From Haloterrigena salifodinae (GTDB lineage: Archaea; Halobacteriota; Halobacteria; Halobacteriales; Natrialbaceae), in the NCBI RefSeq assembly GCF_003977755.1, contig NZ_RQWN01000006.1, forward strand, positions 124,001-188,000: a DNA stretch of 64,000 bases, in the 5' to 3' direction. Below the pieces are notes generated by a model, which was given only the letters and a program-made list of their open reading frames with translations, did no database searches and was not told the DNA's origin. Positions 1 through 64,000 of this stretch are shown piece by piece. The translations under genes were made by a program, and so were the position numbers. Position 1 is the first letter of the stretch, and each line of letters opens with the position of its first letter.

Positions 1-129
1 GCCGTACAGCTCCTGTGCGTTTTCCGCGATTTTCTCGTGTTCGATCTCGAGGTCGTCGTCAAACGGGGTCAACAGACCGACAGCAACGCCACGGAGACGG
101 CTCCGTACCTGCTCGGCTGGCAATGACAT
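1..129 (-). CDS. DapA/KdgD-family aldolase-dehydratase, N-terminal part (cut by window edge)
   Basis: The first 43 codons of a dihydrodipicolinate synthase-superfamily protein, starting at the ATG whose complement is 127-129 and running off the left edge. The peptide begins MSLPAEQVRSRLRGVAVG and matches the N-terminus of the complete gene at 54242-55180 almost residue for residue. I count about 6 mismatches in 129 bases. Similarity continues into the promoter: both genes have an AT-rich ATAAA-type box at the same distance from the ATG. The family uses a Schiff-base lysine to act on 2-keto acids, for example decarboxylating dehydration of 5-keto-4-deoxyglucarate. The active-site part lies outside the window, so function is taken from the paralogue. 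Confidence 0.85.
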   Translation of the reverse strand, partial: MSLPAEQVRSRLRGVAVGLLTPFDDDLEIEHEKIAENAQELYG

Positions 130-150
130 AGAATTTCGATGTATCGCGAA

Positions 151-160
151 TAATATAAAT
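151..160 (-). promoter_or_regulatory. TATA box of the partial DapA-family gene
   Basis: On the minus strand the bases read ATTTATATTA, centred about 26 nt before the ATG at 129, the usual spacing for a leaderless haloarchaeal transcript. The paralogue at 55180 has an aligned TTTATGTTGG at the same offset. Confidence 0.55.
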
Positions 161-346
161 CCATCGCCTAAAGCCGATCTTTCGCGACTGGGTTCGGTCG
201 AGGAGCGGAACGAACCGTCACAGCGCCCTCGAAATCGCCGATTGCTCGGCGACGAACAATAGCCGTCAGCCTCTCGGAGCGGGCACCGAGACGGATCGTC
301 GGACGCTCGGCAGAAGAATAATGCCGATTCCGCTTGAAGAACGCGT

Positions 347-1534
347 ATGGAAACGTTTTCCGGGTACAGACGCGACGACGGACGGATCGGCGTCCGCAAC
401 CGGGTCGCCGTTCTGCCGACGTCGGTCGCGGCGAGCGCGGTCGCCGATCGGATCGCAACCGACGGCGGACCGCGCGTGACGGCGACGCCCCACCAGATGG
501 GAACCGAGCAGCCGGAACCGGCTCGCAGACGCACCGAACGAGTGCTCGCCGGAATCGGCCGCAACCCGAACGTCGGCGGCGCGCTCGCGGTCGAACTGGG
601 AACCGAGGCCGCCGACGCGTCGGCGATCGCCGACGAGATCGTAGCGGACGACACGCCGGTCGAGACACTGTCGATTCGCGACGCCGGCGGCACGCGCGGG
701 GCCGTCGAACGCGGCCGCGAGGCCATCGACTCGCTCCTCGAGGAGGCGGCGCGCGCTCGCTTCGAGAGCGCGGACGCGAGCGAACTCGTCTTCGGCGTCG
801 AGTGCGGCGGCAGCGACGCTACGAGCGGGATCGCAGCCAATCCCGCGGTGGGAAACGCCTGCGACCGGCTCGTCGAGGCCGGCGGGACGAGTTGCTTCAG
901 CGAGACGCCGGAGTTCATCGGCGCCGAGCACGTCCTCGCGGAGCGTTGCGTCGACGAATCGGTCCGCGAGCGACTCCTAGAGTGCGTCGACAGGCGCGAG
1001 TCCGTCGCCGACCTGATGGGCGTCGACCTCAGGGGAACCCAGCCCACGCCGGGCAATCAAGAGGGCGGACTGACGACAATCGAGGAGAAGAGCCTGGGCG
1101 CCATCGCGAAGGGCGGCACGGCGCCGATCCGCGACGTTGTTGACTACGCGGATCCGCTCCCGGTCGGCGGCGGGCTGGTCGTGATGGACACGCCCGGCTA
1201 CGACGTCGAGAGCGTCGTCGGCAAGGTCGCCGGCGGCGCGCAGGTGATCGCCTTCACCACCGGCCGCGGCAGCACGACCGGGAACCCGATCGCGCCGGTG
1301 ATCAAGGTCACCGGCAACCCCCAGACGGCCGAGCGCATGGCGAACAACATGGACGTCGACGCCAGCACGGTCTTGGACGGCGAGTCGGTCGAGGCCGTCG
1401 GCGAGCGCGTCTACGAGACGCTGCTGTCGGTCGCCGACGGCGACCGAACCGAAGCGGAGCGTCGCGGGATGGCCGAGTTCGCGATCAACGAACTCCAGCC
1501 GCGGGAGCTGGCGTCGCTGGGTGATCCGACGTGA
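347..1534 (+). CDS. UxaA/GarD-family dehydratase, large (C-terminal type) subunit
   Basis: A 395-residue protein of the altronate hydrolase / galactarate dehydratase C-terminal family. These enzymes dehydrate sugar acids such as D-altronate or galactarate to 2-keto-3-deoxy acids. Family motifs are intact: ECGGSD at 152-157 followed by GIAANPAVG, the GNQEGGLTTIEEKSLG segment near 236-251, and GNPIAPVIKVTGN near 312-324. The next gene encodes the small SAF-domain subunit and starts with a GTG inside this gene's TGA stop, so the two are translationally coupled. Splitting the enzyme into separate large and small subunits is common in archaea and some bacteria, whereas E. coli UxaA is one chain. 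The substrate is not certain; a sugar acid from pectin fits the locus. Confidence 0.85.
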   Translation: METFSGYRRDDGRIGVRNRVAVLPTSVAASAVADRIATDGGPRVTATPHQMGTEQPEPARRRTERVLAGIGRNPNVGGALAVELGTEAADASAIADEIVADDTPVETLSIRDAGGTRGAVERGREAIDSLLEEAARARFESADASELVFGVECGGSDATSGIAANPAVGNACDRLVEAGGTSCFSETPEFIGAEHVLAERCVDESVRERLLECVDRRESVADLMGVDLRGTQPTPGNQEGGLTTIEEKSLGAIAKGGTAPIRDVVDYADPLPVGGGLVVMDTPGYDVESVVGKVAGGAQVIAFTTGRGSTTGNPIAPVIKVTGNPQTAERMANNMDVDASTVLDGESVEAVGERVYETLLSVADGDRTEAERRGMAEFAINELQPRELASLGDPT

Positions 1535-1851
1535 AGGGGATCGTACTCGACGAGGCGGCGGTGCTGCTGGCCGACGGCGACACCGTGGCGACGGCGATCG
1601 CCGACCTCGAGGCCGGCCGCGCCATCGAAACCGAGGACTTGCCGGGCGATCGAACGGTCCTCGAGGTCGCCGAACCGATCGCGTTCGGCCACAAGCTCGC
1701 CGTGACGGCGATCAACGCCGGCGAGCCGATCGCCAAGTACGGCGAGGTCATCGGCAGCGCCACCGAGCGGATCGAGCCGGGCGAGTGGGTGCACACCCAC
1801 AACTGCGAGAGCAACCGCGGCCGCGGCGATCTGGCGGAGGGGTCGGCGTGA
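1531..1851 (+). CDS. UxaA-family dehydratase, small SAF-domain subunit
   Basis: A 106-residue protein with the SAF fold found at the N-terminus of altronate and galactarate dehydratases. Recognisable features are the AFGHKLAV segment, the GEPIAKYGEVIG motif and the late THNCES motif, typical of the UxaA N-terminal domain. It starts with GTG overlapping the TGA of the preceding large-subunit gene, and its own end overlaps the GTG of the following gene (1848). The three genes therefore form one tightly coupled operon. It should bind the large subunit from 347-1534 to complete the active site. Confidence 0.85.
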   Translation: MKGIVLDEAAVLLADGDTVATAIADLEAGRAIETEDLPGDRTVLEVAEPIAFGHKLAVTAINAGEPIAKYGEVIGSATERIEPGEWVHTHNCESNRGRGDLAEGSA

Positions 1852-3014
1852 CTCGAGAGCGCGACGCCGACGCGGAGACGGACTCGGCGATCGGGAACGC
1901 CGCGGCGACCGAACCCGGCGCGGGAACCGAATTCGAGGCCTACGATCGGGACCGCGACGGCGTCGGGGTTCGGAACCGCGTGCTGGTGGTGCCGTCGGTC
2001 ATCTGCTCGCACACGGTCGCAGACCGGATCGCCGACGCGGTTCCCGGCGCCGTGAGCGCGCCCCACGACCACGGCTGCGGGCAACTGGGCGACGACAGCG
2101 AGCGGACCGAGCGGACGCTGGTCGGCGTGGCGGCGAATCCGAACGTCGCCGGCGCGCTCGCTGTCGGGCTCGGCTGCGAGACGGTCCAGAGCGACCGCCT
2201 CGCCGGATCGATCGCCGACCGAGGGGTTCCGGTTGAGGAGGTCGCGATCCAGCGCGAGGGCGGTACCGACGCGTGTCGCGAGGCGGGGATCGATCTCGCG
2301 ACGGCCCTCAGGGCGCGGATCGAGACGGAGCGCGAGCGGGTCGGTCTCGAGGCGGCGACGGTCGGCGTCGTCAGCAGCGACTGTCGGCCCTCGTCGCTGG
2401 AGTCGGCGGACCCGCTCGTCGGCCGCGTCGTCGAGCGGATCGTCGACGCCGGCGGCCGCGCCTTGATCGCGGGCAACGAACGGATCCACGCCCACCCCGA
2501 CGCCGTTCGCGAACGGGTCGCTACGTCCGACGCGCGGGAGCGCCTCGACGGCGTAGCTGACAGCGCGTACGACTCGCCGGTGGCCGTCACCGCGACGCGA
2601 AAGCGCGCCGCGGACGCGACGCCGGAGCAGGTGAGACGGCTCTGGGGCAATCGTCCCGTTCGGGACGTCCTCGAGTATGGAGAGTGGGCCGCCCACGAGA
2701 CCGGCGTCGCGCTGGTCGACGCGCCGTCGGCGTTCGATGAGGCAGCCACGGCGCTGGCCGCCGCCGGCGCGCAGGTCGTGATCCACGTCACCGCTGACGG
2801 GATCCCCACCGGCCACCCGATCGTTCCGGTGCTCACGGTCACCGGCGACCGGAACACGTACGCCGCGTTGCGCGACGACCTCGACGTCGCCGGAGCGACG
2901 ACGGCCGACGAACTGCTGATGTCGTTGCGGGCGGTCCTCGACGGCGAACCGACGAGTTCGGAGCGCCACGGCGTGACGTCGTTCGCGATCACGCGCGTCG
3001 GGCCGTCGGTCTGA
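1848..3014 (+). CDS. Divergent UxaA large-subunit paralogue lacking the usual active-site motifs
   Basis: A 388-residue protein whose N-terminal half (GVGVRNRVLVVPSV, HDHGCGQLGDD, NPNVAGALAVGLGCE) and C-terminal segment (GHPIVPVLTVTGD) are clearly UxaA/GarD-like. However, the ECGGSD...ANPA motif of its neighbour is replaced by VVSSDCRPSSLESADP, and the GNQEGGLTTIEEK segment is missing. The start is GTG at 1848, overlapping the small subunit's stop; a longer reading frame upstream only overlaps that gene. It may be a second subunit that supplies part of a composite active site, a structural or regulatory partner, or an enzyme with another specificity. Family membership is firm, activity is unknown. 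Confidence 0.75.
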   Translation: MTRERDADAETDSAIGNAAATEPGAGTEFEAYDRDRDGVGVRNRVLVVPSVICSHTVADRIADAVPGAVSAPHDHGCGQLGDDSERTERTLVGVAANPNVAGALAVGLGCETVQSDRLAGSIADRGVPVEEVAIQREGGTDACREAGIDLATALRARIETERERVGLEAATVGVVSSDCRPSSLESADPLVGRVVERIVDAGGRALIAGNERIHAHPDAVRERVATSDARERLDGVADSAYDSPVAVTATRKRAADATPEQVRRLWGNRPVRDVLEYGEWAAHETGVALVDAPSAFDEAATALAAAGAQVVIHVTADGIPTGHPIVPVLTVTGDRNTYAALRDDLDVAGATTADELLMSLRAVLDGEPTSSERHGVTSFAITRVGPSV

Positions 3015-3125
3015 GACGAGCCGCGGCTTCTCTCGGTCGGTGAGTCGATTCGAAAACTGGCGCAGAACGGATCGTCGATCGAACGGTGGAACGCTATTCT
3101 CGAGGTGAAAACGATCCGGCGACGA

Positions 3126-5324
3126 TCAGTCGTCGCCCTGTGCGATCAGTTCGTCGTCGTCCGTGATCGACTCGCTGTTCCAGTACTCGTGCGTGTCGTC
3201 GACGCGGAAACACGCCGCCTCGTGTAACTCGTCGTCGGGGACGTCAAACGCCGTCGGATCCTGGCTCCGGCAGACCTCACGCGCGTTCGCACAGCGCGTG
3301 TGGTAGCGACAGCCACTCGGCGGGTTCGTCGGGTCGGGAATGTCGATCTCACGGATCGGCGACTCGTCGTCGTTGTCGGCGCCGAGCTCCGGCGTCGCCC
3401 AGCACAGCGCCTTCGTGTAGGGGTGCTGGGGGTTGTGGATGATCTCGTCCGGCGGGCCGATCTCGACCAGTCGGCCGAGATAGACAACGCCGATCCGACC
3501 GCCGGTCTTCTCGGCGATGTACCGCGCGTTCGAGAGGTCGTGGGAGACGAACAGGTACGACGTGTTGAACGTGTCCTGAAGCTGGATCATGAGATCCATC
3601 ATCTCGACACGCAGGGAGACGTCCAGCGCGCTGACCGGCTCGTCGGCCATGATCACGTCGGGGTTCATCAGCATCGCACGGATCAACGCGACGCGCTGTT
3701 GTTCGCCGCCCGACAGCTGATGGGGGTAGCGATCGATGTAGTCCTCCGGCGGCGACATCCCGACGTGCTCGAGCAGGCTCAGGATGCGCTGTTTCCGATC
3801 GTTCCCGTCGAGGTCGTCATCCCAGCGCTTGAGCGGGGCCTCGAGGCTCGCCTTGACGCGGCGGTGGGGGTTCAGGGCGCCCCCCGGATCCTGGTGGACG
3901 ATCTGGAGCGACCGGCGGACTTCGTCCCACGAGATCGAGCCGTCACCGTCGCCCGCCTTGACGTCCCAGATGTCGTGACCGCGGTAGTTGACGCTCCCGC
4001 CGGTCGGCTCCTGGAGCCCGACCGCCGTCTTGCCCAGCGTGGTCTTGCCGCAGCCGGACTCGCCGACGAGGACGACCACGTCCTTCTCGTAGATATCCAT
4101 CGAGACGCCGTCGACGGCCTCGACGACGTCGGGCTCGTCGAACATGTCGAGGAAGCCCTTCTCCTTCTCGAAGTGGACCTCGACATCGTCGAGCGAGACG
4201 ACCGGTTTGGCCGACGCGGTCCGCGAGGGCGTGTCTCCCGTGCCGATCTTCGCCGTCTCGGAGCCCGCGTCGATCGACTCGAGGTCGTACGACATCGGGA
4301 TCTCCTCGCGGGCCGACTCCCAGTGGTGACAGTGGGAGACGTGGCTCCCGCCGGCGTCGTACGGGCCGGGATCGACGTCCCGACACTCCTGGGTGGCCAG
4401 CGGACACCGCGTGTGGAACGAACAGCCCGACGGAACGTTCACCGGGTCCGGTGCCGATCCATCGACGGGCTGCATCGTCTCGATCGGTGCCTCGAGGTTC
4501 GGCGTCGACTTCAGGAGCAACCGCGTGTACGGGTGGGCGGCGTCCTCGAGGATCTCCTCGGTCGGCCCGAGTTCGACGAACTCGAAGGCGTAGAGGACGC
4601 CGATCCGATCGGCGATGTCCGCGACCAGCGGCAGGTCGTGGGTGATAAAGACGATCGTCAGATCGTACTCCTCCTTGATCTCCTGGATCAGCGAGATGAT
4701 CGACCGCTGCATCAGCAGGTCCAGCGCGGCCGTCGGCTCGTCCATCACCAGCACTTCCGGCTCGAGCACCAGCGAGAGCGCGATCAGCGCGCGTTGTTTC
4801 ATCCCGCCCGAGAGCTCGTGCGGGTAGGAATCGAGGACGCGATCGGGGTCCAGATACAGGTCCTCGAAAATGCCCTCCGTCCGTTCTATCCCCTCGTCGA
4901 TATCGTAGTCGTGGGCGTCGAGCGTCTCGACGAAGTGGGTTCGGATCTTGCGGACGGGGTTGAACGAACTCATCGCCCCCTGGAACACCATCGAAATCTC
5001 CTCCCAGCGGAGTTCCTTGAGCCCCTGCTTGTCGAGATCGAGGATGTCGATCGGGCTGCCGTCCGGGGGGTGGTACGTGATATCCCCGTAGAGGACGCCC
5101 GGGTCGACAATCGCGTCGAGCAGCGCGGAGGCGAGCATCGATTTGCCGCTGCCGCTCTCGCCGACGACGCCGAGGATCTCGTTTCGCTCGATGTCCAGGT
5201 CGACATCGTCGAGGACACGCGATTCGCCGCGGTCCATGTCGAACGTGACGGACGCGTTGCGTATCTCGAGAATCGAATCGCCTTGTTTCGGTTCGGGTTG
5301 GTAGTCGGTTTCGGAAACGGTCAT
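3126..5324 (-). CDS. Fused double ATPase of a Dpp/Opp-type ABC importer
   Basis: A 732-residue cytoplasmic ATPase made of two complete nucleotide-binding domains in tandem, equivalent to DppD and DppF joined. The first has Walker A GESGSGKS near 55-62 and signature LSGGMKQR; the second has GESGCGKT and LSGGEQQR. Each domain ends with the cysteine-rich oligopeptide-type extension (CSFHTRCPLATQEC and CRYHTRCANAREVC). The chosen ATG lies one base past the upstream permease's stop (5326-5328); an in-frame extension upstream overlaps the permease and is unlikely. With the permeases and three binding proteins upstream it forms an importer. In this pectin locus the cargo is more probably oligogalacturonides than peptides, which is inference from context. 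Confidence 0.92.
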   Translation of the reverse strand: MTVSETDYQPEPKQGDSILEIRNASVTFDMDRGESRVLDDVDLDIERNEILGVVGESGSGKSMLASALLDAIVDPGVLYGDITYHPPDGSPIDILDLDKQGLKELRWEEISMVFQGAMSSFNPVRKIRTHFVETLDAHDYDIDEGIERTEGIFEDLYLDPDRVLDSYPHELSGGMKQRALIALSLVLEPEVLVMDEPTAALDLLMQRSIISLIQEIKEEYDLTIVFITHDLPLVADIADRIGVLYAFEFVELGPTEEILEDAAHPYTRLLLKSTPNLEAPIETMQPVDGSAPDPVNVPSGCSFHTRCPLATQECRDVDPGPYDAGGSHVSHCHHWESAREEIPMSYDLESIDAGSETAKIGTGDTPSRTASAKPVVSLDDVEVHFEKEKGFLDMFDEPDVVEAVDGVSMDIYEKDVVVLVGESGCGKTTLGKTAVGLQEPTGGSVNYRGHDIWDVKAGDGDGSISWDEVRRSLQIVHQDPGGALNPHRRVKASLEAPLKRWDDDLDGNDRKQRILSLLEHVGMSPPEDYIDRYPHQLSGGEQQRVALIRAMLMNPDVIMADEPVSALDVSLRVEMMDLMIQLQDTFNTSYLFVSHDLSNARYIAEKTGGRIGVVYLGRLVEIGPPDEIIHNPQHPYTKALCWATPELGADNDDESPIREIDIPDPTNPPSGCRYHTRCANAREVCRSQDPTAFDVPDDELHEAACFRVDDTHEYWNSESITDDDELIAQGDD

Positions 5325-5325
5325 G

Positions 5326-6444
5326 TTAGACACCCATTGCATCTTGCGTCTGCGTTTCGCCGTCGCCTTCGCCCTCAACGTCCGCGGTCGTCTTCTCGTG
5401 TCGGGCCCGGACGCGGGGGTTGAACACCCGGTCTAAGGACTGCCCGAGCAGGGTCAGTCCGACAGAGATGAACACGATCGCGAACATGGGGACCAGAAAC
5501 CAGTGGATCGCGTCGGGACGGGCGTGCGCGTTCGCCCCGTAGGCCTGGTTCAGGATGCTTCCCCAGTTCAGGTCCTGGAAGGGAAGGATCCCGAGGTAGT
5601 ACAGGGCGACCGCTTCGAAGATGACCTTCCGACCGGCGTTCGTGAGGTTGATCACCACGAACGGCATCAGGTGCGGAACGATCTCCTTGAAAACGATCGT
5701 CGATGTTCCGATTCCCATCGCCTGCGAAGCCTCGACGAACGACTCCTCTCGGAGCGTGAGCATCTGTGATCTGATCGCCCGGGCGAGGCCGCCCCACGAC
5801 GCGACGCTCAGCAATATACCGATCGCGTACGGATTGCCGAGGATTTGGTCGTCGAACATGAGCCCCAGCACCATCACGAGCGGGAAACCGGGGATGTTGA
5901 TGAACACGTCGGTGATCGAACTCAGGACCGTGTCAGTCATGCCGCCCTTGTAGCCGGCGATGGAACCGACGATCGTCCCGATACCGACAGTAAACACCGC
6001 ACCCGAGAGGACCATCTTGAGAATCGTCGACGTCGAGTGGACCGTCTGGGAGAGCAGGTCGCGTCCCTGGTTGTCCGTCCCGAGGGGGTACTCCATGGTC
6101 TCGAACGGCGCGGCGAGCGCTGGCCCTTCGGTCACGCTCGTCGGTTCGACGATCAGCGGTCCGACGATCCCCATCAACAGGTAGATCGCGACGATCGTGA
6201 AGCCGATTCGAGCGCGCCAATCGCGCCAGATGATGGAGATCGGCGCGTGGACGTACGCGTCGTACAGCTTGCGGTAGCGGTCGCGGCGCGTCTCCTCGTA
6301 CTCGGAGACGACCTCGAAGGGCGTACCGACGCCGCCGTCGGTCTCGATCCGCTCGTTGGCGTCCGTATCGGAGTCGCTAACGATCGCGTTCTCGAAATCC
6401 ATCCGTTCGTCGTCGTCCGTTGGTGTCTCTGAATTTCGCGTCAT
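5326..6444 (-). CDS. ABC importer permease, DppC type
   Basis: A 372-residue inner-membrane permease of the Dpp/Opp C class. It has a hydrophilic acidic N-terminal tail of about 60 residues, then a first transmembrane helix (RIGFTIVAIYLLMGIVGPL), and the core BPD_transp_1 domain. The EAA loop is seen as EASQAMGIGTSTIVFKEIVPHL, followed by further helices to FAIVFISVGLTLLG near the end. The gene overlaps the upstream permease by four bases (its ATG is inside the neighbour's stop region) and is followed directly by the ATPase. It forms the membrane channel as a heterodimer with the DppB-type protein. Confidence 0.92.
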   Translation of the reverse strand: MTRNSETPTDDDERMDFENAIVSDSDTDANERIETDGGVGTPFEVVSEYEETRRDRYRKLYDAYVHAPISIIWRDWRARIGFTIVAIYLLMGIVGPLIVEPTSVTEGPALAAPFETMEYPLGTDNQGRDLLSQTVHSTSTILKMVLSGAVFTVGIGTIVGSIAGYKGGMTDTVLSSITDVFINIPGFPLVMVLGLMFDDQILGNPYAIGILLSVASWGGLARAIRSQMLTLREESFVEASQAMGIGTSTIVFKEIVPHLMPFVVINLTNAGRKVIFEAVALYYLGILPFQDLNWGSILNQAYGANAHARPDAIHWFLVPMFAIVFISVGLTLLGQSLDRVFNPRVRARHEKTTADVEGEGDGETQTQDAMGV

Positions 6445-7433
6445 TGTGACCTCCGTGCTCGCGGGTCGACGTATCCGTAGGTCAGGTCGGCCAGCAGTAG
6501 GGAGATGACCATCGCCACCGTGATGACCATGAATCCGCCCATCATGAGCGGATAGTCGCGCTGGTGGGTAGCGGACAGCATGTACCAGCCGACCCCGCGG
6601 TACTGGAACACCTGCTCTAGCACGATCGAGCCGCCGAACATCTCGCCGATGCTGATCAGTAGCGTCGTGTACATCGGCAGGACGGCGTTGCGGGCGACGT
6701 ACTGGGTGGAGATCGTAATGTCCGAGAGACCGCGGAGACGGGCGACGCGGAGGTAGTCCTCACCGAGGACGCGAATACTGTTTCCGCGCATCCCCAGCGA
6801 GGCGACGCCGGAGGCGACGAGCATGGAGAGGACCGGTAGTGCAGCGTGGGTGACGATACCGCTGATGTACGTCAGATTGAATCCCGGATCGGTAGCGATC
6901 GGCTGGCGACCGCCGGTGGGGAACCAGCCCAGTCGGTACGACAGGAGGATCAACAGGAGGATCGCGAGCACGTAGAACGGGATCGACCCCATCATGATGG
7001 CGTACGACGTTAGCCCGATGTCCAGCTTTCCGCCCTCCCAGTAGGCCATCAGCGCGCCGATGGTGATGCCGATAAAGAAGCTGATGAACACCGCCCAGCT
7101 CAGGACGAACAGCGTCCACGGAAGGGCCTCCGCGAGGACGTCCACGACTGGCCGACTGTAGAAGACGGATTGTCCCAGGTTCCCCTGCAGCGTTTCCGAA
7201 ACGTAGGAGAGGTACGCGGGCAAGAGCGGTGCATCGGGATCGATCGTCATCCGGTATTCAACGAGTTCACGGGCCCGTGCCGGGTTGATACCCTGTCGGG
7301 CCAGTCTGGTAATCATTGCACCCATCATGTTCCCGGGCAACATCCGTACCAATGCGAATGAGAGCGTAATCACGGCCCACACCGTGAACACCGCTTGCCC
7401 GAGTCTCCTGATACGCCAGTCTATCGTTACCAT
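6441..7433 (-). CDS. ABC importer permease, DppB type
   Basis: A 330-residue membrane protein with the DppB layout: first helix near residues 10-32, the conserved RMLPGNMM-like segment after it, a periplasmic loop with QGNLGQSVFYSRPV, then five more helices. The EAA motif is the ARLRGLSDITISTQYVARN region. The final segment (MMGGFMVITVAMVISLLLADLTYGYVDPR) is typical of the family. It is first of the three translationally coupled genes permease B - permease C - ATPase. The start is the ATG at 7433, with an AT-rich stretch just upstream. Confidence 0.92.
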   Translation of the reverse strand: MVTIDWRIRRLGQAVFTVWAVITLSFALVRMLPGNMMGAMITRLARQGINPARARELVEYRMTIDPDAPLLPAYLSYVSETLQGNLGQSVFYSRPVVDVLAEALPWTLFVLSWAVFISFFIGITIGALMAYWEGGKLDIGLTSYAIMMGSIPFYVLAILLLILLSYRLGWFPTGGRQPIATDPGFNLTYISGIVTHAALPVLSMLVASGVASLGMRGNSIRVLGEDYLRVARLRGLSDITISTQYVARNAVLPMYTTLLISIGEMFGGSIVLEQVFQYRGVGWYMLSATHQRDYPLMMGGFMVITVAMVISLLLADLTYGYVDPRARRSQ

Positions 7434-7619
7434 AGTGGATGCGTATTTATTCAGAATGGTTCATTATCAAGGTTTCCCATCGTCATCGAAATTTGACAGG
7501 CGTCGACAGGATATCAGTACGAAAAAATGACTGTCTGCTTGATGGGACTGTTTTCCACCGCCCCGACAGCCATCGGACTCCCAGTGGCAGCCGGATCGAA
7601 CGCCGGTCACGACCGCCGA

Positions 7620-7814
7620 CTAGAACGGATCCCAGCCGGTATAGATCACCGCGACGCTCGCGACGAGCGAGAGAACGACGGGAATGAGCGTGAGTACTGC
7701 GACGACGTACGGACCCGTCCCTGGCTCGAGGAAGAGAAACGAGAACCCGAGCAGTACCAAGAACAGGAAATTGACACCGAGAACGACTTGCGAAACGGAC
7801 CGAAGGAATCCCAT
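7620..7814 (-). CDS. Small two-helix membrane protein in the ABC importer cluster
   Basis: A 64-residue hydrophobic protein of unknown function. Two transmembrane segments are evident (about 10-30 and 38-58) separated by LEPGTGPY, with almost no soluble part. It lies on the same strand between the nearest binding-protein gene (7895-9709) and the permease gene (7433), so it probably belongs to the transport transcript. I do not recognise a family. It could be an accessory subunit of the importer, or only a passenger gene. Confidence 0.6.
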   Translation of the reverse strand: MGFLRSVSQVVLGVNFLFLVLLGFSFLFLEPGTGPYVVAVLTLIPVVLSLVASVAVIYTGWDPF

Positions 7815-7894
7815 ATGGGCTAGTTCGCCGAGACGCTCTTAAATCTTGGTCTGCGGGAACTATTGTCGTCGTCGCGGTCGGCGTCGACACGGCG

Positions 7895-9709
7895 TTAGCC
7901 GATGTACTCCATGCTCGCCTCGTCCGTCTTGGGGATGAGGTACAGCGCGTCCTCGGTCCCATCGATGATGCCGTCGGGCGCGTCGAGTTCCCAGTTGTCG
8001 GCGTTGTAGGCACCGGCGTCGGGCTGGAACATCACTTCCATCTGCGGAACCGTCTGGTTCCACCACCACATCAGTTCCTTGTGGAACTGGTCGTCGTCGG
8101 TGACCTGCCACTCCCGGATGTGCTCCTCGACGTTGATCGTCTTCGTTCCCTCGGAGCCGTCGGGGTCGCCGACGGGCATCGGGATTTCCGCTTCGGGTTC
8201 GAAGTGCGAGATCGACTGGACCCAGTTCGGCACGAGGTCCAGCGCCCACAGCGCGCGGATCCCGTTCGCGGACGAACCGTCGGGCATCATGTCGTACTCG
8301 CCGTTCTGTCGGCGCTCGTCGAACGTCGCGTCGTCGACCTGCTCCTGGTTCGTCTTGATACCGAACTCATTCAGATTGTCCTTGAGAACGCCGAAGTCCT
8401 TCCGCTCGGAGCCGTTCATGATATTGATCTCGAACTCCTCGCCGTCCGGCGTGTACCACTGTCCGTCCTCGAGCGTGTAGCCCTCCTCCTCGAGGAGTTC
8501 GGCGGCGCGTTCGGTGTCGTTCTGGCCGTACTTGGTGAAATCCTGGACCCAGTCTGCGGCGTCGTGGGTACCGCTGTCCAGCACGTTGCCGGGGACGCGA
8601 CACGGCGCCCAGTCGAACATCCGATTGACGCCCTCGAGGACCTGGGTGACCTGCTGACGGTCGAAGACGTGACAGACCGCCTTGCGCACGTTCGCACTCG
8701 AGAACGGCGTGTCGTAGGAGACGTCGTGCCCGCAGTTGAACGTGAACAGCTTGTTCGTCGAGAAGCTCTCCTTGATGAGCGTGTGTCCCTCGGGGAGTTG
8801 GCTCTTGACGTCGTCCTCGACCGGGAACTGGGTGTGCGCGGCGTCGACCTCGCCGTTGGCGTAGGGCTGGGTCGGGTTGTTGTTCTCGTAGAGGTGGAAC
8901 GAGTACTCGCTGAAGTTGATGTTGTCGGCGTTCGGGTGATCTTCGTACTTCTCGAAGACCATCACGTTGTCCCCGATGTCGGCGACCTGGAACGGACCGT
9001 TCCCGTTCGCGTCCTCGAGCAGCGGGTACGATTTCGTCGTGAGTTCCTCGAGGATGGAATCCATCTCGGAGTCGTCGGCCTCCATGAGCTGGCTGTGCCA
9101 CTCGCTCCACTGGTCGTCGGAGGAGTTGGTGAAGATGCCGCGACTCTCGTCACCGACGAGGTCGGCGGTGGCGTTCTGGACTGCGACCGTCTCCGAGAGC
9201 GGGTCATAGAGATTGATCCGCGCCGTGTACTCGTCGGGCGCCTCGGCGGACTCGAGGAACTGGTGTGGTCGCTCGCCATCCTCGGCCTGGTACTCGAGAA
9301 TCGCGAGGGACATCTGCAGCTGCATGACCCAGTCCTCGGCGGTGAGGTCGTCGCCGTTGTGCCAGGTCCAATCCTCGCTGAACGTCATCTCCAGCGTGGT
9401 GTCGTCGGCCATCTCCCAGTCGGTCGCGATCAGCGGATAGACCGCGTCCTCCGCCGGGCTGTACATCACGGGCCGGTCGAAGATGAGCGCCCCCGGATGC
9501 CACGTCCCGCGCTGGGTCGGCTTGTAGGGGTTGCAGTGACGCTGCGATGGCAGCGTCCCGCTCGTCTCCGCGTCGAACACTCGGAATCGATCTGTGCTAC
9601 CGCTCCCACCCAGACATCCGGCAACGAGGGCTGTACCCCCCACAGCGCTGTATTTCAGGACATCTCGCCGGCTAGGACCGCTGTTCCGCCAGTTGTTACC
9701 CTCTGGCAT
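7895..9709 (-). CDS. Dpp/Opp-type solute-binding lipoprotein, copy 1
   Basis: A 604-residue substrate-binding protein of the SBP_bac_5 family, anchored outside the membrane. The N-terminus has a twin-arginine motif (SRRDVLKYSAVGG) and lipobox LVAGC. The body carries the large bilobed domain with segments such as ANVRKAVCHVFDRQQV. It is one of three tandem paralogues of exactly the same length (the others at 9952 and 12017) and is closest to the permease genes. A TATA box at 9730-9742 gives a leaderless start, and a perfect inverted repeat abuts it. Ligand unknown; an oligogalacturonide is suggested by the surrounding pectinases. Confidence 0.9.
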   Translation of the reverse strand: MPEGNNWRNSGPSRRDVLKYSAVGGTALVAGCLGGSGSTDRFRVFDAETSGTLPSQRHCNPYKPTQRGTWHPGALIFDRPVMYSPAEDAVYPLIATDWEMADDTTLEMTFSEDWTWHNGDDLTAEDWVMQLQMSLAILEYQAEDGERPHQFLESAEAPDEYTARINLYDPLSETVAVQNATADLVGDESRGIFTNSSDDQWSEWHSQLMEADDSEMDSILEELTTKSYPLLEDANGNGPFQVADIGDNVMVFEKYEDHPNADNINFSEYSFHLYENNNPTQPYANGEVDAAHTQFPVEDDVKSQLPEGHTLIKESFSTNKLFTFNCGHDVSYDTPFSSANVRKAVCHVFDRQQVTQVLEGVNRMFDWAPCRVPGNVLDSGTHDAADWVQDFTKYGQNDTERAAELLEEEGYTLEDGQWYTPDGEEFEINIMNGSERKDFGVLKDNLNEFGIKTNQEQVDDATFDERRQNGEYDMMPDGSSANGIRALWALDLVPNWVQSISHFEPEAEIPMPVGDPDGSEGTKTINVEEHIREWQVTDDDQFHKELMWWWNQTVPQMEVMFQPDAGAYNADNWELDAPDGIIDGTEDALYLIPKTDEASMEYIG

Positions 9710-9729
9710 ACTCCCTAGTCATAGAAGGC

Positions 9730-9757
9730 GATATATATAATTAACCATTAGATGGTT
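9730..9757 (-). promoter_or_regulatory. Promoter and inverted repeat before binding-protein copy 1
   Basis: The minus strand carries an AT-rich TTATATATAT box centred about 26 nt before the ATG at 9709. Directly upstream, at 9743-9757, is the perfect inverted repeat AACCAT-TAG-ATGGTT, which covers the position of the TFB recognition element. This placement suits a repressor or activator operator. Confidence 0.5.
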
Positions 9758-9951
9758 TCCAGCGGCTGACGGGCCAGTTTATCACGCGCTCGATCGCTGC
9801 GGTCCGTCAGCGATCCAGACACGTTCGGAGCCGGAACCGACCTGTCGTCCGGCGTCCTTCGAACGAATTCGCGACGACGGGGACGGAGTCACCCCTGAAA
9901 CCAAGCCGTCGATAGCGATGGGTCGACGAAGGATCGGGCGACGGACCCCGA

Positions 9952-11766
9952 TCAGCCCGTGTACTCCATCGTCGCCTCGTCCATCTTCGGGATGAGGTAC
10001 AGCGCGTCCTCGGTCCCGTCGATGATGCCGTCGGGCGCGTCGAGTTCCCAGTTGTTGGCGTTGTAGGCGCCGGCGTCGGGTTGATACATCGTTTCCATCT
10101 GCGGAACCGTCTGGTTCCACCACCACATCAGCTCCTTGTGGTACTGATCATCGTCGGTGATCTGCCACTCCCGGATGTGCTCCTCGACGTTGATTGTCTT
10201 CGTCCCGCTCGAGCCCTCGGGATCGCCGACAGGCATCGGAATCTCCGCTTCGGGATCGAAGTGCGTGATCTGCTGGAGCCAGCCCGGCACCAGATCCAGC
10301 GCCCACATCGCCCGGACCCCGTTGGCCGAGGAGCCGTCGGGCATCATGTCGTACTCGCCGTTCTGCCGGCGCTCGGAGAGCGTCGCGTCATCGACCTCCT
10401 CCTGGTTCGTCGCGATGCCGAACTCGTTCAGATTGTCCTTGAGAACGCCGAACTCCTTCCGTTTGGTTCCGCCCAGGACGTCGATCTCGAACCGGTCACC
10501 GTCCGGCGTGTACCACTCGCCGCCGTCGCGCTCGAATCCCTCCCGTTCGAGGAGTTCGGCGGCGCGTTCGGTGTCGTTCTGGCCGTACTCGGTGAAGTCC
10601 TGGATCCACTCCGCGGCGTCGTGAGAACCGCTGTCCAGCACGTTGCCGGGGACGCGACACGACGGCCAGTCGAACATCCGATTGACACCCTCGAGGACCT
10701 GGGTGACCTGGTCGCGGTCGAAGACGTGACAGACCGCCTTGCGCACGTTCGCACTCGAGAGGGGCGTGTCGTAGGAGACGTCGTGCCCGCAGTTGAACGA
10801 GAACAGCTTGTTCGTCGAGAAGCTCTCCTTGATGAGCGTGTGTCCCTCGGGGAGTTGGCTCTTGACGTCGTCCTCGACGGGGAACTGCGTGTGTGCGGCG
10901 TCGACCTCGTCGTTGGCGTACGGCTGGGTCGGGTTGTTGTTCTCGTAGAGGTGCATTGAGTACTCGCTGAAGTTGATGTTGTCGGCGTTCGGATGGTCCT
11001 CGTACTTCTCGAAGACCATCACGTTGTCACCGATATCGGCGACCTGGAACGGACCGTTCCCGACCGCGTCCTCGAGCAGCGGGTACGATTTCGTCGTGAG
11101 TTCCTCGAGAAGGGTCTCCATCTCGGAGTCGTCGGCCTCCGTGACCTGGCTGTGCCATTCGCTCCACTGGTCGTCGTCGTGTTTGGTGAAGACCCCGCGA
11201 CTCTCGTCGCCGACGAAATCGGCGATAGCGTTCTGAACCGCGACCGTCTCTGAGAGCGGGTCGTAGAGATTGATCCGCGCCGTGTACTCGTCGGGCGCCT
11301 CGGCAGACTCGAGGAACTGGTGCGGTCGCTCCCCGTCTTCGGCCTGGTACTCGAGAATTGCAAGCGCCATCTGCAGTTGCATGACCCAGTCGTCGGCGAC
11401 GAGTTGATCGCCGTTGTGCCAAGTCCAATCCTCGCTGAACGTGAACTCCAGCGTGGTGTCGTCGGTCATCTCCCAGTCGGTTGCAACGAGGGGATAGACC
11501 TCGTCTTTCGCCGGACTGTGGATAGCGGGGCGGTCGAAGATGAGCGCCCCCGGATGCCACGTCCCGCGTTGGGACGGGTTGAAGGGGTTGCAGTGACGCT
11601 CCGACGGCAGCGTCCCGCTCGACTGCGGGTCGAAGACGCGGAACCGATCCGTGCTACTGCTCCCGCCGAGACAGCCGGCAACGAGGGCCGTTCCACCCGC
11701 AGCGCTGTACTTGAGCACGTCTCGTCGATTCTGATCGCTACTCCACCAGCTGTTACCTTCCAGCAT
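9952..11766 (-). CDS. Dpp/Opp-type solute-binding lipoprotein, copy 2
   Basis: Second of the three 604-residue binding proteins, with a Tat motif (NRRDVLKYSAAGG), lipobox LVAGC and the linker GGSSSTDRFRVFDPQ. It is highly similar to copies 1 and 3 along its whole length, and the start ATG follows an AATATATG box (minus strand, near 11790-11800). Differences from copy 1 cluster in the second half (for example EREGFERDGGEWYTPDG and GGTKRKEFG), where ligand contacts would be expected to vary. About 240 bp separate it from each neighbour, so each copy can have its own promoter. Confidence 0.9.
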   Translation of the reverse strand: MLEGNSWWSSDQNRRDVLKYSAAGGTALVAGCLGGSSSTDRFRVFDPQSSGTLPSERHCNPFNPSQRGTWHPGALIFDRPAIHSPAKDEVYPLVATDWEMTDDTTLEFTFSEDWTWHNGDQLVADDWVMQLQMALAILEYQAEDGERPHQFLESAEAPDEYTARINLYDPLSETVAVQNAIADFVGDESRGVFTKHDDDQWSEWHSQVTEADDSEMETLLEELTTKSYPLLEDAVGNGPFQVADIGDNVMVFEKYEDHPNADNINFSEYSMHLYENNNPTQPYANDEVDAAHTQFPVEDDVKSQLPEGHTLIKESFSTNKLFSFNCGHDVSYDTPLSSANVRKAVCHVFDRDQVTQVLEGVNRMFDWPSCRVPGNVLDSGSHDAAEWIQDFTEYGQNDTERAAELLEREGFERDGGEWYTPDGDRFEIDVLGGTKRKEFGVLKDNLNEFGIATNQEEVDDATLSERRQNGEYDMMPDGSSANGVRAMWALDLVPGWLQQITHFDPEAEIPMPVGDPEGSSGTKTINVEEHIREWQITDDDQYHKELMWWWNQTVPQMETMYQPDAGAYNANNWELDAPDGIIDGTEDALYLIPKMDEATMEYTG

Positions 11767-12016
11767 ACTCGATAGCCATAGCAGTCAGGACACATATATT
11801 CAATGATTATTTTCAGTGATAGATGGCCGGTTCAGCAGCCGGTCGTCCGATACTGTCCGGTAGCACCCGTACTCGTCCGAAGAGAGACCGAACTGCTGGC
11901 CTGCGCGGAGTCGAACGGGTTCGAATCGGAGGAGTGTGGGTCGACTCGAAACTGCGACCGATGCGCCGACTGCGGCGGTCCGACGGGATTGTCACTCGAG
12001 TCGGCGAACGCCGAAA

Positions 12017-13831
12017 TCAGCCCGTGTACTCCATCGTCGCCTCGTTCGTCTTGGTGACGAGATAGAGCGCGTCGTCGACGCCGTGGACGATGCCGTCCGG
12101 GCCGTCGATCGTCCAGTTGTCGCCGTTGTAGGCGCCGGCGTCGGGCTGGAACATCGCCTCCATCTGTGGAACCGTCTGGTTCCACCACCACAGCAGTTCC
12201 CTGTGGTACTGGTCGTCGTCGGTGATCTGCCACTCCCGAATGTGCTCCTCGACGTTGATTGTCTTCGTCCCCTCGGAGCCGTCGGGGTCGCCGACGGGCA
12301 TCGGGATTTCCGCTTCGGGATCGAAGTGCGTGATCTGCTGGAGCCAGCCCGGCACCAGATCCAGCGCCCACATCGCCCGGACGCCGTTGGCCGACGACGT
12401 ATCGGGCATCATGTCGTACTCGCCGGCATGGCGACGTTCGTCGAACGTCGCGTCGTCGACCTGCTCCTGGTTCGTCGCGATGCCGAACTCGTTCAGATTG
12501 TCCTTGAGAACGCCGATGTGCTTCTGCTTGGAGCCGTTCATGATGTCGATCTCGAAGCGCTCGCCGTTGGGCGTATACCACTCGCCGTCTTCGAGGGTAT
12601 ACCCCTCCTCCTCGAGGAGTTCGGCGGCGCGTTCGGTGTCGTTCTGGCCGTACTCGGTGAAGTCCTGAATCCACTCCGCGGCGTCGTGGGAACCGTCCTC
12701 CAGCGTAGTTCCCGGAACGCGACACGGCGGCCAGTCGAACACCTGATTGACGCCCTCGAGGACCGAGACGACCTGCTGACGATCGAAGACGTGACAGACC
12801 GCCTTGCGCACGTTCGCGCTCGAGAACGGCGTGTCGTAGGAGACGTCGTGCCCGCAGTTGAAGGTAAGCAACTTGTTAGTCGACAGGTTTTCCCTGACGA
12901 GCGTGTGCCCGTCGGGGAGTTGGCTCTTGACGTCGTCCTTCACGGGAAACTCGTTGTGTGCGCCGTCGACCTCGCCGTTGACGTACGGCTGGGTGGGGAT
13001 GTCGTTCTCGTAGAGGTGGATCGAGAACTCGCTGAAGTTGATGTTGTCGGCGTTCGGATGGTCCTCGTACTTCTCGAAGACCATGACGTTGTCCCCGATG
13101 TCGGCGACCTGGAACGGACCGTTCCCCACTACGTCTTCGACCATCGGATACGACTCCGACGTGAGTTCGCCGACGAGGGCCTCCATTTCGGAGTCGTCGG
13201 CCTCCATGAGCTGGCTGTGCCACTCGCTCCACTGGTCGTCGTCGTGTTTGGTGAAGATCCCGCGAGCCTCGTCGCCGAGGATGGCGGCGGTGGCGTTCTG
13301 GACCGCGACCGTCTCCGAGAGCGGATCGTGGAGGCTGACCCGCGCCGTCTGCTCGTCGGGCGCCTCGACGGACTCGAGGAACTGGTGCGGTCGCTCGCCA
13401 TCCTCGGCCTGAAACTCCAGCATTGCGAGCGCCATCTGCAGTTGCATGACCCAGTCGTCGGCGACGAGCTGATCGCCGTTGTGCCAGGTCCACTCGTCGC
13501 TGAACGTAAACTCCAGCGTGGTGTCGTCGGCCATCTCCCAGTCGGTCGCGATCAGCGGATAGACTTCGACCTCCGCCGGACTGTATATCACGGGGCGGTC
13601 GTGGATGAGCGCCCCCGGATGCCACGTCCCACGTTGGGTCGGATTGAACGGGTTGCAGTGACGCTGGGACGGGAGCGTCCCGCTCGTCTCCGGGTCGAAG
13701 ACGCGGAACCGATCCGTGCTACTGCTCCCGCCGAGGCAGCCGGCGGCGAGCGCTGCGCCGCCCGCGGCGCCGTATTTGAGGACGTCTCGTCGATAGGGTC
13801 CACTGTCTTGCGAATTGTTATCTTGCACCAC
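12017..13831 (-). CDS. Dpp/Opp-type solute-binding lipoprotein, copy 3
   Basis: Third and most upstream of the 604-residue SBP_bac_5 paralogues. Tat signal YRRDVLKYGAAGG and lipobox LAAGC are present. The start is GTG (13831, or the next GTG at 13828); no in-frame ATG fits, unlike the other two copies. A TATAAAT-like box lies near 13850-13862 on the minus strand, about 25 nt ahead. Local sequence differs from copies 1 and 2 in several internal stretches (for example VEDVVGNGPF, NDIPTQPYVNGEVDGAH, VSVLEGVNQVFDW), suggesting an altered ligand range. Confidence 0.88.
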   Translation of the reverse strand: MVQDNNSQDSGPYRRDVLKYGAAGGAALAAGCLGGSSSTDRFRVFDPETSGTLPSQRHCNPFNPTQRGTWHPGALIHDRPVIYSPAEVEVYPLIATDWEMADDTTLEFTFSDEWTWHNGDQLVADDWVMQLQMALAMLEFQAEDGERPHQFLESVEAPDEQTARVSLHDPLSETVAVQNATAAILGDEARGIFTKHDDDQWSEWHSQLMEADDSEMEALVGELTSESYPMVEDVVGNGPFQVADIGDNVMVFEKYEDHPNADNINFSEFSIHLYENDIPTQPYVNGEVDGAHNEFPVKDDVKSQLPDGHTLVRENLSTNKLLTFNCGHDVSYDTPFSSANVRKAVCHVFDRQQVVSVLEGVNQVFDWPPCRVPGTTLEDGSHDAAEWIQDFTEYGQNDTERAAELLEEEGYTLEDGEWYTPNGERFEIDIMNGSKQKHIGVLKDNLNEFGIATNQEQVDDATFDERRHAGEYDMMPDTSSANGVRAMWALDLVPGWLQQITHFDPEAEIPMPVGDPDGSEGTKTINVEEHIREWQITDDDQYHRELLWWWNQTVPQMEAMFQPDAGAYNGDNWTIDGPDGIVHGVDDALYLVTKTNEATMEYTG

Positions 13832-14036
13832 GAGCAGCAGTTACACGAAGCTCTATTTATAATTTAGTGACGGAGGCGATCGCGACGCGAATAGCCTCGC
13901 GGTGACTCGCCAACGCGGACGCTGTCGCGGCGTCACTACCGAAGCGGATCGGTCCGGGACGACGATCGACAGCCCGTCGGATCGCGAACGGTGTGACAAA
14001 CGTTTTATCGACGTTCCGAGACGAGTACGATATCGC

Positions 14037-14801
14037 ATGGACGACAGTACCGTCATCGTCACCGGCTCGAGCAAGGGGATCGGCAAGGCACTCGCGGAGC
14101 GTTTCGCCGCGGAGGGCGCGAACGTCGTCGTGAACTCCCGAGACGGCGCCCGCGCCGAGGCCGTCGCCGAGGAGATCGTCGCCGACGGCGGGACCGCCGC
14201 GGGGATCGAAGCGGACGTCAGCGACCGCGACGAGGTGCAGGCCCTCGTCGACGGCGCCGTCGATGCGTTCGGCTCGCTCGACGTCATGGTGAACAACGCC
14301 GGGAACACGGTGATCGCCCCCGCGCTCGAGATGGATCCCGACGACTGGCGGAACGTGATCGAAGTGAACCTGACCGGCGTCTTCTTCGGGATGCAAGCCG
14401 CGGGCCAGCGAATGGTCGAACAGGGGACTGGCGGACAGATCGTCAACATCAGCAGCATGATCGGCCAGCAGGGGTTCGCACAGCGGGCCCCCTACTGCGC
14501 CTCGAAGGCCGGCGTGGACAATCTGACCAGGGTCTTCGCGACCGAACTGGCGGACCACGACATCCAGGTGAACGCGCTCGCGCCGGGGTTCATCCGCACG
14601 GACATCACCGAACAGACCCAGGACGCGGCCGGCTACACCGACGAGGACGTGCATCGACGGGCGCCCCTCGGCCGGTTCGGAACGATGGAAGAGGTCGCGA
14701 ACTGCGTTCGCTTCCTCGCCGCCGGCGACCACTACATCACCGGCGAGGTCCTCCGCGCCGACGGCGGCTGGATGGCCGACGCCTGGGGTCCCGACGAGTA
14801 A
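14037..14801 (+). CDS. Short-chain dehydrogenase/reductase (SDR)
   Basis: A 254-residue classical SDR. It has the NAD(P)-binding TGSSKGIGKA motif near residues 9-18, the NNAG segment, the catalytic Ser-Tyr-Lys set (NISSM..., YCASK) and the C-terminal ADGGW ending. The ATG at 14037 was chosen because the glycine motif then sits at the usual place; the frame upstream is unlikely coding. It stands alone on the plus strand between the importer and the minus-strand esterase. Members of this group oxidise or reduce sugar acids (gluconate 5-dehydrogenase, KduD) among many others; in this locus a keto-deoxy-sugar acid substrate is plausible but not shown. Confidence 0.85.
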   Translation: MDDSTVIVTGSSKGIGKALAERFAAEGANVVVNSRDGARAEAVAEEIVADGGTAAGIEADVSDRDEVQALVDGAVDAFGSLDVMVNNAGNTVIAPALEMDPDDWRNVIEVNLTGVFFGMQAAGQRMVEQGTGGQIVNISSMIGQQGFAQRAPYCASKAGVDNLTRVFATELADHDIQVNALAPGFIRTDITEQTQDAAGYTDEDVHRRAPLGRFGTMEEVANCVRFLAAGDHYITGEVLRADGGWMADAWGPDE

Positions 14802-14938
14802 CGCTCGCGTCTCGAACTGCGCGCTCGACTCCGCGAGCGGCGTCGGAATCGTTGCTTCGGTCACTCGGCGTTGCGAGTACGGCTCGCTAGTAACTCGAAG
14901 ACGACTCGAGGATGACTCGAGCGGTCAGAACGGACCGC

Positions 14939-15631
14939 TCACCGATCGGCCGGGACGACGCGGGAAGCCAACTCGTGGTTCAGTTCTTCGATCCCGTCGA
15001 GGATCAGTTCGGCCATCCGTCGAGCCCCGTACTCGCTGAAGTGCGTGTCGTCGGTCGCGCCGTCGGGGTAGTTGGGGTGTTCGCCCGGCGACAGGTGAAG
15101 GTAGAGGGATTTCGACGCCTCGGGACCCAGCTCGCCCAGGAGCGACCGACTCCGCTCGTCCGCGTCGATAAGCGGCACGTCCCGATCGCGCGCGACCTCC
15201 CGGGTTAGCTCCGAATAGGTCTGATGCGTGTCTTTCGGGATCCCCGATTCGTCGAAGTCACGGCGCGCGATGGACGTGAGCAACACCGGCGATGCCCCGC
15301 ACTCGCGCGTCTCTTCGACGAACGTCTCGAGGTTGGCCGTGAACTCCGCCTCGGCCGTGTACTGCTCTTTCGAGGGGACCTCGTCGTTGTGGCCGAACTG
15401 GACGAACACGTAATGGGTCTCGGCCAGGTCGCGGACGACCGGCTCCCAACGGCCCTCCTCGAGGAAGGTGCGCGTGCTGCGCCCGTTGCGGGCGTGGTTC
15501 GCCACCGTTACCGACTCGTCGAAGCGGTCGGCGAACGGCGTCCCCCAGCCCGTTTCAGGGCGAGCGCTCGCCTCTTTCTCGGCTATGGTGGAATCCCCGA
15601 TCAGGTGGACGGTGATCTGCTCGGACGACAT
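14939..15631 (-). CDS. Rhamnogalacturonan acetylesterase-like SGNH/GDSL esterase
   Basis: A 230-residue SGNH hydrolase. Block I is IGDSTI with Ser about 14, block II has NGRST, block III FGHNDE, and the catalytic DxxH is DDTHFSEYG near the end. This arrangement, especially GDSTI and the short length, matches CE12 rhamnogalacturonan acetylesterases, which remove O-acetyl groups from pectin backbone galacturonate. No signal peptide is visible, so it may act on imported oligosaccharides. It is close to pectate lyases and a methylesterase. A generic carbohydrate esterase remains possible. Confidence 0.82.
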   Translation of the reverse strand: MSSEQITVHLIGDSTIAEKEASARPETGWGTPFADRFDESVTVANHARNGRSTRTFLEEGRWEPVVRDLAETHYVFVQFGHNDEVPSKEQYTAEAEFTANLETFVEETRECGASPVLLTSIARRDFDESGIPKDTHQTYSELTREVARDRDVPLIDADERSRSLLGELGPEASKSLYLHLSPGEHPNYPDGATDDTHFSEYGARRMAELILDGIEELNHELASRVVPADR

Positions 15632-15837
15632 TCAGGTACTGGTAATCGGGTTGAAATATATAAACATTGGTACTGACTGATCTATCCCGTCGCACCACGA
15701 CGAGCGAGGAATCACGCCCTGATGGGCAGCTAGAGCCGTTGGCGGGACTCGCGGGACGAAGAATCCAGTGCGGACGCCGCCCGCGACGGACGGCGACGAG
15801 ACGGGACGGCTCGGAAAGAACCGTTCGACGGAGCCGA

Positions 15838-16824
15838 CTAGTTGAACTCGGGGATGACCTCCTCGCCGAACAGGCGGATCTGATCCTCGACGAGGTCCTT
15901 GGGCATGCCGGAGTGGTGGAAGCGCAGAGTGAGTTCGTTCAGGGGGAACCGCTCCTGAATGGCTTCGATCTGCTCGACGATCTGCTCGGGGGTCCCGTAG
16001 ATGAAGCGGTCGTCTGCGAGTTCCTCGAAATCCTCGACGCTGTCGGCGTTCATCAGCGGATGGGAGAACTCGCCGCCGTACTCATCGAGGTAGGTCGTGT
16101 GGAGGTACTCCTTGCGCTCCATGACCTCGTCTTCGGTCTCGGCGATGACCGCCTCGCGCATCAGCGGGTGGGACATCCCCTCCCAGTCCTGGTCGGTCTC
16201 TGCGACGCGTTCTTTCTGGAGTTCCTTGCGGTCCTCGACGGTGGCGAGGTCGGCGACGACGCCGGGCACCCACGCGTCGGAGAACTTCACGGAGCGGCCG
16301 ATCTGCTTGTCGCCCCAGCCGCCGATCCAGACTTCGGGTCGGGGCTGCTGGACCGTATCGGGGAGCGGCTGCCAGTCTTCGACCGAGAAGAACGGACAGT
16401 CGTAGGAGATGGGGCCGTCGGACTCGAAGAACTCCTTGATGAACTGGACGCCCTCGATCATCCGACCCGCGCGCTCGTCCATCGGGACGTCGAACGCTTC
16501 GAACTCCTCCTCGACGTAGCCGAGCCCGACGCCCAGGGTCAGCCGGCCGTCGGAGATGTTATCGAGCATCGCCGCGCGCTGGGCGACCTCGACTGGCTTG
16601 TACAACGGCAGGATCAGCACGCTCGTCACGAGCTCGAGGTCCTCGGTTCCCTCCGCGATGCTGGTCAGGCGCGTCAGCGGCGCGGGCCAGTAGTTGTCGC
16701 CCTCCGTCGCCTGGTGATCGTTGACCCAACAGGTCTCGAATCCGACCGCTTCGGCCACCTGGCACTGTTCGACGACGCCCGTCCATCGACTTCCGCCTTC
16801 GATGGGGAAAATCCCGAATTTCAT
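15838..16824 (-). CDS. LLM-class (luciferase-like) oxidoreductase
   Basis: A 328-residue TIM-barrel protein of the bacterial luciferase-like family, which in haloarchaea often uses coenzyme F420. Visible features are the start MKFGIFPIEGG, the segments VAEAVGFETCWVNDHQ and ERAGRMIEG, and the C-terminal GTPEQIVEQIEAI typical of these enzymes. It is a single gene with about 150-200 bp of non-coding DNA on either side. Its substrate cannot be told from sequence and its link to sugar metabolism is only positional. Confidence 0.8.
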   Translation of the reverse strand: MKFGIFPIEGGSRWTGVVEQCQVAEAVGFETCWVNDHQATEGDNYWPAPLTRLTSIAEGTEDLELVTSVLILPLYKPVEVAQRAAMLDNISDGRLTLGVGLGYVEEEFEAFDVPMDERAGRMIEGVQFIKEFFESDGPISYDCPFFSVEDWQPLPDTVQQPRPEVWIGGWGDKQIGRSVKFSDAWVPGVVADLATVEDRKELQKERVAETDQDWEGMSHPLMREAVIAETEDEVMERKEYLHTTYLDEYGGEFSHPLMNADSVEDFEELADDRFIYGTPEQIVEQIEAIQERFPLNELTLRFHHSGMPKDLVEDQIRLFGEEVIPEFN

Positions 16825-16969
16825 GCGTTACAAGAATACAGTGCGGTCAGCTACTATATACATTTTCTGTTGCTTACCTTCCGCGCGGCTGTCCAGTTTT
16901 TGAAAACGGTGTTCGGTTCAAGACAACTCTGCCCCGTCACGAGTTGACCGACCCGGTGGCCGCGGTCAG

Positions 16970-18067
16970 TCAGTTCCCGATCGACTCCAGGAACGTCGGC
17001 GGCAGCGGGTCGGGACGCTCGACGCTCGTCTCGAGGGAGACGTGGGCGTCGTCGTCCGAGGCGGCGCGTATCCCGTCAAGGATCTCGAGGACGTGCTCGG
17101 CGAGGGCGCCGCTCGTTCGGTGGCTCCAGTCGCCCCGGACGGCGGCCGCGAGATCCGCGACGCCGGCCCCCCGACCGGCGGTGTACTCATGGGTCGGCTC
17201 GACGTCCGTGGTCGTCCCGTCCGCCGAGTGAATTCGAACGGGTCCCTTGAACCGGTTCGGATCCGGAAGCTGGAGCGTCCCCTCGGTCCCATAGATCTCG
17301 AACGCGGGGGAGCCGAACGTCGATCGGCCGGGCGCGTCGAAGCTCGTCAGGACGTTCGCGATCGTCCCATCGGCGAAATCGATAACTCCGGACTCGTGAG
17401 TGGGAACCTCAACGTCGATAGTCTCTCCGCGACGGGGGTCGCTCGTAATCGTCCGCCGTTCGAACGTGCGGGCGGTCGATCCGGTGACCCGACTGGCGGG
17501 ACCGAGCAGGGAGACGAGCGCGGTCACGTAGTACGGACCCATGTCGAAGAGCGGACCGCCACCGCGCTGATAGTAGAGGTCGGGCGACGGATGCCAGCTC
17601 TCGTGTCCGCCCGACGTCCAGACGGCCGTCGCGCCTACCGGCTTGCCGATCCGTCCGTCGTCGACGACCGACCGAGCGGTCTGTAACCCCGCGCCCAGCA
17701 CGGTGTCAGGGGCCGACCCGACCAGCAATCCGTTGGCCGCCGCAGTAGAGCGGATCGCCTCGGCGTCCTCGAAGCTAGCAGCGAGGGGTTTCTCGACGTA
17801 GACGTGCTTGCCCGCCCGCAGGATGTCGCGGCACGTCTCGCGGTGGACCGACGGCGGCGTCAGATTGACGATCAGTTCGACGTCGGCGGCGAGTAGCTCG
17901 TCGGGCTCGCACGCTCGCAACTCGTACTCGTCGGCCGTTTCTCGCGCTCGCTCCGCGTCGAGATCGGCGCAGGCGACGACATCGAAACCATCGAAGCGGT
18001 CGTCCGCGTCGAAGTACGCGTCGCTGATCGTGCCGCAACCGAGAACGCCCGTTCGAACTGAATCCAT
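16970..18067 (-). CDS. Gfo/Idh/MocA-family oxidoreductase
   Basis: A 365-residue NAD(P)-dependent sugar oxidoreductase. The Rossmann motif GVLGCGTISDAYF is at residues 7-19 and the family lysine is in YVEKPLA. The C-terminal GFO_IDH_MocA_C domain follows (MGPYYVTALVSLLGP). The ATG at 18067 places the glycine motif normally; an in-frame extension upstream is not typical. It ends near the LLM gene and is divergent from the ThuA gene at 18231. ThuA proteins often accompany Gfo/Idh/MocA enzymes in sugar operons. Specific substrate unknown. Confidence 0.85.
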   Translation of the reverse strand: MDSVRTGVLGCGTISDAYFDADDRFDGFDVVACADLDAERARETADEYELRACEPDELLAADVELIVNLTPPSVHRETCRDILRAGKHVYVEKPLAASFEDAEAIRSTAAANGLLVGSAPDTVLGAGLQTARSVVDDGRIGKPVGATAVWTSGGHESWHPSPDLYYQRGGGPLFDMGPYYVTALVSLLGPASRVTGSTARTFERRTITSDPRRGETIDVEVPTHESGVIDFADGTIANVLTSFDAPGRSTFGSPAFEIYGTEGTLQLPDPNRFKGPVRIHSADGTTTDVEPTHEYTAGRGAGVADLAAAVRGDWSHRTSGALAEHVLEILDGIRAASDDDAHVSLETSVERPDPLPPTFLESIGN

Positions 18068-18230
18068 ACGTTCCGTCTCGGTAATGTTGTGGAAAAAGAA
18101 TTCGATCGAGACCGTTCTGCATTGGCGGCCGGAAAACGGCGCGTTCAGGTATCGAAGCGATCGGTCGCATTCGGCTTGAATCGCCCCTCGAGGAAGTAGA
18201 AATAAGTGGCCTCGACCGAACTCCGAAGGT

Positions 18231-18890
18231 ATGGCAACCGACAGACAAGCGCTGATCGTGGGCGGGAATCGGTTTCCGTTCCACCGGCTCGAGCGAATGG
18301 GACCGCCGATCGAGGACGCGCTCGCCCCGGCCGGCATCAAGGCCGAGCTGACGACCGACCGAGAGTCGTTGACCGATCTCGACGGCTACGACGTCCTCGT
18401 CGACTACACGACCGACAGCACGCTCACCGACGCGCAGCGCGAGGGTCTCCTGTCGTTCGTGGACGCGGGCAACGGCTACGCGGGCGTTCACTCCGCGTCG
18501 GACCTGACGACCGTCGACGGGGAGAACCGGGACGAACCCACGCCCGAACTCCGAGAGCTGATCGGCGGCCACTTCCTCACCCATCCGGCGCAGGGGGCGT
18601 TCGACGTGAACATCGTCTACAGCCACCACCCCGTCTCGGCCGACCTCGAGGACTTCCGCGTTTGGGACGAGCCGTACGTCCTCGAGTGCGACGACGACCT
18701 CACGGTGCTCGCGAGGATGGACCACCCTGAGATCGGAGATATGCCAGTCTCGTGGGTGAAGGAGTACGGAGACGGACGCGTGTTCTACTGTTCGCTCGGG
18801 CACGATCGGCCGGCGATCACCACCGACGGGACGCGGGCGCTCCTTCGAAACGGCGTGCGCTGGGCGGCCGATAGCTCGGCCGGCGAGTAG
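18231..18890 (+). CDS. ThuA-like protein
   Basis: A 219-residue protein with the ThuA (trehalose utilisation) glutamine-amidotransferase-like fold. It shows the DVLVDYTTD region, GNGYAGVHSASD, the LIGGHFLTHP segment and the late VSWVKEYGDGRVFYCSLGHD motif, all usual for the family. ThuA-like proteins are implicated in disaccharide or keto-sugar metabolism next to Gfo/Idh/MocA dehydrogenases, as here (divergent gene at 16970-18067). It is followed on the same strand by the DgoD-like dehydratase, 104 bp downstream. Confidence 0.85.
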   Translation: MATDRQALIVGGNRFPFHRLERMGPPIEDALAPAGIKAELTTDRESLTDLDGYDVLVDYTTDSTLTDAQREGLLSFVDAGNGYAGVHSASDLTTVDGENRDEPTPELRELIGGHFLTHPAQGAFDVNIVYSHHPVSADLEDFRVWDEPYVLECDDDLTVLARMDHPEIGDMPVSWVKEYGDGRVFYCSLGHDRPAITTDGTRALLRNGVRWAADSSAGE

Positions 18891-18994
18891 CGGCCTGCAG
18901 CCGAGTGTCGGCGACGGTCGAGACGGAACGGAGCGGCTCTCGATCCTCGAATCGTCGGAACGTTCAAGAGCGAACCGGTCACATCCCGCACTGG

Positions 18995-20170
18995 ATGCAC
19001 GTTACAGACTACGAGCTCTACGCGGTGCCGCCGCGCTGGCAATTCCTCAAACTCGAGACGAGCGACGGGCGCGTCGGCTGGGGCGAGGTCTACACCAAGT
19101 GGCACTTCGCGGGCGACAGCGAACCGGCGACTCGGAGCGCCGTCGACCAGTTGCTGCACCAGTACGTCCTCGGCGAGGATCCGAGTCGGATCGAGTACCT
19201 CTGGCAAGCGATGTACCGAAGCAGCTTCTACCGCGGCGGACCGGTTCACATGAGCGCGATCGCCGGCATCGACGAAGCGCTGTGGGATCTGAAGGGGAAG
19301 GCCGCCGGGATGCCGGTCTACGAACTGCTCGGCGGTCCAGCTCGCGACCGCGTCCGGCTCTACCAGCACGTCAGGGCCCACAGCGCCGACGACGTGGCGG
19401 ATCCGGCGGCCGCGGCCGCCGACGAAGCGCGCGAGCACGTCGAAGCGGGCTACACCGCTGTGAAGCTGGTTCCCACGGGCGGTCTCGAGATCATCGATAC
19501 GTCGGCGGCCGTCGGTGAAGCGCGCGAAATCGTCGGCGCGGTCCGCGACGCCGTCGGCCCCGAGATCGACGTCGCGCTGGACTTCCACGGCCGTGCCTCG
19601 AAGGCGATGGCCCGCCGACTGGCGACGGCGCTCGAGGAGTTCCAGCCGATGTTCGTCGAGGAGCCGGTCACCCCCGAGCACGACCACGCGCTGCCCCGAA
19701 TCGCCGAGGCGACGACGATCCCGATCGCGACCGGCGAGCGCCTCTACTCCCGAGGCGAGTTCCGACCGCTCCTCGAGGCCAATGCGGTCGACGTCGTCCA
19801 ACCGGACGTCTCGAGCGCCGGCGGGATCACCGAGACGAAGAAGATCGCCGACATGGCCGAGACCTACGACGCCGCGATCGCGCCCCACTGCCCCATCGGC
19901 CCGCTGGCGCTGGTCGCCTCGCTGCACGTCGATGCGGCCGCGCCGAACGCGCTGATACAGGAGCAGGTGGTCGTCGGCGACGAGGACGCGATGCGCTACG
20001 TCGAGAACGACGAGCTCTTCGAGCCGACCGACGGCTATCTAGATCTGCCGGCGGAGCCGGGACTCGGAATCGACGTTGACGAGGATCGCGTCTGCGAACT
20101 CGCGGGAACCGACCTCGGGTTCGACCGCTCGCCGGGGCACCGGGCCGACGGGAGCGTCGGAGAGCGCTGA
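18995..20170 (+). CDS. Enolase-superfamily dehydratase resembling D-galactonate dehydratase
   Basis: A 391-residue mandelate-racemase-subgroup enzyme. Its N-terminus (YELYAVPPRWQFLKLETSDG) and its DFHGR motif (Asp196, His198) closely recall DgoD. Metal ligands are expected at Asp196, Glu222 (VEEPV) and Glu248 (TGERLYSR), with the base His298 in APHCPIGP. Such enzymes dehydrate an aldonic or aldaric acid to a 2-keto-3-deoxy acid in the cytoplasm. The ATG at 18995 is preferred over an upstream GTG at 18905 because it gives the standard DgoD start. D-galactonate is the best guess; a related acid is possible. Confidence 0.82.
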   Translation: MHVTDYELYAVPPRWQFLKLETSDGRVGWGEVYTKWHFAGDSEPATRSAVDQLLHQYVLGEDPSRIEYLWQAMYRSSFYRGGPVHMSAIAGIDEALWDLKGKAAGMPVYELLGGPARDRVRLYQHVRAHSADDVADPAAAAADEAREHVEAGYTAVKLVPTGGLEIIDTSAAVGEAREIVGAVRDAVGPEIDVALDFHGRASKAMARRLATALEEFQPMFVEEPVTPEHDHALPRIAEATTIPIATGERLYSRGEFRPLLEANAVDVVQPDVSSAGGITETKKIADMAETYDAAIAPHCPIGPLALVASLHVDAAAPNALIQEQVVVGDEDAMRYVENDELFEPTDGYLDLPAEPGLGIDVDEDRVCELAGTDLGFDRSPGHRADGSVGER

Positions 20171-20226
20171 CCGTCGACCGACGCGGAAACCGCGGTTCGA
20201 CGCCGCTCTACCGCGTCGATGTCGTT

Positions 20227-21933
20227 CTATACAGAATCGAACGTCCAGCGCTGGTTCGCGCTGCCGTTGTCGGGCCACTGGAGCACGTTCGCTCCGTCGC
20301 TGGTCGACGCCCCTTCCACGTCGGCGAGTTTGCCGCTGTGGACCGCCTCGAGCGTATACTCGCCGTTGCCTTCGTCGTTGATGTGCCACCGCTGGCAGTC
20401 ACAGCCGGAGTCGGCGTACTGCTGGACGTTCGCTCCGTCCGCGGTCGAGGCGTCGGCGACCTCGAGACGGAGACCGCTGTTGACGTTCTCGAGGATGTAC
20501 TCGCCGTTCCCGGTATCCTCGACGTACCACTGCTGCGTGGCGCTCCCGGTCACGGACCACTGCTGGACGTTCGCGCCGTTCGCAGTCGAGGCGTCGGCGA
20601 CCTCGAGACGGAGACCGCTGTTGACGTTGGCGATCTCGTAGGTGCCCGTCGAGATTGGACCGCTGCTGCTTCCGTCGTCTCCGCCGCTCCCGCCGTCGGG
20701 CGGCGAACTCCCGTCCTCGACGGCTCGGGCCCAGTCGGCGAGCCACTCGCGGAGGCCGCTGCCGGGGACGTCGAGCGAGTGAGTGTTCACCGGCAGTTCC
20801 GGATAGCCGCCGACCTCGTCGTGGTGACCGACCCAGTAGTCGTACGGCGAGTCGAGCCGATCGTTACCGGCGCGATCGGCGATCTCCTGGACGATCCGCG
20901 CGTCGTTTTGCGTTCGGTCGGCCGGCCGCGCCCCGGCGTTGGCGAGGTTGTGGCTCTCGACGTCACCCGACGGCATCTCCTCGAGGCCGCTTGGCCACAG
21001 CGGCGGCGAACTCTCGCTGTCCATGCTGGCGAAGTCAGTGCCGTCCAGCGACGGGTCGGCGGTGTAGTTGTCCGCGTAGTAGGCCGTGCCGTCGCCCTCG
21101 ATGATCTGGTCCTGATCGTCGGTCAGCCCCGTATACGCGTTGCCGACGAACGACGTTACCGCCGAACTATCGATGTTCGCCGACTCGTCGAAGAAGTACG
21201 CGAGGTTGTTGACGATGACCGTCTCGGTATCGCTCTTGAGTCGCGGAATACGAGCACGGGTCTTGGCCCAGACGTTGCCCGCGAACGTGACGTTCGAAGC
21301 GCCGTCGCCGATCAGAGTGGCGTAGTTGTGGTCGGCCTCGTCGCCGTAGGGGTCGTACAGCCCCTCGTAGATGAGGCAGTTGGTCACTGTCGTATCCTGC
21401 GTGTCGTAGCCGACCGAGAGACACTCGTCGGTCCCCCACGAGGCGCTGACGTGGTCGACGACGTTGTTCTGGGTGTCGTCTGCGGTGTTGAAGGCGTCGT
21501 TGCTCTGAATCGAACCGTCCGAGCCGGGGCCGATCCGCGACCGGATATGCTGGACGACACAGTTGTTCGCGCTGATCCGGACCTGCCCGTTGATGAACGT
21601 GATCCCGGGCGAGGGCGCGGTCTGGCCGGCCACCCAGCAGTAGTCCTCGGTGATCGCCAGGTCGGTCCCGCCGAGGTCGATGGTCCCGCTCGTCTCGAAA
21701 ACGACCACGCGTGGTCCGCTGGCGCTGAACGCCGATTCGACCGCGCTCCGCGTCGGTTCGGTAACCGTGTGTACGTCGACGTCGTCGTTGAACCACGACG
21801 TATCCGCGAAGCCGGTCTCGAGGCCGAAGTTCGATTCCGCCGCCGCCGAACCGGAGAGGCTGCTAAGCGCGCCGATGCCGATCAGTGCCGATGCCGCCGT
21901 TCCTTTCAAGTAGGTGCGTCGTGTCTGTTTCAT
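20227..21933 (-). CDS. Secreted pectate lyase (PL1-like) with C-terminal ricin-type repeats
   Basis: A 568-residue protein that begins MKQTRRTYLKG, a Tat signal, with cleavage likely after SAAAE. Residues about 35-430 form a right-handed beta-helix lyase domain: GQTAPSPGIT, VVQHIRSRIGPGSDG, VVDHVSASWGTDE and an RIPRLK motif with the presumed catalytic arginine. After a Gly/Ser-rich linker there are ricin B (CBM13-like) repeats with QxW motifs (QQWYVED, CQRWHI, NQRWTF). These would help binding to galactose-containing polysaccharide. It cleaves polygalacturonate by beta-elimination outside the cell. Its lyase domain is closely related to the next gene's. Confidence 0.9.
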   Translation of the reverse strand: MKQTRRTYLKGTAASALIGIGALSSLSGSAAAESNFGLETGFADTSWFNDDVDVHTVTEPTRSAVESAFSASGPRVVVFETSGTIDLGGTDLAITEDYCWVAGQTAPSPGITFINGQVRISANNCVVQHIRSRIGPGSDGSIQSNDAFNTADDTQNNVVDHVSASWGTDECLSVGYDTQDTTVTNCLIYEGLYDPYGDEADHNYATLIGDGASNVTFAGNVWAKTRARIPRLKSDTETVIVNNLAYFFDESANIDSSAVTSFVGNAYTGLTDDQDQIIEGDGTAYYADNYTADPSLDGTDFASMDSESSPPLWPSGLEEMPSGDVESHNLANAGARPADRTQNDARIVQEIADRAGNDRLDSPYDYWVGHHDEVGGYPELPVNTHSLDVPGSGLREWLADWARAVEDGSSPPDGGSGGDDGSSSGPISTGTYEIANVNSGLRLEVADASTANGANVQQWSVTGSATQQWYVEDTGNGEYILENVNSGLRLEVADASTADGANVQQYADSGCDCQRWHINDEGNGEYTLEAVHSGKLADVEGASTSDGANVLQWPDNGSANQRWTFDSV

Positions 21934-22316
21934 GCTACCCAAACACAACAAATGCAATCACTCATAAGTAACTTTCCCTACTAGAACAATATAAATATAG
22001 CCAGAATATCGAGAATAGAACTGTAGTAGCGAGAACGACGCGAGGCGTGTCACTATTAACGGGAGCCGGTTCGTCTGGGAACGGACTCGAGCGGCGATGC
22101 CCCCGTCCAGACGGGTCTCTACAAAAGGTGAGCCAACAAAAAATGCCGCACCTCGACGCCACCGCCGATCTCGAGCAGCGGCGCTAGTCGTCCAGCGGTT
22201 CTTTCGGTTCGACCTCGCCCCGGACGGCGTCGGCGAGCGGTGAGTCAAATGGACGACGGTTACTGTGATACTCGAGGAAGTATTTCGGCGATGCTATCGG
22301 TGACGTTATTCCCGGG
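21934..22316. other. Intergenic region between the two pectate lyases
   Basis: It holds the promoter of the ricin-tailed lyase (ATTTATATTG-like box on the minus strand near 21987-21996) and, at 22170-22234, a relic of the 3' end of a ThuA-like gene. No other gene is supported. Confidence 0.6.
22170..22234 (-). pseudogene. Relic of the 3' end of a ThuA-like gene
   Basis: These 65 bases match 23784-23848, the end of the intact ThuA-like gene, with only about five differences. They include the same TAG stop (22184-22186 against 23798-23800) and encode the same ending, GEVEPKEPLDD against [11 protein letters not shown]. The remainder of the gene is missing; upstream codons are unrelated. It appears to be what is left after duplication of a [ThuA-like - pectate lyase] unit followed by deletion. 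Confidence 0.75.
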
Positions 22317-23591
22317 CTAGGCGTCGGAACCGTTACCGGATCTTCCGCACGTGTCGGACGGCGACGCACCCTGCTCGACGCGTCGTGCCTTCGCTGAGAG
22401 CCACTGTCGACGCCCCGACTCGGGGACGGTAAGCGAGTGGGTATTCACGGGAAGTTCGGGATAGCCGCCGACGTCGTCGGGGTGAGCAAGCCAGTATTCG
22501 TAGGGATCGTCGAGTCGGTCGTTGCCCGCGCGGTCGCGGATCTCCTGAACGATTCGGTCGTCGTTGGCGGTGCGGTCGGCGGGTCGTGCGCCCACGTGAG
22601 CCAAATTGTGTGCTTCGACCCGCGAGGACGGCATCGCGTCGAGACTACTCGGCCACAGCGGGGGACTCGACAGTTCGTTGGTCCCGCCGGTCAGCGGCGT
22701 CGAACTGGGCTCCGTGACGTTGTCCTCGAGGTAGGCGTTGCCGTCCTCGATGGGCGTGTCCTCGACGTCCTGGGGAACGTAGAGATTGCCGACGATCGAG
22801 GCCGCCGAGTCCCCGCTCATGTTGGTCGCCTCGTTGAAGAAATACATCAGGTTGTTCGCGACGACGCTGCGGGTGCCGCCCTTTAACCGGGGGACGCGGC
22901 CGCGGACCTTCGCCCAGATGTTGCCAGCGAGGGTGACATTCTCGGCGCCGTCGCCGATCAGACTCCCGTAGTTGTGGTCGGCCTCGTCGCCGTACGGATC
23001 GTACAGTCCCTCGTAGACGAGGCAGTTAGTGACCGTCGTATCCTGCGTGTCGTAGCCGACCGAGAGACACTCGTCGGTCCCCCACGAAGCGCTGACGTGG
23101 TCGACGACGTTGTTCTGGGTGTCGTCTGCGGTGTTGAACGAGTCGTTGCTCTGGATCGAACCGTCCGAGCCGGGACCGATCCGCGAGCGGATGTGCTGGA
23201 CGACGCAGTTGTCGGCGTCGACTTGGAACTGGCCGTTGACGAACGTGATACCGGGCGAAGGCGCCGTCTGTCCGGCCACCCAACAGTAGTCCTCGGAAAT
23301 CGCCAGATCGTTCCCGCCGAGGCCGATGGTCCCGCTCGTCTCGAAGACGACCAGGCGCGGTCCGTCGGCGTGGAACGCTTCCTCGACGGCTTCGCGCGTC
23401 GGTTCCGTGACCGTGAACACCTGTACATCCTCGCTCTCGAGCCACGACGTGTCCGCAAATCCGGATTCAGGGCCGAAGTGGGACCCGGCCGCTTGTGCCG
23501 TGGCCGACCCGGAGAGGCCGGCGAGCGCTCCTGCACCGATCAGTGTCGGTACTGCCGTCTCTTTCAGGTACGTTCTTCGCGTTTGTTTCAT
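22317..23591 (-). CDS. Secreted pectate lyase (PL1-like)
   Basis: A 424-residue beta-helix lyase. It starts with a Tat signal (MKQTRRTYLKE) and is closely related to the lyase domain at 20227-21933 but ends after the KARRVEQG segment, with no ricin repeats. The motifs GQTAPSPGIT, VVQHIRSRIGPGSDG, VVDHVSASWGTDE and RVPRLK are intact. It probably arose with its neighbour by tandem duplication; the ThuA relic between them marks the event. Expected action is beta-elimination cleavage of de-esterified pectin. Confidence 0.9.
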   Translation of the reverse strand: MKQTRRTYLKETAVPTLIGAGALAGLSGSATAQAAGSHFGPESGFADTSWLESEDVQVFTVTEPTREAVEEAFHADGPRLVVFETSGTIGLGGNDLAISEDYCWVAGQTAPSPGITFVNGQFQVDADNCVVQHIRSRIGPGSDGSIQSNDSFNTADDTQNNVVDHVSASWGTDECLSVGYDTQDTTVTNCLVYEGLYDPYGDEADHNYGSLIGDGAENVTLAGNIWAKVRGRVPRLKGGTRSVVANNLMYFFNEATNMSGDSAASIVGNLYVPQDVEDTPIEDGNAYLEDNVTEPSSTPLTGGTNELSSPPLWPSSLDAMPSSRVEAHNLAHVGARPADRTANDDRIVQEIRDRAGNDRLDDPYEYWLAHPDDVGGYPELPVNTHSLTVPESGRRQWLSAKARRVEQGASPSDTCGRSGNGSDA

Positions 23592-23797
23592 GTTACTTCA
23601 CCACAATCGATTACGGAGTTACAAAAAAGATTACGCATGCGTCTCAGCGATTGATTCCAGGTTACTCATCGCTGGCCGCTCACGGCAGTATCGAGGATCG
23701 TGGCTCTACCGAGCGCGTCGCAAAAATGCGGCCCTCGACTCGCTGGACGATTGCAGCAACGAGGAGTTGATAACGCTTCGATACTCGAGCAGCAGCG

Positions 23798-24520
23798 CTA
23801 GTCGTCCAGCGATTCCTTCGGTTCGACCTCGCCCCAGACGGCGTCGGCCCCCTCCGTCGGCGCCGCCCAGGCGACGGCGTTGTCGAGTACCGTCCGGATC
23901 TCGTCCTGGAAGAAGATCGGGTACTCCTCGTGGCCCGGCCGGAACGCGAAGATCCGGCCGCGGCCGCGGCGGTAACAGACGCCTGAGCGGAACACCTCGC
24001 CGCCCTCGAACCATGAGATGAAGACAGTCCGGTCGGGTTCCGGGATGTCGAAGGGCTCGCCGTACATCTCCGTCGAGGGGACCTCGAACGACTCCTCGAG
24101 GCCGTCGGCGATCGGGTGGCCGGGGTCGGCGGTCCAAATCCGTTCGGTCTCGCCGCCGTGGCGGTACTTGATGTTACAGGTGGTGCCCATCAGCCGTTTG
24201 AACGGCTTGGAGTTCTTCCCCGAGTGGACCGGGATGAAGCCCATCCCCTCGTGGACGCGGTCGACGACGCGGTCGGCGATCTCGTCGGCCACCTCGTCGT
24301 TGGCGCAGTGCGACCACCAGAGCAGGACGTCGGTGTTCGCGAGGACATCTTCGGTCAGGCCGTGTTCCGGTTCCTGCAGCGTGGCCGTCCGGACGGACCG
24401 GTCGTCGCCGTCCACCGCGTCCGCGATAGCCCCGTGGATGCCGTCGGGATACCGTTCGGCGACCGCTGGCTCCTCGAGTTCGTGGACGTTCTCGTTCCAG
24501 ACCGTGACCTGTAGTGGCAT
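23798..24520 (-). CDS. ThuA-like protein
   Basis: A 240-residue ThuA-domain protein with the start [14 protein letters not shown], the [10 protein letters not shown] segment, [30 protein letters not shown] and [17 protein letters not shown]. These are usual for the branch found in many carbohydrate clusters. It is only distantly related to the ThuA protein at 18231. It sits between a pectate lyase and the pectin methylesterase on the same strand and may belong to their transcript. The biochemical role of this branch is not settled. Confidence 0.85.
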
Positions 24521-24574
24521 GTGCGGTTCGTTTCAGGCGATCCGGGATAAGTCCTCTGTCCTCGAGCGTGACGA

Positions 24575-25648
24575 TTACCGTTTCTCGAGACGGCTCTGTG
24601 GGTCCCAGCCGTCGAGGACGGCCTCGATCGTGTACTGCTCGGCCTCCGTTTCGCTGAGCTGGTGGCTCCAGTCCGCGCGCTGATTGGGCGTATACCCCGG
24701 TCCGGAATTGTCGTACTCCGCGAAGAAGGCCGTCTTCGTCTTGTCGCCGTGCTCCGGTTCGTCCCACGGTTCCCAGCCCTGCGGTCGGATGTGGTCGCCG
24801 AGGTCACAGTCGATGTAGACGGTCTGTCCGTACGGCTCCCACGGTCGGCCGAGGTAGACGGATTCGCTCGGCGCGTCGCCGACCACGTCGCAGTCCCTGA
24901 ACACGAACCCGTGCGCTACGTCTTCCGGCTGCGCGGGCGCTGCAATGAATCCCTCGCCCTTACAGCGGATCTCGCAGTCCTCGAAAAACACCGTCGCGCG
25001 ACCGAAGATGAAGTCCACGTCGCCTTCGATGTAGCAGTCCTCGAAGTACTGGCGCGTCCTGCGACCGTAGTTGTAGAGGGTGTCCTGATTGCCGAGGAAG
25101 CGGCAGTTTTCGAAGGCGACTCGGTCGGCCTTGATGCGAATCGCGACGGCCTGGGCGACGTCGGGAGCGGCGTTCTCGAAGGTAATGTTCTTCGCGGTGA
25201 AGTCCGGTCCGTAGACGAAGAAGCTCGACGACCCGCTCGTCCCAATCTCCTCGCCATCGTCGCCGATCTTATCGGCGTGATCGTCGTACGTCAGTACTGT
25301 CTTCTCGACGCTCTCACCGATAAACGTCACGTCGGTCCGGTCGGCGGGGAGCTCTAGCTTCTCTTTGTAGCGTCCCTCCTTGATGTACACCCGCGTCTCC
25401 TCGGACGTGTCCGACGGAACTGCGTCGATGGCGGCTTGGACCGTCTCGTAGTCGCCGCTGCCGTCCTGTGCGACGACGATATCGTACTCGTTGCTCGCGG
25501 AACAGTCCGTCGCCCCGCTCGTCACGGAACTCGCCTTTCCGTCGCCGCTATAGCCCGCTACTGTGCCGAGCAATCCCGTGCCGACGAGGCCGATCATTCG
25601 TCTGCGCACTACCGTCCGTCTGCTCTCTCGAGCATTGGTATCAACCAT
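24575..25648 (-). CDS. Secreted pectin methylesterase (CE8)
   Basis: A 357-residue pectinesterase that removes methyl groups from galacturonate so that lyases and hydrolases can act. It has a Tat-like N-terminus (RRTVVRRRMIGLVGTGLLG), then GSGDYETVQAAIDAVP. Active-site motifs are GNQDTLY with Asp189, VDFIFG with Asp212, and LGRPW. The position where a lipobox cysteine would be expected reads VAGYSG, so lipid anchoring seems lost and the protein is probably free. The ATG at 25648 was chosen over a much longer frame whose extra 180 residues look non-coding. Its promoter overlaps a perfect inverted repeat. Confidence 0.92.
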   Translation of the reverse strand: MVDTNARESRRTVVRRRMIGLVGTGLLGTVAGYSGDGKASSVTSGATDCSASNEYDIVVAQDGSGDYETVQAAIDAVPSDTSEETRVYIKEGRYKEKLELPADRTDVTFIGESVEKTVLTYDDHADKIGDDGEEIGTSGSSSFFVYGPDFTAKNITFENAAPDVAQAVAIRIKADRVAFENCRFLGNQDTLYNYGRRTRQYFEDCYIEGDVDFIFGRATVFFEDCEIRCKGEGFIAAPAQPEDVAHGFVFRDCDVVGDAPSESVYLGRPWEPYGQTVYIDCDLGDHIRPQGWEPWDEPEHGDKTKTAFFAEYDNSGPGYTPNQRADWSHQLSETEAEQYTIEAVLDGWDPQSRLEKR

Positions 25649-25675
25649 GATGTTTGCGCCAACACTACTGATATT

Positions 25676-25698
25676 AAATCTTATTATAATTAAGATTT
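25676..25698. promoter_or_regulatory. Inverted repeat over the pectin methylesterase promoter
   Basis: A perfect palindrome, AAATCTTA-TTATAAT-TAAGATTT, with 8-base arms. Its centre is the TATA-like TTATAAT, about 39 nt ahead of the start codon at 25648. A protein bound here would block or reshape the promoter, so it is a likely operator. Confidence 0.55.
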
Positions 25699-25880
25699 CA
25701 TTATGTCTGGGTTCGTAGTCCACTATCGGAACGGAACCCGACAGTTTCCCATCACTAGGCACGGTGTGACGGGTATCGCGGGTCGGTGGTGGCCGCTCAG
25801 AACCCGACCGACCGTCTCTCGAGGAGTCGTCTACTCCCGCCAGACCGTCGGACGTGGCCGATGCCAAACGGCAAGGCCGA

Positions 25881-26033
25881 TTACAGTCGATCGAGTCCTC
25901 GGATCTGGCGGAGTTCCTCCCGTTCCTCGTGATCGATCTGCTCCCGTGGCGGCAGGACGGTGTCGTGCTCGAACACGCCTTGCATCTTCGCCTCGCCCGC
26001 CTCGAGGACAGTCTCACCGCTTGCTCGTGGCAT
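25881..26033 (-). CDS. Possible small acidic protein, function unknown
   Basis: A 50-residue reading frame starting MPRASGETVLEAGEAK and ending IRGLDRL. Codon choice (mostly G or C in third position) and acidic composition resemble the genes around it rather than random frames, and the residues PPREQIDHEEREELRQI look like a folded or helical segment. There is no recognised family. It could be the relic of a larger gene; the frame extends upstream only into a cysteine-rich stretch. Confidence 0.35.
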   Translation of the reverse strand: MPRASGETVLEAGEAKMQGVFEHDTVLPPREQIDHEEREELRQIRGLDRL

Positions 26034-26724
26034 ATCCGTTCCCCGTTCGGGAATATTACATCCGTATGGCTGTAAGGTATGATTACAGCAGTACGGGAGT
26101 AAATACATAGTGTGTGAATCGATACCGCGGTCCGGTCGATCGACAGAGGGACGGGCTCATCGACGAAAGCCGGATTGGAACGGCTCATGATGCCCGAAAC
26201 CGGCCGATTCGCAGCAGGGAAATCTCGATCAGGGCCATTTCTCGCAGCGTCGGAATCGACCCCTTGGAAGCGTCGCTCACAAGGGTAAAACGGGTCGCAC
26301 CGCGGGTCACTCGGCGTTCCGATCCGAGACTTGACGACTGTTGCGGGAGAATGCCAGTGGCGCGTTCGTTGTTCGCGAATGGCTCAAATCCCCGAAATAC
26401 CGCCGATCGGCCGCTTTCAGCGGTTCGGCTAACCGCGCTGGCGGCGATCCGAACGGTGTTCCTTTCGTTCGACGGAATCCGTCCGAACGACTCCCCAATT
26501 CCCGTGGCGGGAACAAAATCCGCTCTTCTCATGATCTCAATAACAGGTTCCGCGGAGAGGCGTCCGTCGACCGATCACCTCCGTACGACGGCCCAGTAGC
26601 GACGCTCGGTACTCGGACGATGGCACGCACCGAGGCGTCGGAACCGAGTCCCGTCGTCTCCACGACCGAGACTCCGTTTCAGTCACTCGGATGATTTATA
26701 CGGTCGGGTGAAAATAGGACGGAT

Positions 26725-27969
26725 ATGGATATCGCCAACGTCAGCGGGTACGCTCTGTCCTCACCGATCGATCCGGTACAAGAACGGCCGTTTCATGGCG
26801 GCGTCCGACGCCTTCGCAAACGGGACGTCGTCCTCGTCGTCGTGGAGACCCGAGACGGGCAACAAGGGTTCGCGACGGCGGGCGCGAGCAGCTCCACGAT
26901 GCGAGAGTACTTCGAGGGCGACTCGCAGGGGACGTTCGCCGACATCGTCGAGGAGTCCGTCGCCGACGCGCTCGAGGGCGAGTCGATCGACGAGATCTCC
27001 GACGCTCACGGCCTGATCGCCGAGACGGATCTCCCGGCCCACCTCCGAACGGAGGCGATCTCGGCCATAGATGTCGCGCTGTACGACATCCGCGGGAAGG
27101 AACTCGGCGCGCCGATCTACGAGCTGCTGGCCGACGAGTACGGCACCGAGCCGACGACCGAGCTGCCGCTGTACGCCAGCGCCGGAATGTATATGGAGCC
27201 GGAGGGATACGTCGAACAGGTCGAGGCGCTCGAGGAGTTGGGCTTTTTCGGCTACAAGTACCGACCCGGGATCGGGCCCGACGGCGACCGGCGGACGGTC
27301 GACCTGCTCGCCGACGCGGTCGACGACATCGAGATCATGCTCGACGTCCACACGTGGTGGAAACTCGGCGAGGCCTACGGCGGCGACACCGTCCGCGAAC
27401 TGGTCGCACACGCCGCTGAGCGGGGCGCCTACTGGATCGAGGAGCCAGTCGAACCCGACGACCACGCGGGCTACGTCGAACTCGCCGAGACCGGTGCGCC
27501 GCTGGCCGGCGGAGAGAGCGAGGAGTCGCCGGCTGGACTAGTCGAACTCGGCGAGACCGGCGCGGTCGACTTCCTGCAGGGTGACGTGCGCCACCACGAG
27601 GGCTTTACCGGCTGCCGGGGCGCCATCGAGTACTGCGACGGTCGCGACGTCGAGTTCGTCCCGCACAACTTCGGCACCTGGCTCGGGCTGCAGGCCAACG
27701 CCCATCTCGTCGCCGCGGCGCCGGACGTGCGGCTGCTCGAGTACCCCGTCTTCGAAGCGGATCCGGCGCTTCCGGACGCGGAGATCGATCCCGGCATGTA
27801 CCCGTTCGAACTCGCCTACGACATCATCGAGGGGCAGCCGGCCATCGAAGACGGGCACCTGACCGTCCCGGACGGCCCCGGACTCGGCATCGACGTCGAT
27901 CTCGACGTCCTCGAAGAGTACCCGTTCGTCGACGGGCCGTGGACGGAGTTCCACTACGACGACGAGTAA
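26725..27969 (+). CDS. Enolase-superfamily sugar-acid dehydratase
   Basis: A 414-residue mandelate-racemase-type enzyme. The N-terminal capping domain covers about 1-130 and the barrel follows, with likely residues Lys178 (GYKYR), Asp207 and His209 (LDVHTWW), Glu239-240 (IEEPVEP), Glu264 (GGESEE) and His314 (PHNFGTW). It should dehydrate or epimerise an aldarate or aldonate. A TATA box sits about 28 nt before the ATG. It precedes a convergent KdgD-like gene, so product and next enzyme may be coupled. I cannot name the substrate; galactarate, glucarate or a 6-deoxy-aldonate are candidates. Confidence 0.8.
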   Translation: MDIANVSGYALSSPIDPVQERPFHGGVRRLRKRDVVLVVVETRDGQQGFATAGASSSTMREYFEGDSQGTFADIVEESVADALEGESIDEISDAHGLIAETDLPAHLRTEAISAIDVALYDIRGKELGAPIYELLADEYGTEPTTELPLYASAGMYMEPEGYVEQVEALEELGFFGYKYRPGIGPDGDRRTVDLLADAVDDIEIMLDVHTWWKLGEAYGGDTVRELVAHAAERGAYWIEEPVEPDDHAGYVELAETGAPLAGGESEESPAGLVELGETGAVDFLQGDVRHHEGFTGCRGAIEYCDGRDVEFVPHNFGTWLGLQANAHLVAAAPDVRLLEYPVFEADPALPDAEIDPGMYPFELAYDIIEGQPAIEDGHLTVPDGPGLGIDVDLDVLEEYPFVDGPWTEFHYDDE

Positions 27970-28029
27970 GCCACAGAACGACGCTTTTCTCGGAGGGGTT
28001 CGGCCGTCGGCTATCGCTGTACCTCCGTC

Positions 28030-28965
28030 TCAGGCCGCTTCCAGCAGCGGCGCCGACTGCAGGGTTTCGTAGTGCTCCTCGAGACGCGCTGCGTCGTCCG
28101 CGGAGAGGTCGACCAGCGGATCGCGCACGGGACCGCCCGTGTAGCCGGCGAGGTCCATCCCGTGTTTGATGACGGGAACGTTATTCGCGGCCGAGAGCGC
28201 ATTGCCCTCGCCGGGCTCCTCGCGGAGGTCCTCGATCGGTCGGAGCAGCCGCTGGATCGATCGAGCCCGTTCCCAGTTCTCGTCCTCGACGGCGTCGAAC
28301 AGCGCCAGCGTCGCCTCCGGCGCGAAGTTGCCGAGACCGGTGGTGTATCCCTCCGCCCCCTCGATGGCGAAGGAGAGTGCGTACCGCTCGGCGATGCCGT
28401 TGATCCAGGTCACCTCACCCGGAGCGTCGGCGACGGTCTGGGAGAACTCCTTGACGTCGTTGACGGCAAACTTCACTGCGACGACGTTCTCGCGCTCGGA
28501 GAGGTCGACGAGGACCTCACGGGGGACCTCCGGGCCGCGCTTGTAGATGACGACGCCGAGGTCGGTCGCGTCGCAGATCCGGTGGTAGTAGTTCGCCAGC
28601 CCGCGCCGGTGCAGGTAGGTGTGGTCGGGGTGCATCACCATGATCGCGTCCGCCCCGGCGTCCTCGTAGGCGTCGGCGAGCCGTTTTACCTCCTCGAGAC
28701 TCCCGGCGACGCCACCGGCGATCGTCGCCTCGTCGCCGGTCGCCGCGACGTGGGTTTCGACGATCTCGATCCGCTCCTCGTCGGTCAGCGAGTAGTACTC
28801 GCCGGTGTTGCCACAGGGGATAAACAGGCGCGCGCCGGCGTCGTACTGTTTCGCGAGGTTGTCCGCGAGGGCGTCGATCAACACGTCCGATCCGGCGTCG
28901 CCGAACGGGACGGCGGTGGTGAAGGCGACGTCCTGGAAGCGCTTGCTAAGGGCAGCTCTAGCCAT
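28030..28965 (-). CDS. DapA-family dehydratase, KdgD-like
   Basis: A 311-residue N-acetylneuraminate-lyase superfamily protein with Tyr141 (VIYKRG) and the Schiff-base Lys165 (VAVKFAVND). The active-site loop GNTGEYYSL is like that of 5-keto-4-deoxyglucarate dehydratases and 2-keto-3-deoxy sugar acid enzymes, not the GTTGE typical of DapA. The ATG at 28965 gives a normal N-terminus; the much longer open frame upstream is an antisense shadow. It is divergent from a galactarolactone cycloisomerase-like gene (29095). The expected product is 2-oxoglutarate semialdehyde for the ALDH at 35070. Confidence 0.82.
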   Translation of the reverse strand: MARAALSKRFQDVAFTTAVPFGDAGSDVLIDALADNLAKQYDAGARLFIPCGNTGEYYSLTDEERIEIVETHVAATGDEATIAGGVAGSLEEVKRLADAYEDAGADAIMVMHPDHTYLHRRGLANYYHRICDATDLGVVIYKRGPEVPREVLVDLSERENVVAVKFAVNDVKEFSQTVADAPGEVTWINGIAERYALSFAIEGAEGYTTGLGNFAPEATLALFDAVEDENWERARSIQRLLRPIEDLREEPGEGNALSAANNVPVIKHGMDLAGYTGGPVRDPLVDLSADDAARLEEHYETLQSAPLLEAA

Positions 28966-29094
28966 GTCGTGATCGGTACTACGAGGAACTGCAGTGATAA
29001 GTGTATCCCCGGTACCCGTCCGCGGCCGGCGGGCTCGTCGGCGGGCACTCGAGGCAACGCAAGCTATATTGGACCCGAGTCTGTCGCATTCGCT

Positions 29095-30228
29095 ATGGAG
29101 ATCACGGACGTTCAGGCGATTCCGCTCGCACACTCGTTGCCCGACGGAGAGGGGCTCGGCGACGCGCGAGGGTTCGGGACCGACCGCGGGACGACGCTGG
29201 TACGCCTCGAGACCGACGACGGGACCGTCGGCTGGGGCGAGGCGTTCGCCCCGGGGCCGATGGCGACGGCGACGATCGAGACGATGTTCGCCGACGACGT
29301 CGTCGGCATGGACCCCTTCGAGGTCGAATCGCTCGCCGAAAACTCCTACACCGATCCGTATCACTTCGGCGGCGACGTGGTCGTCCAGAGCGCCGTCAGC
29401 GCGATCGACGTCGCCTGCTGGGACATCATCGGGAAGAGCGTCGGCCGGCCGGTCCACCGGCTGCTCGGCGGCACGCGCTGCGAGGAGCTGACGCCTTACG
29501 CCTCGACGATGTACTTCACCGAGGCCGACCGGCCGATCGAAGAGCCGATCCGCGATGCCGTCGAGGAAGGATTCACTGCCGCGAAGATCAAGATCGGCGC
29601 CGACCCCGAGTCCGACGCCGAGCGCGTGCGCACGGCGCGGGAGATCCTGGGTGACGACGCCGACCTGATGGTCGACATGAACGGCAACTACCGGCCGCAT
29701 CAGGCCGTCAAGTCCGCGCGGGCCATCGAGGAGTACGACGTGACCTGGATCGAAGAGCCAGTTCCGCCGGAGAACGCGTCGGGCTACCGCGAACTGCGCG
29801 GAAAGATCGATATCCCGATTGCCGCCGGCGAGGCCCACTACGGGCGGTTCGAGTTCAAAGACCTGATCGACGACCGGACGGTCGACATCGTCCAGCCGAA
29901 TCTGGGCCGCTGCGGCGGCCTCTCGGAGGCGCGCTTGATCGCCGGCATGGCCTCGACCGAGAACGTCGCCGTCAGACCCCATATCTGGAACAGCGCCGTC
30001 GGCATGGCCGCCGCGGTGCAGTTCGCCGCCAGCATCTCGAACTACCCCCACACGCGCAACGTCCCCGAACCGATGCTGATCGAGTTCGACCGCAGCGAGA
30101 ACCCGATGCGCAGCGAGTTGCTCGAGACGCACTTCGATCCCTCCGGCGGCACGATCGACGTCTCGCAGGAGCCGGGGCTGGGCATCGAGATCGATCAGGA
30201 CGCGCTGGAACGCTACCGCACTGACTGA
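29095..30228 (+). CDS. Enolase-superfamily enzyme resembling galactarolactone cycloisomerase
   Basis: A 377-residue enzyme with the KxK motif (Lys164, Lys166 in AKIKIG), metal ligands near Asp194, Glu220 and Glu246, and His296 in RPHIWNS. Several stretches strongly recall the Agrobacterium cycloisomerase Gci as I remember it: CGGLSEARLIA, the AAVQFAAS region, PMLIEFDRSENPMRSELL and the ending PGLGIEIDQDALERYR. Gci turns galactaro-1,5-lactone, the product of uronate dehydrogenase, into a keto-deoxy lactone. That fits the udh gene at 32934. A TATA box (GCTATATTGG) lies about 24 nt before the ATG. A simple galactarate or other aldarate dehydratase is the alternative. Confidence 0.75.
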   Translation: MEITDVQAIPLAHSLPDGEGLGDARGFGTDRGTTLVRLETDDGTVGWGEAFAPGPMATATIETMFADDVVGMDPFEVESLAENSYTDPYHFGGDVVVQSAVSAIDVACWDIIGKSVGRPVHRLLGGTRCEELTPYASTMYFTEADRPIEEPIRDAVEEGFTAAKIKIGADPESDAERVRTAREILGDDADLMVDMNGNYRPHQAVKSARAIEEYDVTWIEEPVPPENASGYRELRGKIDIPIAAGEAHYGRFEFKDLIDDRTVDIVQPNLGRCGGLSEARLIAGMASTENVAVRPHIWNSAVGMAAAVQFAASISNYPHTRNVPEPMLIEFDRSENPMRSELLETHFDPSGGTIDVSQEPGLGIEIDQDALERYRTD

Positions 30229-30373
30229 GCCAGCGGCAGTCATCCGCCGCGACGACCGCTATCGATTCTCGGAGACGCGTTCGCTCGATACGACAATACG
30301 CGTGAAGGGAGCGAACGTTTCCGTTTCACGGCCCCTTATCCGGCCGGCGACTGGAGCGTGCGGCCACGAACGC

Positions 30374-32305
30374 ATGGATTCATCAGACGCACACGGAAGC
30401 TTCGAGGACATTCGGGACGAGGTCGACGGGAATCCGATGCTGAACGCCTTCCGATACGCCCTCCCGTACTGGGTGCCGTTAGCCGTCGGCGTCGGTTCGA
30501 CGATGATCAACCGCGCAGCGCGGCTGTTCCCGGCGCTGATGATCGCGGCCGCGATCGACCTGGTCGTCACGCAGTCGGGATCCGGAGACGGGATCCTCGC
30601 CGTGATCGGACTCATTCCGTCCGAACCGGTGCCGGCGGAGCAGGTCGACCAGCGGCTGAACCTCCTGTACTATCTGGGCGGACTCACGGTGATCGCCTAC
30701 CTCGTGCAGGCGGTCAGCCACTACTGCTCCCGGTACTTCTTCCAGACGACCGCCCAGCGGCTGCAACACGACCTCCGGCTGGATACCTACGACCACATGC
30801 AGCGGCTCTCCTTAGATTTCTTCAACAACCACCAGACCGGCGGGATGATGTCGATCCTGAACAGCGACATCAACCGCCTCGAAGACTTCTTCAACGTCGA
30901 GATCCGCCAGATCACGGAAGCGGTAATGATCCTCACGCTCGTCGGCGGCTACATGTTGTACACGGCTCCGCGGCTCGCCGCTCTGGTGTTGCTCCCCGTC
31001 CCGATCATCGCGCTCGTGACGGCCAAGTTCATCATCTGGATCGAACCCAAGTACAAGCGCATCCGCGAACTCGTCGCGCGGCTGAACACGCGGCTGGCGA
31101 ACAACCTCGGCGGCGCGGCGATCGTGAAGTCGTTCGACCGCTACGAGGTCGAGAACCGGCGGGTCGCCGAGCAGAGTCGCGGCTACCGCGACGAGAAGAT
31201 CGACGCGATCACGGTCCGGAAGGCGTTTTTTGCGTCCCTGCGCCTGATCGTCGGAGCGATGTTCGTCACGATCCTCATCGTCGGCGGCCGGGACGCGATC
31301 ACCGCGGGCGGGCTGTCGACCGGCGCGTTCGTCGCCTTCTTCGTCTACCTCCAGCAGCTCGACGGTCCGATGACCCGGATCGGCAAGACCGCGAACAACT
31401 ACCAGAAGGCCAAGTCGAGCGCCGAGCGCGTCTTCGGCGTGCTGGGCTACGAGGCCGACATCCAGTCGCCGGCCGACGGGACCGACCCCGTTTCCCTCGA
31501 CGGCGACGTCGCCTTCGAGGACGTCACGTTCAGCTACTCGGACGACGGCGAGCGGATCCTCGAGGGCGTCGATCTCGAGGTCGAGGCCGGCGAGACGATC
31601 GGCTTCGCAGGGACCAGCGGCTCCGGCAAGTCGACGCTCCTGAAACTCCCCATGCGGTTCTACGACGTCGATACGGGTTCGGTGACGATCGATGGCGACG
31701 ACGTCCGGACGTACTCGCTGCAGACGCTCCGCGACCGGATCGGCGTCGTCGAGCAGGACCCGTACATGTTCTCCGGGACGATCCGCGAGAACATCGCGTA
31801 CGGCGACGGCGACGCGTTCAAGACCGTTCTCGAGGCCGGCGCCGGTGAGGTGCCTGACGACGTCGAGGCGCGAATCCGGAACGCGGCGATGGCCGCCGGC
31901 GCCCACCGATTCATCACGGAACTCCCGGAGGGGTACGACACGATGGTCGGCGAACGCGGGGTCAAACTCTCCGGCGGCCAGCGCCAGCGCGTCTCGATCG
32001 CGCGGACGATCCTCAACGATCCCGATATTATTGTCCTCGACGAGGCAACCAGCGACGTCGACACGGAGACTGAGAACCTCATCCAGCAGAACCTCGACGA
32101 GCTCACGGCGGACCGGACCGCGTTCGTCATCGCCCACCGGCTGTCGACGATCCAGAACGCGGATCGAATCGTCGTCATGGACGACGGTGAAGTGATCGAG
32201 ACCGGTACCCATCGGGAACTGGTCGAGGACGGCGGCGTGTACGCCGATCTCTGGGTGTCTCAGACCGGCGGCGAGGAAGCGGAGGCGACCGAGGCGGACG
32301 ACTGA
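30374..32305 (+). CDS. ABC exporter half-transporter (fused membrane and ATPase domains)
   Basis: A 643-residue type I exporter. The membrane domain has six helices within about residues 25-330, including the coupling region HMQRLSLDFFNNHQTGGMMS. The ATPase domain follows, with Walker A GTSGSGKS, signature LSGGQRQR, Walker B IIVLDEATSD and the H-loop IAHRLSTI. It works as a homodimer at the membrane. The ATG at 30374 is preferred over an upstream one at 30302 because family similarity begins soon after. UspA follows 84 bp downstream. The substrate is unknown, and export of sugar-derived or toxic compounds is only a guess. Confidence 0.9.
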   Translation: MDSSDAHGSFEDIRDEVDGNPMLNAFRYALPYWVPLAVGVGSTMINRAARLFPALMIAAAIDLVVTQSGSGDGILAVIGLIPSEPVPAEQVDQRLNLLYYLGGLTVIAYLVQAVSHYCSRYFFQTTAQRLQHDLRLDTYDHMQRLSLDFFNNHQTGGMMSILNSDINRLEDFFNVEIRQITEAVMILTLVGGYMLYTAPRLAALVLLPVPIIALVTAKFIIWIEPKYKRIRELVARLNTRLANNLGGAAIVKSFDRYEVENRRVAEQSRGYRDEKIDAITVRKAFFASLRLIVGAMFVTILIVGGRDAITAGGLSTGAFVAFFVYLQQLDGPMTRIGKTANNYQKAKSSAERVFGVLGYEADIQSPADGTDPVSLDGDVAFEDVTFSYSDDGERILEGVDLEVEAGETIGFAGTSGSGKSTLLKLPMRFYDVDTGSVTIDGDDVRTYSLQTLRDRIGVVEQDPYMFSGTIRENIAYGDGDAFKTVLEAGAGEVPDDVEARIRNAAMAAGAHRFITELPEGYDTMVGERGVKLSGGQRQRVSIARTILNDPDIIVLDEATSDVDTETENLIQQNLDELTADRTAFVIAHRLSTIQNADRIVVMDDGEVIETGTHRELVEDGGVYADLWVSQTGGEEAEATEADD

Positions 32306-32389
32306 GAGCGGAGCGGACGGCGTTTCGCGAGCGTTCCGCGGACCTCGATCGGAGGTAGCTTTATCAGACTGTCGGCCGAGGTGTGTGGT

Positions 32390-32854
32390 ATGCAACGTGC
32401 GCTCGTCGTCATCGACGACACCGAGGCTCACAGACGACTCCTCACCGAAGCCGGCGAGTTCGCCCAGAACGGGAACGCGGAACTGGTCGTGCTGGCGTGG
32501 ACGACCCCTGAAGCGGCCGAAGAGGGCAACGATGCGATCGAATGGGTCGAGCGGATGGAGGGGACCAAATTCGAGGAAACCGACGCGACGGCGATGACCC
32601 GTCGGTTCGCCGAGGAGTTCAGCAAGGACGTCCTCAGCGGTATCGATCCGGACATTGACGTCCGGGTCGAACCGATCATCACCGAGGAGGGCGACCTCCA
32701 CGACGAAATTCTGTCGACGGCCGAACGGCTGGCCTGCGATCACGCGTTCCTCGTCGGCCAGAAGCGCTCGCCGACCGGGAAGGCGATCTTCGGCAACCTC
32801 GCCCAGCGCGTCCTGCTGAACTTCGACGGACCGGTGACCGTCCTCATGGAGTGA
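32390..32854 (+). CDS. Universal stress protein (UspA family)
   Basis: A 154-residue single-domain UspA protein with an N-terminal ALVVIDDT strand. The nucleotide-binding region near the end reads LVGQKRSPTGKAIFGNLAQRVLLNFDGPVTVLM, matching the family GxxxGxxxGS/TxA-type pattern. It lies directly after an exporter gene and before uronate dehydrogenase, and resembles the UspA at 61077. A TTTATC-type promoter box lies about 28 nt before the ATG. Confidence 0.85.
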   Translation: MQRALVVIDDTEAHRRLLTEAGEFAQNGNAELVVLAWTTPEAAEEGNDAIEWVERMEGTKFEETDATAMTRRFAEEFSKDVLSGIDPDIDVRVEPIITEEGDLHDEILSTAERLACDHAFLVGQKRSPTGKAIFGNLAQRVLLNFDGPVTVLME

Positions 32855-32933
32855 GCGCGCCGACGGCCGATCGCGCCGCGGAAATCCGCCACACGACCGA
32901 TATTTTGATGGTCTCCGCGGAAGGGGTAGACGT

Positions 32934-33770
32934 ATGGACGTACTAGTGACCGGTTCGTACGGCCGGTGTGGCACCGCGATCATCGATCACTTGCACGACG
33001 ACGATCGGTACGAGTTCACCTACTTCAATCGCTCCGACCGCGAGGAGGGGCCCTACGCCGAGTACGAGACGGTCGTCGGCGACGTCGCGGACTACGACGC
33101 GCTCCGCGAGGCCTGCGAGGGACAGGACGCCGTCGTCCACCTCGCGGCCTACCCCTACACCGACGGCGACTGGACCGACATCTTCCAGCCCAACATCGTC
33201 GGCATGTACAACGTCCTCGAGGCCGCCCGCGAGGCCGAAGTCGAGTCCGTTATCTTCGGGTCGACCAACCACGTGATGGGCATGTACGAGATCGAGAACG
33301 CCCCCGAGATCTACGAGCGCGACCACGATCTCGTCATCGATCACACCGACCCTGTCCGGCCCGACTCCTATTACGGCGCCTCCAAGAGCTTCGGCGAGGA
33401 CCTCGGGCGGTACTACATCGAGGGCTGCGAGTACCCGAAGCGGTTCTACGCGCTCCGGATCTGCAGCGTTCGCGGCGAGGAGTACGACCACCCCTACGGC
33501 GACGCCGAAATCGGCGTCGAGGAAGGCGACTGGGAGCGCGGCAGCGACGAGTACGAGGAACAGGTCGCGCGGATGAAGGCGACCTGGCAGTCCCGCCGGG
33601 ACTTCGCCCACCAAATCGACTGCTGTCTGCAGGACGAGGACGTCGAGTTCGACATCTTCAGCGGTGTCAGTGATAACCGCCGGCGCTGGTACGACCTCGA
33701 GCACGCTCGCGCGCGGCTCGGCTACGATCCACAGGACGACGGCGAGAAGTGGGACGCACCGCCGGAGTAG
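32934..33770 (+). CDS. udh: Uronate dehydrogenase
   Basis: A 278-residue extended-SDR enzyme that would oxidise D-galacturonate or D-glucuronate with NAD+ to the aldaro-lactone. The nucleotide motif is TGSYGRCGTAI at residues 6-16 and the catalytic Tyr and Lys are in SYYGASKSFGEDLGRYY. HLAAYPYTDGDW, STNHVMGMYE and RICSVRGEEYDHP are also usual for uronate dehydrogenases. It is followed by a metallo-hydrolase gene about 110 bp downstream and belongs with the lactone, dehydratase and semialdehyde dehydrogenase genes nearby. A sugar epimerase is the alternative, less well supported by the short length and motifs. Confidence 0.85.
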   Translation: MDVLVTGSYGRCGTAIIDHLHDDDRYEFTYFNRSDREEGPYAEYETVVGDVADYDALREACEGQDAVVHLAAYPYTDGDWTDIFQPNIVGMYNVLEAAREAEVESVIFGSTNHVMGMYEIENAPEIYERDHDLVIDHTDPVRPDSYYGASKSFGEDLGRYYIEGCEYPKRFYALRICSVRGEEYDHPYGDAEIGVEEGDWERGSDEYEEQVARMKATWQSRRDFAHQIDCCLQDEDVEFDIFSGVSDNRRRWYDLEHARARLGYDPQDDGEKWDAPPE

Positions 33771-33878
33771 CGACGGTTCCGGCCCGAACGGCGTCGAAAG
33801 GTTTAGGCTCCCGCGAGGGGATCCGTTCCGCATGGACCGTGCTAGCGAAACCGACAGCGCGCAGTGTCGGGTGAGTCG

Positions 33879-34730
33879 ATGACGATCACCAGCGACTGGG
33901 GCGAGTGGTGGATCCGGGAGGAGATCAACGGCGCCGACGTCGACGGCGTCTCGCTGTGGTTCCTCGGCGTGGCCGGCTGGGCAATCAGAACGCCCGAGAC
34001 CGCCGTCTATATCGACCCCTACTTCAGCACCGAGCGGGACCGCGAGTACGTCGCCCGGATACCACCAGTGCCGATGGAGCCGCAGTGGGCCGACACCTGC
34101 GACGCCGTGTTCTGTACGCACGACCACCGTGATCACTTCTGGCCGCCGTCGTTCGGGCCGCTGCTGGACCACGGCGGCTCGGTCCACGCGCCGGCCGAGT
34201 GTTACGAGAACCACGACGTGAGCGAGATCGCGGACGACCAGCAGACGGTCGTCGAACCCGGCGACAGCTACGCAGTCGGCGACCTGACGATCCACGTTCG
34301 GGACGGCCGCGATCCCGACGCCGACGGCAGCGTCACCTACGTGCTCGAGCACGAGGCGGGAACGATCTTCCACGGGGGCGACAACCGCCCCTGCGAAGCG
34401 TTCCGCGAGATCGGCAAGGAGTTCGACATCGACATGGGGATGCTCTCCTACGGCACCAGCGGCCGCATCAGGATGGACGGCAAAGTCGAGCGTCGGAAAC
34501 TGTACAACGATGCCCAAGACATCATCGAGGCCGCCAACGCCCTCGAGATCGATCGGCTGGTCCCGGAGCACTCGCGGCGCTGGCGATCGATCCAGGCCGA
34601 TCCCGGCGCGCTCTCGAAGGCTGCAACGACCTTCGAGTACCCCCGCATCATCGAGGAGATCGAGGTTGGCGACCGACTCCGACTCGGTCAGCCCGGGATC
34701 GTCCCGCCAGCCTACCTCGAAGACGAGTGA
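33879..34730 (+). CDS. UlaG-like metallo-beta-lactamase-fold hydrolase, candidate lactonase
   Basis: A 283-residue cytoplasmic metallo-hydrolase. The metal motif HxHxDH is at His81, His83, Asp85 and His86 in CTHDHRDHFWP. Later ligands are probably in FHGGDNRP and VPEHSRRW. The general form recalls UlaG, an L-ascorbate-6-phosphate lactonase. It follows uronate dehydrogenase on the same strand, so opening of galactaro- or glucaro-lactone is a reasonable hypothesis. The ATG at 33879 has a GGGTGA Shine-Dalgarno-like stretch just before it; a GTG at 33864 is an alternative. Another lactonase candidate is at 38726-39814. Confidence 0.78.
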   Translation: MTITSDWGEWWIREEINGADVDGVSLWFLGVAGWAIRTPETAVYIDPYFSTERDREYVARIPPVPMEPQWADTCDAVFCTHDHRDHFWPPSFGPLLDHGGSVHAPAECYENHDVSEIADDQQTVVEPGDSYAVGDLTIHVRDGRDPDADGSVTYVLEHEAGTIFHGGDNRPCEAFREIGKEFDIDMGMLSYGTSGRIRMDGKVERRKLYNDAQDIIEAANALEIDRLVPEHSRRWRSIQADPGALSKAATTFEYPRIIEEIEVGDRLRLGQPGIVPPAYLEDE

Positions 34731-35069
34731 GGAGCGGGCTCGAGCCGCGAAACGGTGGGATCGCGGTCGTCTCGCTCGTCGCGGGCGGCGTTCACTGGAA
34801 CACGCGGTTCGTTCTCTAACGAGAGTCAGTAATTCGGTACCGTTCTGTCAGTCCGCCGATCGCCGGCGGAGTCGATCGCACGACTGCGGTCCGGTCAGCG
34901 CGTGAACGGATACGGTCGAGCCGAGAGAATCGCCGCCTCGAGCCGAAACGACCGAATCGAGCGACCGATCGACCGATGCCGAACGGTGCCGGCGTCGAAC
35001 CGAACGACGAGTTGATCGCCGAGAAGAACCGAACTCGAACCGCGCGCTACGGGAGCGGTCGACGGCGGA
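34731..35069. other. Intergenic region between convergent genes
   Basis: About 340 bases between the convergent MBL-hydrolase and ALDH genes. The right half (about 34965-35069) is similar to the bases downstream of the second ALDH gene (about 55500-55596), so the duplication that made the second ALDH included its 3' flank. No gene is supported. Confidence 0.55.
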
Positions 35070-36521
35070 TCAGTAGTTCATGTAGACCGTCTTCGTCGAC
35101 GTGAAGAAGTCCAGCCCGGCGTCGCCCTGTTCGCGGTAGGTGTCCGTCGAGGACTCCTTGTAGCCGCCGAAGGGCACGTGGAGCTCGAGACCGGTGGTCT
35201 TCTCGTTGACCTTCGCGACGCCCGCTTCGACGTTCTCGGCGAACTGGTTGGCCTCGGTGAGGTCGTCCGTGACGATGCTCGCCGAGAGCCCGTAGTCGAC
35301 GTCGTTGGCGAGCTCAAGGCCTTCCTCGAAGCTGCTGACCTTCAACACGGCCAGCACCGGCCCGAAGACCTCCTCCTGGGCGATGCGCATGTCGTTGTCC
35401 ACGTCGGCGAAGACCGTCGGCTCGACGTAGTAGCCGTCGGCGTACTCGCCCTCGGTGAGCCGCTCGCCGCCGGCGACCAGTTCCGCTCCCTCGCCTTCGG
35501 CGACGTCGATGTACTCGAGGCTCCCCTCGAGTTCGCTCTCGGTCACGTGGGGGCCCATGTCCGGATCGTCCGTTCCCGGCCCGACCTCGATGGTCTCGGC
35601 GTAGTCGGCGATGGCGGCGACGAACTCGTCGTAGATGTCCTCGTGAACAATCGCGCGGGAGGCCGCAGTACAGGACTGACCAGTCGTCCCGAACGCGCCG
35701 GCACCGACGATGTCGACGGCCTCGTCGACATCGGCGCTGGGCATGACGACCGTCGGGTTCTTCCCGCCCATCTCACACTGGACGCGTTTGAGGTCGTCCG
35801 CAGCGGCCTGAGCGACGGCGGTCCCGACTTGCGTGCTCCCGGTGAACGAGACCGCGTCGACGCCCTCGTGGTCAGTCAGCACGCCGCCGACTTCGCTGCC
35901 GGAGCCGGTGACGTAGTTTGCGACGCCGTCGGGCAGTCCCGCTTCGTCGAGCGCCTCGAGCAGTTTCCAGGAGACGGTCGGCGCCGCCGAGGCGGGTTTG
36001 AGAACGGTCGTGTTGCCCGCGGCCAGCGCCGGTGCGAGCTTCCAGGCCGGGATCGCGATGGGGTAGTTCCACGGCGTGATCAGCGCGGCAGTTCCCAGCG
36101 GCTCTTTCTTCGTGTAGAGGTTCTTGTCCTCGCCGCTGGGGGACTTGACGGTGCCGCCGAGGTCGCTGGCCTTCTGTGCGTAGTAGTAGAAGATGTCGAT
36201 CGCACGCTGGACCTCGCCGCCGGCTTCGCTGAGCGTCTTCCCCTCCTCCTGGGTCAGCGTCTCGGTCAGGTCCTCCTTCTGGTCCTCGAGGATCTGGGCG
36301 GTTTCCTTGAGGATCGCGCCACGGGCCGGACCGGGTGTCGACGCCCACTCGTCCTGGGCGGCGACCGCGGCCTCGACGGCCGCCTCAGCGTCCTCGGTGG
36401 TCGACGACTGGAACTCGCCGACGACCTCGGTCGTGTTCGCGGGGTTCAGTACCTCGAACGTCTCTCCGGAACGCGATTCGACCCACTCACCATCGACGTA
36501 GTTACGATGCGCTGTCGGCAT
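35070..36521 (-). CDS. Aldehyde dehydrogenase, probable 2-oxoglutarate semialdehyde dehydrogenase (copy 1)
   Basis: A 483-residue NAD(P)-dependent aldehyde dehydrogenase. It has the cofactor-site WNYPIAIPAWK region near 151-161, FTGSTQVGT, Glu250 in CEMGGKNP and catalytic Cys284 in GQSCTAASRA. This type commonly oxidises 2-oxoglutarate semialdehyde to 2-oxoglutarate, the last step after KdgD, which fits the adjacent uronate genes. The start at 36521 gives MPTAHRNYVDGEW, the same as in the copy at 55597-57048; an in-frame extension upstream is unlikely. Substrate is inferred, the family is certain. Confidence 0.87.
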   Translation of the reverse strand: MPTAHRNYVDGEWVESRSGETFEVLNPANTTEVVGEFQSSTTEDAEAAVEAAVAAQDEWASTPGPARGAILKETAQILEDQKEDLTETLTQEEGKTLSEAGGEVQRAIDIFYYYAQKASDLGGTVKSPSGEDKNLYTKKEPLGTAALITPWNYPIAIPAWKLAPALAAGNTTVLKPASAAPTVSWKLLEALDEAGLPDGVANYVTGSGSEVGGVLTDHEGVDAVSFTGSTQVGTAVAQAAADDLKRVQCEMGGKNPTVVMPSADVDEAVDIVGAGAFGTTGQSCTAASRAIVHEDIYDEFVAAIADYAETIEVGPGTDDPDMGPHVTESELEGSLEYIDVAEGEGAELVAGGERLTEGEYADGYYVEPTVFADVDNDMRIAQEEVFGPVLAVLKVSSFEEGLELANDVDYGLSASIVTDDLTEANQFAENVEAGVAKVNEKTTGLELHVPFGGYKESSTDTYREQGDAGLDFFTSTKTVYMNY

Positions 36522-36663
36522 TCGGACTAGTCGTTTCGGTGTTCTCCACACCAACCTTCGTTTTCCGGCAAAATTCCCAGCGCGTACCGACGATCACCTG
36601 CTGATTGAAGCGCAACCGCCGAACCCTAACTAATTTATACAGGAGACGCGAAGTATCGTGGTA

Positions 36664-36933
36664 ATGGGTTCCACGCAACGAGCGAACGATCCGGAAACGA
36701 CGTCTCGGTTTCGAGAAACGGTCCTCAATTCGATCTTCGACTCCGTTCTGCTGCGAATCGCGGCGGCGGGCGCCGTCTTCGTCGCGCTGGGCGCAGTTCT
36801 GAACGGGATCACGTGGGGGTCGGGAGACGGCCAGCTGATGGGGATCTGGGCGGCGATCTTCGCCGTCTGGGGATCCGGACTGATCCTCACCGGACTAGGG
36901 CTCTACAGCATCATTTGGTCGCGACGACGGTGA
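36664..36933 (+). CDS. Small membrane protein, function unknown
   Basis: An 89-residue protein with a hydrophilic N-terminal 30 residues and two predicted membrane helices (about 32-50, ending ALGAVLNGI, and about 62-84) before a WSRRR tail. It is divergent from the ALDH gene, with its TATA box (TAATTTATAC) near 36630-36640. I do not recognise a family; haloarchaeal genomes have many such proteins. Confidence 0.65.
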   Translation: MGSTQRANDPETTSRFRETVLNSIFDSVLLRIAAAGAVFVALGAVLNGITWGSGDGQLMGIWAAIFAVWGSGLILTGLGLYSIIWSRRR

Positions 36934-37064
36934 GTCCGCGACCCGAGACGGCGTCACACACTCAATCGACACTGCTCTACCGACGCGTTCGCGATCGGTA
37001 ACGGCGACGGGCGAAAACGACCGACTCCGCTCCACGCCGATTCGCAGCGAATCGAACCGCTCCG

Positions 37065-37499
37065 TCAGCGCCGGGTGAGCTGCGACACGTTTCGCTCGCC
37101 CGGCCGTCGCTCCACGGAGAGCCCGTCGATTTTCCGGATCGTTATCTCGCCGAGGACGTTGATCTCGCAGCCCTCCTCCAGGTGGCCGCCGACGGTCCGG
37201 TCGCCGTCGAACGCGGTCACGTGAAGGTGGGGGTCGCCGTCCGCGATGACACCGTTGACGTCGGTGACCTCCCAGGCGCCCTCGAGTTCGAGGTCGACGT
37301 TGCGATCGGACTGGTCGTCAGGGAGATCCGTCCGGTCGACATAGTGGATGTTCAGCGTGCTGAACGTGCCGATGCCGGTGACGACGGCGCCGGTGTCGAC
37401 GTCGTGGTCCTCGCAGGCCCGCTCGATCGACTCGAGAGCCATATCGCCGCGATCGAGACGGACGATCACGTGTCCGTCGTCGGATTCGAACGATTCCAT
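37065..37499 (-). CDS. PPC-domain (DUF296) protein
   Basis: A 144-residue protein of the PPC/DUF296 family. The pattern GAVVTGIGTFSTLNI near residue 40 and the metal-binding-type segment PHLHVTAFDGDRTVGGHLEEG are characteristic. Bacterial and archaeal members are small trimeric proteins of unclear role, sometimes called DNA-binding by relation to plant AT-hook proteins. The ATG at 37499 is used; the frame upstream lacks family similarity. It is divergent from a Gfo/Idh/MocA gene at 37658 and might act in its regulation. Confidence 0.82.
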   Translation of the reverse strand: MESFESDDGHVIVRLDRGDMALESIERACEDHDVDTGAVVTGIGTFSTLNIHYVDRTDLPDDQSDRNVDLELEGAWEVTDVNGVIADGDPHLHVTAFDGDRTVGGHLEEGCEINVLGEITIRKIDGLSVERRPGERNVSQLTRR

Positions 37500-37657
37500 G
37501 TCACCCCGTGGAACGGCAGACGGAATAAACCTTGACGCCCCGGCAGGGGACGGGCGGATGATCGGCTGGCTGGTCTCTCGACGACGAGATCGAGTTGCCG
37601 GCGAGGACGCCACGGAACCTAGTTTGAAGTACGGACGGGCAGTCGGTACGGTATCGC

Positions 37658-38659
37658 ATGGACACGGAGACCGTTAGATACGGAATCGTCGGTGCAACGG
37701 GATACGGCAGCAACCACGCGGACGCGATCGACGCCGTCGACGGCGCCGAGGTCGTCGCGGGCACGGCCCGAAGCGAGGAGTCGATCGCGCCGTTCGAGGC
37801 GACGTACGGCGCGACCGGCTACACGGACTACGAGGATCTGCTCGAGCGGGAGGCGCTCGACGCGATCAGCATCTGTACGCCCTCCGGAACCCACGCCGAG
37901 ATCGCGGTCGCCGCCGCCGAGGCCGGGGTTCACGTCCTCTCGGAGAAACCGCTCGACGTCTACCTCGAGCGCGTCGACCGGATGATCGAGGCCGCCGACC
38001 GCAACGACGTTCGACTCGGCGGGATCTTCCAGCGCCGGTTCGCGCCCGAGCGGTGGACCGCCCGGCAGTGGGTCGAAGAGGGACGGTTCGGCGACTTGCT
38101 GCTGGCCGACACGGCCGTCAAGTGGCACCGGCCGCAGCGCTACTACGACGATCACTGGCACGGGCAACGCGACCTCGACGGCGGCGTCCTCATGCAACAG
38201 GCGATCCACTTCGTCGACCTGCTTCAGTGGCTGACCGGCGGCGTCGAGCGCGTGACCGCCGAGACGGCGATGCTGGCCCACGAGATGGAGTGTGAGGACG
38301 TCGCGGTCGTTAGCCTCCGCTTCGAGAACGGCGCCCGCGGTACGATCGAGGCCACGACCGGCGTCCGCGGCGGGCGCGAGCGGGTCGAACTGAACGGTAC
38401 CGAGGGCTCGTACAACTCGGGGACGTTCGTTCTCGAGGACGAGGAAGTCGAGCCCGACCTCGTCGAGCCGCCCTGCGGGACGGGACTCGAGGGACAGATT
38501 CGGGACTTCATCGCGGCGGTCCGCGAGGACCGCGACCCGATCGTCAGCGGTCGGGACGCCCGCGACGCCGTCGAAGTCGTCCTCGCCGCCTACGCCTCGG
38601 CGGAGCTCGATCGGCCCGTACGCGTCGACGAGGTGCGCGACCTGCAGGAGCACACCTGA
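37658..38659 (+). CDS. Gfo/Idh/MocA-family oxidoreductase
   Basis: A 333-residue sugar dehydrogenase. It has the nucleotide-binding YGIVGATGYGSNH motif at residues 8-20 and the family EKPL motif (LSEKPLDVYLE) with the catalytic-region lysine. The substrate-domain segments KWHRPQRYYDDHWHGQ and GGVLMQQAIHFVDLLQW contain the likely catalytic His. It is convergent with the lactonase gene, whose stop is 66 bp away. A badly decayed second copy of this gene's middle and end is at 57282-57576. The exact sugar is unknown, but oxidation to a lactone would fit the lactonase next door. Confidence 0.86.
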   Translation: MDTETVRYGIVGATGYGSNHADAIDAVDGAEVVAGTARSEESIAPFEATYGATGYTDYEDLLEREALDAISICTPSGTHAEIAVAAAEAGVHVLSEKPLDVYLERVDRMIEAADRNDVRLGGIFQRRFAPERWTARQWVEEGRFGDLLLADTAVKWHRPQRYYDDHWHGQRDLDGGVLMQQAIHFVDLLQWLTGGVERVTAETAMLAHEMECEDVAVVSLRFENGARGTIEATTGVRGGRERVELNGTEGSYNSGTFVLEDEEVEPDLVEPPCGTGLEGQIRDFIAAVREDRDPIVSGRDARDAVEVVLAAYASAELDRPVRVDEVRDLQEHT

Positions 38660-38725
38660 TCGGCGATTCCCGCCCGACAAACGGTGTTCAAACGGTCGGT
38701 TGTGGGAGGATCGGGAAGGGAAACG

Positions 38726-39814
38726 TTACGCTGACTCAAGGAACGTCGCACAGACCGGTTTCGGCACGTCGAATTCCGCGAGCGGCTCGAGGCGCCCAGT
38801 CTCGTCGATCGCGAAGCTCGCGACCGCGTCGCCGTGCTGGTTGCTCGCGAGGAGCAACGCGCCGTCGGGAGCGAGCGCGATGTCGCGGGGCGTCTCCCCG
38901 CGTGTCGGTTCGCGGGCGAGTGGCTCGAGACGGCCGGTCGCCGCGTCGACCGCGAAGACGGCGACGCTGTCGTGACCCCGGTTGGAGACGTACACCCACC
39001 GACCGGACGGATGGACGTGAACGTCGGCTGGCTCATTGGTCCCGTCGAACGCGGACGGCAGGGTGCTTGTCCGATCGATCGCCGCGAGCCCGCCTGTCTC
39101 GGCGTCGCGCTCGTACGCGGTCACCGTCGACTCGAGTTCGTCGACGACGTAACAATACGGCTCGGTCGGATGGAAGGCGATATGACGCGGTCCTGCGCCC
39201 GCACGGACGGTCGTCGGTCCGGCCTCGGCCGGCCGGAGCGCCCCTGACTCGTCGGCGCGATAGATCTCGATGCGATCGGTCCCGAGGTCCGGCGCGTACC
39301 GGAACCGATGCTCCGGCCCGGAAGCGATCGCGTGCGGGTGCGGAGTCACCTGACGCTCCGGGTCGGGACCGGAGCCTTCGTGGGCGACGACGTCGGCGAC
39401 CTCGCCGAGCCGACCGTCGTCCGCGAGCGGATACGCCGCCACGGTCCCGCCCTGGTAGTTCGCGACGAACGCGTACTGGCCGAGAGCGTCGACGCTGACG
39501 TAACAGGGACCGGCGCCCTCGCTCGAGCGATCGTTGAGCCGCTCGAGTCCGCCGGTCTCGGCGTCGATTCGATAGGCCGACACGCGCCCGCCGTCGACGC
39601 GCTCGACGGCGTACAGGGTCTCCCCGTCGGGACGGAGCGCCAGAAACATCGGATCCGGCGCGGACGTGCACGCCCGTTCGGTCGGCGTTCCGTCGGGCGC
39701 CACCGCCACGGTGACGATACCGTCGCCGTCGCTTCCGGCCGAACAAATGAACGTCTGATACGGACCGTCTCGAGTCACGGTCGAACGAAACGGGCGGGCG
39801 GACCTTGGGTCCAC
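38726..39814 (-). CDS. Seven-bladed beta-propeller lactonase (YbhE/Pgl-like)
   Basis: A 362-residue protein of the lactonase/6-phosphogluconolactonase propeller family. Repeating blade segments such as DPMFLALRPDGETLYAVE, GPCYVSVDALGQYAFVANY, GPRHIAFHPTEPYCYVVDE and EPADVHVHPSGRWVYVSNR are clear, including the conserved Arg-His and His patches (TPHPHAIAS). No signal peptide is seen. It would hydrolyse a sugar lactone, and together with uronate dehydrogenase or the convergent Gfo/Idh/MocA enzyme that makes sense. The start could instead be the GTG near 39779. Its 3' end has a decayed relative at 57641-57789. Confidence 0.83.
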   Translation of the reverse strand: MDPRSARPFRSTVTRDGPYQTFICSAGSDGDGIVTVAVAPDGTPTERACTSAPDPMFLALRPDGETLYAVERVDGGRVSAYRIDAETGGLERLNDRSSEGAGPCYVSVDALGQYAFVANYQGGTVAAYPLADDGRLGEVADVVAHEGSGPDPERQVTPHPHAIASGPEHRFRYAPDLGTDRIEIYRADESGALRPAEAGPTTVRAGAGPRHIAFHPTEPYCYVVDELESTVTAYERDAETGGLAAIDRTSTLPSAFDGTNEPADVHVHPSGRWVYVSNRGHDSVAVFAVDAATGRLEPLAREPTRGETPRDIALAPDGALLLASNQHGDAVASFAIDETGRLEPLAEFDVPKPVCATFLESA

Positions 39815-39839
39815 CGGAACCGATCATCCGGCGGGTCGC

Positions 39840-42311
39840 CTACTCGTCGGGTGCGGGATTCGACTGCCCGTCTCGGTCGGCGCCGGCGTCCGCGGCCGTC
39901 TCGTCGGTCTCGTCGTCGGAGACGTATTCGAACACGTTGTCCGCGGAGTCCTCGCGGTCGTCGGTCGCCTCGTCGTCGACAGCGGTGTTGGTTTCGATAC
40001 CGGTGTCAGTGCCGATGTCGGCGTCGATGTTCTGCAGTTCGTCGGCGACGACCCCGTCGGGCTCGGCGTCGACCGCCGTGTCGAATCGGTCGAGGGTGTT
40101 GCTCAGCTGTCCGGCCTGTTCGGCCAGTCGGCTGGCGTTGTGTGACACCTGGGTCAGCGCCGACGTCTGTTCCTCGGCGGAGGCGGCGACCGATTCCGTC
40201 TCCTGAGACGTCTGCTCGCTGATCATCGCGACGTCGTCGACCATGCTGGCCGTCTCGCTGACCGCGACGGCCTGATCGTCGGTGGCCGTGCTGATCTCCT
40301 GGATGCCCTCGTTGGTCCGCTCGGCGTAGGTGGCGATCTCCGCTAAGGCCTCGACGGCCTCTTCAACGGTGTCGACGCTCCTCGTGACCTGCTCGCTCGT
40401 TCGCCCGACGACCGTCGCGGCGTCGTCGGCCGCCGACTGCAGGCTGGCCAACTGCTGTTCGATCTCGTCGGTCGCCTCTCGAGTCTCCTGGGAGAGCTGC
40501 TTGACCTCCTTGGCGACGGCGCCGAACCCGTCGCCGCCGTCGCTGTGGGTTCTGGAGGCCTCGATGTTGGCGTTGAGCGCGAGCATGTTAGTCTGCTCGG
40601 CGATCTCGTCGATGAACTCGGTCAGCTCGTCGATCTGTTCGATCTCCCGCTCGAGGCGTTCGAACTGCTCGACGACGTCGTCGGTGTCATCGGCGACGAC
40701 GGTCATCTCTTCGGCGGCCTGGTTGGCCGCCTCTCGACCGCGGTCCCCAGCCGTCGCGGTCCGTTCGGCGATGTCCGCCACGGCGTCGGAGGAGGACGCG
40801 ATCTCCTCGGTCGTCGAGGAGAGCGTGTTCAGTTCGCTCGTCGCCTCCTGGACGTGTTCGTGCTGGCGCTCCGCGCCGTCGGAGATGCGCTGGACGGACT
40901 CCGTCACCTGCTCGCTCGCGTTCCTGACTTCTTCGGAGCTGGCGGTCACCTCCTCGCTGGCGGCCGCGACCTCCCCGGCGAACTGCTTGACGTGTGCGGT
41001 CGTCTCCTCGATGGCGCCGATCATCTCGTTGAACTCCCGGGCGATCGACTCCATCGCGTCGTTGTCGGTGTCGGGATCCATCCGCTGCGTGAGATCGCCC
41101 CGGGCGCACTCGCGCATGACCCGACTGTACTCGTCGGCTTTGCGTTCCAGTTGCTCGTTAGTGCGCTGGGCCTCCTGTTTCGCCGTTTCGGCCGTCTCCC
41201 GGGCCGTTTCGGCCTCGCGGATCTGGTCGCGCAACGCGTCGCGCATCGAGCCGAACCCGTCGTAGAGCTGTCCGATCTCGTCGATCCGGGACGTCTCCAG
41301 ATCCACGTCGAGCTGTCCCTGCTCCATCGTCCGGGCCTTGTCTCGCAGTCGCGTGAGTGGTCCCGACGTCTGGCGCCCGATGACAATGGTGATTCCGAAT
41401 AGTGCGATCAGCCCGACGCCGACGACACCGAGCATGGACTGACCGACGATATTTGCGGTCTGGAATGCGACCGATTTCGGGACCGTCGTGACCAGCAGCC
41501 AGTCGGTGCCGACAATCGACGTGACCGCGTGGACGTGCGAGTCGCTCTCGAGCGTTTCGACCGACTCGATGCCCGGCTGGGCCTCGCCGTTGCGTACCTC
41601 GGCCGGGAGCGGCGCGTCCTCGGCCCCGGCGATCACCGAGGCATCGTCGGCGCTGACGATCGTCGTCTGTTGTTCGTCGAACGGCTGGTGGAGTCCCAGC
41701 ACCTGCTCTTTGATCCCGCCGACGAGGACGACAACCCTGTCCTCGTCGCCCATCACCGGCGTGGAGAAGTAAACGGCGCGACCGTCGACGGCCTCGTACG
41801 AGGGTTCGCTCATGTCCACCTGGTACACCGAATCGCTGATGTCCCGATACTGCGAGGCGTTCGCCCACGGTTCGTCGATCTCGTCGAGCGTTTTCCCGCT
41901 CGAGCCCTTCGAATGGGAGGCGACGAGCGTCCCCTGCTCGCGGTCGATCACGTGGACTTCCCTGACCGATTGGGGCATGTTATTCGATCTGGAAATCAGC
42001 TGCCCTTCGACGGCTTCGGAGTCGTTGGCTTTGAGCGCGTCGTCGGTGGCTAACGCGCTCGTCTGACGTTTCATCTCTTGGATCCAGTCGCCGGTCCCGT
42101 CGCTCTGGATCGACGCCACCGACTCCATCTGTTGGTCCGCGTTATCCTCGACGGAGTTGTTCGCGCGGACGTAACCGACGCCGCCGACGAGCGCGAGCAC
42201 GACGACGACGACGAACAGCAACACGCCCAGTTTGTACGCGAACCGCCGTCGAACGACCGACGGCATGATCGTCCGAGCGATCCGTCCCCCGATCGACCGG
42301 TCGCTACTCAC
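39840..42311 (-). CDS. Halobacterial methyl-accepting transducer with extracellular Cache-type sensor
   Basis: An 823-residue chemotaxis receptor. Helix 1 (about 26-50, LGVLLFVVVVVLALVGGVGYV) is followed by an extracellular domain of about 230 residues with a Cache-like pattern (REVHVIDREQGTLVASHSKG, VYFSTPVMGDEDRVVVLVGGI). Helix 2 is MLGVVGVGLIALFGITIVIG, then comes HAMP (SGPLTRLRDKARTMEQG). The long methyl-accepting coiled coil has the hairpin tip EIAEQTNMLALNANIEASR. It should sense an external ligand and signal to CheA/CheW. Location among pectin genes suggests attraction to uronates or oligosaccharides, but the ligand is unproven. Confidence 0.9.
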   Translation of the reverse strand: MSSDRSIGGRIARTIMPSVVRRRFAYKLGVLLFVVVVVLALVGGVGYVRANNSVEDNADQQMESVASIQSDGTGDWIQEMKRQTSALATDDALKANDSEAVEGQLISRSNNMPQSVREVHVIDREQGTLVASHSKGSSGKTLDEIDEPWANASQYRDISDSVYQVDMSEPSYEAVDGRAVYFSTPVMGDEDRVVVLVGGIKEQVLGLHQPFDEQQTTIVSADDASVIAGAEDAPLPAEVRNGEAQPGIESVETLESDSHVHAVTSIVGTDWLLVTTVPKSVAFQTANIVGQSMLGVVGVGLIALFGITIVIGRQTSGPLTRLRDKARTMEQGQLDVDLETSRIDEIGQLYDGFGSMRDALRDQIREAETARETAETAKQEAQRTNEQLERKADEYSRVMRECARGDLTQRMDPDTDNDAMESIAREFNEMIGAIEETTAHVKQFAGEVAAASEEVTASSEEVRNASEQVTESVQRISDGAERQHEHVQEATSELNTLSSTTEEIASSSDAVADIAERTATAGDRGREAANQAAEEMTVVADDTDDVVEQFERLEREIEQIDELTEFIDEIAEQTNMLALNANIEASRTHSDGGDGFGAVAKEVKQLSQETREATDEIEQQLASLQSAADDAATVVGRTSEQVTRSVDTVEEAVEALAEIATYAERTNEGIQEISTATDDQAVAVSETASMVDDVAMISEQTSQETESVAASAEEQTSALTQVSHNASRLAEQAGQLSNTLDRFDTAVDAEPDGVVADELQNIDADIGTDTGIETNTAVDDEATDDREDSADNVFEYVSDDETDETAADAGADRDGQSNPAPDE

Positions 42312-42395
42312 CCCGAACCGCCTCCACTGACCAGACTACGTTCATATCCCACCTCGAAATATTCCGCTCCTAAAATAAATCTTGCTAGAAGACAT

Positions 42396-42412
42396 GATAA
42401 TAGACCATTATC
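42396..42412. promoter_or_regulatory. Inverted repeat upstream of the transducer gene
   Basis: GATAAT-AGACC-ATTATC, a perfect repeat with 6-base arms about 85 nt before the transducer's ATG and ahead of an AAAATAAAT stretch that could be its TATA box. It could be an operator for the transducer, but short AT-rich palindromes also arise by chance. Confidence 0.3.
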
Positions 42413-42531
42413 TTTGAACAATGATGAGATTTACTGTGGAAATCGATCGGCATGTCGGCGACGCTCGCAGGATCGATTCGTGGGAAATCTGTCGCGACGG
42501 ACGAAACGAACGGCGAAGAGAAGGAATCGAT

Positions 42532-43584
42532 TCAGTCGAGCAGTCCGTCGCCGACGAACGAGTACCGCTCCGCGAGATCGATGCGCTCGTCCGCGCGACC
42601 GGACTCGTAGGCAGCCATCGTCACGACCAGCGTCCGGAACGCGTCCCGGACCGAGATCGGCGGCTCGGTGCCCTCGAGGACGGACTCGGCAAACGCCTCG
42701 GCCTTGGTCTCGCGGCCGTGGTAGTCGAGGTGGCGGTCGTGTTCGGTTCCCTCGGCATCGATCGTGTAGCCGGTGCGTTCGTCCCACTCCCGACCCTCGA
42801 GGTAGACGGCGCCGTCGTCGTCCCAGATATGGATGTGCTCCCGGGTACACGCGACGATTCCGGTGTCGGAGAAGTTGGCGATGGCCCCGTTGTCGAACTC
42901 GATGGTGATCGAGGACTGCTTGTCGAAGAGCTGCTCGTCGTCGTGGAACTCGACGTTGGCGTTGACGTGGGTCGGCGTGAGGCCGGTCACCCAGAGGATC
43001 GCGTCGATGACGTGCGAGCCGACGTTCAGCAGGTGGCCGCCGCCGCTCAGTTCGGGATCCATCCGCCAGTCGTCCATGTTCTCGTAGTACGACCGCCAGT
43101 CGTGGGTGATCTCGCCGGTGATGAACGTCGGCTCGGCGTCGCCCTCCGCCCACCGCTGGCGGGCGTTGATGAACGCCGGGTTCAGATGCCGCTGGTAGCC
43201 CAGCATCATCACCCGATCGGTCTTCCGATCGCGCCGGTAGAGGTCGCGGGCGTCCTCGAGGTTCGTCGCCAGCGGCTTCTCGCAGAGCACGTGGAGATCC
43301 CGCTCGAGCGCGGCGACGGTCTGATCGTAGTGGAGGCCGTTCGGCGTGGCGATCGCCGCCGCGTCGAGATCGGCCTCGTCGAGCATCGTCTCGTAGTCGA
43401 GATACTGGTTCGAAGACGCGACCTCGAGTTCGCTGCCCGCGTCGGCCAGGTTCGCCTCGCTGACGTCGGCGATCGCGGCCAGTTCGGCGTCGGGCACGGC
43501 CTCGAACTGTCGTCCGAGTCGGACGCCGAGGCTCCCAAGCCCGACGAGTCCGACGCGGAGATCTGCTGCTGATGAATCGACCAT
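42532..43584 (-). CDS. Gfo/Idh/MocA-family oxidoreductase
   Basis: A 350-residue sugar oxidoreductase. It has the Rossmann motif VGLVGLGSLGVRLG, the EKPLATNLEDA motif and a C-terminal domain with DWRMDPELSGGGHLLNVGSHVID, where the conserved His is expected. The start is ATG 43584; an ATG at 43599 in the same frame is possible, but the TATA-like AATTATAG at about 43613-43620 fits the downstream start better. It is near a decayed aldo/keto reductase relic on the same strand. Substrate unknown. Confidence 0.86.
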   Translation of the reverse strand: MVDSSAADLRVGLVGLGSLGVRLGRQFEAVPDAELAAIADVSEANLADAGSELEVASSNQYLDYETMLDEADLDAAAIATPNGLHYDQTVAALERDLHVLCEKPLATNLEDARDLYRRDRKTDRVMMLGYQRHLNPAFINARQRWAEGDAEPTFITGEITHDWRSYYENMDDWRMDPELSGGGHLLNVGSHVIDAILWVTGLTPTHVNANVEFHDDEQLFDKQSSITIEFDNGAIANFSDTGIVACTREHIHIWDDDGAVYLEGREWDERTGYTIDAEGTEHDRHLDYHGRETKAEAFAESVLEGTEPPISVRDAFRTLVVTMAAYESGRADERIDLAERYSFVGDGLLD

Positions 43585-43625
43585 GTCGTAGTCACGCATA
43601 CAGGCAAACCGACTATAATTGTTTT

Positions 43626-43790
43626 GTTCGCTCGACCCCCGCAGGTCCTCGAAGGTTCACGCGGTCTGCGAGCCAGTTGCCGCTCCACCGCTCGGCCCGC
43701 CCGTCGTCGTCCTCGGCGGCGGTGTCGACGAAGTTCCCGCCCTCGCCGGCGGAGGCATCGAGGAGTGCGTTCGCGCAGCCACGTCCGTCT
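43626..43790 (-). pseudogene. Relic of an aldo/keto reductase N-terminal region
   Basis: The minus strand encodes ANALLDASAGEGGNFVDTAA followed by EDDDGRAERWSGNWLADR. This is the typical aldo/keto reductase stretch (LLDAF..AGGNFIDTADVY..G.SE...G.WLA), except that the catalytic-region Tyr-containing VY is replaced. No start codon and no C-terminal part are found. It looks like the remains of a deleted gene lying next to the Gfo/Idh/MocA gene. Confidence 0.6.
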
Positions 43791-43912
43791 CGAGACCGAT
43801 CACCGCAATGAACGGGGCCGGCAGCGATCGTCGGGATCAGCGCGTTCCGCTTCGGGATCCGCCAAGACGCTTGAGTCGCCCGCCTCGATCGACGAGTAAT
43901 CAGCTCGAGAGT

Positions 43913-43933
43913 ATATATCTGTTATTGATATAT
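43913..43933. repeat. Perfect inverted repeat ATATATC-TGTTATT-GATATAT
   Basis: Seven-base arms around a seven-base spacer. It lies about 120 bases beyond the start side of the aldo/keto reductase relic, on the side where that gene's promoter would have been, so it may be a remnant operator and TATA region. Chance origin is possible in AT-rich DNA. Confidence 0.4.
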
Positions 43934-44392
43934 GATGGCAGTCGGACACGTGCGGCAGTCCGGACTGGGAAACGGTGCGATCGGCAGTCGGGAGCAGAAA
44001 CCGGGTTGAAAACGGTGGACTCGGTGAGAGATGACTCGAACTTGAAGTCGGTGCTAGCGGCTGAGCAGCGGTATCAGGTTCCGGGGCCGACGAACATCCC
44101 TTCTACATATGGATTGTTTTAATTTCGTTCCATTATGACGAATTTTGGTGTGTGTATAGAGAACGGGAATCACAATTACCGACGTTCTTGTCGATTGAAT
44201 TGTACGGTCGAGGTCACGAGTCGCTATCGCAGTTGCCGATCTCGAGTCGAAGGCGAACAGACCTGCGCTGATCGGACGAGCGGCGATACATCTCTTCAGA
44301 GAGATAGAATAACAAGCGCATCAGCGTTGCAACATGTGGGACGCGCCGATCCGATATCCGTCCAAACCGGCTGGTGGGAAGTCGGGGAGCGT

Positions 44393-45949
44393 TCAGGAGC
44401 GCTCGAGCGTCGCGTCGCTGTCGTCGGCGATTTCGACGGCGGCGGCCAGCGATCCGTGGTTGCCGGCGAGCGAAATTTCGTGCGTTTTCGGCCCGCTGGC
44501 CTCGAGGAACGGTCCCTCTGATTCCGACTGGGGCGCGCAGCCGCGAACGCGAGTCCGGCCGACGTTCGTCAGTGAGACGACGGGCGCGCCCTGGTCGTCC
44601 GGGACCCGCAGGCCGTCGATCGTCACGTCCTCGGTCTCCTCGAACTGCATCGCCGGGCCGCCGGGGGTTCGGATCCGAACGTCGGTGAACGAGATGTCGG
44701 CGATGGACTTGCAGAACAGGGCGTGGGTCTGCTCGTAGTCGTAGGCCATCGCGGGATCGAGGTCCGTCGCGTCGAGCGGTCGGGTGGCGTCGATCAGCAC
44801 GTCGTTGAACGAGATCCCCTCGAAGTACTGCTCCGGGAGGCCGGCGAAGAAGCCGGCGGTCTCGACCTGGCGGGCGGTGATGTTGGTAAAGGAGACGTTC
44901 CGCACCATCGGCGTCCCCTCGTCGACCGGTTCGGCATCGCTGTCAAGGGGCATGAAGTAGTAGCCGTTGATGGTGAACGGGCAGGCGATCCGCCGCATGA
45001 CGATGTTGTCGAACCGGAGGTCCTCGACGACGCCGCCGCGGTCGCGCGCGGTCTTGATCCGGACGCCGCGGTCCGTGTCGGTGAACGTGCAGTTGGTGAC
45101 CGTCACGTCGCGGACGTCGCCGGACATCTCGCTGCCGATGACGACGCCGCCGTGACCGGCCTCGACCGTACAGTTGGTGACGGTGATCTGGGACGCCGGT
45201 TCGCCGACCTCCCGGCCCTCGGCGTTCTTTCCGGACTTGATGCAGATCGCGTCGTCGCCCGCATTGATGTACGTGTCGCTGATCCGGACGTACCGCGAAG
45301 AGTCGATGTCGATCCCATCGCCGTTAGGCGCGTCGGCCGGGTTCGCGATGTTGACGTCGGTGATCGTAACGTTCTCAGAGTAGACGACGTGGGTGTTCCA
45401 GAACGGCGAGTTCTCGAGGGTTACGCCCGAAACGGAGACGTTCTCCGAGTCGTAGATCTGGAACAGCGGCGGCCGGTGGGTGAAGCTGCTGACGTCGTCC
45501 TGCTTCTCGTTTTTCTCCTCGAATTCGGCCAGTCGCTCCTGGAGCCCGTCGGGAATCTCCGACTCGGGAGCGTCGTAGAACTGCCACCAGTACTCGCCGC
45601 CGCCGTCGATCGTCCCGCGGCCGGTGATCGAGACGTTCTCGGCGTCGTCGACGAGCAGACACGGGTGGAAGCCGTACTGGTCCCACCCCTCCCAGCGGCT
45701 CTCGACCGTCGGGAACGCCACGTAGTCGCCGACGAACTGGAGCGTCGCCCCCGTGTCCAGATGCAGGGTCGTCTGGTCGCCGACCCGGAGCGGACCAGTC
45801 ACGTACGTTCCCGACGGGACGTACACCGTCCCGCCGGACTCGGCGCACTCGTCGAGCGCCGCCTGGATCGCCTCGGTGTCGGGCTCGTCCGAGCCGCCGC
45901 TCGCGCCGTACTCGCGGATGTCGAATCCGTCCGTGTCAGGTGCTGCCAT
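44393..45949 (-). CDS. GH28 polygalacturonase, apparently intracellular
   Basis: A 518-residue right-handed beta-helix hydrolase of family GH28. Catalytic motifs are complete: NGDGID with Asp211, GDDAICIKSG with Asp232 and Asp233, AGHGGVVIG with His266, and RIKT with Arg297. GH28 enzymes hydrolyse alpha-1,4 bonds of galacturonan; exo-acting or rhamnogalacturonan-type activity is possible. The N-terminus (MAAPDTDGFDIREYGASG) has no signal peptide, so it should work on imported oligomers. It is next to the GH4 alpha-galacturonidase gene on the same strand. Confidence 0.9.
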   Translation of the reverse strand: MAAPDTDGFDIREYGASGGSDEPDTEAIQAALDECAESGGTVYVPSGTYVTGPLRVGDQTTLHLDTGATLQFVGDYVAFPTVESRWEGWDQYGFHPCLLVDDAENVSITGRGTIDGGGEYWWQFYDAPESEIPDGLQERLAEFEEKNEKQDDVSSFTHRPPLFQIYDSENVSVSGVTLENSPFWNTHVVYSENVTITDVNIANPADAPNGDGIDIDSSRYVRISDTYINAGDDAICIKSGKNAEGREVGEPASQITVTNCTVEAGHGGVVIGSEMSGDVRDVTVTNCTFTDTDRGVRIKTARDRGGVVEDLRFDNIVMRRIACPFTINGYYFMPLDSDAEPVDEGTPMVRNVSFTNITARQVETAGFFAGLPEQYFEGISFNDVLIDATRPLDATDLDPAMAYDYEQTHALFCKSIADISFTDVRIRTPGGPAMQFEETEDVTIDGLRVPDDQGAPVVSLTNVGRTRVRGCAPQSESEGPFLEASGPKTHEISLAGNHGSLAAAVEIADDSDATLERS

Positions 45950-46200
45950 CGTCTGGATATTTCGGAGTGAGGAAATAAACGTTGCGTCGTCGGCGGTTCG
46001 CCGTCGGCCGGCGATTCCGCTCCTCGGTAGCGACGACGGACCAGCGGACGAGATGGCGGCCGCCCGCTGAAACTATAGCAACACAGGTGCGATAGTGATA
46101 CTAGCGAGGCGGTGTTGACCTCGAGCGTGGAGTCGTCACCGGCCTCCGCCTGGCTGGCGTGATGAGGCCGTTCCCGTTGTGGCTGCAGTCGAAGATGCAC

Positions 46201-47631
46201 TCAGCGCGACGTCGCGAGGACGTCGGCGTCCTCGAGGTCCCACGCCTCGAGGTAGTCGCGTTCGCGGTCGACGAGTTCGGCGAAGAGGTCCGCGGCGGCA
46301 TCGCGTTCGATTGAGACGAGCGGATCGTTGAGGAACGCCCGGAACGCCCGATCGAGGTCGCCCTCGAATCCGGCTTCGACGAGGGTCTCCTGATTGTTCA
46401 CGTGGGTCATCACCATCGATCGAATCTCGCGGGGGAGCGAGCCGGCGACCAGCGGCGAGACGTCGTCGCCGGTGAGCAACGCGTTCGTTTCGACGACGGC
46501 GCCCTCGGGCAGCCCCGCGACCTGACCCTCATTGGGATAGTTCAGGTGGGTCTCGATGGGCTCGAGTCCCAGCAGGGCGCGGAAGATGTCGACGGCCTCC
46601 TCGCCGGATTCGTAGAACTCGAACGCCTCGTCACCGGAGAGGTACCGCTCGGTCTGTGTCGGCCCGTCGTCGTCGGGGAGACGAGCCGAACTCGGCGTGA
46701 ACCGGATCCCCCACCGATGGAGGTCCCCGGGGTCGTCAAGCTGGAGGTACCACGGGACGAACTCGACGAGGTGGCGGTCACCGGCCGCGCCGAGCAGTCC
46801 GAACCGGTCGTAGAGGTCGAAAGCGACGTTATAGTTGTTGACCCAGTAGGACGCGTCGGACATCGAACCCGGATCGAAGTCCTTCAGCGGTTTGTGCTCC
46901 TCGAGTTCGGCTTCGAGGTAGCTGAACAGGTCGGTATCGCGCCATCGGGCCTCGTCGATCCACGTGAAGTGGTTGATCCCCTTGACGGTGACGTGGATCT
47001 CCTCGCGGACGACGTCCTCGGCGTCGTCGACGTACCGTTCGGCGATGTCGGCGAACTGCTCCTGGAACTTGAACACCTCGTGGCAGAGCCCGATCGCGTT
47101 GATGTCGGAATACTCCTCATAGAGCGTCCGCGTGCAGACGGTCATCGGGTTCGTGTAGTTGACGACCCAGGCGTCGGGGCACTGCTCGCGAACCGTCGCC
47201 GCGATCTCGCGGTACTGCGGGATCGCCCGCATCGAGCGGAGGATCCCGCCGGGACCGACGGTGTCGGCGACCGGCTGGTGGATGCCGTATTCCTTGGGAA
47301 TGTCGATGTCGTGGACGAATGTCTCCGCGGGTGGGTCCTGGATCGAACAGACGACGAAATCGGCGTCCGCGAGCGCGTCGTCCAGCTCGCGGTAGGCCTC
47401 GAACGTCCAGTCGCCGTCGGCGTCTTCGCGCTCGACGACCCGGTTGCCGAGTTCGGCGTTCTTCGTCGCGGCCGCGTGGTCGACGTCGTACAGCGCCACC
47501 GATCCGGCGACGTCCCCGCACTGCGCGAGGTCGTTGATGAGGGTGTGGGCCCACCCTTGGCTGCCGCCCCCGACGTATCCGATCTTCACGCGAGGGGGCT
47601 CTTCGATCGAACGACTACCGAGTTGATGCAT
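46201..47631 (-). CDS. GH4 glycosidase with CHEV motif, probable alpha-galacturonidase
   Basis: A 476-residue NAD+- and divalent-metal-dependent family 4 glycosidase. The cofactor motif GYVGGGSQGW is at 18-27, NYTNPM near 158-163, and the diagnostic metal-site motif is CHEV (Cys183-Val186). CHEV was described for the alpha-galacturonidase branch of GH4, as in Bacillus LplD. It would split galacturonate from short saturated oligogalacturonides in the cytoplasm, after GH28. The ATG at 47631 is right for the family; the longer frame upstream is not. Specificity rests on the motif and the locus. Confidence 0.88.
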   Translation of the reverse strand: MHQLGSRSIEEPPRVKIGYVGGGSQGWAHTLINDLAQCGDVAGSVALYDVDHAAATKNAELGNRVVEREDADGDWTFEAYRELDDALADADFVVCSIQDPPAETFVHDIDIPKEYGIHQPVADTVGPGGILRSMRAIPQYREIAATVREQCPDAWVVNYTNPMTVCTRTLYEEYSDINAIGLCHEVFKFQEQFADIAERYVDDAEDVVREEIHVTVKGINHFTWIDEARWRDTDLFSYLEAELEEHKPLKDFDPGSMSDASYWVNNYNVAFDLYDRFGLLGAAGDRHLVEFVPWYLQLDDPGDLHRWGIRFTPSSARLPDDDGPTQTERYLSGDEAFEFYESGEEAVDIFRALLGLEPIETHLNYPNEGQVAGLPEGAVVETNALLTGDDVSPLVAGSLPREIRSMVMTHVNNQETLVEAGFEGDLDRAFRAFLNDPLVSIERDAAADLFAELVDRERDYLEAWDLEDADVLATSR

Positions 47632-47716
47632 ACGTCTCTCGCACGGATGGTACGTGGCAAAAGTATTGGCATTCAGTGACAATTCTGCCGGCTCTCGAAT
47701 CTCTTGGACCCCCGTC

Positions 47717-47899
47717 CTACACGCCGCCCTCGGGCGATCGTCGATCGCCGACCGGCGTCGGAAGCTCCGCGCGGTCGTCGCCGCGTAACGCCGCCGCCAG
47801 GTGAAACAGCGCCAGCGGGATCGGATCCTCAAGGACGATCCGGCCCTCGACGTCGACGAACAGCCCGTTGACCATCGCGGGGAACCGCTGGGCGAACAC
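47717..47899 (-). other. Unidentified coding-like fragment (C-terminal end)
   Basis: The minus strand reads MVNGLFVDVEGRIVLEDPIP and continues LALFHLAAALRGDDRAELPT to a TAG stop. Third-codon GC bias and the sensible amphipathic pattern suggest real protein ancestry. It abuts, and may overlap by a few bases, the broken pectate lyase on the other strand, so it is probably a truncated 3' end produced by the same rearrangement. Family not recognised. Confidence 0.35.
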
Positions 47900-48477
47900 G
47901 GTCGCTCACCACCCCCAGCTCAAGAGCGGCATGAGTTCGGTCGTCACGAACAACGTGAGGTACAACTTCGGGCGCGCACTCAATCTCGGCGGCGTCGACG
48001 ACGAGACGACCGCGAGCATCGTCGGCAACCACTACCGCGCGGGGCCGCGGACGCCGACGGACGACGCCGTCGTCGGGACGACCTACACCGACGCGAAGGG
48101 GCCGATAACCGCCTACATCGCGTGCAACGAGACCGATCCGTCGTCGATGCCCGTGACCGGAACCGGGAGCGGTATCACGATGGCCTCCCAGCGCCCTCTG
48201 GCCCGACGAGCTGAAAACGGTCCGCGGAGGGCAGGCCTACGACGCCGTGCTTTCGGGCGTCGGCGCCCGCCCCGCCGATCGCACCGCCCACGACGAACGG
48301 ATCCTCGAGCACGTCTGCGAGGGCACGGGCGCCATCATCGACAGCCAGAAGGACGTCGCCGGCTACCCCGACTTCGAGGAGACGACACACACGCTCGACG
48401 TTCCCGACAACGGATTGGACGAGTGGCTCGCACAGTGGGCGCGGGTCGTCGAAGATCCTGCCGCGAGTCCTCCCTGA
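47868..48477 (+). pseudogene. Broken pectate lyase (C-terminal part, frameshifted)
   Basis: The sequence starts abruptly at TIAGNRWANTVAHHPQLK, which corresponds to the middle of the lyases at 20227, 22317 and 50097 (AGNVWA...RxPRLK). It continues through VVTNNVRYNF and TTASIVGNHY. Near 48180-48190 the frame changes by one base, and the next frame resumes with SALWPDELKTV, GVGARPADRTAHDERILE and GYPDFEETTHTLDVP to a TGA stop. The N-terminal half and signal are absent. The RxPR motif with the catalytic arginine has become HHPQ. It is therefore inactive on three grounds. Confidence 0.8.
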
Positions 48478-49140
48478 CCGCGCGATTTCTGGCGTTCCGC
48501 TCTCGTCCCCGTTGCGACTGATATCGGAAGACGATACATCCGAATCCTCGTTCTGATCCCGAGACGCCGGCGATCTTGATTCGGGCCGCTCAATAGCCAC
48601 GCGGCCGCAGCCGCGGCGACGCACAGCGAGCACTCTCGGATCAACCGCACGCGTTCGGATGGTTCGTTCGGCGAGACGAGCAGGCACTGAGACCCGTCGC
48701 GGAACCGTTGGGGACAGCATACGGTTCCCGCTCGCCGAATTTTACAACAGTACCTTTGTAATAAAGAGAGCACTATGTGTGACGATAGTACACATGTAAA
48801 GGAAGATGCGTTTCGATTATCCACCAGTATTGTTTGATGCCTATATCGTGTCTACAGACACAGACAATCCCGTATCCGAGGTTTTATCCAGTGTTCGCGT
48901 GTGGGAAATACTGGATCAGGTCTCAGTGAGCCGATCGTGACAACCGATCGGACGTTTCCCGATGGTCTGCGACTGAACACCTACCGATAGCAAGTGACAC
49001 ACCCATACAAGACGGAGGAAATCGACGACCGGTGGGGCGAAGCAGACGGTTTTCCCGCGCAATGTTCGCTGAATTCAGCGGGAGATCGGGTTCGCCTCTG
49101 GGGAACAGACTTATATAGCTAAAACCCGCTATGTCTTGAT
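48478..49140. other. Intergenic region before the IclR regulator gene
   Basis: About 660 bases in which I see no gene. The right-hand part (about 48730-48850) is AT-rich. The last 35 bases contain ACTTATATAGC (49108-49118), a TATA box about 26 nt before the regulator's ATG, flanked by a partial inverted repeat (ATAGC...GCTAT) that could serve autoregulation. Confidence 0.5.
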
Positions 49141-49914
49141 ATGGCAAACACCCCCCAGGAACGAACCGAATCCCGGATCAAATCAGTCGAGATTGCCTTT
49201 ACCGTTCTCGATACCGTGCGGAAAAACGACCGACCCAGCATAACCGAACTCGCTAACGAGCTCGGCCATTCGAAGAGCACGATTCACAATCACCTCCGGA
49301 CCCTCGAGAGCGAAGAGATCATCGTCCGTGAGGACGACGGCTACCGGCTGAGTCTCCAGGTGCTGGACATGGCCAACGACGTCCGAAATCAGGTCGCCAA
49401 CTACGACGTGATCGTCGACGCGGTCGACGAACTGGCGAACGAAACAGGGGAGATTGCACAGTTCGGAATCGAGGAACACGGGCAGGTGTCGTATCTCTAC
49501 AAGGCGATGGGGAACCAGGCTGTCGAAACGGCCTCGCGCGCCGGCGGGAAACAACCGATCTACTCAACCTCGCTCGGGAAGTCCATCCTCGCGTTTCTCC
49601 CCTCAGATAGACAAGAAGAAATCGTCAGCGAAACGGCTTTCGAGCGGAAGACGCCGAAAACGATCACGGATCAGGCCAGTCTCTACACGGAACTCGAGGA
49701 GATCGCCGAGCGGGGGTACGCGATCGACGACGAGGAGAACATCGAGGGACTCCGCTGTGTCGCCGCGCCCGTCCGAAACGGAACGTCGGTCGTCGGCGCC
49801 GTTAGCGTTAGCGGTCCGGCTAGTCGGATCACGGACGACTATCTCTACGGTGAACTCGCCGAGAGCGTCCAGCGCGCGGCCAACGTCATCGAACTCAACA
49901 CCAAATTCTCGTAA
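49141..49914 (+). CDS. IclR-family transcription regulator
   Basis: A 257-residue regulator. The N-terminal winged helix-turn-helix covers residues about 10-75, with the recognition segment TELANELGHSKSTIHNHLRTL, and the effector-binding IclR domain covers 85-255 (SLGKSILAFLP, EEIAERGYAIDDEENIEGLRCVAAPV, GAVSVSGPASR). IclR proteins bind sugar acids or aromatic metabolites to switch operons; in haloarchaea they control sugar pathways. It is the only clear DNA-binding regulator in the window, so it may control the uronate and pectin genes. That is inference. Confidence 0.9.
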   Translation: MANTPQERTESRIKSVEIAFTVLDTVRKNDRPSITELANELGHSKSTIHNHLRTLESEEIIVREDDGYRLSLQVLDMANDVRNQVANYDVIVDAVDELANETGEIAQFGIEEHGQVSYLYKAMGNQAVETASRAGGKQPIYSTSLGKSILAFLPSDRQEEIVSETAFERKTPKTITDQASLYTELEEIAERGYAIDDEENIEGLRCVAAPVRNGTSVVGAVSVSGPASRITDDYLYGELAESVQRAANVIELNTKFS

Positions 49915-50096
49915 CCCGCCACGGGGGTGTCAACTCACGTCCTTGCGTTCGCGAGAGATGAGAAGCCACATCTATCATACAGGCTAAATCCATACGTTCA
50001 TTTTCGATAATAGTTGCCGATAGACCTTAGGGAGTGTACGTTCAGCGAAGAAAGATATATCACTGGAGATATTGTCACCTTGATTGGTGTAATACC

Positions 50097-52202
50097 ATGA
50101 CACACAAGCGACGATCCTTCCTGCGAGCGATCGGTGCAGGGGGTCTTGGACTGACGGCAGCAGCGTTTACCAGCGGCACGGCCGCGGCAGCGACCAGCGT
50201 TACGATTCGCGGCGGTGGTGCGGACATCTGGAGTACGGCGGACGCGTTCCACTACTACTACGATACCGTTAGCGGAGACGTCGACGTACAGGTACGAAAC
50301 ACCGCGCTCGAGAACAGTGACCCCAATGCGAAGACCGGCATCATGATCCGGGAGTCGCTGGATCCCGCGGCGAAGAACGTGATGCTCCGGCGGACGCCCG
50401 ACGGCGAGGCGTCGCTCCAGTGGCGGCCGGAAGCGGGCGTCGATACGCTCAGCACGACGTCGGGCGGCGAAAACGAGAGCGAGGTCGAGGGCGGAAGCCT
50501 CGAGGCCGAGTGGCTGCGCCTGCGGCGGAGCGGCGACGTCTTCGAGGCGTACGGCTCGAACGACGGGGAGAACTGGACGCTGATCGCCGACGTCGACGCG
50601 GAACACGTCGAGTTGAGCGACGACGCGTACGTTGGCCTCCCCGTGACGAGCCACAACGTCGGCACGCTCTGTACGGCCGAACTGCGCGATCTGACGGGAC
50701 TCGAACCGACCGCTAACCGCGATATCGGCGACGTCGACGTCGCCGGAAGCGTCGACGTCGAAGAAGGCGTTCCGTTCGTCTCGACCGGCGACGTGACCGA
50801 CGTGACGGCCACGGGGGCGACGGTACGCGGCGAACTGACCGATCTGGGCGGCGCCGAGTCGGCCGACGGCTACGTCGAGTATCGGAAGGTACCGACCGAG
50901 TCCTGGACGGCGACAGCCGCGCGAACGCTCGAGGAATCGGGGGCGTTCAGCGTCCGCCTCGACGGTCTCACGAGCAGGCGGTACTACCAGTACCGCGCGG
51001 TCGTCGAGACGAGCGACGGCGATCGGGCGACCGGGTCGACCAGAACGGTCGGGACGTCCGGTCGGTCGAACGGCCGGACGGTCCGGAACGGGCCGCGAAG
51101 CGCGTCGCACGTCGATCTCGCCGACGGGTTCGCGGATCCGGCGCCGTGGCTGGACGACGACACGCCCGTCATCGAGATCACCGAGCCGACGCGGCGCCAG
51201 CTGTCGGCCGCGGTCGGGGTCGACGGGCCGCGCCTGGTCGTCTTCGAGACCAGCGGCGTGATCGATCTCGCGGAGCAGCGCCTGACAGTGGTCAACGACG
51301 AACTCTACCTCGCGGGACAGACGGCCCCCTCGCCGGGCATCACGCTCACGCACGGCGATCTCTGGATCGACGCGGACGATTGCGTCGTCCAGCACCTGCG
51401 GGTCCGGCCGGGTGACGCCAACCTGAACGAGGAGAGCGACTGGGAGCCCGACGGGATCAGAACGGGGGACCGAACCGAGAACAACGTCATCGACCACTGC
51501 ACGACGACGTGGGCGGTCGACGAGAACCTCTCGGTCGGCTACGACACCGAGAACACGACGGTCTCGAACTGCCTGATCGCCGAGCCGCTGCAGGACGCGA
51601 CCCACCACAAGGGGGACCACGGCTACGGCTCGCTGATCGGTAACAACGCGGAGAACGTCGCGCTCGCGGGCAACGTCTGGGCGCACAACTACGATCGGAA
51701 TCCGCGCCTCAAGGAGGGGACCCGAACCGTCGTCGCGAACAACGTCATGTACCACTACCGGGACGGCGCGTGGATGGATCCCGACACGAAAGCGAGCATC
51801 GAAGGTAACGTCTTCCGGCGGCCGGTCAGCGACCAACCCAACGTCTTCGGCGACGGCGACGCGTACGTCGCCGACAACGTCCTCGAGGGCAGCGACAACC
51901 CGATGGTCGGCGACGGGATCACGCGACTCGACTCGCGGCCGCTCTGGACCGAGGACCTCGAGGTCCTCGATTCGGAAGACGTCGGCGCACACAATCTCGA
52001 GAACGTCGGCGCGCGGCCGGCCGATCGCACCGCCCACGACGAGCGCGTTCTCGAGCAACTCCGTTCCGGCGACGGCTCGTACATCGATAGTCAGGAGGAG
52101 GTCGGCGGTTACCCCGATCTCGAGGTCAATCGGCAGCGGCTGGACGTTCCACAGAACGGGACGCATGCCTGGCTGCGCGCAAAAGCACGCGACGTCGAAT
52201 AG
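50097..52202 (+). CDS. Secreted multidomain pectate lyase (ConA-like domain, Fn3-like domain, PL1-like domain)
   Basis: A 701-residue protein with the Tat signal KRRSFLRAIGAGGLGL and cleavage near TAAAAT. Residues about 35-200 resemble a concanavalin A-like DUF1349-type domain (ADIWSTADAFHYYYDTVSGD, TGIMIRESLDP, WLRLRRSGDVFEAYGSNDG). About 225-315 look like a fibronectin III module (VTATGATVRGELTDLG, YYQYRAVVETSDG). The lyase beta-helix follows, with GQTAPSPGITL, VIDHCTTTWAVDENLSVGY and RNPRLKEG. The ending NVGARPADRTAHDERVLEQ is shared with the other lyases. A TATATC-type box lies near 50055-50061. It depolymerises pectate outside the cell, and the N-terminal domains may bind polysaccharide. 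Confidence 0.88.
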   Translation: MTHKRRSFLRAIGAGGLGLTAAAFTSGTAAAATSVTIRGGGADIWSTADAFHYYYDTVSGDVDVQVRNTALENSDPNAKTGIMIRESLDPAAKNVMLRRTPDGEASLQWRPEAGVDTLSTTSGGENESEVEGGSLEAEWLRLRRSGDVFEAYGSNDGENWTLIADVDAEHVELSDDAYVGLPVTSHNVGTLCTAELRDLTGLEPTANRDIGDVDVAGSVDVEEGVPFVSTGDVTDVTATGATVRGELTDLGGAESADGYVEYRKVPTESWTATAARTLEESGAFSVRLDGLTSRRYYQYRAVVETSDGDRATGSTRTVGTSGRSNGRTVRNGPRSASHVDLADGFADPAPWLDDDTPVIEITEPTRRQLSAAVGVDGPRLVVFETSGVIDLAEQRLTVVNDELYLAGQTAPSPGITLTHGDLWIDADDCVVQHLRVRPGDANLNEESDWEPDGIRTGDRTENNVIDHCTTTWAVDENLSVGYDTENTTVSNCLIAEPLQDATHHKGDHGYGSLIGNNAENVALAGNVWAHNYDRNPRLKEGTRTVVANNVMYHYRDGAWMDPDTKASIEGNVFRRPVSDQPNVFGDGDAYVADNVLEGSDNPMVGDGITRLDSRPLWTEDLEVLDSEDVGAHNLENVGARPADRTAHDERVLEQLRSGDGSYIDSQEEVGGYPDLEVNRQRLDVPQNGTHAWLRAKARDVE

Positions 52203-52408
52203 TCGACTCCCAATTACACGGGCGAGGAGTCGCAACGCGATTGGAGTCGGGTGCGGCCCGACCGATCTGCGCGCGAGGAATCGTTCGGCTGCGGACGATC
52301 GGTCTTTTTTCGGTGACTCGAGATCCGTCATCGAATCGGGCCGGGACAAGAAACGGGAAAGAACACATCATTTATCCCTTCGTGACCTATGGCTTCAGTT
52401 ACCACACA

Positions 52409-52774
52409 ATGACGGACCAACCCCGATACGAACCGCGGATCGACGACGGGACGCTCTACCTGGAGCGAGACGACCACAGCCTCGAGATCGGATCCATGGA
52501 CCACATCGTCGAGTTGGCCGGCGGGGAGACGTACACCATCGAGTACACCGACGAACAGAGCGCGGCCGCGTGGCTCGATACGGACGACGAGAACGCGATC
52601 ACGTTCGAGGTCCGCGAGGTCGTCGGGAGACTTCCCCACACCCCGGATCTAGTGACGAACCTCGAGAACGCGCCGCTTGAGGAGACGACCGACGACGGCT
52701 ATCCGAAGCGGACGTCGCTGTTCGTCGACCTCTTCACCGAGATTCTGGACTCGAAGGGGAACCTCGAGGCGTAG
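52409..52774 (+). CDS. Conserved-looking acidic protein, function unknown
   Basis: A 121-residue, very acidic soluble protein (MTDQPRYEPRIDDGTLYLER...). Its codon use fits the host. The ATG at 52409 is preceded by an AT-rich CATCATTTATCCC box about 36 nt upstream. It has alternating beta-strand and turn patterns and no membrane segment or cysteine. I do not recognise the family. The reading frame could be extended upstream to 52241, but that part lacks coding character. Confidence 0.65.
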   Translation: MTDQPRYEPRIDDGTLYLERDDHSLEIGSMDHIVELAGGETYTIEYTDEQSAAAWLDTDDENAITFEVREVVGRLPHTPDLVTNLENAPLEETTDDGYPKRTSLFVDLFTEILDSKGNLEA

Positions 52775-53000
52775 TCAACGCTGAACGACGGGATCGTCGT
52801 CGACAGACTGAGCGGTTCGCCCACCTTTACTTCGGCAATGCGGACGGAAACAGCTATGATAACGAAGAACAGTTCAGTCGAGCCTTCGGCGGCTACGGCT
52901 CTGACTACCGCTTGGCGAGCCGCGGGTTTACGTGGCGAGACACGAAGTTCGACGAAGCGATTAAACGGTTCTTCGAAATTTATAGTAAACGTTGTTCTCG
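52775..53000 (+). other. Unidentified coding-like fragment
   Basis: One frame reads HLYFGNADGNSYDNEEQFSR, then AFGGYGSDYRLASRGFTWRD and TKFDEAIKRFFEIYSK, before losing coding character. The composition is protein-like and has no stop inside, but no proper start follows a promoter. It could be a fragment of a transferred gene. No family recognised. Confidence 0.3.
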
Positions 53001-54024
53001 ACGAGCTAATCTATCGATTCTCGGTATCTCGGGCCGAATGACTGATATCATTCCGCCATCGACGATGGTCAGTAGCGGAAGTGGACGGGATACCGTGAGG
53101 CCTATCGCAATCGAACCGCTGAAAGCGTCGGTTTCGTCCCCAATAACAGTAAACTGCCTGGTGGGATCGGAGCGTACACCGATAGAAAGTGGTGCGGAAA
53201 CTTCTACGAGGGTCGTGGAACGACTGACACTATGCCGGCATCAAACCGACGCTACTGCGGAGAACGTTGTTCTTCTTAAGCGTGTTTCGAGTCCCAGATG
53301 TCCGGCAAATGGACTAATTCAGAACGGAACTAAAGTAGACAGGAATTTCGTCCGCAGCACGCGTGCACCACAAGTACGACGATGCGAGCAACTGCCACAT
53401 CGATATCTCGGGCTGCTCCCGGCTGTCTGAGTCCGGGCCGAGAGGGTGAGACACATCTCCTCCAACCCGCTTGGACATGGGCTCGACGCGTTCGCTTTCC
53501 AGTCATCACCTCAATCTACTGTGCGTCCTCGAGAGATTGTTTCGTCTCCGTTTACGTCGTCCACTCCAATCAGGCCGATACCAGTGGGCGGTTCTCGCTG
53601 AATTGTAGCGAGAATCCGATCCAGCCAAGTCCACGATCAGTTCTCCTACACGGGACGTTTACAGTAGTATGTCTGTAATTAGTTTCGGGAGGAAAATGCG
53701 AATAGAACCCAACCAATCCAATCCGAGTATGAACCGCGCCGCGATATGATATAGATCAACAATAATTTGACCGAAATATGGTCGAGGGACGACTGAAGCT
53801 GACGATTCCTGATGGCCGAACGCGAGATGTCGAAAAAGCCACTTCAAAGTGACAATGACAAACGACAAGGATCAATTCCGATAGTTTAGACACTAATCAC
53901 TACCCGTCCAGCGGAGAATTAGGAGGAAACACGGGATAAGCGGTCTCCAGCGTCGTATCACAAGCTGTAGAGCAACCGCCGTGTGAACTCAATCGGCGTC
54001 CATTTCGTTGATTGCGGCTGAAAC

Positions 54025-54043
54025 CGTTCCTCCCTGAGGAACG
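54025..54043. repeat. Hairpin CGTTCCTC-CCT-GAGGAACG
   Basis: A perfect inverted repeat with 8-base arms and a 3-base loop in the gene-free region before the DapA-family gene's 3' end. It could be an RNA hairpin or terminator-like element or a remnant terminal repeat. Confidence 0.4.
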
Positions 54044-54241
54044 AAATAGTGGTGATCGCGTGCCGTCGTACGGATCGAACCCGAACGTGCTAGCGAGTAG
54101 CAGCTACGAGACGTGAGCAGTTCTGCACAGCGACAAGAGTGGCTCGCCCTCGTCTCGTAACGAACTCACACTGGCTGCAAAACGGAGGCGCTTAGAAACA
54201 CTCTGCTATCGGCCCTGTTTGCTTCGGGTATCACTCTCGAG

Positions 54242-55180
54242 TTAGTTGATGAGGGATTCGATCTCGTCGTCAAGTTGATCGTACAGCCGTTCGGCCTTCC
54301 GTTCCTCTTCGGGCTGGAGCGTGCGGATCGGTTCGCGGACGTTGCCGCCGTGGAGACCGGCGAGTTCGAGCCCTTTCTTGACCGCCGAGACGCTGATCGC
54401 GCCGGCGATTGCGTTATCCTGCCCGGTTTCGTCCCGGAAGTTCTGGTAGGGCAGGCAGATATTCCGGAGTTCGCAGGCGCGCTCCCAGTCGCCCTCGGAG
54501 AGCGCGTCGAACAGTTCGAGCCCGACCTCTGGGCGGAAGTTGCTGACGCCCGCGGAGAAGCCCTCCGCCCCCTCCGCCCAGTACGAGACAGCGTAGGGTT
54601 CCGCGAGCCCGTCGACCCAGACAACGTCGTCGGCACCGGCCTCGACGGCCGCGCCGAGCTTGACCGGATCCTTCAGCGCGTACTTGATCCCGACGACGCC
54701 GTCGACGCGGGTGAGGCTGGTGAGGTAGTCGACGGACGGGTCGAAGCCGCGGACGTAGGGAACGAGCGGCGTCTCAGTCGACGAGGCGAGGTTACGATAG
54801 TACTCCAGCAGTCCCTGTTCGTGAAGATATGTGTGGTCCGGCGGCATGATCATCATCGCGTCGACGTCGATACGATCGTACGCCGCAATCAGTTCCGTGG
54901 CGTTGTGCGTGCTGCCGCCGACGCCCGCGAGGACGCAGGCGTCCGACGGGAGCGCGTCGACGCTCGTCTCGGCGACGTCGACGCGCTCGCTCGCCGACAG
55001 CGAGTGGTACTCGCTGATGTTCGCGGTCGCAAGGAACGTCCGAATCCCGGCGTCGTACAACTCCTGTGCGTTTTCCGCGATTTTCTCGTGTTCGATCTCG
55101 AGGTCGTCATCAAATGGTGTCAACAGACCGACAGCAACGCCACGGAGACGGCTCCGTACCTGCTCGACTGGCAATGACAT
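54242..55180 (-). CDS. DapA/KdgD-family dehydratase, second complete copy
   Basis: A 312-residue aldolase-superfamily protein with Tyr142 (LVPYVRGF) and Schiff-base Lys166 (VGIKYALKD). It is distantly similar to the 28030 protein and nearly identical at its N-terminus to the partial gene at 1-129. The loop NISEYHSL replaces the NTGEYYSL of 28030, so substrate handling may differ. The start is the ATG at 55180, supported by the match with the 1-129 gene and by an aligned TATA box (TTTATGTTGG, 55201-55210); the open frame continues upstream but is not coding. It probably acts on a keto-deoxy sugar acid. Confidence 0.83.
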   Translation of the reverse strand: MSLPVEQVRSRLRGVAVGLLTPFDDDLEIEHEKIAENAQELYDAGIRTFLATANISEYHSLSASERVDVAETSVDALPSDACVLAGVGGSTHNATELIAAYDRIDVDAMMIMPPDHTYLHEQGLLEYYRNLASSTETPLVPYVRGFDPSVDYLTSLTRVDGVVGIKYALKDPVKLGAAVEAGADDVVWVDGLAEPYAVSYWAEGAEGFSAGVSNFRPEVGLELFDALSEGDWERACELRNICLPYQNFRDETGQDNAIAGAISVSAVKKGLELAGLHGGNVREPIRTLQPEEERKAERLYDQLDDEIESLIN

Positions 55181-55596
55181 AATAGCAGGAAGTATTGCGC
55201 CCAACATAAACCCATCGGCTAAAACTGACCCCGCACGGCACAGGTATCTCGAAGTCAGTGGATCTTGGCGTCGTTTTGCCGACAAAAACCGGCGATCGAT
55301 CGTTTCGCGTGACGATACAAAGCCAGCGATAGACGAGCCCTCGATCAACCGGCGTCGAATACTGACATCTGCACCGAAGACAGTCCGTGAGGAAAGGGGA
55401 TCGGGTAAGGGCCATCCCATACTCGTCAGTACATTTGGTGCACCAGGAACGAGAAAATCGCCGCCCGTTCCGGGACGGGACCCTTGAGGGACCGGTTAAC
55501 CGATACCGAACGGTGCTGGCGTCGGATCGAACAGCGAATCGACCGCCGAGAAGAATTGAACTCGAACTGCGCGCTACGGGAAGGGGCGACGGCGGA
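55181..55596. other. Intergenic region between the second DapA and second ALDH genes
   Basis: It carries the DapA promoter at its left. At its right (about 55500-55596) it is similar to the 3' flank of the first ALDH gene (about 34965-35069). No gene is supported. Confidence 0.5.
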
Positions 55597-57048
55597 TCAG
55601 TAGTTCATGTAAACCGTCTTCGTCGACGTGAAGAAGTCCAGTCCGGCGTCGCCCTGTTCGCGGTAGGTGTCCGTCGAGGACTCCTTATAGCCGCCGAAGG
55701 GCACGTGGAGCTCGAGGCCGGTGGTCTTCTCGTTGACCTTCGCGACGCCCGACTCGACGTTCTCGGCGAACTGGTTCGCTTCGGTGAGGTCGTCCGTAAC
55801 GATGCTCGCCGAGAGGCCGTAGTCGACGTCGTTGGCGAGCTCGAGGCCTTCCTCGAAGCTGCTGACCTTCAGTACGGCCAGCACCGGCCCGAAGACCTCC
55901 TCCTGGGCGATGCGCATGTCGTTGTCCACGTCCGAGAAGACGGCCGGCTCGACGTAGTAGCCGTCGGCGTACTCGTCGCCGGTGAGCCGCTCGCCGCCGG
56001 TCTCGAGGGTCGCGCCCTCGTCTTCGGCGATTCCGACGTACTCGAGCGTGCCCTCCAGTTCGCTGTTCGTGACGTGGGGGCCCATGTCGACGTCCTCGTC
56101 GCCGGGACCGATCTCGATGGTCTCGGCGTACTCGGTGACGCCCTCGACGAACTCGTCGTAGACGTCCTCGTGGACGATCGCGCGGGAGCAGGCGGTACAG
56201 GCCTGCCCGGTGACGCCGAACGCGCCGGCACCGACGATGTCGACGGCCTCGTCGACGTCGGCGCTGGGCATGACGACCGTCGGGTTCTTCCCGCCCATCT
56301 CACACTGGACGCGTTTGAGGTCGTCCGCGGCGGCCTGGGCGACGGCGGTTCCGACCTGCGTGCTCCCGGTAAAGGAGACGCCGTCGACGCCCTCGTGGTC
56401 GGTCAGCATGCCGCCCACCTCGCTCCCGGAGCCAGTGACATAGTTTGCGACGCCGTCGGGCAGTCCCGCTTCGTCGAGCGCCTCGAGGAGTTTCCAGGAG
56501 ACGGTCGGCGCCGCCGAGGCGGGTTTGAGGACGGCCGTGTTGCCCGCGGCCAGCGCGGGGGCGAGCTTCCAGGCTGGGATCGCGATGGGGTAGTTCCACG
56601 GCGTGATCAGGGCGACAGTGCCGAGCGGCTCTTTCTTGGTATAGAGCTCCGTGTCCGTGCTGCTGGATGACTTGACGGTGCCGCCGAGGTCGCTGGCCTT
56701 CTGTGCGTAGTAGTAGAAGATGTCGATCGCACGTTGGACCTCGCCACCGGCTTCGCTGAGCGTCTTCCCCTCCTCCTGGGTCAGCGTCTCGGTCAGGTCC
56801 TCCTTCTGGTCCTCGAGGATCTGGGCGGTTTCCTTGAGGATCGCTCCTCGTTCCGGGCCGGGCATCGACGCCCACTCATCCTCGGCGGTGACTGCGGCCT
56901 CGACCGCCTCTTCGGCGTCTTCGGACGTCGACGACTGGAACTCGCCGACGACCTCGGTCGTGTTTGCGGGGTTCAGTACCTCGAACGTCTCTCCGGAACG
57001 CGATTCGACCCACTCACCATCGACGTAGTTACGATGCGTTGTCGGCAT
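55597..57048 (-). CDS. Aldehyde dehydrogenase, probable 2-oxoglutarate semialdehyde dehydrogenase (copy 2)
   Basis: A 483-residue protein, the same length as the one at 35070-36521 and nearly identical to it. Differences are concentrated around residues 40-60, 128-138, the region after the active cysteine and 330-360. Catalytic Cys284 (GQACTACSRA) and Glu250 (CEMGGKNP) are kept, so it should be active. It is the best preserved member of a duplicated block whose other genes have decayed. Its GC-rich sequence contrasts with the less GC-rich DNA on either side. Confidence 0.86.
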   Translation of the reverse strand: MPTTHRNYVDGEWVESRSGETFEVLNPANTTEVVGEFQSSTSEDAEEAVEAAVTAEDEWASMPGPERGAILKETAQILEDQKEDLTETLTQEEGKTLSEAGGEVQRAIDIFYYYAQKASDLGGTVKSSSSTDTELYTKKEPLGTVALITPWNYPIAIPAWKLAPALAAGNTAVLKPASAAPTVSWKLLEALDEAGLPDGVANYVTGSGSEVGGMLTDHEGVDGVSFTGSTQVGTAVAQAAADDLKRVQCEMGGKNPTVVMPSADVDEAVDIVGAGAFGVTGQACTACSRAIVHEDVYDEFVEGVTEYAETIEIGPGDEDVDMGPHVTNSELEGTLEYVGIAEDEGATLETGGERLTGDEYADGYYVEPAVFSDVDNDMRIAQEEVFGPVLAVLKVSSFEEGLELANDVDYGLSASIVTDDLTEANQFAENVESGVAKVNEKTTGLELHVPFGGYKESSTDTYREQGDAGLDFFTSTKTVYMNY

Positions 57049-57281
57049 TCGGGCTAGTCGTTTCGTCGTCCACTATACGAAGGTTTCTTTCCCGGCAATA
57101 CTATCACTGCCAATGACGACAGTCTCATCGGCAGGGGCCCACCATGACGAGTCCTCAGTAATATAGAAAAGAAACCGATGCGATATCGGTTCCGCCATCG
57201 CTAGGGATTGGGAACTCATATTGGTAGATCGGCGACTTCCTTCCGAGAACGTTGTCGCCGGGTCGGTTCGCCGATCGACGG

Positions 57282-57576
57282 ATGGCTGATACGGCAGTTA
57301 AGTGGCACCGCCGCAGCGCTACTACGGGAACCACTAGTACGGCGAGCGTGACCCCAGCAGCAACGTCTTCACGAAGCAGGCGATCCGCTTGGTCTATCCA
57401 GTCACTGACTAACAGAATTGAGTGAAGGTCGTCGCACGATCTGTGAAACCACAACTCGATCGTCAGCGGTCAGGACGCCCGCGACGTCGACGCAGTCGTC
57501 CTTGCCGCCGATATCCAGGCAATCCTCGATCGGCTCGTAGACATCAGCGTATGTGTGGCCTGCAGAACACACGTGA
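57282..57576 (+). pseudogene. Relic of a Gfo/Idh/MocA gene (copy of 37658-38659)
   Basis: Bases 57282-57415 follow 38104-38237 (for example GTCAAGTGGCACC / GTTAAGTGGCACC, CGCAGCGCTACTACG, CAGGCGATCC). From about 57452 to the TGA at 57574-57576 they follow 38530-38659 (GATCGTCAGCGGTC, GACGCCCGCGACG, CTCGATCGGC, CTGCAG). About 300 bases of the middle and the whole 5' part are missing, and the frame is broken. It is a dead duplicate. Confidence 0.75.
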
Positions 57577-57640
57577 CAAGACGGAGTCCATCTGGCAACC
57601 ATCATTCGAAAGGCAGTCGCGGAGCAAGGCGAGATAATGG

Positions 57641-57789
57641 CAACACACTGACCCGGAACATGCCACATAGACCGATGTCAGTACGGCAGAGTCCACGATG
57701 GTCAAGGAGGCTGGACTCGTCGATCGAGAAGTTCGCGATTGAGTTTCCGTGTTGTTGGCAGGCAAGTGGTGTCTCTCGCCGGGAGTGAA
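57641..57789 (-). pseudogene. Relic of the 3' end of a beta-propeller lactonase gene (copy of 38726-38872)
   Basis: Segments such as CTCGTCGATCGAGAAGTTCG align with CTCGTCGATCGCGAAGCTCG in the intact gene, in the same order and the same convergent orientation to the Gfo/Idh/MocA relic. The gap between the two relics (about 64 bases) equals that between the intact genes (66). Only the last 50 or so codons remain, with many substitutions and lost reading frame. Confidence 0.7.
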
Positions 57790-57979
57790 CACAACTCGGG
57801 ACGTCATGCGTGCGCGCTGGTTATATTTTAAGCTGGCCTGTCATCGAATTGTCCGCAAAGACAGCGACGCTATTGTGATACCGACTGAGGGCGTACACTC
57901 ACCGATCAGACAGATATATTGGTTCAAATGGCTGTTAATAATGATTAGATTTATACCCCTCCATTACAATGGGTTGAGT

Positions 57980-59017
57980 ATGTCTGGCAAACAGACAGCT
58001 GGGAATGAGAGCTGTTTAGATAGTGTGACGCGTCGTCAAGCCGTCAAGATGGGAATTGGTGCATCTGGGCTAGCGACTCTCGCTGGGTGTATGGGCGGAG
58101 ACAGCGGTGGAACGACTATCACCATGGCAAGCGTAATGGAGGAAGGTACCTCTCTGGTCTACGCAGGGCAACAATTCAAAGAACGCATCGAAGAGGAATC
58201 GGACGGAGACATCAGCGTCGAGTTCTCCTACGGCGGTTCGTACGGATCAGAGACCGAGACGTTCGACCTGATGAATCAAGGCGCAGTTGATATGTACACC
58301 GGAGGGTCAGACGCGTACGACATGCACGCACCCAAGTACTACTTCTTCAACTCGCCGTACGTCCTCGAGAGTTTCGAACACCAGCAGAAGATTATGGAGT
58401 CGGACGAGTTCCAAGAAGAAGTGTACCCGGCTCTCGAGGAAGCAGGGATCAAGGTCACCGGTCCCCGGGTCTACCGAGGAATGCGACATTACACGTCGAA
58501 CAAGCCAGTTCGGACTCCCGAGGACGTTCAAGGGATGGACCTACGGCTTCCGAGTCACGATTCGTGGGTAAAAGCGTGGGAAAGCGTTGGTGCGAGTCCA
58601 TCGCCCGTCTCACTCGACGAACTCTATTCGGGTCTTCAGCAGGGCGTCGTTGAGGCGTCCGAAGGCCCACCAGCCCAGATCGCCTCGCTTAGCCTTTGGG
58701 AGGTGCAGGACTACTATAGTATGACTAGTCATCTCCCGCAGAGCGGGCAGATGTACGTGAGTACCAGTTTCTACGAGGGACTGGACGAGTCTCAGCAGGA
58801 TATGATCGACGAAATCGTCAACGAAGTTGCCGAAGAGGCAACGCAGTGGGCTCGAGATTCGGAAGAAGAACTAATCACGGAGGCCGAAGAAAACGGCATG
58901 GAAATCATTGAAGACGTTGATACAGACGCGTTCTACGAGGCAGCAGCCCCCGCTGTCGAACAGTTATTCGAAGAGACGTATGCGGGTTCGTGGGAGAAGT
59001 GGCGCGACATGGCGTGA
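57980..59017 (+). CDS. dctP: TRAP transporter solute-binding lipoprotein (DctP type)
   Basis: A 345-residue extracytoplasmic binding protein with the Tat motif TRRQAVKMGIGASG and lipobox LAGC. The DctP fold is seen in GQQFKERIEEESDGD, the NQGAVDMYTGG segment, and the long-helix region RTPEDVQGMDLRLP that carries the conserved carboxylate-binding arginine (here MDLRLP). Ligands of this family are organic acids, often uronates or keto acids. A leaderless promoter (GATTTATACC) lies 27 nt upstream. The genes for the two membrane subunits follow. With UxuA nearby, galacturonate or glucuronate is the probable cargo. Confidence 0.88.
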   Translation: MSGKQTAGNESCLDSVTRRQAVKMGIGASGLATLAGCMGGDSGGTTITMASVMEEGTSLVYAGQQFKERIEEESDGDISVEFSYGGSYGSETETFDLMNQGAVDMYTGGSDAYDMHAPKYYFFNSPYVLESFEHQQKIMESDEFQEEVYPALEEAGIKVTGPRVYRGMRHYTSNKPVRTPEDVQGMDLRLPSHDSWVKAWESVGASPSPVSLDELYSGLQQGVVEASEGPPAQIASLSLWEVQDYYSMTSHLPQSGQMYVSTSFYEGLDESQQDMIDEIVNEVAEEATQWARDSEEELITEAEENGMEIIEDVDTDAFYEAAAPAVEQLFEETYAGSWEKWRDMA

Positions 59018-59097
59018 CACTAAATCAGCATAATAGTTGAGTGGTACAGCTACACCGAACCGGTGCTATTATACTATAGCGACCATTATTATTGTAT

Positions 59098-59658
59098 ATG
59101 GATATCGACCAGTCGCTAGGGTTAAAAAGAGATACATGGTACGATTGGATCGTGCTAAACGTGGCAACATTCATTTTTATTCTAATGTTGCTTCTGACGG
59201 TGTTTCAGATAACCGTCCGTGTACTCGATCTCCCGGTCAGCGGGGGTGCGTGGTGGACGGAACCGCTCGCACGGTATTTGCTCATCGTCGGGACCTACGG
59301 AGGGGCTGCAGTCGCCTCCAGAAACGGAGAGCACATCAAAATGACAATCGTCTCTACCCAGCTCGAAAAACGATCTCCGCTGATCGGGTCGATCGTCGAT
59401 ATCCTTGCACAGGTTTTGACGATCGTCTTCCTGATCATGTTGGGGTATGCCGGCTTACGTGCAACGCTTCAGAACTGGGATACGCCGATGATGGCAGTAG
59501 GGCAGGTACGACAGGGATGGATATACGGGTCGATAACGGTATTCATCGGGATGATGGTGTTCTATGAACTGGTCAACCTGCGCGCTCTACTAACGACGAC
59601 CGACTTCAGTCAACAACTCATGAACAAAGAAAACCGCGCGAATAAGGAGGGAGAATAG
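59098..59658 (+). CDS. dctQ: TRAP transporter small membrane subunit (DctQ type)
   Basis: A 186-residue protein with four membrane helices (about 18-40, 60-78, 100-125, 140-162) and the DctQ motif GGAWWTEPLARYLLI plus RNGEHIKM. It pairs with the DctM subunit whose ATG follows its stop by one base, so they are translationally linked. The ATG at 59098 is used; an in-frame TTG six bases earlier is less likely. Confidence 0.88.
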   Translation: MDIDQSLGLKRDTWYDWIVLNVATFIFILMLLLTVFQITVRVLDLPVSGGAWWTEPLARYLLIVGTYGGAAVASRNGEHIKMTIVSTQLEKRSPLIGSIVDILAQVLTIVFLIMLGYAGLRATLQNWDTPMMAVGQVRQGWIYGSITVFIGMMVFYELVNLRALLTTTDFSQQLMNKENRANKEGE

Positions 59659-59659
59659 G

Positions 59660-60955
59660 ATGGAGCTATTACTGATTGGACTCATCTTTCTCGGCGGATT
59701 GCTTCTCCTCTACGCACTCGGCATGCCCGTCGCGGTCGCGATCGGATCAGCATGCGTCCTCATCATGCTCTCTCCGTTCGGCCCGTCCCTCAATTTCGGC
59801 TTGATGTCGAATCAGTTGATGCACGGCCTGAACTCGTTTACGCTGCTCGCAGTTCCGTTCTATCTCATGTTAGGTCGATTGATGAATAGGACGGATATGA
59901 CCTCGGAAGTCTTCGACTTCGCGAACGCGATATTCGGTCGGATTCGAGGCGGAATTGCACAGGTCAATATCGGTGCGAGCGTCATTTTCTCCGGGATGTC
60001 CGGACTGGCGGTTGCTGACGCCGCGGGGCTCGGCCGAGTCGAGTACAACGCGATGCGCGACCAGGGATACGATAAAAAGACGGCAATCGGTGTCACTGGC
60101 GCGTCGTCGATCATCGGGCCGATTATTCCGCCGAGTGTGCCGATCATTCTGTACGGCGTATTGGCCGAAGAGTCCATCGGGGCGCTGTTCCTCGCCGGAA
60201 TTGTACCTGGACTGCTACTTGCGGGGGTCCTTTCCATATTCACGTATCTCGTCGTCCGGTGGAAAGGATACGGGAAAGGCGAGGCTGTCGGACTCCGAAC
60301 AATCGGTGAGGAGTTCGTTAACGCTCTCCCCGCGCTAGTGATCCCCGTATTCATCGTCGGCGGTATTCTCTCGGGGATGTTCACCGCGACGGAGGCCGGC
60401 GCGGTTGCAGTGCTCTATGCAATCGGGCTGGGCTTCTATCAGGGCTCTCTCACTGGAGAGGTACTGCTCGAGGAATTCCGAGATGGAATGGTCGAGACGT
60501 TCTCTATCCTCTTCATCATCTCTCTCGCGATGCTCTACGGTCTCGTCGCACTGCAACTTCGAATCCCAATACTGTTAGCCGACGCGATTACAGGCTTTAC
60601 GACGAATCCGACAGTGGCAATCCTGATCTTCGTTCCGCTGTTCATGCTCATCGGGACGTTCATGAGCATCACCGCAACGATCATGATCATGGTTCCGATC
60701 CTCATGCCGATCATCGAGACGCTCGGAATCGACCCGATCCACTTCGGGATCGTGATGATCCTCTCGCTCATGACCGGCGTCGTGACGCCGCCACTGGGAT
60801 CTGTCCTCTTCGTTCTGGAGAAGGTGACCGACGCCTCGCTCGAGACCGTCATGCGTGCGATGATCTTGTTCTACATTCCGTTACTAGTCGTTATCTTGAT
60901 TGTCGCCCTCGTGCCGGAAGTCTCGACCTTCGTCCCGAACAACTACTTCTTCTGA
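59660..60955 (+). CDS. dctM: TRAP transporter large membrane subunit (DctM type)
   Basis: A 431-residue ion-coupled permease of the DctM family with about 12 membrane helices. Conserved features are the LNSFTLLAVPFYLMLGRLMN region, ASSIIGPIIPPSVPIILYG, the GMFTATEAGAVAVLYA motif and VTPPLGSVLF near the end. It uses the sodium or proton gradient to drive uptake of the acid delivered by DctP. A GGAGG-like stretch (AAGGAGGGAG) lies 7-15 bases before its ATG, inside the end of dctQ. Confidence 0.9.
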   Translation: MELLLIGLIFLGGLLLLYALGMPVAVAIGSACVLIMLSPFGPSLNFGLMSNQLMHGLNSFTLLAVPFYLMLGRLMNRTDMTSEVFDFANAIFGRIRGGIAQVNIGASVIFSGMSGLAVADAAGLGRVEYNAMRDQGYDKKTAIGVTGASSIIGPIIPPSVPIILYGVLAEESIGALFLAGIVPGLLLAGVLSIFTYLVVRWKGYGKGEAVGLRTIGEEFVNALPALVIPVFIVGGILSGMFTATEAGAVAVLYAIGLGFYQGSLTGEVLLEEFRDGMVETFSILFIISLAMLYGLVALQLRIPILLADAITGFTTNPTVAILIFVPLFMLIGTFMSITATIMIMVPILMPIIETLGIDPIHFGIVMILSLMTGVVTPPLGSVLFVLEKVTDASLETVMRAMILFYIPLLVVILIVALVPEVSTFVPNNYFF

Positions 60956-61045
60956 GCTAATTTCCTCGCTTTCAGACGTATAGGGGCGAAAATAAACTCC
61001 GGCAACATACAACTGTATCCGAATGGCGTCACGCTGCAGGCTGAG

Positions 61046-61056
61046 TTTTATATATC
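61046..61056 (+). promoter_or_regulatory. TATA box of the UspA gene
   Basis: TTTTATATATC centred about 26 nt before the ATG at 61077, suggesting a separate leaderless transcript for this gene in addition to any read-through from dctM. Confidence 0.55.
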
Positions 61057-61076
61057 TTCACAGTAGTATAGAGAGT

Positions 61077-61520
61077 ATGGATACAGTGCTTGTTGTCCAA
61101 ACAGGGGATGAGCCGGACCAACAACTGCTACGTACAGCAAAGCGGCACGTTTCCGGAACGGAGACAGAGATCGTATTCTGCAGAGCCGTCGATGAAAAGA
61201 GATTACAGAATAACCTTCAACGGCAGGCAAACTCGGAGCGGGAAGTCGAAGGTGTCGACGAAATGGAAGAGATTGCAAAGACCGAAGCAGAAGATATTGC
61301 AAGCGATGCGTTCGGTGAGGAGATTCCGTACCGAGCGGTGGGTCTCGTCGGGACGATCCCGGACGATGTCATCCAGATGGCCGAGGAAGAGGGATGCGAT
61401 CACATTTTCATCAGCGGAAAGAAGCGTTCGCCGGCTGGGAAAGCAGTTTTCGGCGATGTGGCCCAATCGGTTATCCTCCAGTTCGATGGACCAGTTACCG
61501 TCACGACAATGTCGACCTAA
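61077..61520 (+). CDS. Universal stress protein (UspA family)
   Basis: A 147-residue UspA domain protein with the end motif ISGKKRSPAGKAVFGDVAQSVILQFDGPVTV and the start MDTVLVVQTGDEPDQQ. It resembles the UspA at 32390. UspA proteins encoded beside TRAP transporters are known; in Halomonas, TeaD binds ATP and tunes the ectoine TRAP carrier. A regulatory role on the neighbouring transporter is likely by analogy. Confidence 0.85.
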   Translation: MDTVLVVQTGDEPDQQLLRTAKRHVSGTETEIVFCRAVDEKRLQNNLQRQANSEREVEGVDEMEEIAKTEAEDIASDAFGEEIPYRAVGLVGTIPDDVIQMAEEEGCDHIFISGKKRSPAGKAVFGDVAQSVILQFDGPVTVTTMST

Positions 61521-61970
61521 CGCAGCGGAACCAGACGAACATCACGGATTGGTTTCTCCTAGCTGTTAATATAGTGTTTGTCTGAAAATACGACCATATT
61601 ATAATGATTTTCACTGCAATAGAGGATGAATGGCAGGGTTTATGTTACTGAAAGGTGGCCAAACGTATGGCGCAATTGAGTAAGGTAAGTGCCCGAATCG
61701 GAAGTCAGCCATCGCTTAGCCTTGACTCTGCCCAAAGGAACATTGCGCCACTTGTCGTAGCTCTTCGAAAATGCTAGCTCCGTATTGCTGTCCCATAGCA
61801 AGCGGCCGGACCTAGCTTTTTCGTTCTCGTTACCTTGTAACCGATATTATACTCAGACGACATCCATCATATGTCACAATATCCGAACGGTTAGCGATCA
61901 GAATACCCACCCAGTTCGCGGTTGCTGCAGTCTTCGTAACAGTTTAGACATCTCAAGATAAGTAGAAAGC
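61521..61970. other. Intergenic region before uxuA
   Basis: About 450 bases. A frame of only 36 codons (61667-61777, ending PLVVALRKC) may be the trace of an old gene, but nothing is recognised. The AT-rich left part would hold any uspA terminator. Confidence 0.45.
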
Positions 61971-63047
61971 ATGAGCCAGAATAGTAATGCTGATGTCCGT
62001 GTTGGTGTTCGAACACGATCGCTTTCAGACTCTCGGCTACGGTACATCCGTCAACTGGGAGCAACGGATATTTTCGTTGATCACGCCGATACGGAGGAGG
62101 AACCGGACGAATTCAACGACCGTGACGGGACGGACACGATTGTCGTTGGTCCAGACCAGATTCCGTCGGTTTCGGAACTCACGGCCGCTCGAGAACGGGT
62201 CGAGGACGCAGGACTGTCCTTTACGGGCATCCAGTCGCTCCCGTATTCGATGTACGGCGACATCATGTTCGACCGTGACGGTGCAGACGAAGCGCTCGAT
62301 CAGATCACAACCTTGATTCGGAATCTCGGAGAGGCTGGCATCCCAATATTGGGTTATCAGTGGAATCCCCGCAGCGTCGTTCCGATGCGCACGTCCCCTG
62401 TTGAAGACCGAGGCAGCGCCGAATCTACTGCCTTCAATTATGACGAGCTCGACGAACCGGACGAGCTCGCGTCCGGTATCGACCGCGAGTACACCGAAGA
62501 GGAGTTCTGGGACAATTACCAGTACTTCCTCGAGAACGTTCTTCCGGTCGCCGAAGAGGCAGGTGTCGACCTGGCGCTTCACCCAATCGATCCGCCGAGT
62601 ATCGAATCGCTCGGCGGGATTCCGCGCCTGTTCCGCAACGTGGAGAACTTCGAGAAGGGCATGGAACTCGTCCCGAGCGACAATCACGGACTGAAGCTCT
62701 GTCTCGGCTGTTTCTCACAGATGGGTGAGGATGTTACCGATGTCATCCGTCGATTCGGCGAGCGTGATCAGATTATCTTTATTCACTTCCGTGACGTCGT
62801 CGGTACGATGCCGAAGTTCCACGAGACGTTCGTCGACAAAGGCAACTTCAATACCGCTGACGCGGTGAGAACACTCCACGATGTCGGTTTCGAAGGGGCA
62901 GTCATTCCTGACCACGTACCGAAGATGGAGGGTGATGACGACTGGCGACACCGAGGACGCGGATTTACTATCGGATATCTTCGGGGTGTCGTCGATACGG
63001 TTCGCTCGGAACAGACTCAGACAACGCCAGCGCCCGAAGCCGAATAA
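61971..63047 (+). CDS. uxuA: Mannonate dehydratase
   Basis: A 358-residue UxuA-type TIM-barrel enzyme converting D-mannonate to 2-keto-3-deoxygluconate in the glucuronate pathway. Metal and active-site motifs are visible: LALHPIDPP, KLCLGCFSQMGED, IIFIHFRDV and the PDHVPKMEGD segment, which bind Mn2+ or Fe2+. The length is near the usual 360-390. The partner genes (uronate isomerase, mannonate oxidoreductase) are not in the window. It follows the TRAP transporter and UspA on the same strand. Confidence 0.9.
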   Translation: MSQNSNADVRVGVRTRSLSDSRLRYIRQLGATDIFVDHADTEEEPDEFNDRDGTDTIVVGPDQIPSVSELTAARERVEDAGLSFTGIQSLPYSMYGDIMFDRDGADEALDQITTLIRNLGEAGIPILGYQWNPRSVVPMRTSPVEDRGSAESTAFNYDELDEPDELASGIDREYTEEEFWDNYQYFLENVLPVAEEAGVDLALHPIDPPSIESLGGIPRLFRNVENFEKGMELVPSDNHGLKLCLGCFSQMGEDVTDVIRRFGERDQIIFIHFRDVVGTMPKFHETFVDKGNFNTADAVRTLHDVGFEGAVIPDHVPKMEGDDDWRHRGRGFTIGYLRGVVDTVRSEQTQTTPAPEAE

Positions 63048-64000
63048 CTCCACTCATTGCTGCTTCTGAATTCCATCTTCCAGCATGAGCTCTATTACCA
63101 TAATAGACGAATGTGGTAGTTATCTGGTGTTTGAATAAGCAAGCGGAAAACGTGGAATCTGAGCATGAGACTATACTGCCGGCTTACGCCGACTGTGATA
63201 CGTTCAGCGGATATATCGTGTTTCAGATCTCATCTGCCGCCGTCGTAACGCCGATCGCAGTACCGACTAAAACTGGCTTGGGGTCGACAAGGATGGAAAA
63301 GTGGAAACACCGTAAAGACTGTCCCAAGCCCAAATAGCTGTTGTGGCGAACAGTACAATAGCGAATTCGCTGTCACAACGAGCGCGAGTGTGGCGGTAGC
63401 GGTCAGTGTACTCAGTATCAGGCGGATTCGTTTAACGGCACAATCGGTAAACCTCCTCTATGTAGTTGATCAAAATCCGTACACGTACTAGAGAACGATT
63501 GGTGATATAATGGAAAACTGTCGCAAACCACAGGTGCGGAAGTAGCGCCGGATACACCGTCCAGACGCCTATTGATATGATCGTCAGATACGACGGCAAT
63601 TCGTGTCCCCCATTATCGAGCCAGAGTGTTTTCGCTACTCGTCTCAGAGTGGATGCCGTGCTAAAGGCAATTCCGTAGGTAACTATCGGTTGTTATTGTA
63701 TCACATCAGCGACCGCGGAGTTGTTTTGCGCTCCACCAGTTCCTCCTCGCCGAACTTTACACTCGTACGTATGTATGTGAGAGAGCGCCTCTGATTACAT
63801 TAATACAGTTGTAATTTCCAAGGGTTTCGGCCGATATATAGCGCGTCAGAAATTCAGTCCCTCGCACGACTATGCTTTAGAACAGGTGTATTCGAAAGCT
63901 ACAGGGGTATTCTCGTATGAGGAATACTAAATCCGGTCTTGCGGGGACAACCAGAACCATTCGGAGAGTATCTGAAGAGCGGTAGTAGCCGGAACGTAAC
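63048..64000. other. Right-end region without recognised genes
   Basis: About 950 bases of moderate GC. Short frames such as 63113-63337 lack a family signature or haloarchaeal codon bias. A GATATATAG box near 63832-63840 and CCGATATATAGCGC context could be a promoter for a gene lying beyond the right edge, but this is only a suggestion. Confidence 0.45.

Follow-up and report, generated by a model that had tools for sequence, protein, structure and literature searches.

A UlaG-like metallo-beta-lactamase-fold hydrolase beside a probable uronate dehydrogenase in haloarchaeal pectin clusters: a candidate accessory aldarolactonase

Among the bacterial enzymes that handle the lactone product of uronate dehydrogenase (Udh), UxuL is of the SMP-30 type, UxuF is of the propeller type, and Gli, the galactarolactone isomerase of Agrobacterium, is an amidohydrolase-type isomerase. 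According to the passage of PMC6353982 that cites Bouvier 2018, the two lactonases UxuL and UxuF open galactaro- and glucaro-1,5-lactones; Gci, the Agrobacterium cycloisomerase, accepts both aldarolactones (PMC6353982). In haloarchaea, the pentonolactonase of Haloferax has been assigned to SMP-30 (PMC9795676), and no characterised enzyme for the lactone-opening step of uronate catabolism was found in the literature searched.

The locus considered here lies in a haloarchaeal genome of 4.96 Mb, within a stretch of 64,000 nucleotides (the window). The window matches, nearly gene for gene, plasmid-borne pectin clusters of Haloterrigena turkmenica (pHTUR02) and H. salifodinae, and the locus is a pectin cluster of Haloterrigena type. 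With families assigned from Pfam and NCBIfam profile matches, the gene order runs pectinesterase, Enol1, KdgD (minus strand), Enol2, ABC transporter, Usp, Udh and MBL, continuing with a KGSA dehydrogenase (minus strand), a PPC protein (minus strand), a Gfo/Idh protein and a propeller lactonase (minus strand). The features used below are as follows.

26725..27969, plus strand: Enol1, enolase superfamily, more divergent (Pfam MR_MLE; 5olc 1e-31)
28030..28965, minus strand: KdgD, 5-dehydro-4-deoxyglucarate dehydratase-like (NCBIfam PRK03620 160 bits, under the cut-off of 278; DHDPS Pfam)
29095..30228, plus strand: Enol2, enolase superfamily, dehydratase or galactarolactone-cycloisomerase-like (5olc 7e-71, 4ggb 4e-66)
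32934..33770, plus strand: Udh, uronate-dehydrogenase-like extended SDR of 278 aa
33796..33807, plus strand: BRE/TATA-like promoter element GAAAGGTTTAGG of the leader-MBL unit
33832..33882, plus strand: leader minicistron of 16 codons, MDRASETDSAQCRVSR
33864..34730, plus strand: MBL open reading frame as called, GTG start, 288 aa
33879..34730, plus strand: MBL-A, UlaG-like metallo-beta-lactamase-fold hydrolase of 283 aa, candidate aldarolactonase (Pfam PF12706/PF13483 above cut-off)
35070..36521, minus strand: 2,5-dioxovalerate (KGSA) dehydrogenase (NCBIfam NF052305 874 bits, cut-off 750)
38726..39814, minus strand: 7-bladed propeller lactonase, the rival lactonase (Pfam Lactonase PF10282, E 9e-105)

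The layout given in a preliminary description of this DNA is borne out: a UlaG-like HxHxDH gene follows udh on the same (plus) strand, and the propeller gene lies 4.0 kb from the MBL stop. For the KGSA dehydrogenase, a start at 36521 suits the NCBIfam model. Two gene types are duplicated within the window, namely KdgD-like (28030-28965 and 54242-55213) and KGSA-dehydrogenase-like (35070-36554 and 55597-57048), and three successive solute-binding-protein-like paralogues of 604 aa occupy 7895-13831 on the minus strand. Two successive open reading frames on the plus strand (347-3014) look like UxaA/GarD when read by eye from the sequence; a galactarate/altronate dehydratase of this kind would need the opened acid, and hence a lactonase. 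Scanning the regions ahead of the pectin genes in the window for a palindromic operator common to them yielded GC-rich dyads only, with a sample of candidates as shuffled control.

The label udh for the gene at 32934-33770 is itself an inference, and the protein is a probable uronate dehydrogenase. Among solved structures it matches uronate dehydrogenases best (3ay3 and 6mfh at E about 1e-24, 3rft at 5e-20), and the catalytic YxxxK is present as YGASK, aligned with YGLSK of 3ay3. The top NCBIfam match is the haloarchaeal SDR glucose-6-phosphate dehydrogenase Azf (NF041293), whose motif is NLTx2H (PMC8506132). Identity with Azf was ruled out by the score (189.7 bits vs a cut-off of 400) and by the absence of the NLTxxH motif from the Udh sequence.

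Orthologues and the RefSeq annotation place the start of the MBL protein at ATG 33879 (MTI.SDWGEWW), five codons inside the GTG-initiated frame. Both Pfam Lactamase_B_2 and Lactamase_B_3 exceed their cut-offs, and the metal-binding motif reads T-H81-D-H83-R-D85-H86 (HxHxDH, here HDHRDH); D168 (in HGGD) and H231 (in VPEH) are likely further metal ligands. All six residues are invariant across 24 relatives drawn from the MBL-A, MBL-B and core groups. MBL-A thus shows the profile matches, the HxHxDH motif and the downstream Asp and His that define UlaG-like members of the superfamily. A serine after metal ligand His231 was considered as a mark of Udh-linked copies and rejected, as just three of the nine such copies aligned carry it. 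The nearest solved relatives are UlaG proteins, both in single-sequence phmmer searches (3bv6 1.9e-13, 2wyl 2.6e-10) and with a family profile (3bv6 E 8e-34, 2wyl E 8e-28), followed in the latter by UPF0173 hydrolases at E 1e-7. The NCBIfam UlaG equivalog PRK11709 scores MBL-A at 70.7 bits, under its cut-off of 306, so that the protein is UlaG-like rather than UlaG; no ula PTS or ascorbate genes occur among the annotated genes of the pectin cluster in the syntenic record. A structure predicted from 14 MBL-A sequences reached a mean pLDDT of 47.

In a maximum-likelihood tree of 70 homologues, MBL-A forms a tight clade (at least 75% identity) of 24 rows including the window, with a stem of 0.98 and support of 100/100, the bootstrap being not fully settled. 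Some member of the whole family is found in 143 of 145 Halobacteria. The core clade usually lies near Dph2- and HisG-like genes (frames read by eye), and because this paralogue occurs there in nearly all Halobacteria, the family as a whole is not sugar-specific; in several loci (L065, L069, L071, L072, L075, L078), the next gene after the core copy is usually conserved and unnamed. The sister clade MBL-B, with 43-49% identity to MBL-A, has a different setting. In 13 loci it lies near a Gfo6 D-xylose 1-dehydrogenase, usually together with a KGSA dehydrogenase, an enolase-type dehydratase or FAH, and 12 of these 13 xylose-dehydrogenase-linked copies form one supported clade, with the Halorussus copy L158 on a long, uncertain branch. 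The order in Halorussus vallis is MBL, KGSA dehydrogenase, Gfo6, MR/MLE, FAH, with no SMP-30 gene in the stretch covered there. The same kind of MBL is therefore paired with a second lactone-forming dehydrogenase, unrelated by family to Udh; this pairing constitutes the best argument, by guilt of association, that these proteins may act as lactonases. Some other relatives (L049, L050, L062) stand beside classical SDR dehydrogenases.

The preliminary description had asked how often this MBL gene neighbours udh in haloarchaea. MBL-A adjoins Udh in nine Natrialbaceae records (the window, L039, L040, L041, L042, L138, L139, L140/L167 and L246), all with the order Udh-MBL-KGSA dehydrogenase; among the 31 fetched loci with a close Udh, it lies within 7 kb in seven. 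At the genome level, MBL-A is carried by 17 of 391 Halobacteria, and a close Udh (E<=1e-105 or better) is found in 16 of these 17 vs 61 of the 374 others (Fisher 2e-11; by genus, p 0.0014), kinship and shared pectin lifestyle being not fully corrected in either test. Both kinds of context expected of an aldarolactonase, adjacency to Udh and co-occurrence with it, are thus observed, and the co-occurrence does not tell Udh apart from the other genes of the pectin set. MBL-A is unlinked to Udh outside Natrialbaceae, and the genomes beyond the nine records hold it as a lone gene among housekeeping genes, read by eye as potassium-transport and response-regulator genes in Haloferax, CetZ/Trk/Spt5-like genes in Halosimplex, and nucleotide-salvage genes in Natronoglomus and Halovivax. 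In the nearly closed genomes G100 and G152 (the latter from the family sample), MBL-A and Udh occupy different contigs. Four further Halosimplex genomes with MBL-A have Udh at 69-72%, and the one of the 17 MBL-A genomes without a close Udh, the Halosimplex-like G246 (L160), has a best Udh of 49%.

These unlinked copies bear on an unlikely alternative, namely that MBL-A acts as a hydrolase on some other ester, lactone or phospho-compound of pectin-degrading cells and that it came to lie next to Udh late, on plasmids of Natrialbaceae. Such a history would suit the lone genes of Haloferax, Halosimplex and Halovivax, which possess their own promoter and leader, as well as the housekeeping surroundings of the core paralogue and the genome that has MBL-A without a close Udh; it is opposed by the strong co-occurrence with Udh and by the position of the sister clade near Gfo6. 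Consistent pairing with unrelated pathways, named at the outset as evidence against a lactonase role, is seen to the extent that unlinked copies sit amid housekeeping genes, and no single other pathway recurs consistently.

The surroundings of Udh were surveyed in the DISPLACEMENT test, which covered 93 Udh loci, those with Udh at 75% or more being termed close (n=31, the window not counted). Within 7 kb of the close genes, MBL-A was found in 7 of 31 and so not in most Udh clusters, the propeller in 9 of 31, both in 4 and neither in 19. Neither lactonase candidate is therefore obligatory in the cluster. Eight of these 19 have MBL-A elsewhere in the genome, leaving 11 of 31 close clusters that lack both candidates within 7 kb and belong to genomes in which no MBL-A was found. 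In unannotated loci, genes were called by a simple ORF scorer and by similarity to the window's proteins, so that unrelated lactonases may have escaped notice; the searches for SMP-30 and amidohydrolase genes were run with only two query proteins each. On pHG3 of Haloferax gibbonsii (L155:21116-23915), an SMP-30 gene overlaps a KdgD-like gene and adjoins a 64% Udh. The variety of candidates near Udh is what a lactonase slot occupied by various folds would give, and is also compatible with a dispensable step.

A second uronate gene arrangement places a UxuA-like gene, Udh and the propeller one after another, with KdgD and KGSA dehydrogenase present in most cases (L143, L146, L186, L187, L188, L205, L209, L222, L225, L230). 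The ten haloarchaeal loci where the propeller is a neighbour of Udh and the cluster also contains a UxuA-like gene raise the possibility, which we regard as rather unlikely, that the aldarolactone is in fact opened by the propeller, a role that UxuF may have in bacteria, and that the MBL has another function. The strong PF10282 match of the window's gene, which may be a UxuF counterpart, is in keeping with this, as are the clusters that have the propeller and no MBL-A (L118-L120) and the bacterial precedent of UxuL and UxuF. The propeller is also carried by the window and five syntenic records; against its being the real aldarolactonase, it is missing within about 10 kb in three of the nine Udh-MBL records, and it leaves the tracking of Udh genomes by MBL-A unexplained.

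The enolase-superfamily gene offers a route that would need no lactonase. Enol2 resembles both 5olc, named galactonate dehydratase (242 bits), and its second-best solved match 4ggb (227 bits), which we take to be Gci; the lactone may thus be used directly, and since 5olc outscores 4ggb, a dehydratase is equally likely. Enol2 occurs near Udh in 35 of the 93 loci, 25 of which lack any lactonase candidate. Taken with the substrate range of Gci, this would suit a pathway in which Enol2 consumes the lactone, or the lactone opens spontaneously, and MBL-A is incidental. We consider this quite unlikely, given the higher score of 5olc and the absence of Enol2 from some Udh clusters.

The expression signals of MBL-A are a new observation. 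A leader frame of 14-17 codons precedes MBL-A, its stop overlapping the MBL start as ATGA, and it is kept in frame from ATG in 23 of the 24 MBL-A genes and, by eye, from GTG in L046, at distances of 41, 44, 47 or 50, all 2 modulo 3. Whether or not MBL-A is linked to Udh, a promoter element G(A/G)AA...TTTA is conserved 30 bp upstream of where the leader begins. No leader minicistron was found before the MBL-B or core MBL-C genes examined, and in many MBL-B genes a TATA-like box stands directly before the gene instead, at about -30. Differences in the leader by codon position number 337, 312 and 368, so the peptide does not appear to be clearly under amino-acid selection. As the frame and position are kept and the peptide is not clearly selected, this pattern suggests that the leader works by translational coupling rather than as a functional peptide. 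Promoter and leader together are most simply read as making MBL-A a transcription unit separate from Udh; a joint Udh-MBL operon was rejected in view of the conserved MBL promoter.

As a single reading, a lactonase of MBL type acting on the product of Udh fits this comparative evidence best. Specifically, MBL-A may be an accessory UlaG-like aldarolactonase for haloarchaeal pectin (galacturonate) catabolism, to which we assign a probability of roughly 0.4. The suggestion of such a role in the preliminary description draws support from the nine adjacent records, the co-occurrence, the xylose-dehydrogenase-linked sister clade and the UlaG proteins as nearest solved relatives, and is weakened by the unlinked copies outside Natrialbaceae, the many Udh clusters without MBL-A, the separate transcription unit, the propellers paired with Udh elsewhere and an enolase that may consume the lactone directly. 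As an aldarolactonase, MBL-A would be a cytoplasmic, metal-dependent lactone hydrolase, expressed from its own promoter through the leader minicistron with its ATGA overlap. Udh would oxidise D-galacturonate to galactaro-1,5-lactone, which MBL-A would open by a metal-bound hydroxide, with metal holders among the six invariant residues; the galactarate would then be turned into 2-oxoglutarate by an enolase-type dehydratase, KdgD and KGSA dehydrogenase acting in sequence, and MBL-A would be partly redundant with the propeller lactonase. More tentatively, and with doubt prevailing, MBL-A may represent a class of MBL-fold aldarolactonase undescribed in the literature searched. It would then belong to a wider UlaG-like family of haloarchaea whose branches open the lactones formed by unrelated dehydrogenases, Udh in the case of uronates and Gfo6 in that of pentoses, in parallel to SMP-30 and propeller lactonases. 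If MBL-A does carry out the lactone-opening step, the UlaG-like MBL group would add another fold to the lactonases of oxidative sugar pathways, and a substrate class could be assigned to many haloarchaeal annotations reading "MBL fold metallo-hydrolase".

Compared with known systems, UxuL and UxuF act on the Udh product and catalyse the same reaction as that proposed for MBL-A, with folds other than MBL. Gli and Gci of Agrobacterium likewise handle this product, and Gci is an enolase-superfamily enzyme resembled by Enol2 and not by the MBL. The haloarchaeal pentonolactonases of Haloferax and Haloarcula provide the lactonase step in oxidative sugar pathways, and MBL-B sits in pentose-type clusters; the Haloferax enzyme is of SMP-30 type, in contrast to the MBL fold of MBL-A and MBL-B. 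UlaG (2wyl, with 3bv6 as a homologue), the L-ascorbate-6-phosphate lactonase, has the MBL fold (by sequence) in common with MBL-A, and the two share the HDHxDH, GD and PxH motifs followed by a Wxxx(Q/T)ADP segment at about 25% identity, with lengths of about 355 aa for UlaG and 283 aa for MBL-A. Both would be lactone hydrolases, the substrate being phosphorylated for UlaG and, if the present proposal is right, unphosphorylated for MBL-A.
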